DNA from: Bolinopsis microptera
Lineage: Eukaryota > Ctenophora > Tentaculata > Lobata > Bolinopsidae
Reading direction: 5' to 3'
Assembly (NCBI RefSeq): GCF_026151205.1
Contig: NC_087072.1
Location: forward strand, 19,018,103 to 19,082,102
DNA length: 64,000 nt
In this document: positions 1 to 64,000 of the stretch, in pieces
How positions within the stretch are numbered: position 1 is the stretch's first letter
Layout: the number at the start of each line of letters is the position of its first letter
Notes under the pieces: generated by a model
Told to the model about the DNA's origin: nothing
Database searches by the model: none
The model's input: the letters and a program-made list of their open reading frames with translations, nothing else
Program-made: the position numbers and the translations under genes

Positions 1-2823
1 GAGTAGGAGACGTCGTCGTCGGAGTTATGGTACATGCTAACAATATCGTATCAGTTTACAGTAGAGCGCTCGCGTATGAGATATGGTTCAGCTAACAAAT
101 TCGTACCAGTTTGAGTAGAGCGATGTCGTCTGAGTTATGGTATAGCTAACAATATCTGTATCAGTTTAGAGTAGAGCGCTGTCCGTCTGTGTATGGTACA
201 CAGCTAACAATATCTGTATACCAGTTTAGAGTGAGCGCTGTTCGTCTGAGTGTGGTACAAGCTAACATTATCTGTATCCCAGTTAGAGTAGAGCGCTGTG
301 TCTGGAGTTATGGTACAAGCTAACAATATCTGATATACAGTTTAGAGTAGAGCGCTGTCGTCTGAGTATGGTACATGTAACAATATCTGTATACTAGTTT
401 AGAGTAGGTACTGTCGGGTTCTGGTATGGTACAAGCTAAATCATTATCTGTTTCCAGTTTAGAGTAGAGCGCTGTCGTTCTGAGTTTGGTTACACAGCTT
501 ACAATATCTGTATCACCAGTGTTTAGAGTAGAGCGCTGTCGTCTGGTATGGTCAAGCTAACAATTCTGTATCCAGTTTGAGATAGCGCTGTCGTCTGAGG
601 TATGGATACAAGCTAACAATATCCTGTATCCAGTTTAGTGTAGAACACGTCGGGGTCTGAGTTTGGTACAAGCGACACTAAGATCATGTATCCAGTTTAG
701 AGTTAGTAGAGCAGCTGTCGTCTGGTATGGTTACAAGCTAAAATTTCTGTAGCCTCAGTTTAGAGTAGAGCGCTGTCGGTCTGGATATGGTACAGCTAAA
801 TTTTCTGTATCCCAAGTTTAGAGTAGAGCGCTGTAGTTGTGTCATGGTACAAGCTAACAACTATCTGTATACCCAGTTTAAGGAGTTGAGCGCTGTCGTC
901 TGAGTATGGGTACATGCTAACAATTTATCGTATCCCAGTTTAGAGTAGACCGCTGTCGTCTGAGTACTGCCATGTTCAATAGCTGTATCCAGTTAGAGTT
1001 AGTGCGCTGGTCGTCTGAGTATTGGTACAAGTAACAAAAATATGTATCCCTTTTAGAGTAGAGCAATCAATGTCGTCTGAGTATGGTTCAAGCTAACCAT
1101 ATCTGTATACCGACTTTAGAGTAGTGCGATGTCGTATGAGTAGGTACAAAGCTAACAATACCTGTATCCCAGTTTTGACGTTGAGCCACTGTGTTGGTAT
1201 GGTACAGCTACACTATATCTGTTATCCCAGTCTGATTAGCGCGCTGTGATCTGTGTATGGTTACATAGCTCAACAATATCTGTATCCCTGTTACAGTTAG
1301 AGCACGCTGTCGTCTGAGCTATGGTACAAGTAACATTATCTGTTTCCAGTTTAGAGTTGAGCGCTGTCGTTTCTGAGTATGGTACAAGCTTACAATATCT
1401 GTTTCTAGTTTAGAGTAGAGCGCTGTCGTCTGAGGTATGTTACACAGCAAACAATATTCGGTATCCCCGTTTACAGTAGGCGCTGTCGTCTGAGTATTGG
1501 TAAGCTAACAATATCTGTTATCCCTGTTTAGAGTTGATCACTGTCGTTATGAGTATGGTACAAGCTAAACAATATGTGTATACCAGTTTTGAGTTAGTGA
1601 GCGGCTGTCGTTCTGTGTATCGGTACAAGTAAACAATATCTGTATCCCAGTTTTGAGTAGTGCACTGTCGTCTGAGTATGGTTACAAGTAACAATATGTG
1701 TAATCCTAGTTGAGTAGTGCGCTGTGTCTGAGTATGGTACAAGCTAACAATTGGCTGTATCCCAGTTTAGAGTATTAGAGCGCTTGTCGGCTGAGTATGG
1801 TACAATCTAACAATTTGTGTTCTCCCAGTTTAGAGTAGAGCGCTGTCGTCTGAGTTGTACAGACTAACACATTCTGTATCCAGTTTACAGTAGGAGCGCT
1901 GTCGTCTGAGTATGGTTACAAGCTAACAATATCTGTATCCCAGTTTAGAGATGTGCACTCGTCGCTGAGTATGGCCACAAGCTAACAATTCTGTTCCCCG
2001 TTTAGTGTAGAGCGCTGTCGTCTGAGTATGGTACAAGCTAACATTATCTGCTATACCAGTTTAGAGTAGTGCGCTGTCGTATGTGTATGGTCACTAGCTA
2101 ACAATATCTGTATTCCCAGTTTAGAGTAAAGCGCTGTCGTTCTGAGGTATTGGGTACAAGCTAACAATATCTGTATCCCAAGTTTAGAGTAGAGCTCTGT
2201 AGTCTGAGTATGGCTACAAGCTAAAATATATGTATCACAGTTTTAGAGTAGAGCGCTGTCGTCTGAGTATGGTACAAGCTAAACAATATCTGTTATCACC
2301 GTTTACAGTAGGCGCTGTAGTTGAGTATGGTACAAGATATCAATATTGTATCCTGTTTAGAGTAAGAGCGATGTCGTCTGTGTTTGGTACTAGCTAACAA
2401 TATCTGTATCCCAGGTTAGAGTAGAACGCGCTGTCGTTCTGAGTATGGTCAAGCTATCAATATCTGTACCTAGTTTAGAGTAGGCGTGTGTTGAGTATGG
2501 TACAGATAACAATCATCTGTATCAGTTTACGAGTCGAGCGCTGTCGCTTGACTATGAGTCACAAGCTATCAATATCTGTAGATCCCAGTTTAGAGTAGAG
2601 CGCTCGTCGTCTGAGTATGGTACAAGCAACATATCTGTATCCCAGTTTAGAGATGCGCACTGTCGTTGAGTATGGTCCAAGCTAACAATATCTGTATCCC
2701 AAGTTTAGAGTAGAGCGCTTGTTGTCTGAGTTGGTACAAGCTAACATTACTCTGTTATACGTTTAGAGTAGTGCGACTTGTTACCGTCTGAGTATGGTAC
2801 AAGGCTAACAATATCTGTATCAT
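1..2823. repeat. 58-bp satellite array, left block
   Basis: This is a head-to-tail tandem array with a period of about 58 bp, roughly 48 units, already under way at base 1. Each unit carries AGTTTAGAGTAGAGCGCTGT, then CGTCTGAGTATGGTACAAGC, then TAACAATATCTGTATCCC. Nearly every unit differs from the consensus by one or several single-base insertions or deletions, with fewer substitutions. Short ORFs here are by-products of the repeat. The array resumes at 9,786 after a transposon, so both blocks were once one array. Confidence 0.95.
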
Positions 2824-3025
2824 AAGGTCTTTTTTTTTTCATATTGATAGATTTTACAGATCTGGCTTGACAAAAATTTCAGAAAAATATGGTTCGCGGG
2901 AAGAAAATATTCCGATGAGTTTTTTAGGGGGGGAGGGGTAGGGGGTTGAGTGGGGGATGGGAGGGTCTGGCACATGTTACGAGAAATTTTTTGCAAAAAT
3001 TAAAATCTTTATTTGTTGTTATTAT

Positions 3026-5054
3026 CTCTCTCTCTGTTGTGGTCAAACAGGTTTGTCCTCTTACGTTTAAGCTGGAGGCCTTTTCAACGAGCCTCACAGA
3101 ATGCACTCCTGCTAGTGCACGCCCAGGTCTCCCATGTATATACGAAATCATAAATTATTAATCTCAATGCAACAGAACCCCTTGGAGTCTTGAAGCTGTT
3201 GTCATCTTCCTGTCTCTGAGCAAACCACTTCCGTTGTAGTACTTCTGGCGGGTAGACAGGGTCTTCGAGGCAAGGTCAAAGCCTGGGAGATTCTGTCTCT
3301 ATGCGTGGAGATGCGCCTAGGTTGAGTTCTTGTATGGGGTTTAGCGACAAGTTCCTGGTGAAGAATCCAAGGTGGTTAACCCAAAAGAGTTTTCCCTATC
3401 CAGTCTTGTCGGAATGTTCCACATATTTGAAGTTATGGATGTAGTTTACTGGTGTTAAGGTAGAGTTTACCAATTATTTCATTCTGAACGTCATGATCTG
3501 GATGCTCTTGTAGTGGAGGATGCTGCGGATGTTGTGCTTCTCTGAAAAGGTGTTTCGCACATCTTGCCGTCTTGAAGTTGACGTTGTTTGCCACGTTCTG
3601 AATAGAAACTAGTGGGCTGTGACATATTCTGAAAGCGACATGTTAGCCATCTGTTGTGAAGTTCCAGAAAAATAAAAGTTCCTGTATCTTAATTTGTGGA
3701 GGAAACATCAAAAGTGGGAATGTTCCTTTGTTACTGAGTGTGGCTATTTGGAGGAAGGTTCTGGGTTATGGGGATGCTGGTTGGAATGTTTTCGTTCCCT
3801 TGCGAATTCTTCCGACTTAGTTCTTTACCGTTATACTCTTAATGTCTGGAATCGAAGTCCTACTCGATGTGAATACCTAGTGAGTTGTCTGAGATGTTTC
3901 TAGAACGAAACCTGGAGGTGGATGGTGCTTGCGTTGTATAAGACGCTTTAAATGCAGCCTGGGAATCCGTGAGAGGAATTTATGATTGATGGAGATCCTA
4001 AGTTATCATAAGTCCTGATATTGCATGGTTTAACGCAAATAGCGGTTTGTTTCCTCAAATTACCTGAAGGAGAATGTTCAGTCTGAAATGTTACCATGTA
4101 CGTCGAGCTAAAAAAATGAATCAAAAGATTGAGTATGCATTCGAATAAACATGGTATGTTCTATTTTGCATCCCCTATGCAGTGCATTGATGTTTATTCA
4201 TGTTCCGGTTAGCTTGCGTCTCAGAACTAAGAGGTCCTCTATGCTTTTGTGAGCTATGCTCGCACCAGGGTATGTAGTCTAAGGGTTCCCCGTGTATTGG
4301 GGAGCTTTCTGTGAAAAAGCAGCTCTGCTGGATGTCCGAGATGAATGTTTTCGTGTGTTGAGATCTTACGCGGTGGAAACTGAATAGAACCGTAAGGGAT
4401 GTCAGTTCAAACTATGCTGCTACTGATGATTTGTAGTGGCGTCCAGTCAAACTTCAATGAAGTGTGTGGCAACAGCTTACACGGTCCATGAAAAGTGGTT
4501 ATCCTGGAGGAAGACAGTGTCAGGAATTTCTCGCTATCAGTGGGTCCTCCGTTGTCAGAGTTTTATTCCCTATTTCTGTTTTTCCATGAGCCTGTGTTAG
4601 CGCCATGTGGCTGCCGTACGCATTAGCTGTTTTTTACTGATAAATGACATGATATGTGGTTATGTGAGGGAGAAGTGCCAGGATACTTCAATATCAGTGT
4701 GTCCTTGTAGTAAGGAGGTGCGTATTGAGATTCACTTGCTACAGTGGTGGGTTGACTTCGTTGGGACCTGGAAACGGAGCGAAAGTCGGATGTTCCTGGT
4801 GATTTAGTAGCTCTTAGAGCTACTAACTATCACTGGATTGTCACTATGTATCGTACTGGTGTTGTGTGGACTATCTTGCAATTCCTGGATATCTGAAAGA
4901 GATAATTTCCCTGTGCTGGGTATGTGTTTAGTGTTACTCTGGTTCCGATGGAACTTTGAGTTGGCAAGTCCAAACCTTTGTACTCAACCAAGAGAGCACA
5001 CCACCGTAGTGCCAACCTGGCCACACCCGTGAGTCGGAGCGGATATCGTGACCC
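3026..5054. mobile_element. 2.0-kb insertion inside transposon copy 1
   Basis: Copy 2 reads straight through ATTTGTTGATATTATT at about 16,521. Copy 1 has that sequence twice in slightly altered form, at 3,011-3,025 and 5,055-5,072, with about 2.03 kb of unrelated DNA between. That is the pattern of an insertion with a target duplication of about 15 bp. The insert begins with a CT-rich run. I see no terminal inverted repeat, poly(A), long ORF or familiar protein. Its identity is unknown; it could be a decayed retroposon. Confidence 0.6.
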
Positions 5055-5072
5055 ATTTGTTGTGATATTATT

Positions 5073-7715
5073 CTACCCTGTTGCCTAGAGTGGGGGTTTG
5101 CACTTAGAGAAGAGTGGGTTCTGGCCAGCTTGAATGGTGGGTCTGCCAATCTAGAGAAGTGGGTTCTCTGGCAACCAGAAATGATTGGGTCTGTACCCTT
5201 TTTAAAGAGTGGGTCTGGACAACCAGACGTGGTGGGTGTGCACTTGTGCATGTGGGTCTGGCAGCTTGAATGGTGGGTATGCAACTAGAAGTGGGTATGT
5301 TAACCAGTATTGTTGGGGTCTACACCTTGAAGAGTGGGTCTGACAACCAGGAATGGTGGGGTCTGCACTTGTGAAGAGAGGCTTCTTGCGGCTGGAATGG
5401 TGGGTCCTCGCAACTCTAGAGTTGGTCTAGCAACCAGAATTGTGGATCTGCATTCGAGAATAATGAGTCTTCACTCTAGAAGAGTGGGTTGACAAACAGA
5501 ATGTGGGTACGTCTGCACTGAGCAAGAGGGGGTCTATCGGCGGATGGAATGGTGGAGGTTCTGCAATCCTAGAAGTTTGGTCTAGCAACAGAATTGGGGA
5601 TCTAGCATTCGAGAATAATGAGTTCTTCACTCTAGAAGAGTGGGTTCGGCACCAGAGTGGTGGGTCTCCACTTGAGAAGCGTGGGTTCTGGCCGCTAAAT
5701 GGTGAGGTATGGCACCCTTTAAGAGTGGGTCCTGAACAAACAGATTGGAGGGTTTGGACTTTGGAGAGAGTGCATCCTGGCACTCAACTGGACGCTGGAA
5801 GGTTGGGAATTGCAATCCTATAAGTGGTCGGCAACCAGAATAGTGGGTGTACGTACACCCTTGAGAGTGGTCTGACAACCGAGTGGTGGTCTCTTGAACT
5901 TGTGAAGGAGTGGGTCTGGCGCTGGAATGGTTGGCGTCTGCAAATCGTGGAACGTGGGTCCGGCAACCAGAAATGGTGGGTGTACGTACAACCTTCGATA
6001 GTGTGGGTCTGACAACCAGAGTGGTGTGTCTGCACCCTTGAGATAGTGAGGGCTTGACAAACCAGTGTGGTGGGTCTGCATTGAGAAGAGTGGGTATGGC
6101 AGCTACGTAATGTTGGGTCTGCAAATCTAGAGTGGGTTCTCGGAGTTAGAATGTGGGTCTGCAATCTAGACGTGGTTTCTGGCAACATGAATGGTGGGTC
6201 TGCACCTTCAGGCTTAAAGAGTGGGTCTGACAACAGAGTGGTAGTTCTGCACTTGAGATGTGTGGGTCTGGGCTGGATGGTGGGTCTGAATCTAGAAGTT
6301 GGTCTAACAAACTGATTGGTGGTCGGACCCTTCAGGCTTAAGATCAAGAGTGGGTTGACAACCAGAGTGGTGGGTCTGCACTTGAGAAGTGTGGGTCTGG
6401 CAGCATAGAATGTTGGGTTCTGACAATCTATAAGGGTCTGGCACCAGAAACGGTCGTCTGCAGTCTGCACCTTAAAGAGTGGGTCTGACAACCAGAGTGG
6501 TGATATTGATTGAGATGAGTGGGTCTGGCAGCTGGAATGGTGGTGTCTTGCAATCTAGAAGATGGTTGGCAACCAGAATCGGTGCGGTGTACGTACACCC
6601 TTGAAGTGTGGCCTGACACACCACGAGTGGTGGTTCTTGGCAGTGGTATGGGTGGGTCTGCAATCTAGAAGTTGGTCTGGCAACCGGAAATGGTGGGATG
6701 TACGTACACCCTTGAAGAATGGGTCTGTCAACAGAGTAGTGGGTCTGGACTTGAGAAGGAGAGGGTTCTGGCATGCTGCGAATGGTGGGTCTGCAATCTA
6801 GAGTTGCGGCTGGCAACCAGAATGGTGGGTGTACGTACACCCTTGAAGAGTGAGTCTGACAACCCGAGGGTGGTCCTCACTCTTGAATAATAGGTGGGTC
6901 TACACTTTAGAAAGAAGAGGTGGGGTTCTGGCAACTAGATTGGTTGTGTCTGCACTCTACTAAGATGGGTCTGGCAACCAGAAGAGTGGGTCGGCAATCA
7001 GGGAATCAAGATGAGGGAGTTATGGCCAATCAGAATGGAGGCGTTGCACCTAGGCTAGAGGGTTCTGGAAACAAAGAAGGTGGGTCAGAATTTCATGATA
7101 GTGGGTTTACTCTCTCAGCTGTGAGGTGGGTCTAACGGCAACAAGAAGGGTGCGGTAACGAATTCTAGGAAAGTGGGTCTTCACTCTAGAAGAGTGGGTC
7201 TGGCAACAGATTGGTATGTCTACTCTCTGTCAAGTGTCAACCAGAATTGGGGGTCTACATAGAATTAGGATATTATGGCAACCAGGATTGTGCTTCTGGA
7301 GTCTAGAGTTCTAGCATAGTGGGTCCTGGCAACCCCGAACAGGTGGTGTGTTTCACTCAGAAATAGTGGGTCTAGGCCAATCTCGGAATGGTGCGTCTAC
7401 ACTCTAGAAGAGTGGGGCTGGCAACCAGAAGGTAGGTCATAGCCTCAGAAGAGAGGGCTGGCAACCAGAAAGGTGGCGGTCTGCATTTGAGAATAGTGGG
7501 GTCTTGACTCTGTACTACTTGGAAGGTGGGTCTCCTCTCTAGAAGAGTGAATATGGCAACCAGAATGGTAATTCTTCCTCTGTCAACCAGAATTGGGGTC
7601 TCTGAACTTGTATTTAGGAGATATGACAACAGAATTGTGGGTCTGGATCTAGATAGGGGGGTTGGCACCAAACATGTTGAGTCTGCACTATAATTGTGTG
7701 CGTCTGGCAACTAGA
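5073..7715. repeat. GTGGGTCTGG minisatellite, copy 1
   Basis: Imperfect tandem units of about 38-40 bp are built from GTGGGTCTGGCAACCAGAAT and GGTGGGTCTGCAATCTAGAA. Variants carry GTGTACGTACACCC, itself a short palindrome. It is the same array as 16,545-19,080 but with many single-base indels. Open frames on either strand are artefacts of the repeat. Confidence 0.9.
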
Positions 7716-7841
7716 TGCAGACACGTCGTCAAGGGGATAGACCCCGGAAAAAAAATTGAACCCCTCAAAAAAAAATAATTAAGCCCCTAGTCAACCATGC
7801 AGTGGTCGCCTCGTAGTGGGCTGTGTTTATGACTGTTTGAT

Positions 7842-7845
7842 TTAA
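7842..7845. other. Empty TTAA target site
   Basis: The sequence GTTTGATTTAAATCGAACAC in copy 1 corresponds to the position where copy 2 carries the palindromic element at 19,181-19,906. Copy 1 has a single TTAA and no insert, so it shows the pre-insertion state. Confidence 0.7.
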
Positions 7846-7949
7846 ATCGAACACGACAGGCATCGACTTTAGCATTTTCGTAAATCTATTCTAATCCATA
7901 TACAATATGTACTTATTCAATGTGAAAGTACTGAGTTCCACCTAGACCC

Positions 7950-9490
7950 CAACTTTGTATTATTGTGATGTCTGAAATTACAAATTTCTAATGCCATTTG
8001 TCGCTCTTGACTGAAAAACTCCTATTTTCGCAATAATTTTCCGGGGGCTGCACCCCCAACTTTGTATTATCGCCGTCCTACAAATTTTCTTATGCTAATG
8101 TCGCTCTAAAACAAAATATTTTCTAATTATTTTCTTGGGGGCTGCGCCCCCCACCCCCCCAGTCCCAACTTTATATTATTGTGACTGTTGATTATCTACG
8201 GCGCCCCCCCCCCAGCCCCACCAATTCTGTATGATTGTAATGTCTGATTATTGCTGTCTCAACCAAATGTCGTCTGGAACACCATATTCCCTCAAAAATT
8301 TTCCGGGGTCTTGCACCCCCAACTTAGTATTATCGCCGTCCTTACAAATTCATTATGCCTTAATGTCGTCTAAACAATAATTTCTAACTATTTTCGTGGG
8401 GGCTGCGCCCCCCACCAAAGTCCCCAAATTATATTTTATTGTGATGTATGATTAGTACTGCGCCCACCCCCCGCCCTCTACCCTTGTACTTTTGTTTGTC
8501 TGATTTGCTGTCCAACAAATGTCGTCTGGAAAACCCTTTTTCTCGAAAAAGTTTCCGAAGGCAGGGCTGCGCCTGCCTAGCCCTCCGACTTATTATTGTG
8601 TTGTTGATTATAAATACTGTTCCTACAAATTTTCTTTATGTCAAATGTCGTTCCCGTAAAAAAACATAATTTCTCAACATAAATTTTCTGATTGGCTGCG
8701 CCACCCCCACCTCCCTAGCCAATAACTTTATATTCTTGTGATTGTTATCAGATTATTAATGCCCTACTAATTTCTTTATATGCCGTAATGCTGTCGGAAT
8801 ACACCTATGTTTCTAAATTTTCCGGGGGGTGCGCCCCCCTTTCCCCCCCTCCTAGCCTCCCAATTTGTATTATTAGATTATTGTGATGTTCTGATTATTA
8901 CCTGTCCAACAAAATTTCTTTAATGCCAATTGTTCGTATCCTTTTAAAAACAATTATTATTTCTCAAAACATTTTGGGGGGCTGCGCGCCCCCCCCCACC
9001 CCCCCGGACCCCCAACTTTATATTATTGTTGATGTCTGATTATTACTTTCCAAATTTCTTAATGCCAAATTGCCGTTTTAAATCACCTATTTCTAAAAGT
9101 TCTCCCTGGGGGATTACGCTCCCTAGCCCACAAATATTTTTTATTTTTCTGATGTATGATTATGCTCTCTACAAATTTCTTAATGCCAAAAGTCGTCGAA
9201 TCACCTAATTCTCAAAATTTTCGGGGGTTGCGCCCCCCCCCCCCCAAGCCACCGAACCTTGTATTTTTGTAATGTCTGATTTCTTGCTTGTCCTAAAATG
9301 TCGTCTGGAACACCCGATTTCTCAAAATTTTCGATTCGGCCTGGGCTGCCACGCCCCCCTTGCCACCCAACTTTGTATTATTTGTGTTGTCTGAGTATTG
9401 ACTGTCCTAAAAATTTCTTTAAGCCAAAAGAGTCGATAACACATCTAAAATTTCTCAAATAAGTTCTGGGGGCTGGCCTTCCCCCCTCCT
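7950..9490. repeat. ~125-bp tandem repeat with GC-palindromes, copy 1
   Basis: Units run from ACTTTGTATTATTGTGATGT through CTACAAATTTCTTTAATGCC to a GC-rich block of the form GGGGGCTGCGCCCCC, which is a perfect inverted repeat around a short centre. About a dozen noisy units are present. The array matches the cleaner one at 20,010-21,010. Confidence 0.85.
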
Positions 9491-9785
9491 AGCCAACCAA
9501 AGAAAGAAGCTTCGACACGGCTAGTGTGGTGTCGGGCTACGGTGCCGAGAATCGATATATACTTAATCTTTAAAATGAATTTACGGAACCCTTCATTATG
9601 AAGTTACGAGATGATATATATAATTGGGAGGCAAAAGTGGGTATCGGGATTGGGCTCATAATGTATCAATTATATTGATTCTATAAATTTAATTACGCAA
9701 ATTTTGGGCGCCTGTTCGTGTGGCGTCTGCCTTAATTCACAGGATTGCTATGGGGTCTGAGACATTGCTAAAACAAAAAAACCTT

Positions 9786-12700
9786 ATTGTATCCCAGTTT
9801 CAGTGTAGAGCACGTCGTCTGAGTATGGTACAAAGCTACCAATATCTGTATCCCAGTTTAGAGTGAGTCGCGCTGTCTTCGGAGTATGGGTACAGCTAAC
9901 AATATCAGTATCCAGTTTAGAGTTAGAGCGCTGTAGTTGTGTATGGTACAAGCTAACAATATCTGTATCCAGTTTAGGAGTAGAGCGTTGTCGTCTGAGA
10001 TGGTACATGTTACATTATCGGTATCCCAGTCTATACAGTTAGAGCGCTGGTTCGTCTGAGTATGGTAAAGCAACAATATCTGTATCCAGCTTTAGAGTAG
10101 TGCGCTGTCGTCTGAGTATGGCACAAGCTAAACAATATTGATCCAGTTTTGGTTAGATGCGCTGTCGTTCTGAGTAAGGCTACCAAGCTAACAATATCTG
10201 TTTATCCCCGTTTAGTGTCGAGCGCTGTCGTACTGTGTATGGTACAAGCTCTCAATATCTGTATCCCAGTTTAGAGTAGAGCACTGTCGTCTGAGTATGG
10301 TTCCATAAGCTCATATATCTGTATCCCAGTCTAGAGTAGAAGCGGCTTGTGTCTGAGTTTGTTCAAGCTACACATTATCTGTATCCCAGTTTAGAGTAGA
10401 AACACTCGTATGCTGAGTATGACGTACAAGCTATACAATATACTGACTATCCCAGTTGTAGAGTAGAGCACTCGTCGTCTGTGTATGTACAAGCTAAACA
10501 ATATCTGTATCCCAGTTTAGAGTAGAGCACTGTCGTTGAGTATGGTACAGCTACAAAAAATCTGTATCCCAGTTTAGAGTAGAGCACTGTAGTCCTGAGT
10601 AATGGTAAGGATCACAAATATCTGTTATTCCAGTTTAGAGTAGAGCGTGTGTATGAGTATGTGGTACAAGCTATCAATATCTGTATCCCTGATTTAGAGT
10701 AGAGCACTGTCGTCTGCAGTATTGGACAAGCTAACACATCTGTTTATCCCAGTTGAGTTAGAGTCGCTGTCGTATGAGTATGGTAAGCTTAAAAATATCT
10801 TGGTATACCCAGTTTTACGGTTGAGCGCTGTCGTATGAGTATGGTACAAGCTTACATTTTCTGTATCCAGTTTAGGAGTATGAGCGCTGTAGTCTGAGTA
10901 TGGTACAAGCTACAATATCTGTATCCTAGTTTAGAGTAGAGCGCTTGTCTTCTGAGTATGGTACAGGCTAATACAATATCTGTATCCAGTTTACAGATTA
11001 GAGCGCTTGTCGTCATGACGTATGGTAATGCTGAACCAATATCTGTATCCCCAGTGTTAGAGTAGTTCATTGTCGTTGAGTATGGTACAAGCTAACAAAT
11101 ATCTGTATCCCAGTTTTAGAGTTGAGCGCTGTCGGTCTGAGTATGGCTACAAGCTAACAATTTCTGTATCCAGTTTAGAGTAGTGCACTGTCGTTATGAG
11201 TATGGTAAAGCTACAATTTCTGTATCCAGTTTAGACGTAGTGAGCTGTTCGTCTCTGAGTATGGTACAAGCTAACAATATTGTATCCCAGTTTAGCGTAG
11301 AGCGCTGTGTCTGAGTATGGTACAAGTAAAATTCTGTTATCCCAGTTTAGAGAAGAGCACTGTCGTTGAGTATGGTACAAGCTAACAATATCTGTATCCC
11401 AGTTAGAGTAGAGCGCTGTCGGCTGAGTATGGTACAAGCTAACAATATCTGTATCCCAGTTTAGAGTAGACACTGTCGTCTGAGTTTGGGTAAAAGCTAA
11501 CAATTTCTGTATCCAGTTTAAGAGTAGAGGCGCTGTCGTTCTGAGTTTGGTACTTTGCTACAAGATAACAATATCTGTAGATACAGTGTAGAGTGAGCAC
11601 TGTCTTCTGAGTATGGGTACAAGCTAACAATATTGTATACATTTTAGAGTTAGGCCTTCTGTCGTAATGATATCGTACAAGATAACAATATCTGTATCCA
11701 GTTTTGAGTAGAGGCGCTCTGTCCGTCTGAAGTATGGTACAAGAACACATATCTGTATCACAGTTTAGTGTAGACGATGTGGTTCTGAGTATGGTACAAG
11801 CTAACAATCTCTGATATCCTAGTTTACGACGTTAGGCATGTCGCTGAGTTATGGTACACGGCTAACAATATCTGTATCCCAGTTTCAGAGTAGAACGCTG
11901 GTCGTCTGAGTTTGGTAAAGCTAACAATATCTGTTATCCCGCTTTAGAGTAGAGCGCTGTCGATCTGAGTATGGTACAAGCTAACCCATATCTGTTATCC
12001 CAGTTTAGTGAAGAGCGCTGTCGTCTGAGTATGGTACAGCTTTCAATATATGTATCCGTTTAGAGTAGAGCGTCTGTCGGTTGAGTATGGTACAATCTAA
12101 ACAATATCTGTATCCTGTTAGAGTCAGAGCGTGTGTCTGTGTATGGTACAGTCAAACAATATCTGTATCCCAGTTTAGGTCGAACACTGTCGTCTGGGGG
12201 GGTTGGGCGGGGAGAGGTTTTTCTTATGGTACAATGCAATATCTGTATCCCAGTATTAGACGTAGTGCGCTGTCGTCTGGAGTATGGTACAAGAAAATTA
12301 TCTGTATCAGTTTACGAGTAGGAGCGCTGTCAGTGCTGATATGGTTACAAGTAACCATATCTGTATCCTATTTAGAGTAGAGCGTGTCGTGGGAGTATGG
12401 TATACAAGCTTACAATATCTGCTTTCCCAGTTTAGAGTAGAGCGCTGTGTCTGAGTTATGGTTTACAAGCTAAAACAACTATATCTGTATCCCAGTTTTA
12501 GAGTAGGGACGCCTGTCGTCTTGCAGTATGGCACAAGCTAAACATTAATCTGTTCCCAGTTTTAGAGTAGAGCGCTGTCGTCTGAGGATGGTTACAAGCA
12601 AACAAATATCTGTATCCCAGTTTAGAGTAGAGACGCTGTAGTCTGAGTATGGTACACAGCTAACAATATCTGTATCCAGTTTAGCGTAGAGCGCTGTCGT

Positions 12701-13578
12701 CTGAGTATGGTAAAGTACATTTATGTTATTCCCAGTTTACAGTGAGCGCTGTCGTTGAGTATGGTACAAGCTAACAAACCTGTATACAGTTTACTAGTTA
12801 GAGCGCTGTCGTCTGAGTATGGTACAAGCATAACAATATCTGTATCCAGTTTAGTCTTTACGCGCGCTGTCGTCTGGTATGGTACAAGGCTATCAATATC
12901 GGTATCACTAGTTTAGAGTTTAGAGCGCGGTCGTCTAGTATGGTACAGCTAACTTTATCTGTATCCAAGTTTACTGTAGGTGCGTGTCGTCTGGAGTATG
13001 GTACGGAGCAAGCTTAACAATATCTGTATCCCCCAGTTTAGTGCTTAGAGCGCGCTGGTTGTGTATGGTTACAAGCCTAACAATATCTGTACTCAGTTTA
13101 CAGTAGAGCGCTGTCGTCTGAGTATGGTAACAAGCATAACAATATCTGTATCCCAGTTTAGAGAGAGCACTGTCGTCTGAGTATGGCACAAGTTACATTA
13201 TATGTATCCCAGTGTAGGAGATAGGAGGGCTGTTTTTTTTCGTTCTAGAGTATGTACAAGCTAACAATATCTGTATCACAGTTTAGAGTAGAGGCGCTGT
13301 CGTCTGAGTATGGTACAAGCTAAAACAATATCTGTAATCCAAGTTTAGCAGTACGAGCGCTGTCGTTTCCGAGTATGGTACAAGCTAACAATATCTGTAT
13401 CCCAGTTTTAGAGTAGAGCACTGTCGCTTGAGTATGGTACAAGCTAAAATATGTGTATCCAGTTTAGGTTGAGCCGCTTGTCGTCTGAGTATGGTACAAG
13501 CTAAACAATATCTGTTCCCAGTTTACAGTAGTAGGGCGCTGTCGTACTGAGTATGGTAAAGCTAACAATATCTGTATT
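9786..13578. repeat. 58-bp satellite array, right block
   Basis: The same 58-bp satellite as at the window start, about 65 units, in the same orientation and with the same indel-rich noise. It ends abruptly after CTGTATTTATTTAATTTG at about 13,580, where ordinary single-copy sequence begins. The block lies upstream of, or within an intron of, the CNNM-like gene whose exons start at 13,982. Confidence 0.93.
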
Positions 13579-13960
13579 TATTTAATTTGTTCTTCATACT
13601 TGTTAGTTGAAGATCTGTCAGCTGAACTGTACTAATATAATATACTAATTACTAACTAGTAACTAGTAACACGGTTACTGTGCGCTACTTATTTGACACA
13701 CTACATACAGTAACTACTATATTATGCTAGATTGGAAAGAGCTCACCAAATTATAATTAATTAAATTTAGAAAGCCCAGCTGAATATATCAAAATGCTCA
13801 TTGAATGTGAAATTAAATGTGCAATGTCGTTTAATTGTGACAATGTGCCCGTTTAGTGAAAAGATCACGCAAACTGTTCAGTCAATTGTACCTTATTTTC
13901 GATTGTTAAGTGTGCTCGCATCCGATTGTACTACTCAGCCATCTAAAATAAATAAGATAG

Positions 13961-22216
<8,256 letters not shown>

Positions 22217-23263
22217 GACTAGTTTTAGTTCCTTTAGATTGTTTCTGTTTGGATAAAACTCTTATTTTACTACGCTTATGTTATTTATTTAGTATTCTAC
22301 ATCTAGCTTTATTTAATGCTAAACAGTCAAATTTTTTCACGATTTTTTTGTATTTTCCACTCGACCCATTGCATCTTCTTGTAAAACTATCACGAAACGA
22401 ATTTATAGGATTTGATTTCATTAATTTTGGTTGATTATTTGATTAAGTATGTCTTTTAAATTTAATCATAGTTCAAAATGAAAGTTGCTATAATTCTTGT
22501 GTCTTTCTTGGATATTCTCTTGTAAGTTTGCCAAATGAACGAACCGTTTTTGTAAGATCCATCATATAATATTTTAATGCTTCAGCTTTTCGAGAGCCCA
22601 TATACTTGACTAATGACTTCTTTTTATATCAACGGATGACAAAATGAGAGTCTCGACTCTAGTTTTTAACTGAGTGGAGACTGATTTCGTCCACTGTAGA
22701 TAAATCATGGACGACCCACTGAAAAGACTAAAGAGCGAAAACTGACAAATACAAATGTTTGCTTGATTCCTGTTGAACAGATTGCGTGGATTTTTGTTGA
22801 AAACTAAAATAAATTTTATCATGGAATCAAAGAGCAGCTCCTGTTGGCGAGTTCTCCAAGTTTTGAAATCCGTCAAAATTACATGATATTTCAGATGAAG
22901 TTGAGACCGTAATACTGTATGCCAGTATATTCTGTTTGATCAGCATGTGCAATAGCTATGCTTGGCAAAATGAGCTAAAAGAGCCCCTGGGTATCCAAAG
23001 CTTTGATGAATGTATTTACAACATCCCAATTGATGAACTATGAAGTCCTGTGGTCCGTTTTCCTATATGTCAGCCAATGATCTATTTATGTACTGAGCGC
23101 GAACTCCAATCAATTTTATAATATGCAAATATGGACTTGGCGCCGCGCACGCACCATCTCATAACCTAGCTAGCTAGCTAATGATTATGACACGCGCGCG
23201 CGTTATTATTTTTCATACGTCTGTAAAAATCCCCAAATAATTGCTTATTATTATATACAGGGT
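22217..23263. other. Intergenic, no feature seen
   Basis: AT-rich sequence downstream of the CNNM-like stop codon. It presumably contains the 3' UTR, but I see no decisive polyadenylation context. There is a short CTAGCTAGCTAGCTAA run near 23,165 and a GC-rich CGCGCGCG patch near 23,195. No protein-coding signal was found. Confidence 0.5.
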
Positions 23264-23567
23264 GGCCCAAAAGTGACTACCCACACGCAACCTTTTAATA
23301 ACTCACGTAATTCGTCTTCAAATTGCACCAAAATTTCAGAGATTATAGATATGGGTCAAACTTAGATTTCCTGAAAGTTTCGTAAGCCACACCCAATTAC
23401 AGTGGGCGTGACACTCCCTCTTTTTCACTATTGTCTTCATAAAATGAGAACGCTTTAAGCTAAGAACTCCAATTTTTTTGCACACATTTGGCTTGATAAT
23501 TTAAAACCTTTCCCAAAGTTTCAAGTTCATTGTTCAAAATTTGGCTGGGTTTTTGTTTGGCTGAGTT

Positions 23568-23672
23568 TTGTAGCGCGCGCATCCAATAATGCTTCTCGCA
23601 ACCACTTCGGTAGATCGGCAAGATGCACCAATGTGCCTCACCGAGCTGCGAAGGATTGACATCGTGAATCAA
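23568..23672 (+). mobile_element. Short MITE (TTG...CAA), copy a
   Basis: A 105-bp insert starting TTGTAGCGCG and ending GTGAATCAA, flanked on both sides by the 9-bp duplication GGCTGAGTT (23,559-23,567 and 23,673-23,681). The opposite arm of the surrounding mariner element lacks the insert and reads GGCTGAGTTATGACC in reverse complement, so the empty site is visible in the same element. Confidence 0.75.
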
Positions 23673-23756
23673 GGCTGAGTTATGACCATTTCAAAATTCA
23701 TCGGAAACGTGATCCGAGCACTCAGTATCAGTGATCTCTGCACTTGGTTAATATAA

Positions 23757-24014
23757 TGGCCTGTTTAGCTCACATGCACCGCTTGATTGGTTGCAGGGCT
23801 TGTTAGCCCTGCTAGTCACAGGTTCGTTCCTTACAATCGATTAAAAGGAATGAACTATCCATTGAATCATCGAAAATGGTTCACTATCCTCCCTATACTG
23901 CGGTACAACGATTGTTTGTTTTGTATCACGTGGTGACCCCCACTGTCGCTTCTTCGACGATACAGGGGGAGCCGCGCACTTCGTGCGCGGCGGGTCATAC
24001 AACGTATGACAATG
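23757..24014 (+). ncRNA. Possible tRNA-derived SINE head
   Basis: TTTAGCTCACATGC resembles a pol III A box and GGTTCGTTCC, about 55 bp further, resembles a B box. Between them GCAGGGC and GCCCTGC pair perfectly around a 6-base loop where an anticodon arm would lie. The spacing and seven-pair stem are not those of a normal tRNA, so a decayed tRNA-derived SINE is more likely than a working tRNA gene. The tail to 24,014 has no recognised features. Confidence 0.35.
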
Positions 24015-24023
24015 TTTGTCTAC

Positions 24024-24152
24024 TTGATTCACGATGTCAATCCTTCGCAGCTCGGTGAGGCACAGTGGTGCATCTCGCCGATCTTCTCGTGGTTGCGAAA
24101 CGAATTATTTGATGCGCGACGCGACCCAGTAGTGCAGTGCATTGCGCTACAA
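24024..24152 (-). mobile_element. Short MITE (TTG...CAA), copy b
   Basis: A 129-bp insert in opposite orientation to copy a. It starts TTGATTCACG, ends GCGCTACAA, and is flanked by the perfect 9-bp duplication TTTGTCTAC at 24,015-24,023 and 24,153-24,161. Confidence 0.78.
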
Positions 24153-24199
24153 TTTGTCTACCTGAAGAAAGAAAATGGGTAGGTCTGTCCTCAGCTTAA

Positions 24200-24990
24200 A
24201 CGACAATTTTAAATGAAATTCAACCGACCATCCCCTTGCCGGAAAAGCTGCTTTGATATGCATCACAAGATCAAGTTCACTTTTTCTGCAAACAATCGGC
24301 GAAGAGTCGGCAGAAGACGAACTGCGAGGACCAAAGAAAACATCGTAGGTTTATGGTTTACAACCTACCAGGACGCGCGCCGAGTTGGACTCGTCGACGG
24401 TCAATATATTTTTTTTATAATTTGAAAATTCAATTAATCATTATATATATAAATCAAGCGTTACATTTCAGCCATGCAAAATTACAATGACATATTTTGA
24501 TATACTAAATGATAAATGGTACTGCAATATAAGTTGCTTAATGTTTGGCCGGATGACAACTAACGAGGAAAATAAACTTGATTATATAATAATTAATTCG
24601 GCTGAACCAACACATAGCAAGAGCCACATTAACGTTGGGGCCGTCAAAAACAGATATTTTACAAGTATCACCTGTTAAATGAAAACATCAGAAAACGAGC
24701 TCCTGCCTTAGACCTCAGCAGAACATCCCTTCAACGAATCCTAAAGCGAAATCTTTCTATCCGGGCCTATCGGATCACAAAGAAACACCAACTTTTAGAC
24801 CGTGATTCCTGATTTTCCTGAAAAGGTCACGATCTGGTGCGCCATCATATCAGTTCTCGTGGAATCATAGGACCTAACTTTTACGAAGAATTTGGTGTTT
24901 TCCTGTCTAGCAAAGTCATTATCGGTATCCAATCAAATGATCAGGTCGTCATCTCCTCAGTATGTTTGGTAAAGCCTAATGAACCTCATT
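24200..24990 (+). pseudogene. Mariner-like transposase relic
   Basis: Two fragments of a transposase reading frame are separated by a 336-bp insertion. The first (about 24,213-24,344) encodes RRRTARTKENI, like the GRPRT-type linker after the helix-turn-helix region. The second (24,681 onward) encodes LDLSRTSLQRILKRNL, a second helix-turn-helix, then KVTIWCAIIS and after a frameshift GIIGPNFYEEFGVF, part of the DDE catalytic domain. The family cuts and pastes DNA at TA sites. Stops, frameshifts and the insertion show it is not functional. The N-terminus and the last catalytic residue are not recognisable. Confidence 0.6.
24345..24680. mobile_element. 336-bp insertion with 9-bp target duplication
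   Basis: The insert begins GTAGGTTTATGG, ends TCACCTGTTAAAT, and is flanked by GAAAACATC at 24,336-24,344 and 24,681-24,689. It interrupts the mariner transposase remnant. A shorter relative with the same two ends is at 25,217-25,311. No ORF of note is present. Confidence 0.65.
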
Positions 24991-25216
24991 AATCATTAAT
25001 ACAGCTAACGCCTTACTCTTAATCAGATTGGGTGACGAGATCACTGATTGAGTGCAGAGATCACTGACTGAGTGCTCGGATCACGTTTCCGATGAATTTT
25101 GAAATGGTCATAACTCAGCCAAATTTTGAACAATGAACTTGAAACTTTGGGAAAGGTTTTAAATTATTTTAAATTATCAAGCCAAATGTGTGCACAAAAT
25201 TTGGAGTTCTTAGCTT

Positions 25217-25311
25217 GTAGGTTTATAACCTATTAGGACGCGCGCCGAGTTGGACTCGTCGACGGTCCTAATATTTGGAACAAATATTTTACGAGTATCA
25301 CCCGTTAAAAT
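25217..25311. repeat. Short relative of the 336-bp element
   Basis: About 95 bp starting GTAGGTTTATAACC and ending ATCACCCGTTAAAAT. It shares CGCGCCGAGTTGGACTCGTC with 24,345-24,680 but lacks its AT-rich middle. It sits exactly where the right arm of the mariner element is cut off. No target duplication is visible on its right side. Confidence 0.55.
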
Positions 25312-25322
25312 AATACAAGTGA

Positions 25323-26689
25323 GCATCCATTTGGTTATCCACACTCCCTCTAAAAGCATGTGGGTACGTCCTTAACAAACAAGAATTCTTTGATGCCCTC
25401 TCACTCAGATATAATCTTACACTGTCTACAGCTAACAGAAGTTCCCTATGTGTATGTGGAAATCAAAATCATATCAACCATACTCTAACCTGCAAAATCG
25501 GAGGCTACGTTTCACTTAGACACAATTCACTAAGAGATACAATAGCTGAACTCCTAACCACTGTTTGCAAAGACGTTGAAACAGAACCCCAGCTTCTCTC
25601 CGTTCCTCACACACTTGAACTATCTAATGGAACAAATAGACAGGATGGTGCAAGACTGGACATCAGTGCGAGATCGTTTTGGTCGCCGCTGGACAGGGCA
25701 TTCACAGATGTAAGGGTACTTCACCCTCAAGCCCAGTCCAACAGTGACAAGAGCATCTCACAGATGTACCAATCTCACGAGAAAAGCAAAAAACGTGAGT
25801 ACAATGACAGAGTCCTCAATGTTGAAAAGGCTACCTTCACGCCACTGGTGTTCAGTACTACAGGAGGAATGGCAACTGAGGCTTCACAGTTTCTAAAACA
25901 TCTCGCTGAAAAGATCAGCCTAAAGAAAGGCCAACGGTATTGTGATGTGATGTCATTTGTCAGTTGCAGACTGCGTTTTGATCTACTCAGAACCTGTATA
26001 ATCTCTATCAGGGGGTACAGAGGTACCAGAACCCTTCCACCCACGGCAATAAGTGATTTGGACCTTAAGGGGGCAGGGGGGGGTCTTCATGGAAATTTTC
26101 TCAAAATCGATTTTTTAGTTGTTTCTGATAGAGGGGAGTAATATCTGTCAGATGCTTTTGATCCCGTGCAAAAATATCGTTCCTAGCCGAAATTATTGCC
26201 GGTCAAAGGTCAGCGCGTGTGTGTTATTGTATTGCGCGAGCGATTTTTGATCTCGTGCCCTGAAAATCGAGTCTAAAAATCTATCTTCTCCTACATTTTT
26301 TGAGCAATCACCCTGAAACTTTCAGAATATGTTCTAGGGATCATTTAGAAGAGATGAGCCGGGCAGAATTTTGAGATAGGCTTTTAAAACATTTTTATTC
26401 GATTTTGAAAATCGTGGACCTCGAAAAATCATCAAAAAACGAGGTCCACGATTTTCAAAATTGAATAAAAATGTTTTAAAGGCCTATCTCAAAATTCTGC
26501 CCGGCTCATCTCTTCTAAATGATCCCTAGAACATATCCTGAAAGTTTCAGGGTGATTGCTCAAAAAATGAAAATTTCCATGAAGACCCCCCCCCTGCCCC
26601 CTTAACCTGATCAACACTCTTAAACCCTATACTAAAAGGTCATGGAGTGCTCTAGTTGGATGGGGGTCTAAACTACTTTTTGTTGTGAT
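25323..26689 (+). pseudogene. Retroelement polyprotein C-terminus (zinc motif plus nuclease-like domain), copy 1
   Basis: One open frame without an internal Met runs from 25,323. It encodes WLSTLPLKACGYVLNKQEFF, then a zinc-binding pattern CVCG...H...CKIGG, then RHNSLRD. DGARLDI follows, about 20 residues before DVRVLHP, a spacing like a PD-(D/E)XK nuclease core. The end is a basic conserved tail (NVEKATFTPLVFSTTGGM). Such tails occur at the C-terminus of reverse-transcriptase proteins in many animal genomes; the RT itself is absent here. The frame is broken at 26,065 by a TTAA-flanked palindrome and resumes after it, ending at TGA 26,687-26,689. It is 5' truncated and not functional. The nuclease reading is my inference. 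Confidence 0.6.
26069..26601. mobile_element. TTAA-flanked palindromic element, family A, shortened copy
   Basis: TTAA at 26,065-26,068 and 26,602-26,605 flanks a 533-bp palindrome with the same termini as 19,181-19,906 (GGGGGCAGGGGGGGGTCTTC). The right arm lacks about 190 bp between GATTGCTCAAAAAATG and AAATTTCCATGAAG, so the palindrome is asymmetric. It lies inside the C-terminal coding part of the retroelement fragment. Confidence 0.82.
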
Positions 26690-27080
26690 ATGATGTGATT
26701 TAGTGGTTTTTATATATATTATTACAAAGGGTTTTATTTTTATTTTTACCTCAGTTTCTAAATTTGTACCATTTTTACAGAATTTTATATAGGGTCATTG
26801 CTATATTATGTGTATATTGTTTGAATATTTTATAATATAATATAGTGAACGACACTCATTCGACGTGTGTCGACGACGCAAAAATTTAATGGGAATTGGG
26901 AAATCGTTCAATTTAAGATTATTTGCTTCAATATTATTCTTTTTGAAGTAGAGGAAAAATTCACGTTTGCTCTATATATCATATATACTAACCAGTAACC
27001 AAAGCCATGTCATTGCTATGCTGTGGCGCTTGTGAAACAAGCGCGAAAGCATATGGTCATGGTTAGGTGACTGTTGCTAC
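26690..27080. other. Intergenic, no feature seen
   Basis: AT-rich DNA with no coding signal. GTGGCGCTTGTGAAACAAGC near 27,022 contains a short inverted repeat (GCTTGTgAAACAAGC-like); no further meaning is assigned. Confidence 0.4.
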
Positions 27081-27154
27081 TTGATTGAGGATGTCAACCC
27101 ATCGAGATGCGAAGCAAGAATGCTAGTTCGCGTCGAAGCGGCGAAGTCCTCCAA
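27081..27154 (-). mobile_element. Short MITE (TTG...CAA), copy c
   Basis: A 74-bp insert starting TTGATTGAGGATGTCAA and ending CCTCCAA, flanked by GTTGCTAC at 27,073-27,080 and 27,155-27,162, an 8-bp match. It is more diverged and shorter than copies a, b and d. Confidence 0.55.
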
Positions 27155-27162
27155 GTTGCTAC

Positions 27163-27983
27163 ATTCACTTTGTATGACTCCCTGATTCCCTGAACCTTAC
27201 TGGTAGGTGCCTAACTTCGCAAATAAAAGAGATAGAAACGTCTGGTTTTCAACAAAATGTTCACTTTGTAAAAATAGCGTTTCCTCCCCAGGAGGAAAAT
27301 TCAAGACAACGTAGATTTTGAATTATCGCGAAAAGTCTTATTTTGGACCTTATAATATAAAAGTGCGCAGCTTTAACTTTGCGGATTCTTGTTCTCTGAT
27401 TGGCTAAATCATATTACGTGGTGCAATTGCATTCTTGGAATGTTTGAAGCGTGCAAATTATTAATTGCAAATTAAATGCAATGAAATAATGATCAGCGCG
27501 CGCGGAGTTCAACAAGCTGTGTAGATGTGATCACCTGTAGTAATAAAATCGCCAGCCAGTAAGGTCTGCTGGGTCTCGTGCACGCGAAGCGTTTACAGTT
27601 CACTCCGGCCAGCCGGATAGGAAACAAGTATTTTCAGCCAAAGGCTGCCGCGCGCGAAAAAGGGGTTACAGCGTGATTGGTGAAAAGGGCTTTTAATAGT
27701 TTGCTCTCCCAAAAATTATCAAATGACTTTGGTCTTTTTGGTTTTGCAGCTGAATAAAACGGTTTTACATAATCCCTAATCCTGCTTAATATAACCACAA
27801 CCCTGAAGCTATCTATGCTATATAACCCTAACCACAACCCTAACCCGAGCCCTAAACAATCGAATTTGTGTTGCAGTTGCTCTATCCAGAGCCCTTGCGC
27901 TTGCAGTATACAGTATCGCATCCGCCCGCCCGCAGTGGCGCGAAAGCACATGGTTAGGTGAAGAATTTGTGTTTAACTAGAGC
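27163..27983. other. Intergenic, no gene seen
   Basis: Mixed single-copy sequence. A short patch around 27,826-27,855 reads CCCTAACC repeatedly and resembles a degenerate telomere motif, but it is irregular. Small ORFs here show no family resemblance. Confidence 0.4.
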
Positions 27984-28299
27984 CACAGGAGGACCAAAGT
28001 GCAAAGAAACTGCTGCTAACTGCTGCTGACTGCTGCTAACTGCTGCTAACTGCTGCTAACTGCTGCTGACTGCTACTGACTGCTGCTAACTGCTGCTAAC
28101 TGCTACTAACTGCTGCTTACTGCTGCACTGCTGACTGCTGCTAACTACTGCTAACTGCTGCAAATTGCGCGCGACAGCAGCAGTTAGCAGCAGTCAGCAG
28201 CAGTTAGCAGCAGTTAGTAGCAGTTAGCAGCAGTTAGTAGCAGTTAGCAGCAGTTAGCAGCAGTTAGTAGCAGTTTCTTTGCACTTTGGTCCTCCTGTG
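27984..28299. mobile_element. Hairpin transposon with CTGCTGCTAA repeats, copy 1
   Basis: A 316-bp foldback element. The termini are CACAGGAGGACCAAAGTGCA and its exact reverse complement, flanked by the 4-bp duplication GAGC (27,980-27,983 and 28,300-28,303). Each arm continues as a tandem of the 10-bp unit CTGCTGCTAA and variants, with a short GCGCGCGA loop region near 28,168. The arms have unequal unit numbers. No coding capacity. A diverged relative occupies 52,324-56,568. Confidence 0.75.
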
Positions 28300-28920
28300 G
28301 AGCTAGCCTGCCACGTGACCAAAACAGTTTTTTGCCTATAACTTTCCAATGACCACGTTGAATCAGGACATTATCAAGAACACAGCACCCTGTACAACTG
28401 TGTGGTGGCCTTTAAAGAGGTGTGGAAACAGTAATTCATGCAGCCCGGAAGCACTTTGAAGACGAAGCCACAAAAGCAATCTTACTTGTTGATAAGTTCG
28501 GAGACAAAATAGTTTGCACCATACCTTACTATTAAGATAGAAATTTTCAAAATCTGTCAAACCGCCCAACCTCCATAAAGTTGTATGAAGTTTATGAACC
28601 CTCAATGTAGCTTCCTCTTTAAGGTTGAATGCGAACAAATATATACATACATACAGTGACTTCACGGTGCATAATAGATGGAGTAAGATTATGCATTATC
28701 TCTACTTCTATTTATCCCTAGAGTAATTTTTATGCCTGAATTTGAATCATGCGAACTTTTATATCGTTCACTATTGTACAGTGAGTATGATCAACAGATT
28801 CCTTTAATAATTTGTTATTAGAAGTGGTTTATCATTTGGTACCAGTAATTAGTAATGGTTGTTTAGGTTAACTTATCATTAACAAAATAATCAGTCCTCT
28901 GTTTTATAACCTGCTGCCAG
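28300..28920. other. Intergenic, no gene seen
   Basis: Sequence between two small elements and upstream of the CEP162-like gene. A 100-codon minus-strand frame (28,363-28,665) shows no domain and is not called. Confidence 0.4.
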
Positions 28921-28942
28921 CAGTGGCGTAATGTTGCCTGTT

Positions 28943-28973
<31 letters not shown>

Positions 28974-29232
28974 CCGCCGCCCGAAAATGCGCCCCCTGTT
29001 GGCGCCTCTTCCCCTTTTGGCACCCTTCCCTAAAATTGAACAAATTGGGTGATTTTAGAGGATACGCCGGTAAAATCTCTAAAAAAGTGTGTTTTTAGAG
29101 CAAACCGCGCAGATTTGCTAGTACCTCAGTTGAGTTTTTCAAAATTGTCCCACCTTCAAACGACGATTTTGCGCCCCCTAAGATGGCGCCCCCCGCACAG
29201 CAGGGTCAGCGGGGCCGTTCGTTACGCCACTG
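28921..29232. mobile_element. hAT-like MITE
   Basis: The termini are CAGTGGCGTAA and TTACGCCACTG, flanked by the 8-bp near-duplication GCTGCCAG / ACTGCCAG (28,913-28,920 and 29,233-29,240, one mismatch). An 8-bp duplication with CAGTGGCG-type ends is typical of hAT elements. It contains a run of 37 or so C bases starting at about 28,945 and repeated GCGCCCCCTGTTGGCGCC blocks. It is 312 bp long and non-coding. Confidence 0.75.
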
Positions 29233-29398
29233 ACTGCCAGGGATTTTTTGCTTGTAAGGCTTAAATTACTGTTAGTAACATTTGCTATTAAGTTTTCATG
29301 TTTTACCTCAAACCATGGCCATGGCCATGGTTCGAATTTGATGTAAAAAATAACATAATTTTTATAAATCACTAAATTTCATAATTTTCAGAAATAGG

Positions 29399-32300
29399 AT
29401 GGCTGATGATGTTAACCATGGCAGTAAAGATAACCGGAAAAGCTTTCTCAGTTCATTCGATGATGTTGATCAATTCCTTGAGGCTAGTGAATCTGTTGAC
29501 GAAGATGCCGGAAATAAAACAACTGATATCGAGATCACAACCGATCTTGGTAGCAGTACAAGCATGCTAAGTCCTGCCTCCCCTATGCCATTTTTGAATA
29601 AGTCTTTTGATGGAAAGTTTCAACCTCGCAATCCGATTGCAGAAGTAATGTCAGAAACTGAAGAGTCCATGTCCCACGAGGAGCAGATACACTCAGACAC
29701 TCCTTTACCACATGTTGACACACCTCTACCGAATCCAGAAGATTACCCGGTCTCTTCCAATCCTGATTCAGAGAGTTCAGATGAACTGACTGTTCATCAA
29801 GAATCTGACTCTCTGAATACAGAGGCCTTAAAATTAATGGCAGGAATGAAATCATTGCATATAAGTACAGACATCAACATTTCTGGAGATAAGAATATCA
29901 TTGAAAAGCAAGTTGAGGATCAAATTGTCAATTTTCAAAGAGGCCTCTCTGCTGAACTACCACCAAAGTGAGTTTGAATATTTCTGTGGTAATTGTTTTA
30001 GAATATTACGCTATCAAAATTGTCAAGCTATTTAATTCATGCATTTAATTGCTAGTACCTACAACAGTGATTATTTTTACTTTCTAGAAACTGTTCTTGT
30101 CAAATATTACAATACTGCAAATAGTTAATTCATTTCATGAATTGCAATGAATATCTCAGTGAATCTCTTGCTATCCCGAGTTCTGTCATGAAAGAGTCCA
30201 ACCTTCTGGATAAAGGTGAGTGCTCAGTGATATTACTACATTAAGCTTTAGAATTTGACAAGAGAAATATAAAAATGGACAAATATTTTATCAAGCAAGA
30301 AAAATGTCGTTTATGTGCTCCTTTTTTATATATAATATGGGTAAACTAGACCTGCATAAGCCAGGGGAACAGCCCATAGCAAGGTAACCAGGATGGCCCG
30401 GTACCCAAAAACCTCCTTTTTTAATTCTTTAACTAATGGTTGGGAAGCAGAGTTAAAAGTAGCTTGTTGTTTTTGACGTAAAATTAACTATTTTTTGAGC
30501 CTTGGCCAGATTTTAGCCAAATTGTAAAGTTGCCTTGAAGGGTATTTGCCCAAACTTAAACTCAAACTATCAATACATATTTCTCAGTGTCATTCATGGA
30601 GAGTAGTCTTCCTAAAGACAACACCTTGATGGCCACCGGAGCATCAATAGCAGACATGCCCCTGGAGGAAGATTTTGAGAAGAACGAGTCTCCAGTGATA
30701 AGAGAAGAGGAGACCCCTAGCGAGGAGACTCCTAGTGAAGTTAAGGTGTCCGAGGTGGAAGAAGAAGTCGATAAGATTCTTCAGGATGTTAAAACCTCCG
30801 GTGAGTTTTTAGAGTTGGCTCCAGGTTTGTCGGCACCAATGTCATAATGGTTTAACCGCTGTGTTTTGGTTCAGACAAAATAGATTTTACAAATGTTTTA
30901 CATACATTTTTCTCACTTCATTCAGCTGTAGTCTGGTTGTTTAGAGTGCTTCAGACACGGCACTATGGTGTACCATAACTTTGCAACATTTACAACACTA
31001 TTTTCTGGATACAATTGAGCTAGTAACATTTTTTCAGAACGTGACTACTCGAGTGACCAGTTTGAAAGTTATGAGGATGTTTCAGACAACGACAAGTTTA
31101 ATCGTCCGGATGAAATGCGACTTGCACCTGCAGAATCCCCTTCGAAAACTGCTTACTCTCCCATGAAAACAACTTTAAACCCGTTCGAATCGACGCCCAT
31201 CGATATGGTTAAAATTTTAATCTTTCATGCTTTATTTTATTAATCAGTTCAATTTGAGTCAAAGCCCTATGTCGTAATTATGACAAATAAATGCTATATT
31301 ATTATTAATAACAAATCATGGTAATTTCAGGACAGGTTCCAGGACCGCACTACTGGTTTTGACTTAAGTCCAGTACTGAGCAAAAGAGATCCTCACTTCA
31401 AGGATAACAATGAAGTGGACACACAAGGGGAGACAAAGGGGAAACCTTCCCAGTCACATGAAACTATTTCAACTACAAATCCTGATTATTCCCAGGAGAA
31501 AGATATGGCTTATTATCTGGCAAAAATAAAAGCGAAAGCTGCCCAAAAGAGTCAAGAGATAAGGTTAGAAAAATATATTTCACTAATACAGTAACCTAGT
31601 TATAAATATATATTAATTATCAGTATTAAATTTCGCTAATATTGCTATTATATCTGTTTAAGTCCACTATGATAATGTTCGCCAGTGTCCGAGTTGTCTG
31701 ATCAAGCCCAGTACTTAAGTACTAAGTAGCAGTTGTTTTGCAGATCATCCATCTCATACATGGATAAGACAACAAATATCTCCAAAACACTCACCACCAA
31801 AGCACTAAGCACTGCTATCCATGGTGGTGCAAAAGACCCTATTGCAGTGCAGTGCCTGATGCGCCAACGATTATTGAGATTCCAGATGCAATTCCAGTCC
31901 CAAGGGCTAAAATTCTTGAGCCGAAGTATCTCAGGTCATACATTACATACGTTGTGGCCATTTGCATAATACCATACGTAAACTTAACAACAACGCTCAT
32001 TGTAACTATGATTATCGAATTTACTGGCCAGTAAAGTATGGCTGCGCAACTAAGGAGTAAAGTCTCTGCTATCACTGTGAACACTAGTCTGTATCTCATT
32101 CTGTTCATGAAGGAGATCACCGAAAGTTTTCCCACACCCGCAGCTCCGGCGCCCAACGCTAGAAGAAGCAGCTCCCATCCTCTCGTTATACTCTCACAAT
32201 TGCCAGTACTCTGTCCAACTACAGTTATGTTAAATAGCTGTATTAACGCAGGGAGGAGTAATATCGTCCCCAATCCGTGATAATTAACTGACACCTTCAA

Positions 32301-35059
32301 CAAAGTTATTTTGCATAGTCTGACTTTGAAATCAGGAACCGACCATCTTGAGAATGGACTTGTGGTTGACAATCAGATGCAGATAAAGCCTCTAGTGGGA
32401 CTGCCAAAAAGCAATGAAGGATAAGAATTGCTTCATGGTGCTTTAAAAATACTTCTCCGCTATTACTTTGTTTAGTAGGACTAAGTTATGGTAGTACGTC
32501 CTAAATCTGCTTTAGCCAAATATTCTGAGCACTCGAAGATTACAGTAGTTTATTTATGGACATGTTCATTTGAAGTTGAGTATGTTACATACATGTTACA
32601 TGGTAAGGTCTCTTCCTAGTCGTTGGAGTGGCCTGCATCACACACATCGCGTTGGTGGTGTTCCAGACTTCAGCTCCATACAACAAGATGGTGAGGGCAG
32701 CAGCCTTATAGATCCTGATCTTGGTTGGAGTCTTTATAGTTCTGCTATTCCAAATGTTCCAGAGCTGATGAAAGGCGCCATTTGCCTTCTGGATATGAAC
32801 CTCCAGGTCGAGGTGAGTATATTGGTACAATATTAGTAACCCTATTAAATGGCACGGTGTAGTTAACTTTTGTCTTAGCAAGGAAGTATCACCAGTTTTT
32901 GTAGGTCCAGTATAGAGAGCAGTAGAGCATCAGATTCCAGGTCAGATAAAACTCCTGATTCTGAGTTTGTCAAACCAAAAACTCCTGCCCCTAAGAAGAA
33001 AGGTCAGGACACTAAAAAGTTTACGAGCAGCATCAAGAAACCAACTATCACAACGAAGGATTCAGGTTTTCGCATTTTGAATTTTCGCTTTTAATTATTT
33101 TAAATTTTATAACGTTTTTAAAACTCTTTATTTTTGACAGACGGTTTATATTTTTAAACATAGCTTTTCGCCAGGACCCTCAAAAAGTAAAGTTCCTGTT
33201 AGGACTTCCTCGGCTAAATCTAAAATAGTGGCACAGTCCCCCGTTGCAGCTTACATTAGGGGTAAACCTAAACCTTCTCATCAAAATGGTAAGTATGAAA
33301 AAATGAAATGAAATTAGGTATTTATGATTAGCCAGCAACACAAGGAAGGTGATTAACCATGCCAGAGCGGCTGACTGTGAGTGATGTGAGCAAATGTGTA
33401 AAAGTGAACAAAAGTGTAACTCATCATAAGGCAAAGAAAAAATTAAAACATCTTTTATTGTAAACGACTCTAAACTAAATTGATGAAAACTTAGAAAAGT
33501 TCAGTGTTTAGTAGAAAATAACGCCTTGAATAATCAGATTAATGGGAGACACCATTCATTGTTATCCAGTTTCTTTAATAACTGTTTTTTTTTTTCAGAT
33601 GGGAAAAATAATGTTAACTTGTCTAAACAGAACCTTGGTAACACATGGACATGTGCGTTAACTGACAAGAGTCTTGTGGAGGTCATTCAAGCAGATGGGT
33701 AATTCTAATAATTGCTATTAGTTGTATCTTAGTTGTATCTAAGTTGTATCTTAGTTGTATCTTAGTTGTATCTTAGTTTTATCTTAGTTGTATCTTAGTT
33801 TTATCTTAGTTGTATCTTAGTTGTATCTTAGTTTTATCTTAGTTGTATCTTAGTTGTATCTTAGTTGTATCTTAGTTGTATCTTAGTTGTATCTTAGTTG
33901 TATCTTAGTTGTATCTTAGTTGTATCTTAGTTGTATTATAACCAAATTTACTATATTACTAGTCTAAAATCAGTATTTTTTTCTAAACGTCTAAATCCCT
34001 AACTTTAATTATCGTATTATCAGAGTAATTTATGAAACTGGAATTTTCCAAACTGTTGTGTATCTGATGTTCCCACCTCAGAGATGTGGAAGCGTGGAAG
34101 GAGCTGTATAGGCGCACCCAGGAGGAGTTGCGCCAGGTTCAGGAGCAGCTGCAGGAGACACAGCGTGCACACAAGGAGCGTGTCAGCACCCTCAAGACAG
34201 CACACTCGCAGGAGCTTCACAAGTACAAGCAGGACGTGTATGTGCTGCAGTCGCGGGTGAAAAATGCCGGGAATGCGGGTGGTGGAGGAGGTGGAGGAGA
34301 TGCGGACTCCAGAGTGGAGCATCTTAACAAACAAGTTGCTGAACTGGAGAACCTTCTTAGTGGTCAGTTATCTAGTTTTTAAACGTACTTTGGTTTGGTT
34401 TTTATTATTGTTTAGTATTTGAATGACGTGATTGTGCATCAATCTCACGTGATGCCGCTACAGGGTACCAGTCGGAGAATGTTAAGGTCTATGAGGAGAT
34501 GAGAGGTCTAAAAGAGCATCAGAAGGACGAAATAACGCGACTCTTTCTAGAAAATAAAGATCTGGCGTCCAACAACGTTGCTCTGAAGCAATTACTCGAA
34601 CAGAAAGAGGTAAAACATACGTAATATTCTTTTTTACCAACTGATATAATAAATATTATTCACTTTAAATAGATCATTAAATATCATAATTTAACATTTT
34701 GCTTGTAATGACATTGATTTGAAGATGTTGAACTGTAGAATTGACTTTGTATGGCTGAGATCTCATTTATAACACGTAGTACAATATATTGGAACATTAA
34801 ATAGTTTCTCATACTTACACACTGCACACCTCAGGCGTCAGTACGACAGTTGCAGCAGAACCAACAAACCCAACTTCTAGCAGACAAAGTGTCAAACCTG
34901 CCCAAACTAGCAGCTTTACAAGCTGATCTAGACGACTACAAACACAGGGAGATAATGTACCAACAGCGTGTAACTGTTTTAGAGGGCCGTGTCGGAGGGG
35001 GACCCAGGGAGTTTAGTGATGCTGCTGTTAACTCTTCTCTTGTACAGGTGGACCAACAG
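29399..35059 (+). CDS. CEP162: CEP162-like centriole protein, N-terminal part
   Basis: Eleven exons join in phase: 29,399-29,967 (ATG), 30,160-30,215, 30,588-30,800, 31,038-31,207, 31,331-31,563, 32,905-33,065, 33,175-33,288, 33,599-33,698, 34,082-34,362, 34,464-34,609, 34,835-35,047 or 35,059. The N-terminus is acidic and Ser-rich (FDDVDQFLEASESVDEDAG). The middle is low-complexity and Lys/Ser-rich with SPVAAYIRGKP. The C-terminal exons are coiled coil: WKELYRRTQEELRQVQEQL, KYKQDVYVLQSRV, and GYQSENVKVYEEM, the last resembling the GYQQEN segment of vertebrate CEP162. CEP162 binds axonemal microtubules at the distal end of centrioles and helps assemble the ciliary transition zone. Vertebrate proteins are about 1,400 residues; only about 750 are found here. 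After 35,059 an LTR element begins and I recognise no later exons. Exon boundaries are predicted from splice motifs and phase. Confidence 0.7.
31839..32372 (-). CDS. Multi-pass membrane protein ORF fragment, antisense in CEP162 intron
   Basis: A 177-codon frame, closed by TAG at 31,839, lies antisense in the intron between CEP162-like exons 5 and 6. It encodes four or five hydrophobic segments, for example LLLLALGAGAAGVGKL, LVFTVIAETLLLSCAAIL, IIIVTMSVVVKFTYGIM and LALGTGIASGISIIVGASG. The pattern, with a charged MYDLRYFGSR loop before the last segment, is weakly like the C-terminal half of SLC19-type vitamin transporters. That is a guess. A TGA lies immediately upstream of the first codon (TTG) and there is no good ATG, so it is either a terminal exon of a minus-strand gene or a retroposed fragment. 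Confidence 0.4.
   Translation of the reverse strand: MSTTSPFSRWSVPDFKVRLCKITLLKVSVNYHGLGTILLLPALIQLFNITVVGQSTGNCESITRGWELLLLALGAGAAGVGKLSVISFMNRMRYRLVFTVIAETLLLSCAAILYWPVNSIIIVTMSVVVKFTYGIMQMATTYVMYDLRYFGSRILALGTGIASGISIIVGASGTALQ
32570..32815 (-). pseudogene. RTE-type LINE 3' fragment
   Basis: The minus strand encodes HIQKANGAFHQLWNIWNS and KIRIYKAAALTILLYGAEVW. It then jumps to NAMCVMQATPTTRKRPYHV. The same pieces occur in the RTE-type element at 52,919-55,962, but there about 0.4 kb separates the WNTT position from the NAMC position. This copy is therefore 5' truncated and internally deleted. It ends with ATGTAACATACTC at the 3' side, like the 3' end of the larger copy. Confidence 0.7.
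33718..33935. repeat. 11-bp tandem repeat in CEP162 intron
   Basis: About 20 head-to-tail units of TTGTATCTTAG, with occasional TTTTATCTTAG variants, in the intron between exons 8 and 9. The units are very uniform, which indicates recent expansion. Confidence 0.93.
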
Positions 35060-35133
35060 GTCTGTTAATTTAAAATATAATATAATGTGTAGTTTACTCT
35101 ACCATTTAAATTATAAATTACCAAATATCCTAC

Positions 35134-38100
35134 TGTTAACGGGCTCTTCTCTTGTAGTTTTGGGTCCAACGGAAACAACGGTTTAGAAGAAGTGGTTTAA
35201 AATAAAACTAAAACTAACTTTTACGTCACGAAACATCTGTATTTTATATTACCTGCCGTGCCGATCTTAATAACTATTCTGACGTCACACTAATGTTTAG
35301 TGCTCGAGCTGACCGAGGTTAAATGAGGCTTTAGTCCACCTGCTATGCTCATGTGACCTAGGTCACATGACTTACAACCAATGGAAGGCTACCTCGCCTA
35401 GTTGTCAACCAATGGTAAAATTACAGTATATTTTGCACAGCGTTCACTTAAATGCATGGTTGAATGAACTGACCCTAATGGTCCTAGAAAGGTCACGATC
35501 AAGACACCTGTGTCCTGTTCAATATTATCTTAATCATAATTATGCAATCCTATTACCTAACATACCTCCCTTTTTTAAGATAATTTTATTTATGTTTTTG
35601 ATGTTTCGTGCTTAAAGAATAAAATTATCAAATGAATCTTCACAACATTTTACAATGCAACAAAAGTCTTAACACATTTTTTCTATTTATGAAAACATAT
35701 CTCTAGAGCTCATAATCAAAGATTATTTTTAAATTCAAGTTTCTAGTAAACATAAATGATTGGCTGTACTTCCTTTTCGAACTTTTCTTTCTTTTATTAT
35801 TGACAATCTGGAAATTGGTAAATGTGTACAGTCAACCATTTTAAAAATATATCAACTATTAATATATCAACATTAATATATCAACAATAATAAAACTCAT
35901 CTAAAATTCTACTCTCAGTCTCTTTTTGTCCATGAATTGTCCATCATTCTCCTCCCTCCTCAAAACATTAACAATCATTTAAATCAAAGAACTAATTCTG
36001 AGAGTAAGTTAACATAATATCAGTCTAGCTAACATTTTTTTATTATTTTTGTATATACTTATATAAAATCTTTTTTTCTAATTTTCTTAGTTTTCTTTTG
36101 ATCATAACTGCATTCGCGATTAAAGCTATTTAGTGTTAAACGAAATTTGCGTTATTAGAATTTCACATATTTCAACAATAAAAAATCAGAGCATGATACT
36201 ATCAGTACTACTGGCCGTTAGTTTCCTATCGATACTGATGCATCGATAGAAATCTAACTGCAGGCCCAGGGATGGCCGGCACAAAACACGTGTGGTAATC
36301 ACTTTGCTGTTTTACGGCTTCTGATTACCACAACTTGCTAACCCTTGAACCTGTACATATTTAAATCTAAAATTAATCTTGATTCTGAAATTTTTCTCTT
36401 AGGTACAGCTACCACTAAACGGGTAATCTGATCAATATTATATCTCATTATTTAGGCAGGCTGCTTTAGCTTTATTTTCATCGGCAGCTTTTGCCGATGC
36501 CAATTTTTGGCATCAGTGGAAAAAACAATTTGATTAACCAAGTTAGGCCAACACAAAATTTTCAAAATGTACAGCCAGCTTCGTTACACAATGAAGTTGA
36601 CATGATGCAAAATAATTCGCAACATAACTACTTATTTGCTTAAAAATGACTTAAATTTCAATAACAATATATATGTTCTCCTGTGCCACCTTCTAATCAT
36701 ACGTTGAACGTTGCATCTAGTTTAACCACGCAAGACAATCGACAAAGTCAAACATGCTCACACTGTTTCGAGTCAACTAATTTTCAAATTCGAGTTCCAC
36801 TGACAACTCAGCATTTTTTTAAACATATATCGTATTCTTTGTATTATAAAGGGTCTTAATAAGAGATCTTTACTGCCTAGGCGTCAAACCTCGGCATTCG
36901 GTAGTTTTCCTCTGGCCCGGGATCAGCTGACCCTAGGGACCAGTGGATAAAGGTGTAGAAACTATGTGTATCTACAAATCTTTCAAGGTTGTATTTACAG
37001 GAGTTGTATTTATAAGAGACAGGGCTTGTTGTGCAAGGAAGAAAAGCGGGAGAAACCATTACAAATTATACAATTAAATATTATAAACCGAGCAAAAAGA
37101 ATTTCCAATAATCTTACTCTATTACCAATGTTTATTACATTTTACAATGCGAAACACGATAATTATATGCCGTATTAAACAAGAAACAGGGCTTGCAGAG
37201 CAAGAGAAAGAAAACAAGAGAAAACTAACAACTGCAACAATTGTATATCACAAAGTCTTTATTATTATTATTATTATTTATAATTTAATTATCCTTATTA
37301 AGTAAGTTGTACTAGTATTGCCTCCCGGGCAGAAATAGAAGAGAAAAGCACGTTCTCTCGTCACTGTTTCGAAAAGATGAGTCGTGTGTTTTCCTGGACG
37401 AACACAACCAAAAGAAACTGCTAAGAATGGACAGAAGAAGAAATGTCAGCGAGGGACAAAGATGTCTTCAATAACTACCAATTTTGGGGATATTCTTGTT
37501 ATCAATAAAGCAGATATGTGTTCAGAGACGAGCACAATAGATATCACAGAGCGGATATGTATAGAGACTGAGTTAAAACTCAACATACAAGATTTATTAC
37601 GTATTGTTTGATAATAAAGCATCTCATGAGATTGATAAAGTAATTCAAGACATTCGAAGAAGTGGGACTCAGAGTGGGACTTGGAGCCACCAACGGGCTT
37701 CTGCAAGTTCTTATTAAGAACTTTTTAAATTGTAAGTTAATAACTATCTTTATATATTTATTTTACACTTAAAGCTTACGATTTATTATAATTAAATTAT
37801 TATAATTACGAATTATTATAATTAAAATCCTGAAAAGCTTAATGGTAATTATACCGATCAAATAATGATGTCTTCTTTGTAATTGTACGTTCAGTATTAA
37901 CGACTAACGTGTCGTAAAGTAGAGCATGCACTACTGTATAAATCCTTACTACTCAGAAGCCTTGGCCTTGGCCTGCGAGTGCAATTCCAGATTTAACGGC
38001 TCTGCTCTAACTTGCTGTTAATACCTACCGATAAGTTTTACATTATTTCAAAAATATATTCTTAGTTAAAGGTTAACAAAATATTCTGAATGATACTAGA

Positions 38101-41100
38101 GGAAAAAATTGGTTATAACTTGCTCTTAAACTTAATATTACATTTAATTACGTTCACATTGAGTTTACACGTCTATTCCTAATTTCGAATTAGGAAAATA
38201 TTCCGATGAATTTTTAAAACTTAATTTCTGATAGATAACTCGGAATCATATCAATAACGTATTCTAATCCTGGTACACTTACACTCACTTGCACAGTCAC
38301 TCGTTCCTGAGGTACAACTTACAACACTCTATGGTGTTACATTTAAAAATAAACTCTCAATCTCTAAACTTAAAGGTATGAAGTTCTCAAAACTTGGCAT
38401 TACACCGCAACACAAAACATCAGCAACTCCTAAGCCTAAATTCAGGTCGTTCACTTTATCACTAAACAACCACAAGCTGCGATCAGTTATAATGATTATA
38501 ACTTTGCAACTTTGTATAAAATACAACTGGCAGTTTACCATAGTCGGCTAGTCCTAATGTACTAATGGACTAAATTCTGTCCTATCCCTAAGATTCACCA
38601 TACAAACTGAGACAAGATTTCTGTTTCTACTTTCTAGATGGGCAGACTAATTTATTCAGACATAAATTAAATTGCATTAAAATGTCCCGTGCCACTCGGA
38701 AAATACTTGCCCGAAATTCACTTATACTTATTCTTACACTTTCTCACAAAACATCTCTCACTCACACTTAGCATTTATTACACGGTCAGTAGTTTAAGTT
38801 CTCAAAACTTGGCATTCGACGGCAACAAAAAAAAAACTCTCCACAATAGCTTGCAAGCATATTCTCGGTTGTCAACTTAACAACCACACGCCGTTACACA
38901 ATTCTCACAACAAAAGCGCCAAGTTCTGCTTGTCTTGGCTGTTAGCTTCGCAACCAAGGACAAAGCAATTATTCATGATCATGATCTGTACATATACTAT
39001 AAACTTCAAACAAAGCAATTTCAACATTGCTAATAGGTCAACCTCCATTAAAATCAAACCGTATCAACGTCAGTCTAATTTATGACGCATACATTATTAC
39101 ATTACTCTCAAAAGAGAACTACTACGACCTAAAATGCATTCAAATTCATCCAGCGTGTAAGTGCAATTCCTTACTTTGAATGGTACGATTTAATACTTCA
39201 ATGCTCTTACTGAAATACTAGTATCAGTAACTAAGGCTTACTCAACTGAATAATTTTCTGTCTATTATGATATATTATACGATATCGCTATTCCATGAAC
39301 GGCCGAACTTACTAACTTTCCCTAAAATAATTCAAAGTTAAAGTCGTCGGTTCAGTCTTGAGTCTTTGTGCATAAAGAGAGTCAGTGCCCTGTCAGTGCA
39401 TCCTTATCTGTCATTTAATTTCATACAATCGTCATTGCACAAAATATTGTCAGGTTAATGTATTAATAGTCTCAAGAGTTATATCAACTTGAAATACACA
39501 CTACAAATTTCCATGGATTTTACCATGTGAAGCAGTTCTAGCCGTCATGTTTTATACAAGGCCAATATTATAGGTAAACTTATACTCTTATAGTAGGCTA
39601 CAAGTCAATAGCAAGTTTTTATCATAAATAGCAGGACCCGCAAGTAATTCAAACCCATTCGTTTTCGGGATTTACACTAACAGCTGGCTATATTATTATT
39701 ATTCATAAACTTTTTAAAGCTGTAACAAGCCAACTCAATTGTTGGACCTTATCACTCATTATCAGACCGTCGCAGCATGCGGTCACTCGAGAAACACCTA
39801 CCGATATTTTTACTGCACATTTCACATACACTTCACTTTAAATTCACTGTGCATTTCACTCAAATTTACCGTGTATTTCACTGTTCATTTCACTTACACC
39901 AGACACCTACTGCGTATTTCACTTAAACCTACTGTGTCATACTGGTATTTCACTGGAACAAACGATCACACTCCTAGTTCAAAATGCTAAACAACTCTAG
40001 TTTCTAGTTAGTATATGAACTAACTTTAACTTAGCTCCAAGTCAAGCATCAACATATCATTAACTTGAAATAGCATAATAATACTTGAAAAAATGACAAA
40101 GATTTGAGGTTGGGCAATGTTATACGAAAAATTTTCAAGTGATAACCTTAGTTTTTGTTCACTTACTAAGTAGACTGTTTCATTAAAATGTTGAACATTA
40201 TGAAACTCGTAAACTTATCATAAAATTTTGTTAAAATTTTAGATGAATCTATTCATGATTTCGTAGCAAAAAATAAGATTGACAATTTTTTGAAATCTCC
40301 AAAATTTTCTGCTCTCGTGTTGATTTTGATAAAAATTTTTATTATTTCTTCTCAAATAGGCTTTAAAAATTAAAAGGTTAAAAAATATACCTCTTTTCAT
40401 CTCAACTCTTATGTTTGTATCCAGTAGATTAAAGTAGGACTAGATTGTCCGAGTAATCAACCGTTTGTAGTCAGCTTATCCGTTCTCCACACCCCTCTGT
40501 CACTATGTTCCTATCGTAGGTTGACGCCACTATAGATACCATGGATTGAGTTCCATTTTAAGTTTACAGGATCTTGGGGAAACATCAGATCTGGGTTACC
40601 TCCCAGCAAGGACTTGATATCTGGGTTACCTCCCAGTAAAGACTAAATCTGGGTTACCTCCCAGCAAGGACTTTATCTGGGTTACCTCCCAGCAAGGACT
40701 TTATCTGGGTTACCTCCCAGCAAGGACTTTTATCTGGGTTACCTCCCAGCAAGGACTTTATCTGGGTTACCTCCCAGCAAGGACTTTTATCTGGGTTACC
40801 TCCCAGCAAGGACTTTATCTGGGTTACCTCCCAGCAAGGACTTTTATCTGGGTTACCTCCCAGCAAGGACTTTATCTGGGTTACCTCCTAGCAAGGCCTT
40901 TTATCTGGAACCAGGATCTCAGTTGTCCGTTGTTACCTTTTCTCCATCATTTATTCTGCAGTAAGGCGTAATTGTTGTAGCCTTCAGCAGCAAGATGTCC
41001 CAACGTCGGTCGTAATCCTCGTCGCCAATGTTAACGGGCTCTTCTCTTGTAGTTTTGGGTCCAACGGAAACAACGGTTTAGAAGAAGTGGTTTAAAATAA

Positions 41101-41135
41101 AACTAAAACTAACTTTTACGTCACGAAACATCTGT
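35134..41135 (-). mobile_element. LTR retrotransposon without gag-pol (LARD-like)
   Basis: The 3' LTR (minus strand) is 35,134-35,562, 429 bp, bounded by TGTTA...TAACA. Next to it at 35,563-35,580 is a polypurine tract on the minus strand, AAAAAAGGGAGG. The 5' LTR begins at 41,029 and matches the first 107 bp of the 3' LTR exactly as far as I can read, then stops at 41,135 where a LINE fragment begins. Immediately inside it the minus strand reads TTGGCGACGAGGATTACG, a primer-binding-site region of the kind seen in Ty3/gypsy elements. The 5.4-kb interior is AT-rich and has no ORF longer than 86 codons and no recognisable gag, protease, RT or integrase. It is non-autonomous or fully decayed. 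It lies directly downstream of the last CEP162-like exon seen. Confidence 0.75.
40588..40915. repeat. ~29-bp tandem repeat in the LTR element leader
   Basis: About eleven units of ATCTGGGTTACCTCCCAGCA plus AGGACTTT or AGGACTTTT. Two sizes of unit alternate in the middle of the array. It lies just inside the primer-binding site, in the position of a 5' leader on the minus strand. Confidence 0.9.
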
Positions 41136-42755
41136 CAATTTTGTTGCTTTTCTCATAAGCTTCTTCTACATTTTGCCATTAATAAAAATGTGGTGTCGTC
41201 CGGCACATAGTATGAAAAGATTCAAATCGAGGAATTGAAATATCATTTATGTATAGAAGAAAAAGGAGCGTTCCAAAGAACAGAGCCTTGTGGAACTCCA
41301 TATTTAATGAAGAGGTTTTCGGAATTTACCTTGGAGTACTTCTGTTACGTGTTCAAATTTGATAAGTAGCTTTAATGAGACAGTTTGCATTGCCTCTTAA
41401 TCCAAACCTATCTAGTTTTGTTAGGAGTGTACTATGGTCGATTGTACAAATGCTTTAACTCAAATCTATAAATATCCTAGAACATGGTTTCTTTTTTTAT
41501 GCTCTCTTCAATAATCTAACAGAGTAGTTAACAGCATGGCTAGTAGAATGGACTTTGCGGAAGCCTAATTGGTTTTCATCAAGGATATTTTGTGACAGAG
41601 CGAAACTATAGATTACGGCTGTATATCACCTTTCAAATACTTACCAAAGTATGGGCAGAGTAGAGACAGGTCTGTAGTTTCCTACAACCTCTTCGTTTCC
41701 TTTCTTAGATATAGGAGGTAACTGCCCAACTTCAATACATCGGGAAATACCCGCCATCATCAGTGGTTGAAATGTTGGGCTATAACAGGGCAGATAGATG
41801 AGCTGACTTTTTGATCACAACGGATTGGGATAACACTAGATTTGCCATTTTTCCAACTTGGAAATTATTTCCATGAGCTCATAAGTAACAGTTCATTTTA
41901 GAAAATATAGAGTTGGTTTGTTGGATGGCAGAGGTAGTCTTCAATGTTGAAAATTCAGAAGCCTGTATAGGCAGTCAGCTATTGATTCATTAGATTGAGC
42001 AATGGGAGTTAAAGTATTTGTTGAACTCGTTTGCAATAACACTTCTATCTGTTGATTTTTCTGTTTTCGATTTATATATGGGGTTTGAATACTCTTTTTA
42101 CACCTCCCTCTGAGTACATTAATAGTTGCCATGTCTTCTTAACGGTTCGTGCTTATTTTCTATGATTTGTTGCAAGAGTAAGTATTTTTTGCCAGTGATA
42201 ATTACAGATTTGAGGATCCTTCGTTATACCTTAGAAGGTTTGCTCGAATCCTGGTTTTCCATCAGGGTTTGCCTTAGTTTTTTAGATTTAATCCCAGGCT
42301 ATCTTTAGATTCATGTTTTGTTTTTCAACGGCTGATGAAATACTATCTGTATCCAGGGGATATTGATAGGATTCCGTTTATTAAGTTAATGGCTTTACAA
42401 GTTTTTGCATGTTTGAATCAAGTACTACAAATAATTTTAGTAAATCCGCAGAATTCATGAGAAGTGTGGAGCTTGAGAGTATCAGTGTTCAGTAGGGTTA
42501 GGAATTTATTAAGGTTGATTGCTGAAGTCGTAGTACAGGACATGTTTTCACTTTTTGGACCAACCACGAATTCGGATGTCAGTGAATTCAAATGTGGAGC
42601 ATGTTCACCAATTCTATCTGTTATACAACCTGAGAGAACACAGTTACCAGGGTCATTTGTGAGGATGTTGTCAATACAAGATGGTTTGCAATTTGGTCCT
42701 CTCATGTGTAGTCATCGAAATAACAGGAGTGGGGAAACATTTTTCTAAATAAGGC
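41136..42755 (-). pseudogene. CR1-type LINE ORF2 fragment, decayed
   Basis: The nucleotide sequence follows 46,999-48,630, the middle of the intact ORF2, with high identity but many single-base indels. Recognisable peptides include CKPSCIDNILTNDPGNCVLS in the endonuclease part. It lacks both ends of the element and joins directly to the truncated LTR at 41,135. No reading frame longer than about 95 codons survives. The indel-rich difference resembles the noise seen in 1-13.6 kb. Confidence 0.85.
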
Positions 42756-43967
42756 ATCATCAAAAAGAGTATAGTCAATAAAACAAAAGTTTTTAATAAA
42801 ACAAAAGTTAAAATTTATTTCCAATTTCAATCAATACATATCATAAATTCTTTCTAATATGGAACACAATGCAGAATGGAATGTTTAAACTATAATTGTT
42901 GTCACTAATAATCTATTTTTACTTTCAAATTTTGAAATTAGTTACGAGTATGAAAGGCCACCACAGTCATAGTTAGGGTAAAATATAAGTCCTTAAGAAA
43001 GTTTTAAATTAAGAAGCTTGCTCTATGACTTTAAAATTTAAAATTTTAGCTAAAGATGTCTAATTTTTAAATAGTTGGTTACAGTTTTATGACTGTGTAC
43101 TGGGCATGACCAATTTTATTGAGGCTGGTAAAAGGACACAGTTGCCTGTAAGGGCTTCACCGAACCCCCTGGGGACGCACAATGTGAAAAGGATCAGGCC
43201 AGATGTTTGTATGTAGTACAATATATTTATTTCGGAGCTATGGTTACGTGGTATAGTTGGTGTCATGTTTTAAAGGTCAGTTTAGTCCTTGTGTGCTAAT
43301 TATCCATCGCAGATGCTCAGTGATGTGAGTAAAGGAAACTAAAAGCAGAATGCAGATAATGGCAACATACCGACGACCAACATAGTTTCAGTACTTTAAG
43401 TTTGGCATATTTGAATAAAGTTGAAAAGTCCCTCCAGGCTTACCAGGATCGGAGAGTACGATCCCTTTTAAGGGGGCCCAGGGGCTCTGCGCAATCTTCA
43501 AGAGAATTGTAAACAGAAGCTGATAATGATTATAATTCTATACAGTTACATAATTGAGACAATTATGGCCCCTTATTGTGGGCAGAGTATGTGTCTTTGT
43601 TGAAGTGTCCAGGTATAAAACTTATCTGAGTGACTGCATTAAAATAATTTAAAGAGAGTTCTCTTAAAAGTTTAAAACAATGGGGATAAATACTAGGACC
43701 TAATAAATCAAACAAAATGCAGCCATCAAATTTGTTATTAAGCTTTCTCTTCTCCTACGATTGACTAGTGGAACCAGTGCTGTAAGTTTGCAAGGTATGT
43801 GGACTAAGTGGGTCGAGAGTACTCAACTTGAGAGTGGGTGTTGAGAATCCTCAACTAAACTAAAGATAATGACATCCAGAAGATGAGGCAGTAGAGTGAG
43901 TGGTAGAGGCTGAAGGAGAAGAAATGTCACAAGGAGAAGGGTAGGGAGAGCACTATAATAATAATCT
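42756..43967. other. Intergenic, no gene seen
   Basis: AT-rich single-copy-looking sequence. No exon of the CEP162-like gene could be recognised, and no repeat boundary is visible. There is a GGGGGCCCAGGGGCTC patch near 43,473. Confidence 0.4.
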
Positions 43968-44237
43968 TTATGATAGTTCACCAATGGAAATTTGTGCTAG
44001 AGAGCGGAAGGCAGTGATGCTGTTATCACTATCATCTCTTAAGATAGACCAGCATGGTTGGTCATTAGAGGAGTGCTCCTGCAGGGTTTCCCTGTAAGAG
44101 CAGCTGCACAGTGGACAGTAGAAGATTCTATGGTAATTGGTGTCCAATACATTACAATTTGGACACTGAGGATATAACCTTGGTCTCTGTGCTTCTGCTT
44201 GAGTAGCGAGGAAATAATTGTTTGCTCCTTTCATCAA
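43968..44237 (-). pseudogene. LINE ORF2 C-terminal zinc-motif fragment
   Basis: An 89-codon frame encodes YPQCPNCNVLDTNYHRIFYC followed by PLCSCSYRET, a CxxC...H...CPxC cluster like the C-terminal zinc motif of many non-LTR retrotransposons. The same segment occurs at 59,690-59,990, where it carries about 55 extra bases just before the CPxC pair. It is isolated from any RT domain here. Confidence 0.55.
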
Positions 44238-44499
44238 TGTACTGCGTCGAACTTACTGCGCCTGATTTACCGCAAACCCCAATTTACCGCTGTGTTTCTT
44301 TTCCCCAAATTCCACAGTAAATCAGGGTTTTACGGAAAGTGTGTCAAACAGTATTATATATACATTCAATTTAATCAAGTGATGCAATTGGCAGAGCACA
44401 ATCAAATTTTTAGTGTTGCAATTGGCAGAGCAAAATTCATTGCTACCAATAATTTTTTCAAAAAATTTTTAACAAAACACATGATCTACTCCATTATAG

Positions 44500-45090
44500 G
44501 GGCAGGGATGAGCTTGTATGAGACTTCTGATAGCTGAATCTCACGTTGGTGTCCACCTTCTTTCCTTGGTACCCTCGTAGAGCAACAAGAGTTGTTCTCA
44601 ACATTGCAAATCTTATCCTTGTTCTCACATGTCTTACTACATCACAGTACCTTTCCTTCCTTTTTCTTGCAATGAGGTCTGTTACTCTGTTGACGAACTG
44701 CTTACACTCTTTAGACATTCCTCCAGATGTGAAGAATACAGCCGGGGTGAAGGTAGCCTTCTCCACATTCAACACTCTCTCCAAGTACTTGTCCTTCTTC
44801 TCGTTCTCGTTCTCTCGTATACTTCTTGAAGAGTTTTTGTCCTGTTTGATTATAAGCAATTGGGGTGTGAAACCCTTATGTCAAGAAGGTCTTATCAAAT
44901 GGAGTCCAAACTCCTCTAGCAGATACATCAAGCCGAACTTGGTCACCTGTTATAGTCTTGGGGTTGAGGCAGTCACCCTCATTTACCTTCTGTAGCTGGG
45001 GTTGAACTTTTACATCATGACATACCTCACGAAGCTCAATGTTATCCAGAAGCTGAACTGCCTCCATGAGGCGTTGGGACTACCACAAGC
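44500..45090 (-). pseudogene. Retroelement polyprotein C-terminus (nuclease-like), copy 2
   Basis: Minus-strand fragments of the family at 25,323 and 58,134. VCHDVKVQPQLQKVNEG and VRLDVSARGVW come in one frame (45,067-44,876). After a frameshift DIRVSHPN follows, then in a third frame NVEKATFTPAVFFTSGGM and RTRIRFAMLRTTLVALRGYQ. The N-terminal zinc-motif part is missing. At least two frameshifts make it non-functional. The order with the zinc-motif fragment at 43,968-44,237 mirrors that at 58-60 kb, so both pairs may descend from one composite. Confidence 0.6.
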
Positions 45091-46099
45091 AATGCTATCG
45101 ACTACACTAAAAGCTTATCTACTAAAACATATCAGGACGGATCAAGAAAACAACAATTACAAGAAACCAACAATTTTATTTAGTATCAATTAAAACAAAC
45201 AAAAATAAATTTTACATATAACTATCACGACCTTTAGTCCGTTTCAAAACGGAGGCTTATAAATATTATTATATTATGATTGTAAAATAAAGGATAAAAT
45301 TTTAAATTTGTTTCACTAAAAATTTGTTTCACAATAAAATTATGTACACAAATTTATGTTTGATTATTTCAGTTAAACAAAAATTCAGTTAAACAAAAAT
45401 TCAATTTTATGCCATTTATTACAGAGTAAACAAGTTTACAATAAATCAATTTGATATTTAAAGGAATCCTAATTCAATGTGTAGTATGGTTGTCACTCTT
45501 TAAATAGATTAGATATAGGTTGACGGGGCAAAGGAGTGTTCGTGCTGTTCGCTATTGCTCACACCAAACGGCAACCTAGTAAAATTTTTGTATGGACACC
45601 GGTCTCCATCACGATACAAAATTAGGATTGAAGAATTTATTGTATAACTTTTAGTGCAGTGGAGGAAGCGGTGTGGTGCATTAATAGAGTGACAGCCTAC
45701 TGATTTAGAGTTGTTTTTACGTGAGCATAATGGGTATATTTTTGGACCTAAAGGCTTTACTATGGCAACTTTAAAATTGGTTCTTTTAATCATTTATTAA
45801 ATATCACTTTAAAAATATATAAATCTGGAATCTGTTCACACTGTGAACCAGTCCTATAAAAAAAACCTCTTAAATCAAATATTTAAAACGTCTCAATAAT
45901 GGAAATAGTCATACAATTAAGAAATTTACCAAATTCTTAATATCTACCTTAAGAGAAAAATACCTACCTAAGTCAATGTCTACCTGTAATACACTAAATA
46001 TTAGGTTAAATACATAGGTGGTGGAGTCAGCACACATTTACCAAAATCAAAAATTTTTTAATAGGAGGAACCTGTGGGCCGAGAAGTGAGAACACTGGA
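45091..46099. other. LINE 3' flank and repeat pieces
   Basis: 45,230-45,330 carries, on the minus strand, GTGAAACAAATTTTTAGTGA and TTACAATCATAATATAATAA, sequence that also lies on both sides of the RTE-type LINE at 52.3-56.0 kb. 45,509-45,793 (-) is a 94-codon frame with a Cys/His pattern (YPLC...H...HC) vaguely like the LINE zinc tail; not called as a gene. The 3' end of the intact LINE lies somewhere in 45.8-46.1 kb, but I see no clear tail. Confidence 0.4.
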
Positions 46100-49000
46100 T
46101 TACATTTGTTGAAGGGGATTGTTTTCAAATGACAGCTGCATTATGTCATAATCGCTTGAAGTCCATGCTGAATCATTATAAGCATGTTGCAGCTTTAGAA
46201 GTGCCTTTTTCAGGCGACTTTTAGCAAGGCTAATCTTGTAGGAGTAGTCAAAAAGCTTAAGTTTAGGTGCAATTGTGCTCCAGATTTTTGTGGATCTTGA
46301 TATGAAGTCATTAGATGGGAGTTGTGAAATGAGAGTGGTTTCCTTTCTAGAAGATGGCTGATAATGCTGTTGCAGTGATGCTGGGCACCTTAATTTCAGT
46401 ATTTTAAAAACTTCCATAAAAGTGTGATATGTATATAAATTTTTGAAAGCCAGGATGTTTTGTTGCTTGAAAAGTGGTTTACAGTGCTCTAGTTGGAAGA
46501 ATGTATGGTCAAGTGCCTGGCTGTCAAACTCTCTTGTTCTTGCACATGTTAGGAACTTGTTTAGGTATGCCTCTTTATCACCAAAGAGGACCCGTACGCA
46601 GTGCTTCTGAGACAACCAGATACTTGCTGTCCTAAAGAGTGCTGCATCACCCCAAACTGAGATACAATATGTAAGGTGGGATTCAAATAGTGTGTGGTAT
46701 AGGTCTTTATGGAGTTCCTTCGGTACAGAGTCCCTAATTCTATTTAAGGTGGCAGAGGCATAGTTTAACTTTCGTTTAAGTGCTGTTATATGAGGCCCCC
46801 AGGAAAGCTGTTCATCAATAACAACTCCAAGAAACTTTGTTGCTTTGGTTTTTTTAATTGGAAAGCCATCAATATGGAGTTGAAGCGAATCTGGAAATTC
46901 TACTGGTTTACTAGCCTTTGGTTTAAAATGCATATAACAGCACTTTGACATGTTGATGTGTAGTTTGTTAAGGATCATATACTTTTTTATACAGCTTAGC
47001 AATTTGTTGCCTTTCTCATAAGCTTCTTCTACAGTTTTGCCATTAATAAAAATGTTGGTGTCGTCGGCAAATAGTATGAAAGTTCCTAAATCTGAGGAAT
47101 TGGAAATATCATTTATGTATAGAAGAAAAAGGAGCGGTCCCAAAACAGAGCCTTGTGGAACTCCATATTTAATGATGAGGTTTTCGGATTTTTCATTAAG
47201 GACTTCTGTGTACTGTGTTCTATTTGATAAGTAGCTTTTAATGAGACAGTTTGCATTGCCTCTTATTCCATACCTATCTAGTTTTGTTAGGAGTGTACTA
47301 TGGTCGATTGTATCAAATGCTTTACTCAAATCTATAAATATTCCTAGAACATGGTTTCGTTTTTTTATGCTCTCTTCAATAATCCTAACAGAGTAGTTAA
47401 CAGCATGGCTAGTAGAATGGGACTTGCGGAATCCAAATTGGTTTTCATCAAGGATATTTTGTGACAAAGCGAAACTATAGATACGGCTGTATATCACTTT
47501 TTCAAATATCTTACCAAATATGGGCAGAGTAGAGACAGGTCTGTAGTTTCCTACATCCTCTTCGTTTCCTTTCTTAAATATAGGAGTAACTTTCCCAACT
47601 TTCAATACATCGGGAAATACCCCGCTCATCATCAGTTTATTGAAATGTTGGGCTAAAACAGGGCAGATTAGATGAGCTGACTTTTTGATCACACGGATTG
47701 GGATATCACTAGATTTGCCATTTTCCAGCTTGGAAATTATTTCCATGAGCTCAGTATGTGAACAGTCAGTTAGGAATATAGAGTTGTTGTTGGATGGCAG
47801 GAGGTAGTCTTCAAATGTTGAAAATTCAGAAGCCTGTATAGGCAGGTCAGCTATTGATTCATTTAGAGTGGAGGCAATGGAGTTAAAGTATTTGTTGAAC
47901 TCGTTTGCAATAACCCTTCTATCTGTTATTTTTCTGTTGTCGATTATAAATGAGGGTTTGATACCCTTTTTACACTTCCCTCTGAGTTCATTAATGATTT
48001 GCCATGTCTTCTTACGGTCGTGCTTATTTTCTATGATTTGGTTGCAAGAGTAAGTATTTTTTGCAGTGTTAATTACAGATTTGAGGATCCTTCGGTATAC
48101 CTTGAAGGTTTGCTCGAGATCCTGGTTTCCATCAGGGTTTGCCTTAGTTTTAGATGTAATCCAGGCATCTTTTAATTCATGTTTTTTTTCAACGGCTGAT
48201 GAAATACTATCTGTTATCCAGGGGTTATTGATAGGATTCCGTTTAGTAGTTTTTGGCTTTACAAGTTTGCATGTTGAATCAAGTACATGATCAAATAATT
48301 TAGTAAAATCCGAGAATTCATGAGAAGTGTGGAGCTTTGAGAGGTCAGTGTTCAGTAGGGTTAGGAATTTATTAAGGTTGGCATTGCTGAAGTCGTAGTA
48401 CTGGACATGTTTTTCACTTTTTGGACCAACCTCGAATTCGATGTCAGTGAATTCAAATGTTGGAGCATGGTCACCAATTCTATCTGTTATACAACCTGAG
48501 AGAACACAGTTACCAGGGTCATTTGTGAGGATGTTGTCAATACAAGATGGTTTGCAATTTGGTCTCTCATGTGTAGGTATCGAAATAACAGGAGCGAAAC
48601 CATTTCTAAATAAGCATTCTTCAAAAAGAGTATAGTTGCCATGACCAGCGTCACCATTCACTTTAAGAAGGTCAACATTAAAGTCCCCCATTATACGTAC
48701 ACCAGATTTAGGGAGGAGTTTACATATGTGATCAAATGACTTAAGGAAATTATGAATGTCACCATTTGGAGGGCGATAGATGACCCCTGAGATGAGTGTG
48801 AGCTTGCTGGATGATTGAGTGATCTTAACAAAGATTGATTCAATATCAGGCGTGCAGTAGCCAAGATTTTCTATGACTTCTGCATTAAGGTGATTTGCTA
48901 CATAGAGGGCAACACCAGTCCCTTTCAGCTTGTTTTCCTGAGTGACCTGATAAAAACTGTTGTATTGCGGTATTCTGTATAGTTCTTTAAGAGGTTCATC

Positions 49001-49495
49001 TGTGTTTGTTTCAGCGATACCAATTACAGAGAAATTTAGTTCAATTCGTTTGAGTTCAACGTTAAGACAATCGAAGTTGGTTTTGTTACCATCTAAGTTG
49101 ACAAAGTAGGATGTGAATTTTGAGTGTGTGGATGAAAGATTACATGAGTTTTGAAGTTCCTTGACTACCCTATTAAGATCAGCTGTGGAGTAGCTCTGAC
49201 ATTGGTCTAGAACATTCGAAATTTTTTGAATAGTTTCGTCATCACATCCACCTTCATCATCGTAGAATTTATCACCACCATCACTAATCATCCCAGAGAA
49301 GGGGTTGTAGCGTGGTATCACGTTCAGTGAACAAACCTTACATACCCATAGACCGTTGGTGGGGCAGAAACCAGCTACTTTAAAACATTTAGTATGAATA
49401 GCTGTCCGACAGGCTTCACATTCTAGTAGGGGCTGCCCAATGTTGATGGGCCTTGAGCATGGCTCACAGACCTCCTTAATTAATTTCATGATCAT
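46100..49495 (-). CDS. LINE ORF2: PHD finger, APE endonuclease, reverse transcriptase (CR1-type)
   Basis: About 1,130 residues in one uninterrupted frame, stop at 46,100. I chose ATG 49,495 because it is the first Met; the frame is open up to a TGA within ORF1. Residues 22-67, counted from the open frame at 49,531, form a C4HC3 PHD finger (C22/C25, C38/C41, H46/C49, W62, C64/C67). Then comes an APE-type endonuclease with IAETN, YRPPNG, GDFNVD and a final GDHAP motif. The reverse transcriptase has QFGFRKSHSTSH, IDLSKAFDTIDH, GVPQGSVLGP and the catalytic FADDT. A C-terminal domain of about 250 residues follows. The protein nicks target DNA and reverse-transcribes the element RNA. ORF1 ends 13 nt upstream, suggesting termination-reinitiation. 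The sequence gives no sign of decay. CR1/L2-group membership is inferred from domain order. Confidence 0.9.
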   Translation of the reverse strand: MIMKLIKEVCEPCSRPINIGQPLLECEACRTAIHTKCFKVAGFCPTNGLWVCKVCSLNVIPRYNPFSGMISDGGDKFYDDEGGCDDETIQKISNVLDQCQSYSTADLNRVVKELQNSCNLSSTHSKFTSYFVNLDGNKTNFDCLNVELKRIELNFSVIGIAETNTDEPLKELYRIPQYNSFYQVTQENKLKGTGVALYVANHLNAEVIENLGYCTPDIESIFVKITQSSSKLTLISGVIYRPPNGDIHNFLKSFDHICKLLPKSGVRIMGDFNVDLLKVNGDAGHGNYTLFEECLFRNGFAPVISIPTHERPNCKPSCIDNILTNDPGNCVLSGCITDRIGDHAPTFEFTDIEFEVGPKSEKHVQYYDFSNANLNKFLTLLNTDLSKLHTSHEFSDFTKLFDHVLDSTCKLVKPKTTKRNPINNPWITDSISSAVEKKHELKDAWITSKTKANPDGNQDLEQTFKVYRRILKSVINTAKNTYSCNQIIENKHDRKKTWQIINELRGKCKKGIKPSFIIDNRKITDRRVIANEFNKYFNSIASTLNESIADLPIQASEFSTFEDYLLPSNNNSIFLTDCSHTELMEIISKLENGKSSDIPIRVIKKSAHLICPVLAQHFNKLMMSGVFPDVLKVGKVTPIFKKGNEEDVGNYRPVSTLPIFGKIFEKVIYSRIYSFALSQNILDENQFGFRKSHSTSHAVNYSVRIIEESIKKRNHVLGIFIDLSKAFDTIDHSTLLTKLDRYGIRGNANCLIKSYLSNRTQYTEVLNEKSENLIIKYGVPQGSVLGPLLFLLYINDISNSSDLGTFILFADDTNIFINGKTVEEAYEKGNKLLSCIKKYMILNKLHINMSKCCYMHFKPKASKPVEFPDSLQLHIDGFPIKKTKATKFLGVVIDEQLSWGPHITALKRKLNYASATLNRIRDSVPKELHKDLYHTLFESHLTYCISVWGDAALFRTASIWLSQKHCVRVLFGDKEAYLNKFLTCARTREFDSQALDHTFFQLEHCKPLFKQQNILAFKNLYTYHTFMEVFKILKLRCPASLQQHYQPSSRKETTLISQLPSNDFISRSTKIWSTIAPKLKLFDYSYKISLAKSRLKKALLKLQHAYNDSAWTSSDYDIMQLSFENNPLQQM

Positions 49496-49508
49496 AGTAA
49501 TGTGTCGG

Positions 49509-51245
49509 TTAGGTTGGACCAGTGGATCCAACCCTCTGTGCTGACTCCCTAGACACCTTTTCCTTCAGAAACACACAGTTTTTCATGTGGCTTACAAACT
49601 TAGCTAAACCTCTACTTCCTAAGTGAATCATGTCGTTACCCCTAGTGAATTTAACAGATAATAGCTTATTGTTATCTAAAAAACCATACATACCCTGAAA
49701 CCAAATATTAGGAAAACAGTTCTTTATCATCTCCTGTACCAAGTTGTTGTAGAGCATTATATTTTTATTCATTTCATGGATTCTTGATGGTAAAACAGGT
49801 ACAACAAAAATGTTAGTAAGTGGACACAATTGACGTATTTCCGTTAGTTTATTCTTCAGTGTTGACACTGCCTCGTGGATATCTGAGACATTTTTTACGT
49901 TTTCGCAGCGTAGATCGTTGGTACCACACATAAGGAAAGCGTTGGAGAATCCAGCACACAGGTGTGGATTGATGTCTTTGACACGGGCAGCCTTTACTCG
50001 TTTACCAGGGAAGGAATGACCAACTTTACCTGTACCATCCCCAAAGTTGACATCTTTGGTATTCGAATCACCGATTAAAACGATGCTTCGTCGAGACTGG
50101 CTGCTGAGAGATCTGAAGGTGATCGAAAATCTCTCCTCTGTTGAGGTATCATCAGATAATTTTGGCACACCGTGGCGGTACCAATTTTGTGAAGACCTTG
50201 TCATGGTGTAAAGTGAGTTAGACTTCACATCAAGCTTAACAGGATCTTGGTCTCTGTCTTGTTTGGACTCAAAAAGCACAGTTCTAGTTGCACCAATGGA
50301 GATTGTGACAATTTTTGAGTTGGCAAGAATCGTGGATTCATCATCAGAATGCATAGCTAGGTAGCTTTGGGATGGGGAAAGTCTGTCTGAGGAAGGATAG
50401 TGGTTAATGAGGACCGAGTTTGGCTTGTGCTCGAGTTGTAGTTCTGAGGAGAACCTGTCAATAATAGAAACAAGTTCAGGTGGGATGGGCTCCTGTTGTT
50501 TAGGGGGCTGGGAACCAGTGTAGCTGTAGGACTCTCCATATAGCCGGACGCTGTGGCCATTCTCTTCAATGAAATCTCCAGAGTCCTTCAGATAACCTAA
50601 AAGGTCTCCTACACTGCTCAATTCCTCGTTTGTCAGATATAACTCTTTGTACTGCTCGTAAGGCTGTTCAGGACATTTTAGATTTCTTTTCGTGGGTGAT
50701 GGAGTAACAGGTCTAGGTTGTTCTTTGTAGTTAAGCTGAGGGGATGCATTTGCTCTTCCTTTAAACTCCTGAATTTCACTGTTAAGGTCGTCTAGGCGAG
50801 CATTCAGGGATGTTATGTCAATGCTCGGGATTGACCTTTCAATGCTTTCTTTAACTGATTCACTTATCTTCTGGAGCAATGAAGTTTCCAGGAGGGTGCT
50901 CTCGTTGAGTTGAACTGCTGTGGCACAGGTAATGGCTTCTTCAGCAAGAATTTTTTCTTTTTTAGCAGATGGGTGGTTCTTAGGCCTAGGAAAGATGCAA
51001 GTGTAACACCAGGGACATAGCCATTTTTGGCTGATGCAGTCTAAATCACTCTGGGAGAGTTTATTGGTACCAGGTAGATTACCGCAAGAGGCATGCCATG
51101 ATTGTTTACAGTCTGAGCACTGTATTACCCAGTCTTTTGTTTGCAATAATTTTATTTCAACACTTGATCCCTGTTCAGACATCTCTTTGGGGCAATAGCA
51201 TTTCCATTTCAGATATGTGCAAATAGTAGAGGCTCTTACGGGCAA
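49509..51245 (-). CDS. LINE ORF1: PHD-like finger, AlkB-type dioxygenase, SGNH esterase
   Basis: A 578-codon open frame. Domains in order: a PHD-like Cys/His cluster (C16, C18, C43, C46, H51, C54, W75, C77, C80); a predicted coiled coil (about 112-165); a 2-oxoglutarate/Fe(II) oxygenase of AlkB type (about 235-380) with NHY at 281-283, HSD at 299-301, H358 and R372-x5-R378; and an SGNH hydrolase (about 386-560) with GDSN at 392-395, GTND at 441-444 and D538-x-x-H541. Esterase domains are known in ORF1 proteins of CR1-group LINEs. AlkB proteins demethylate nucleic acids, so this could act on the element RNA or cDNA; that is inference. The frame begins with TTG inside a MITE inverted repeat. 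LINE sequence proper starts at 51,223 and the first in-frame ATG is 51,182, after C16/C18. The true start is therefore lost or displaced by the MITE. Confidence 0.85.
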   Translation of the reverse strand: MPVRASTICTYLKWKCYCPKEMSEQGSSVEIKLLQTKDWVIQCSDCKQSWHASCGNLPGTNKLSQSDLDCISQKWLCPWCYTCIFPRPKNHPSAKKEKILAEEAITCATAVQLNESTLLETSLLQKISESVKESIERSIPSIDITSLNARLDDLNSEIQEFKGRANASPQLNYKEQPRPVTPSPTKRNLKCPEQPYEQYKELYLTNEELSSVGDLLGYLKDSGDFIEENGHSVRLYGESYSYTGSQPPKQQEPIPPELVSIIDRFSSELQLEHKPNSVLINHYPSSDRLSPSQSYLAMHSDDESTILANSKIVTISIGATRTVLFESKQDRDQDPVKLDVKSNSLYTMTRSSQNWYRHGVPKLSDDTSTEERFSITFRSLSSQSRRSIVLIGDSNTKDVNFGDGTGKVGHSFPGKRVKAARVKDINPHLCAGFSNAFLMCGTNDLRCENVKNVSDIHEAVSTLKNKLTEIRQLCPLTNIFVVPVLPSRIHEMNKNIMLYNNLVQEMIKNCFPNIWFQGMYGFLDNNKLLSVKFTRGNDMIHLGSRGLAKFVSHMKNCVFLKEKVSRESAQRVGSTGPT

Positions 51246-51978
51246 AAAGGCGTGTTTTCTGCTACGAGTTTAGAGACCTAACCGCTAATTGGACACAATA
51301 TTATGATGTCTAAGGATCGATAATATGTAAAGAAGCAATAAGATCACATTATTTTCTATTTGGTGTGAAAATATGATCTAGAACATAATCTCGCTGAGTT
51401 ATAGCTGTTTGAAATTTATGATGAACGCGCGGGTGCCAATTGATAACAACTAAATGCTTTTGCGCGTAGTGCGCGTCGAAAATTTGGCAAAAACGCTTGC
51501 GGAGTGACAATATTCAAACTTCGATAAAGTATATGAAGTGGGTGCTTCTCGGAAACGAAAAATTTAGGCGAACACGATGAAACTATTTTTGGGTTGATTT
51601 AATACAACTGCAAAAAATTATTCAAACTTCAAGCAAAAAAGTCAAAATTTTTACCACTTTTTTGGATTTTTACCCCAGAAAAAATAGATAAGAGGGATTT
51701 GTTTTATTTTTATACCATCTTGTGCGGCTGTCTTTCAGCTATCTCCATGCAAATTTTGCCGACATGCCAACAAAATTAACTTGCTCAAAATATCAAAAAA
51801 CATGGTTTTTTGGCCTATTTTTGGCCCAAAAATCGGTTTTTTGCGATTTTAACCCAGAAAAATCAGTCCAATCATCTTGAAACTACTTTTAATCGATTCT
51901 ACGGTCAAAAATACGTCTAGTAAGGTGTATCTGGGGTCCCTAGCGTATTGAGCAGACAATGCCCGTAAGAGCCTCTAC
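51226..51978. mobile_element. TA-flanked MITE at the 5' end of the LINE
   Basis: A 753-bp element with perfect 19-bp inverted termini GTAGAGGCTCTTACGGGCA and a TA on each side (51,224-51,225 and 51,979-51,980), as for Tc1/mariner targets. There is no transposase. The interior is AT-rich with GCGCGTAGTGCGCG and long A/T blocks. It sits across the 5' end of LINE ORF1. The left 0.3-0.45 kb recurs at 56,950-57,394. Confidence 0.8.
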
Positions 51979-51980
51979 TA

Positions 51981-52289
51981 AAAAGGGCGCAGTATTGAGT
52001 ATATAATAGTAACTTTGATGTTTATCGAACGTAGGATATTGTAATTGCAGTTTTATACTATTTTACCCAAACTTAAAATTTTTAACTTTTACTGTTATTA
52101 TACATTAAATTAAATCAATTGATGCAATTGGCAGAGCGCAAAACACAGGTAATGCAGAAATTGTCCAGCGCACTGCTACCAATATTCAGTTAAATCAAAA
52201 AAGATCAACAATCAAATATATATACATCAAGCCATCATAGAGACAGGGATAAAGTTGTAATTTAACACAGTTTGTGTTTTCTTTAGTCT
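51981..52289. other. Flank with a dispersed repeat
   Basis: No gene. 52,085-52,255 contains ATTGATGCAATTGGCAGAGC and following sequence that recurs at 44,365-44,520, so it is a dispersed repeat of about 160 bp, cause unknown. The piece next to the MITE may be the 5' UTR of the LINE. Confidence 0.4.
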
Positions 52290-52323
52290 CTTTGTTGTTT
52301 GTAGCGCGATGCACTACTGGGCC

Positions 52324-55300
52324 CACAGGAGGGGTGCAAAGAAGTGAAACAAATTTTAGTGAAACAAATTTAAAATTTTATCCTTTATTTTACAATCATA
52401 ATATATTGGTGGTTAAGGGGTTTTCCAAACTCCAGGGGCTCGTGAAGTGTCTTACACAACCTCTCCGAGCCCAAGATCCGTAGTGCGTGGTGAAGAGCCA
52501 CACCCTTCTTGAGGTGCCACTGTTAAGCTTAGTAGCCTGTTCTGGGTGATTCCAGTTAAAACAGGTGAACGGTAACAGAACACTGCGGCTCTAGACCAGT
52601 ACAGGTCGAAAAATATAACCGGGACATCTGTCTCGTTAGGACTGCATGCAGTTCATCGGGTGCGAAGGGCCAGCATCCCTTCCACCTCAAATAACAACGC
52701 TACTGAAACAACACACACATCAAATGGACGGAGTGCTACTTCCAATTCAAGGACGGATGTTCCAGCATGACGGAGGCTGGGCAAAGCCTACGGGACCCCA
52801 GTCGCCTGATGAGAAGAGGGGGTACTCGTCATCCGACCAGATTTATTAGTCAACAGATCATCCATGTTGACCCTGCTTCCAACAAATCAATCCAGTAAAT
52901 TATTGCAAACAGTTTTTACGTTTTGGAACATGGAACGTTCTATCTCTTGTCAGCTCATCTACACAGCTCTACCAACTTAGTAAAAACATTGATCAGTACA
53001 GATTGGATCTTTTGGGGATCACCGAGACTCACATGCCTGGATCTGGCACCACTCTACTGGACAATGGCAGTCTACTCATCCATTCCGGTAGAGTCGACGG
53101 GATCAAGAGACAGGGAGTCGGTCTCAGTCTTTCAAAACGAATCAGAAACTCCCTGATATCGTTCACTCCCACATCGGAGCGGGTTTTAAACTGCTAGGCT
53201 GCATAGTAAGCAAATCAACATCTCTGTTGTTGTGGCCTATGCTCCAACTGAGGGTGCAGAGGAGAGTGAGAAAGATAAGTTTTATAGGACACTCACAGAT
53301 ACATTTGATGGGCTACCTCGTCACGATATCAAGTTACTGCTCGGCGATTTTAATGCAAAAGTAACATCAGGCAGATATGGAAGTGAAGCGGTCATCGGTG
53401 GGGAATCACTCCATAGCTCATCAAATGACAACGGGACAAGACTTGTGGATTTCTGTGCGACGAACCAGCTTGTCATCGGGGGAACTCTCTTCGAGCACAA
53501 GAACATTCACAAGGGAACATGGCGGTCCCCCAACGGGCTCACCGTCAATCAGATAGATCATATCTGCATTGGAAAGCGGTTTCGTCAGTCACTTTTTGAT
53601 GTTAGGGTATGTCGCGGGGCAGACATCGGCTCCGATCATTATCTGGTTCTAGGACTGCTGAAAATCAAACTTCAGTCAGTGACAAAGATCAACGCCAACA
53701 GGCCCAATGTGCCTGCCATTGAGCGCCTGAGGGATAGTAATACGGTTTTAGAGTACAATGTGGCTCTTCAAAAAACCGATTTGCAAGTCTGGATAGTGAG
53801 GTCGACCTCGAGGATATGTGGCGTAATCTCAGTCAGACCGTCACTGATGTCTCACTGGAGGTACTATGCAAAAGACCCCGGAAGGCAAAGGAGCAACACC
53901 TGTCACGGAAGACCAAGGATTTATTGACTCAGCGGGCACAGTTTAAGCGCAAAGACCCAAACTCGGACACTAACAGGTCAGAGTATTCTAAACTTAATAA
54001 GTTAGTCAAGAAAAGCAGCAAGCTAGACGACAATAACTGGGCAGTAGCTCAGTTAGAGTAGCTACTGATCTTGAGGAAGCAGCGAGCAAAGGTCAGCAGC
54101 GTGAGGTATGGGCAAAGATCAAGAAGATCTCTGGTAAGAACAAGAAGCCTCAAGCACCTTGTGTCCGGGACAAGGACGGTAGGAAGATCACGGATCCCCA
54201 ACAGCAGAGGGATAGGTGGAAGGAGCACTTTACTGAACTTCTGAACCCCCCATCATCAAGTGTCAACCTTGCCGACCTTGATACAGTACCACCCCAACCC
54301 CACTTTAACTCTCTCTCTTGTTCGGATGGACCACCCACCAGAGACGAGATTAGTTATTCCCTGACAAAGCTTAAGAACAACAAAAGCCCAGGAGTGGACG
54401 GGATAACTAACGAGCAACTGAAGTATGGTGCGAGTGCTCTAGTTGATCAACTAGAGTGTCTATTCAAGAAAGTGTGGGAAGAAGAGACTGTTCCTGAAGA
54501 TTGGTTAAAGGGTGTGATCATTGTTATTGGGAAGAAAGGAGACACTTCAGTCTGCGGGAACAACAGAGGGATCACATTAAGGTCTACAGCATCCAAGCTT
54601 TTTCAGATGATTCTTCTTAAGCGGTTACATGCTGGTATGGAGTGTCTCCTCAGGGAGAATCAGTGCGGATTTAGACAGAACCGCTCATGTATTGATCAGA
54701 TTTATTCTCTCCGAACTATTATTCATAACTGTCTTGAGTTTAACATTCCTCTTTACATTAATTTTGTGGATTTCAAGGCAGCGTTCGATTCTATCAGAAG
54801 GGACTTTATTTGGTGCAGTATGAGACACTATGGGCTGCCTGAAAAATATGTCAGAATATTTCAGTCATTTTTTGGGGGTACCATGAGTGCCGTGAGGGTT
54901 AATGGGGAGCTGACAGACTGGTTTGATGTTAACTCAGGCACAGGTCAGGGTGACATTCAAGCACCTCCTGTCTTTAATTTCTGCCTAAACTTTTCTGCAT
55001 TTCTGGCTGAGACCAACAAGATCATCAGTCAAGGCGCAGTGCTGCAGAAAGAGATGAAGACGGTCGAGGAAAAGGTCATTCTGGACACCGATTATGCTGA
55101 TGACATGGCTATTATGGACAACTCAGGGGAAGGCCTACAGGAATCAACTGATCTATTAGTTCATTACAGCTCCTACGCTGGGCTCAGAATAAATGCAAAG
55201 AAGACCCAATGCATGGCTGTAAGCAAGTGCGCCTCCCAGCGACCTTTCATCAAGGATGATTGTATTGAGCCGTCGGTTGAGGGTGAACCCGTCGAGCAGG

Positions 55301-56568
55301 TTAGCAACTTTGTCTACCTGGGTGCAACTATTAGTGGGGATGGGACAATCAACAGAGACCTGGATGTCCGTATCCAGAAGGCTAATGGCGCCTTTCATCA
55401 GCTCTGGAACATTTGGAATAGCAGAACTATAAAGACTCCAACCAAGATCAGGATCTATAGGGCTGCTGTCCTCACCATCTTGTTGTTGTGTATGGAGCTG
55501 AAGTCTGGAACACCACCAAAAAGCAGATGAAACGTTTCGAGGTTTTCCATCAAACCTCCTTGAGAAGGATCCTTAGGATTAAATGGTTCTTTCATGTAAC
55601 CAACGACGAAGTTCTTAGGAGGGCTATCATCAAGTCAGTTGAGACTTTCATCAGTGCTGCCAAGCTACGTTGGTATGGACATGTAGTTAGAATGCCAGAC
55701 TCTAGACTACCGAGGTTTCTGTTGAACTGGAAGCCAAACTATGGAAAGAGGTCAAGGGGCAGACCCCGTAAGAACTGGAAGTCCTGCGTACTCGAAGATG
55801 CTGCTAAGTTTACAGGTGTTGAAAACATCGACAACGACACAACAGAAGCTTTGGCTACCAATCGAGTACAGTGGAGACATATGTTACGCCGCCAACGCGA
55901 TGTGTGTGATGCAGGCCACTCCAACGACTAGGAGGAGACCTTACCATGTAACATGTATGTAATATAATAATATTTATAAGCCTCCGTTTTGAAAGTTTTA
56001 AATTTTAATATATTCACATTTCTATTTAAAATTCAATTTAATGTATAAGTCAATAACTGGCCGCCAAAGCCGCGCATTCTTGAAAACAGGATTAAATTGT
56101 TTATGATTATACGACGAATAAAAATAAATTTAAAACTATCCGTGGTTTTTTAAAATAAATTACAAATTATAATCTTTCCTAAATCCAAAGCCAGCTTTGT
56201 AAATTTACTATCAGATCATAATATATTGTCAATTCTCAGTATTTACAATGCAACATTTCATTAATCTACATACAAGCGTACTCCAGCCCCTGCACGCCAG
56301 CACGCATCCGTTCTTATGCGGCGCGGCTCAAGCCACTCACGTATTATATTATACTTTTTGCTTTCTTCAGAAACTGCTGCTCACTGCTGCTCACTGCTAC
56401 TAAATGCTGCTCACTGCTGCTATGGGCGCGCGCGCGACAGCAGCAGTGAGCAGCAGTTAGTAGCAGTGAGCAGCAGTGAGCAGCAGTGAGCAGCATGAGC
56501 AGTTAATAGCAGTGAGCAGCAGTGAGCAGCAGTGAGCAGCAGTTTCTTTGCACTTAGCCCCTCCTGTG
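52324..56568. mobile_element. Hairpin transposon with CTGCTGCTCA repeats, copy 2, itself interrupted
   Basis: The termini are CACAGGAGGGG (left) and CCCCTCCTGTG (right) with the 4-bp duplication GGCC at 52,320-52,323 and 56,569-56,572. These match the hairpin element at 27,984. The foldback core lies at 56,368-56,550: CTGCTGCTCA units, a GCGCGCGCGCG centre, then GAGCAGCAGT units. After the left 20 bases (...GTGCAAAGAA) unrelated sequence carrying a LINE begins and runs to about 56,366, where AGAAACTGCTG resumes, so about 4.0 kb was inserted into the left arm. Confidence 0.65.
52919..55931 (+). pseudogene. RTE-type LINE, endonuclease and reverse transcriptase, frameshifted
   Basis: Peptides in order: FGTWNVLSL and DLLGITETHM (endonuclease start), VAYAPTEGAEE, LLGDFNAKV, NQIDHICIG, IGSDHYLVLG (endonuclease end), KNNKSPGVDGI, QCGFRQNRSCIDQI, FVDFKAAFDSI, GTGQGDIQAPPVFN and TDYADDMAI (RT), then RWYGHVVRM and the C-terminal GRPRKNWKSCVLED. 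Motifs and order fit the RTE/CFDP2-like clade. The frame shifts near 53,190, 53,770, 54,056 and 55,487, so no full protein is made. The longest open piece is 54,058-55,485. The copy is inserted in AT-rich sequence that is also seen at 45,230-45,330 without it. The 3' end is near 55,970 (ATGTAATATAATAATA). Confidence 0.85.
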
Positions 56569-56949
56569 GGCCGCGCCGCGCATCAAATAATTCTTCTCGC
56601 AATTTTTCGGTAGATCGGCGAAATGCACCACTGGGCCTCGCCGAGCTGCGAAGGATTGACATCCTGAATCAACTTTGTTGTTTGTTCATTGTTGCTACAT
56701 GAAATTTGTATTTGATTGTGTTCTACCGATTGTATCAATTGCCATTTAATTATAAGTAGTTTGAATGCAAATGACATTTTCCTCACTTATTTATTTATTT
56801 TTAAACTGGAACCCTTCCAGGGCTTACATTAAAAACAAAAAGTGTTTTAAATGTTTATTTTTAGCGGCCCAATTTGACGAACGCGAATGCAATGTTACTT
56901 GTTTAAATTTTTTCAAAGTTGCGCACCGCTTTCTTCTCGAGGCAATATA

Positions 56950-57394
56950 GTAGAGGCTCTTACGGGCAAAAAGACGTGTTTTCTGCTACGAGTTTAGAGA
57001 CCTAACCGCTAATTGGACACAATATAATAGTATGATGTCTAAGGATCGATAATATGTTAAGAAGTATAAATTTGGCCTTATTAGTCACGTGCTATACCAA
57101 TGCCGATGCGCGTTTTAAACTTTGACAGTCTATTACTCTAAGGCAAATAGAGTAATTATATTCATATTTTGTCAGCAATAAGATCACATTATGTTCTATT
57201 TGGTGTGAAAATATGAGCTAGAACGGACATAATCTCGCTGAGTTATAGCTGTTTGAAATTTATGATGAACGTGCGGGTGCCAATTGATAACAACTAAATG
57301 CTTTTGCGCGTAGTGCGCGTCGAAAATTTGACAAAAACGCTTGCGGAGTGACAATATACAAACTTCGATAAAGTATATGAAGTGGGTACTTCTC
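56950..57394. mobile_element. Second copy of the TA-flanked MITE, left end only
   Basis: It starts TA then GTAGAGGCTCTTACGGGCA and follows the left part of 51,226-51,978 closely, for example TGATAACAACTAAATGCTTT. It differs by a block of about 120 extra bases (57,060-57,177). Homology stops at 57,394 after TATGAAGTGGGT; no right inverted terminus is seen. Confidence 0.7.
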
Positions 57395-57864
57395 TAATAT
57401 TTACGAAATAGTGCGTGCTGCATGCTAGTCAATTAACAATGAACGACAGCCCAGTGTTTTCGTGAACTAGAAATAAATTGACCTTCCGCTCAACTATCAT
57501 CAATCGTTTAATTTGTTGCAAGATGCATTACTGGAACAGCGAAATATTCCACACTGCACACTGGGCCACGCCGAGCTGCAAAAGATTGACATCTTCAATT
57601 AAGTTTACGAATAATACTCGTTTAAATATCTTCGAAGAACAAAGTCAAAAGTAGCGGCGTAGCGCGCGCTGCTTTCTTCTCAAAATTTTAACCCGAGACA
57701 ATGATCCGAAAAAGTTCGGCGAGATGCGAAGGATAAACATTGTGAATTAAGTGCAAGGGCTTTAAATAGAGCAACGATCGTTGCTTTGACAAAATCGTAT
57801 ATGCTCTGTTAATTTGCGGCCGGCAACGATTTGGAAGGGTCGACATGATCGTCAATCAAAACGG
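57395..57864. other. Intergenic with a MITE-like remnant
   Basis: 57,515-57,602 contains TTGCAAGATGCATTACTGG and CACGCCGAGCTGCAAAAGATTGACATC, split here as GAGCTGCAAAAGATTGACAT, similar to the right part of the TTG...CAA MITE, but without a clear duplication. No gene seen. Confidence 0.4.
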
Positions 57865-57953
57865 TTGTAGCGCTATGCCCTAGTGGGCCGCGCCGCGCAT
57901 CCAATAATGCTTATACAGATCGGGAAATGCAAAGGATTGACATCGTGAATCAA
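57865..57953 (+). mobile_element. Short MITE (TTG...CAA), copy d
   Basis: An 89-bp insert starting TTGTAGCGC and ending GTGAATCAA, flanked by the perfect 9-bp duplication TCAAAACGG at 57,856-57,864 and 57,954-57,962. It has the same orientation as copy a. Confidence 0.8.
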
Positions 57954-58133
57954 TCAAAACGGGTAATCTTTAAATATTAAAATTACTTTAAAAAGCACCA
58001 CTTATAAAGTACTATAGTAAATCGAGCGTTACCATACAATTTTCTTTCATGTCTATTTTTGCTACAAGACAATACTGTACTAATATCTTTAATTCTGCAA
58101 TAACTTACTGTTACTCTTACTTCCACCTTCGAT

Positions 58134-59017
58134 CAGTGAAAAGATCCCACATGCATGTGAAAAAGGTGCATCAAGCTGGCTGACCGGACTTCCCTATGAG
58201 AAGTACGGCTTTGTCCTGAACAAGCGAGGGTTCAAAGACGCGATACCATTGAGATATGCTCTACCCATTGCCAACATAGCCAAGAAATGCATTTGTGGCA
58301 AAGATAACACCTACAACCACATTCTTATTTGCAAGAAAGGAGGCTTTGTCAACAGCAGACACAACCGACTGAGAGACACTGTTGCAAGCATTCTTGAAAA
58401 AATCTGTAATGAGGTTGTTGTAGAGCCCACACTCCAGCCATGCACTGGAGAAAGCCTTCACCCTGGTACCATCCTTGATGATGGGGCAAGGCTCGACATA
58501 GCAGCTAGAGGTTTGTGGTCACCAATGGAGATGGCATTTTTTTGATATCAGGGTTTTACACCCCGGAGCCAAATCCAACGCTAATCACAATACCCCAGCA
58601 AAGATGTACAGCAAGCATGAGAGAGAGAAAGAAAGGAAATATGGAGACCGCTGTGTACAAATTGAAAAAGGAACCTGCAATGGCCTTGTATTCTCGACCA
58701 CCGGAGGTATGGGCCCACAGGCTACCATGTTCCTTAAACGAGTAGCAACACTTCTGGCAGCCAAGACCAGCCAGGACAAAAGCCTCATCATGGCAAATCT
58801 AAGACGTCGTTTGCGGTTTGAGCTACTTAAGACAGTATTGATTGCAGTGAGAGGACACAGAGGACGGTATTATGAGAAAGCAATACCTGTTGATGAACTG
58901 GACCTAAATCTCGCACACACCACCAGTGATGAAGACAGGGGTGATGATGTTGATGATGAAGATAATGAAGTTGAGGATGAGGCTGAGAATGTAGAGGAAG
59001 AGGTTTCAGAAGAGTGA
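58134..59017 (+). pseudogene. Retroelement polyprotein C-terminus (nuclease-like), copy 3, nearly intact
   Basis: Open from about 58,134: ASSWLTGLPYEKYGFVLNKR, then CICG...H...CKKGG, RHNRLRD and DDGARLDIAARGLW. A run of seven T at 58,537-58,543, where six would keep frame, causes a premature TGA. One base shift restores DIRVLHPGA and the conserved tail GTCNGLVFSTTGGMGPQ. The C-terminus is unusually acidic (DEDRGDDVDDEDNE) and ends at TGA 59,015-59,017. No RT domain lies upstream, so the copy is 5' truncated. The single-T frameshift could be real or a homopolymer error. Confidence 0.6.
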
Positions 59018-59100
59018 GCTGAAAAGAAGACAAGTTTCTATTCTAATTTATTGATTATTATATATATTGAAATAAACATATAATATCCATTACTCCAGGA

Positions 59101-59990
59101 GTGATGACAGGATATACTGTTACAGCCCACAGGATCACCCAAAACTCCAACCGCCACAGAGGTCTGAATGCAAGCTCACTCACAATGCTCTTCAGAACAG
59201 TAGTACCCACAAAACTTCTATTTGCTGCTCCTATATGGCTTAAAGATAACCTCGATACTTTCAAAGACATTTATGCCAGGGTCCTTTTGAAGATAAGCGG
59301 GGCCACTCACCGGATCCTCCCAAAGATTTGACCTCTGTTGTGCTTGGGATTCCCCCCTTGAGATATCCTACAAGATGGTCACTATAAAAGTCATAATAAA
59401 AGCTCTTACAAGTGACCCATTTATGCAAGGGCTCATCTTGCAGCTAGAGGAAGCAAAGGCCCACCGATACCAGCACCATATTGATGAGATACGCAAGATT
59501 CTAACGTGAACAACTGGGTCCAACGAACTGAACAGAAGCAAAACAGACCTTCTGACTAGTGTCCAGAATGATGTTGTCAGCTACTCAAAAGAAGAAATTA
59601 TGCACTTCATGGACTTTACTTGGAATAAACATCTCCTGCTGAACGCAATAATAAATCAGAGTGAGGATCAGATACTGGATAACATTGATGAAAGGAGCCA
59701 AAAGTTCTTTCCTCGCTACTCAAGCAGAAGCACAGAGACCAAGGTTATGTCTCTCTTACACGGCCATGACTTCACCTTTGCAGCCTTCCAGGCAAGGGTG
59801 GCCCTCAGTGTCCAAATTGTCAGGTATTGGACAACAATTACCACAGAGTTTTCTCCTGTCCACTGTGCAGCTGTTCCTACAGAGAAACCCTGCATGAGCA
59901 TTCCTCTAGTGACCAACCATGCTGCGCTGGTCTATCTTAAGAGATGATAGTGATAACAGTATCACTGCCTTCCGATCTCTAGCACAAATT
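59101..59990 (+). pseudogene. LINE ORF2 C-terminal remnant
   Basis: HRGLNASSLTMLFRTVVPTK and LLFAAPIWLKDN resemble the post-RT region of Jockey/CR1-like LINE proteins. After several stops and frameshifts comes TRWSL, then DPFMQGLILQLEEAKA, DFTWNKHLLLNAI and finally a CxxC...H...CPxC zinc motif at about 59,815-59,880, matching 43,968-44,237. About 55 bases at 59,757-59,812 are absent from that other copy. Dead. The RT core is not present. Confidence 0.5.
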
Positions 59991-59992
59991 GC

Positions 59993-61116
59993 AGGTTTTT
60001 ATTTGGATACTGTGATACCAATTCTAGAATAGGTACATTAGATTTTAAGGCCACAGGGGGGGGTCGAGGCCTCAAAAAATGCAAAAAAACATTATGCTTT
60101 GAATCAATATATATTTTTGTGGTGGATACTTTGCCACCACTCATTTGTCTGTAGCTATTTTACTTTTTTTTATAAATGAGGTTAACCAATTCTCATTTAA
60201 CCTCATTTTTTTGATAAATCGATAATGGAGGGCAGAAATATTGATGCCATTACAACTGAAAACTACGATAAGCTTTGTTTTTATTGTTTTTGTGTTATTT
60301 CAGCAGTTAAACTTTGAAAAATATACAAATAAAGGCAAAATTTTCAAAAATCACATAACATAAAAAACAGTTTTTTGCCTCTCCTGAAAACCTCGAATTT
60401 TTGACTTCAAAATCTATCTTCTCCTAGAGTTTTTATCCATTTCACCTCAAATTTGGAACTTATGTTCCTGACATAAATTTAAAAGTTTGTTATGTAACGA
60501 TTGTTGTAATTTTGCTCCTAACTCTTTTTATGAGGTTAACCATTTTAAATTTTGTAACCAGCACTCATGGTTAACCTCATATCTCAGCTTTGGAGCAAGA
60601 TATTATAAATCGTTACATAACAAAAACTCAAAATACCTTGAAGAACATTGTTGCCAAGTTACAAGGTTCTAAGTCATAAACTGAAAAAGAAGATAGATTT
60701 TGAACACGATTTCATTTAAAGTTTTCATTTACAATAGAATTACAGGTAAACCTCAAAATTCAACGCGCGATATCTTCAAATAGGAAACTTTGTTTTCGGT
60801 AAGGACAAAAGCATTTGAAAATTTAGATCGAGCTCTACAACATATCTCAAAATCTCAAAATCGACCTCGGACCCCCCCCTGTGGCCTTAATAGCTTTGTT
60901 GACGAAGATGGTCTGCTGAATCAGCAGTTTTGTAGATATAAGAAGCCGGATGACCCAATTCACCTTGGATCAAACGGTATATTCAAACTCTCCCGGGCTT
61001 TTGCTCACAAGATATTTGGTAGCCCTGTTGACGGGAGATCATTCAGTGATGTTGTTAATGCCAAAGCTAGAGGCAGATTTTCCCCACGACCACGTAGATC
61101 TATACTTCAGTCATGA
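59993..61116 (+). pseudogene. LINE ORF1 esterase C-terminus, interrupted by a TTAA element
   Basis: A fragment of an ORF1 protein related to 49,509-51,245. The frame reads FLFGYCDTNSRIGTLDF up to TTAA 60,045, then resumes after the inserted element with NSFVDEDGLLNQQF and DDPIHLGSNG, the SGNH block V (DxxH), and ends at TGA 61,114-61,116. The catalytic-serine block is missing because the copy is 5' truncated at about 59,993. ORF2 starts at ATG 61,113-61,115, overlapping the stop as ATGA. Confidence 0.65.
60049..60886. mobile_element. TTAA-flanked palindromic element, family B
   Basis: TTAA at 60,045-60,048 and 60,887-60,890 flanks an 838-bp inverted-repeat element with ends GGCCACAGGGGGGGGTCGAG and its reverse complement. 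Internally it shares short motifs with family A (AAATCTATCTTCTCCTA), so A and B look distantly related. There is an AT-rich centre with GAGGTTAACCATTTTAAATT. No transposase. Confidence 0.82.
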
Positions 61117-64000
61117 TAGTTAGATTGATATGCGAAATTTGCTGCTGCTGCAATAAACCTGTACGAGCTGGACACCCTTTCATAATTTGTCAGATGTGTG
61201 ACAAAATAATGCACAAAAAATGCAAAACTAATGACAACATAGTCAAATTTCGAGATGAAATATACTGCAAAGTCTGTATTGAAGCCAACGATATTATTCG
61301 ATACAACCCTTTCTACCAAGCTCCCCACTTTGCTAACAACGGCCTTATTGATGATGAGCCAGTTAATTATATTGAATCTATCTACAACAGCTCAAAAATT
61401 CTTGAAAACTGCAAAACATTCTCCATAACAGAGTTGAATGCCACCACCCTGCCTGGAAATTCAGTCGAATATATGTCCACTTTATTCCTCAACATTGATG
61501 GGAATGCAACAAACTTTGACAACTTTGCAGTTGAGCAGTCTAGTATAAACCACAAGTTTTCTGTTATTGGTCTTGCAGAAACAAACACTGATGCTGACAA
61601 TGGAACACTATATCAGCTTAGTGGATACTCCTCGTGTTACCAATCCCGTTATTTCTGTCAAGACAAAAACCAGTTCAAGGCTAAAGGATCAGGAGTTTGT
61701 CTTAACCTGAAAAACTCTCTAAACTTTAATAAGATTACTGGATTATCTCTCTGTAATGAGCACATAGAATCACTGTTTGTATCTATCACCAGTATGAAAG
61801 ACCCAACCGTTGTAGGGGTTATCTACCGTCCTCCAAACGCATCACTTGAACTGTTTAACGAAGCATATGAACGTATTCTCTCTAAACTGAATGGCAAGAA
61901 GGTATATATCCTTGGGGATTTCAATGTTAACATTTTAAACCACCCATCTTCATCAGAGGACAAATTCCAAGAAATAATATTTAACAATGGCTTTATACCA
62001 ACCATATCAGTGCCAACTCACCATATGCCTGGTTGTTCCAGGACTTGTATTGACAATATCCACACCAATGTATTAGACCAATCCCTTATCTCTGGTGTCA
62101 TATCTGACAAGATCTCCCATCACCACCCTATATTCACTTTTGTTAAGCTTTCCCCCGACTCTGTGTCACTATCTGATTCACCAGACAAAATTACTATACA
62201 CTACGACTATAGTAATGCTAACCTAGAGAAGCTCTGTCTTGAAATAGAAAACGATTTGGATATGTTCCACTACAGTTGTGACACATTTGACTCTTTTATG
62301 CAGCTATTTCAAGAAAAAATAGACTTGTCTTGCAAACTTCCAACTCCAAGAACCACTAAACGTAATAGCATAACCAACCCTTGGATTACCCAGGGCCTAA
62401 TTAATTCCATCGAGAAGAAAGCTAGATTGTATTTCGAATGGAAAAAGACTTGTACATTAAAATTACCTGACGGGGATCCGAATAAGCACATTTGCTACAA
62501 GGAATTCGACAAGTTTCTCAAAAGCTCAATAAATATGGCAAAGGCTATGTGCTACACTAGAAAATTCGAAAAGTACAGCATGAACTCTAAAAAGACGTGG
62601 GAAGTTATTAATGAACTCCGTGGTAAAACTATGTCTCGATGTAAGGACGATTTTGTCATAAACGGTCAGAGAGTTACCTGCAGACGAATAATTGCTAACA
62701 AATTTTGTGAATACTTTACATCTCTTGCAAGTAATCTCAATAAAAATGTACTGTCGAACAATAGTATTTCTCTGGAACCAATTGAATCATTTGCTCAGTT
62801 CATGTCAAATTCAGTATCTGACTCCATTTATCTGGAAGAAACTAATAAAGACGAGATCATTGAGGTGATCAAAGATTTTCAAAATGGCAAGGCGAGTGAC
62901 ATACCAATAATTGTTGTAAAGAAATCATCAAAGCTTATAGCTGGTACCTTGGCCAGGCTTTACAACACATGTATACAAAGTGGTACATTCCCGACTATTT
63001 TTAAAACTGGTAAAGTTATTCCTATTTACAAGAAAGACAATAAGGAATGTATCGAAAACTATCGGCCTGTATCAATATTACCTTTATTTGGAAAAATTTT
63101 CGAGAAGATCATTTACAAACGGCTCTATAATTTCTTCACATCTAAAGGTGTACTGACAGACTCACAGTTTGGATTTAGAAAAGGTCATTCCACCACTCAT
63201 GCTCTACACAAATCTATAGACTCCGTTACAAAGACTCTAGCTGGCAATAAACATGTCTTAGGAATATTCATTGACTTAAGCAAAGCCTTCGACACCCTTG
63301 ACCACAACATTCTTCTAAGCAAATTAAACTCCTATGGTATTAGGGGCACAGCACTTACCTTACTTAAAAGCTATTTGACTAACAGAAAGCAGTATGTTAT
63401 GTATAACGATGTACCATCAGAAACACTGGATGTGAAATTTGGGGTACCACAGGGGTCAATTCTAGGGCCGTTACTTTTCCTACTGTATATGAACGATATA
63501 GTGAACTGTTTTTCTGACAGTGAGGTGAAATTTGTACTTTATGCTGATGACACTAATATCTTTATATCAGGACCATCTAGAGAAGCAACATACAAAAAAG
63601 CAAACTTAGTTCTTAAACATGTGTCGATTTACATGAAATGTAATCTACTCCATATCAATATGTCTAAATGCTGCTACATCCATTTTAAACCTGCCTCTGA
63701 ATATGATGAGACCTGTGCAAGGACCAGACCATTTGCTAACCTACTAGATGAGTCTAGGTCAATATTCATCGATGGTAAGGTTATTACTAAAGTCAAGGAT
63801 ACCAAATTCCTAGGTATTGTTATAGATAGTAAGTTAAACTGGGCTGCCCATATGCACTACATTCGTAAAAAACTTCGGTCCATGACTGGTGCAATCTGTA
63901 GAATTCGACACTCGATACCTGGTGAACTATATTTGAAAATATATAATGCTCTCTTTGAATCACATCTCAGTTATGGTATAAGTGTCTGGGGCGTTGTCCT
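61113..64000 (+). CDS. Second LINE ORF2: zinc finger, APE endonuclease, reverse transcriptase (runs off window)
   Basis: An uninterrupted frame of 962 codons from ATG 61,113 to the window end, with no stop found on reading it through. The N-terminus has a Cys/His-rich PHD-like cluster (ICEICCCCNK, CQMCDK, HKKC, CKVC). Next comes an APE endonuclease with LAETN, YRPPNA and GDFNVN; where a final SDH-type motif is expected it has KISHHHP. The RT has QFGFRKGHSTTH, IDLSKAFDTLDH, GVPQGSILGP and YADDTN. The layout equals the ORF2 at 46,100-49,495 but the sequence is clearly diverged, so it is a separate family of the same group. It follows ORF1 through an ATGA overlap. The C-terminus lies beyond the window. 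Whether the element can move is doubtful because its ORF1 is truncated. Confidence 0.88.
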   Translation, partial: MIVRLICEICCCCNKPVRAGHPFIICQMCDKIMHKKCKTNDNIVKFRDEIYCKVCIEANDIIRYNPFYQAPHFANNGLIDDEPVNYIESIYNSSKILENCKTFSITELNATTLPGNSVEYMSTLFLNIDGNATNFDNFAVEQSSINHKFSVIGLAETNTDADNGTLYQLSGYSSCYQSRYFCQDKNQFKAKGSGVCLNLKNSLNFNKITGLSLCNEHIESLFVSITSMKDPTVVGVIYRPPNASLELFNEAYERILSKLNGKKVYILGDFNVNILNHPSSSEDKFQEIIFNNGFIPTISVPTHHMPGCSRTCIDNIHTNVLDQSLISGVISDKISHHHPIFTFVKLSPDSVSLSDSPDKITIHYDYSNANLEKLCLEIENDLDMFHYSCDTFDSFMQLFQEKIDLSCKLPTPRTTKRNSITNPWITQGLINSIEKKARLYFEWKKTCTLKLPDGDPNKHICYKEFDKFLKSSINMAKAMCYTRKFEKYSMNSKKTWEVINELRGKTMSRCKDDFVINGQRVTCRRIIANKFCEYFTSLASNLNKNVLSNNSISLEPIESFAQFMSNSVSDSIYLEETNKDEIIEVIKDFQNGKASDIPIIVVKKSSKLIAGTLARLYNTCIQSGTFPTIFKTGKVIPIYKKDNKECIENYRPVSILPLFGKIFEKIIYKRLYNFFTSKGVLTDSQFGFRKGHSTTHALHKSIDSVTKTLAGNKHVLGIFIDLSKAFDTLDHNILLSKLNSYGIRGTALTLLKSYLTNRKQYVMYNDVPSETLDVKFGVPQGSILGPLLFLLYMNDIVNCFSDSEVKFVLYADDTNIFISGPSREATYKKANLVLKHVSIYMKCNLLHINMSKCCYIHFKPASEYDETCARTRPFANLLDESRSIFIDGKVITKVKDTKFLGIVIDSKLNWAAHMHYIRKKLRSMTGAICRIRHSIPGELYLKIYNALFESHLSYGISVWGVV

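Follow-up and report, generated by a model that had tools for sequence, protein, structure and literature searches.

Analysis of the window, the 64,000-nucleotide stretch of DNA studied here, revealed it to contain a LINE on the minus strand (45369–51138) with 96% DNA identity over ~5.78 kb to four other copies in the same genome (L015–L018), with which it forms subfamily A. ORF1 was located in an open frame of 578 amino acids (49509–51245, minus strand) and a reverse transcriptase-encoding ORF2 lay directly behind it (46100–49531, minus strand), in agreement with the LINE identity proposed in the preliminary description. ORF2 was an open frame with its first ATG near 49495, was 97.5% identical to the ORF2 of L015, and matched the Pfam model RVT_1 above cut-off (1.7e-38). 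Its matches to Exo_endo_phos_2 (2.1e-5) and, weakly, to PHD-type and zinc-finger (PHD/C1-like) models at the N-terminal end were all below cut-offs in the window copy. The family is probably CR1/L2-like, an assignment based on domain order (PHD and esterase) and not on a tree.

The 96% identity between the window copy and the other four subfamily A copies was limited to the region from 51138 to ~45369, whereas the longest copies (L015, L017 and L018) were mutually alike across ~6.8 kb, which shows that the window copy is 5′-truncated. The LINE-derived part of ORF1 comprised residues ~36–578 of the frame (49509–51138, minus strand) and the frame upstream of 51138 was non-LINE sequence. The TTG previously listed as the start of the frame was not its real start, as likeness to the other copies began only at 51138, residue ~36; the window copy itself lacked a start codon. 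The 5′-most bases of the frame fell inside a 757 bp MITE-like element (51224–51980), outside the LINE, with perfect 21-bp inverted ends (TAGTAGAGGCTCTTACGGGCA). One 8-base candidate for a target-site duplication was found, 13–21 bases off the junction.

The central domain of ORF1 was an AlkB-type 2OG-Fe(II) dioxygenase (50097–50678, minus strand), which matched Pfam 2OG-FeII_Oxy_2 (PF13532) over residues 236–378 with E=7e-23 (82.3 bits against a cut-off of 31.2); the isolated domain gave 1.1e-23. Its iron- and 2OG-binding residues were at the positions first reported, with the codons of H299–D301 at 50343–50351, H358 at 50172–50174, R372 at 50130–50132 and R378 at 50112–50114, all on the minus strand. 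The assignment was far above chance and the observation as a whole was confirmed. An AlphaFold model of the domain showed the AlkB-type double-stranded beta-helix that had been put forward as a check on the fold; as its input alignment was built from known AlkBs, this prediction does not count as evidence separate from the sequence assignment.

The AlkB domain was followed by an SGNH/GDSL esterase domain (49566–50096, minus strand), in which the motifs described earlier were present: GDSN from residue 392, GTND from 441 and DMIH (DxxH) from 538, containing S394, N443, D538 and H541. The assignment was based on Pfam and on residues kept in 30/30 aligned copies. Lipase_GDSL matched the whole protein below cut-off (0.0026, 18.4 bits) and the isolated domain just over it (5.2e-5, 23.9 bits against 23.6), and Lipase_GDSL_2 matched the isolated domain below cut-off (5.7e-4, 20.9 bits against 32.9). 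A single-sequence AlphaFold model of the esterase domain alone had a pLDDT of 46.8. The PHD-like finger at the N-terminal end (50982–51137, minus strand) was found to be a remnant that retained 6/8 ligands. The likeness to a PHD finger stood, weakly, by alignment and by a Pfam PHD match of 5e-4, below cut-off, but the finger was incomplete in the window copy. Intact copies had the pattern CPC...C..C....H..C...C..C, and the first Cys pair (CPC) was lost in the window copy; C16 and C18 of the window frame aligned opposite no Cys in the other copies. Every Pfam PHD match obtained was below cut-off, the best being PHD_4 in L038 (4.1e-6).

A sequence search of solved structures with the AlkB domain returned ALKBH2 (1.5e-4) and ALKBH3 (2e-4) on top, and the HSDDE stretch of the window aligned opposite HRDDE of ALKBH2. 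By sequence the domain appeared nearer to ALKBH2/3 than to ALKBH5/FTO. An alignment with three plasmid-borne and three phage AlkBs had 17 invariant columns, which included both His, the Asp and both Arg. ALKBH2, ALKBH3 and the bacterial and phage AlkBs share the fold (modelled here) and the iron/2OG residues with the transposon domain, but they occur outside transposon proteins, and the transposon domains formed a separate group in a tree, with unstarred support. Comparison of the AlkB domain alone with plasmid and phage records gave 16 plasmid and 6 phage matches, which were weak (27–30% identical, E up to 1), and a search of viral contigs with the same domain found no relative. An origin of the entire ORF1 from a phage or virus was rejected, as there was no phage match at 1e-5 and no relative in viral contigs. 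A scan of prokaryote genomes gave one zinc-finger match, of 31 residues, to a Chloroflexi MAG (L044), which was taken as no relative.

The 264.65-Mb, 232-contig assembly that contains the window was searched with ORF1. This gave at least 76 matches of 33–100% identity, a lower bound with 75 of 1039 first-look candidates scored, and 69 of the 76 were without in-frame stops. Identities clustered near 88–100%, 41–61%, 37% and 33–34%. The window copy was aligned with copies from 29 other genomic places, mostly full-length, with the remaining matches left out; as these copies were picked for length, intactness is favoured in the set of 30. H299, D301, H358, R372 and R378, expected to be kept across the family, were present in 30/30 copies, as were N276, S344, M348 and Q353 of the AlkB domain and D393, S394, N395, G441, N443, D538 and H541 of the SGNH domain. 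A319, P361 and K362, which did not vary in the alignment with bacterial and phage AlkBs, were kept in 5/30, 11/30 and 6/30 LINE copies respectively; R321 was replaced by Cys in both G copies and Y283 by Phe in 10/30 copies. Among nine representatives, with pairwise identities down to 30%, 82 of 542 columns were invariant and included all nine catalytic positions (hypergeometric 2.8e-8; 9.3e-5 when the five AlkB positions are taken within the AlkB domain). The AlkB-SGNH fusion is not special to the window element and is widespread in this genome. Not all of subfamily A was intact: ORF1 of L018 and ORF2 of L017 were each split over two frames. Copies of subfamilies C and E were near-identical among themselves, which points to recent movement of both.

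The dN/dS ratio was calculated by the Nei-Gojobori method for 15 pairs of copies, which share sequences and are not independent; seven had at least 25 changes in the AlkB domain and an unsaturated dS. The low dN/dS anticipated across copies was borne out in these seven usable pairs, in which the AlkB omega was 0.10–0.19: 0.19 and 0.18 for the window copy against L015 and L017, 0.11, 0.16, 0.10 and 0.16 for four B pairs with dS of 0.4–0.9, and 0.15 for one D pair. Fisher tests in five of the seven ranged from 8.7e-6 to 1.7e-25 in the AlkB domain and from 1.9e-3 to 6.3e-20 in the SGNH domain, and the SGNH omega in the same five pairs was 0.09–0.17. The other eight comprised three saturated pairs, three with two or fewer domain changes and two with higher values on few changes: the AlkB omega was 0.35 in L015/L017 (nine changes) and 0.43 in L019/L030 (five changes), the latter pair reaching 0.76 over ORF1, in which the 5′ part of L030 looks damaged. 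By these ratios and the invariant catalytic residues, the AlkB domain is under purifying selection: the enzyme is selected for rather than carried along. The sequence comparisons support the initial interpretation of an AlkB-esterase LINE ORF1 with a function under selection, its enzyme activity being predicted.

A search of the same genome with the AlkB Pfam model gave at least 151 matches over cut-off (a lower bound; 150 of 587 candidates were scored), and one of those listed had in-frame stops. Fifteen loci were returned among these matches, of which three were host-gene-like and twelve mobile-element-like. The host-like genes resembled ALKBH2 (L045, 3.9e-60) and ALKBH3 (L046, 2.5e-39; L047, 1.6e-27). 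The mobile-element-like loci were the window copy itself (L058), an ORF1-like family with a frame of 644–646 amino acids where whole (L048 and L050–L057), and two Helitron-like loci (L049 and L059) that resembled a further Helitron, L060. Six further family representatives paired AlkB with an SGNH region, five of them ORF1-like and one a Helitron. The ORF1-like frames (L051, 646 amino acids; L061, 593; L062, 551; L076, 742; L075, 746) encoded AlkB (E 5.7e-23 to 4.9e-12) and then the SGNH region. Lipase_GDSL_2 matches in L051, L061, L062 and L076 did not reach the cut-off and there was none in L075, where the esterase part was recognised by its match to the window domain (36%); the GDS motif appeared on reading to be lost in L051, L061 and L062. 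An endonuclease-like frame starts, as read by eye, ~290 bases downstream in the 646-amino acid family. The 593-, 551-, 742- and 746-amino acid families, ORF1-like by AlkB and SGNH, are candidate LINEs.

The Helitron L060 (3783–9899 of that stretch, plus strand) encoded SGNH at residues 10–177 (7.5e-6, below cut-off) and AlkB at 488–620 (4.2e-21) in the same open frame as DUF6570 (8.1e-14) and Helitron_like_N (1e-7). At 6.2 kb downstream of these, PIF1 was found on the same strand in a frame that was likewise 3388 amino acids long. Five frames in the genome had both AlkB and PIF1, the others being 3321, 3366, 3226 and 2459 amino acids long. The AlkB-SGNH pair is therefore found in two classes of element, with the order of the domains reversed between them.

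A tree of 27 AlkB domains separated the 18 transposable element rows from host, bacterial and phage AlkBs with support of 94/97 (unstarred), and addition of two more element rows gave 90/85 for this split (unstarred). Domain starts were cut from the HxD pattern; in three Helitron rows (both trees) and L075 (second tree) a later, wrong HxD (HLDKS, HPDSS) was taken, such that these rows were short of a few N-terminal residues, with the true motifs (HKDDE, HSDNE) inside the cut domains. Monophyly of the LINE rows only was not rejected (p-AU 0.13); grouping of the element rows with the three host ALKBHs was weakly rejected (0.034) and with ALKBH2 alone was not (0.068). The simplest reading of the trees, in which some rows are long branches, would be a single transposon AlkB lineage passed between element classes. 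We tentatively propose, at somewhat less than even confidence, a transposon-specific AlkB lineage, coupled with SGNH, that has spread over unrelated element classes (several LINE ORF1 lineages and Helitrons) in one genome. As a self-encoded eraser or repair enzyme it would counter the methylation of bases in the nucleic acids of mobile elements, and would be the first of its kind in LINEs and in rolling-circle transposons.

The AlkB domain had initially been described as a non-standard component of LINE ORF1, and this held in the literature: no report of a LINE AlkB was found among open-access articles, mostly at the level of titles and the first part of abstracts, and a search on AlkB or dioxygenase with transposons found no LINE or Helitron AlkB in open-access PMC, with a RepBase entry possible. 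As far as the available text goes, a survey of 448 elements reported PHD, RRM, CCHC, Tnp22, coiled coil, zinc finger/leucine zipper and esterase but no AlkB, and confined esterase ORF1 to vertebrate groups of the Jockey superfamily (Metcalfe and Casane, PMC4120745). Esterase elements have also been reported across many animal phyla (PMC3905857), so that an esterase ORF1 outside vertebrates is not new in itself. Esterase (Type IV) ORF1s such as that of zebrafish ZfL2-1 likewise encode an SGNH esterase and precede an ORF2 with endonuclease and RT; in the window ORF1 the esterase is itself preceded by a PHD-like finger and by a complete AlkB dioxygenase (comparison with the accessible parts of PMC3905857 and PMC4120745). 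The nearest known system is a Ty3/Gypsy element of the orchid Phalaenopsis, also a retroelement with an AlkB with intact HxD...H, which has an ALKBH5-like ORF2 with demonstrated demethylase activity (PMC9289625). It is an LTR element of one plant lineage with the ALKBH5-like protein in a separate ORF and no esterase mentioned in the text available (PMC9289625), whereas the window AlkB is in a LINE ORF1, appears nearer to ALKBH2/3 and recurs in many families. Helitrons of platyfish with the captured SGNH gene texim also combine an SGNH hydrolase with a Helitron (PMC4021074), but here a single frame encodes SGNH and AlkB together with DUF6570, Helitron_like_N and PIF1. Sharing of domains between retroelement classes, including a GDSL esterase, has been reported in bdelloids (PMC5408684).

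The explanation we favour, and consider reasonably probable, is a LINE ORF1 that acquired AlkB between the zinc finger at its N-terminal end and the SGNH esterase at its C-terminal end, with AlkB demethylating element RNA or cDNA and the esterase providing a tie to membranes. ORF1p would oligomerise on and pack the element's own RNA, and its AlkB domain would bind single-stranded nucleic acid and oxidatively strip N-methyl groups from bases. The target may be the LINE RNA or nascent cDNA; the reverse transcriptase could then still read the demethylated template, or the template could be kept clear of host marks. On sequence grounds, a substrate of the ALKBH2/3 type (m1A/m3C) seems slightly more likely than m6A. 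The esterase may tie the RNP to membranes as proposed for zebrafish ZfL2-1 ORF1p, whose esterase binds phospholipids and for which membrane contact was speculated (PMC3905857). That many related elements keep both active sites intact suggests that the AlkB-esterase protein helps the elements to copy themselves.

Action on DNA, in which AlkB repairs alkylated or methylated bases of the target site or cDNA during target-primed reverse transcription, is an unlikely alternative. ORF1 proteins of known LINEs act on element RNA, which argues against it, but the nearest solved relatives of the domain by sequence include, besides ALKBH3, ALKBH2, which has been crystallised on double-stranded DNA, and Helitrons, one of which carries the same domain pair, move as DNA. 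Slightly less probable again is that AlkB is a nucleic-acid-binding module only, with catalysis unneeded. Such a module would fit the esterase ORF1ps of RepBase, for which, in the accessible text, a structural RNA-binding domain is lacking and the mode of RNA binding is an open question (PMC3905857), and an orchid Gypsy AlkB with a mutated iron site still binds RNA (PMC9289625). However, a mere binding module is expected to lose some iron/2OG residues, and all five were kept in 30/30 copies although the protein diverges to ~30% identity. The window copy is truncated with foreign sequence at its 5′ end, as an assembly error, or a chance fusion of an AlkB fragment and a LINE confined to this locus, might produce, but the same domain order in 29 further copies elsewhere and in further families refutes this, leaving it a negligible probability.

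An AlkB domain under strong selection is a candidate answer for the role of esterase ORF1p, with nucleic-acid binding and the erasure of base methylation as its possible functions; it could fill the RNA-binding gap noted for the esterase ORF1ps in RepBase (PMC3905857, available text). Transposon-encoded demethylases, reported for one orchid Gypsy lineage, would then also include those of LINEs and Helitrons, and a conflict between host marks and a transposon eraser would become testable with a single point mutant.

Further elements and repeats were also present in the window. A second related LINE ORF2 (61113–64000, plus strand, 43.7% identical) was cut by the window end; upstream of it, only an SGNH-esterase-like C-terminal end appeared to be left (~60,870–61,110). 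A related ORF2 copy at 41128–42776 (minus strand) was decayed and frame-broken. Another LINE (53232–55931, plus strand), broken by stops, had an RT only 25% identical to ORF2 (RVT_1 4.6e-27, DUF6451) and, as read, an endonuclease-like frame ahead. A short conserved frame (VEK.T....VF.T.GGM and similar) occurred three times, at 25764–26141, 44494–44859 and 58604–59017, and is probably part of another retroelement; the one copy searched (58604–59014) had no Pfam match. Minus-strand frames of short repeated peptides at 5627–6840 and 17170–19118 suggest tandem-repeat DNA.
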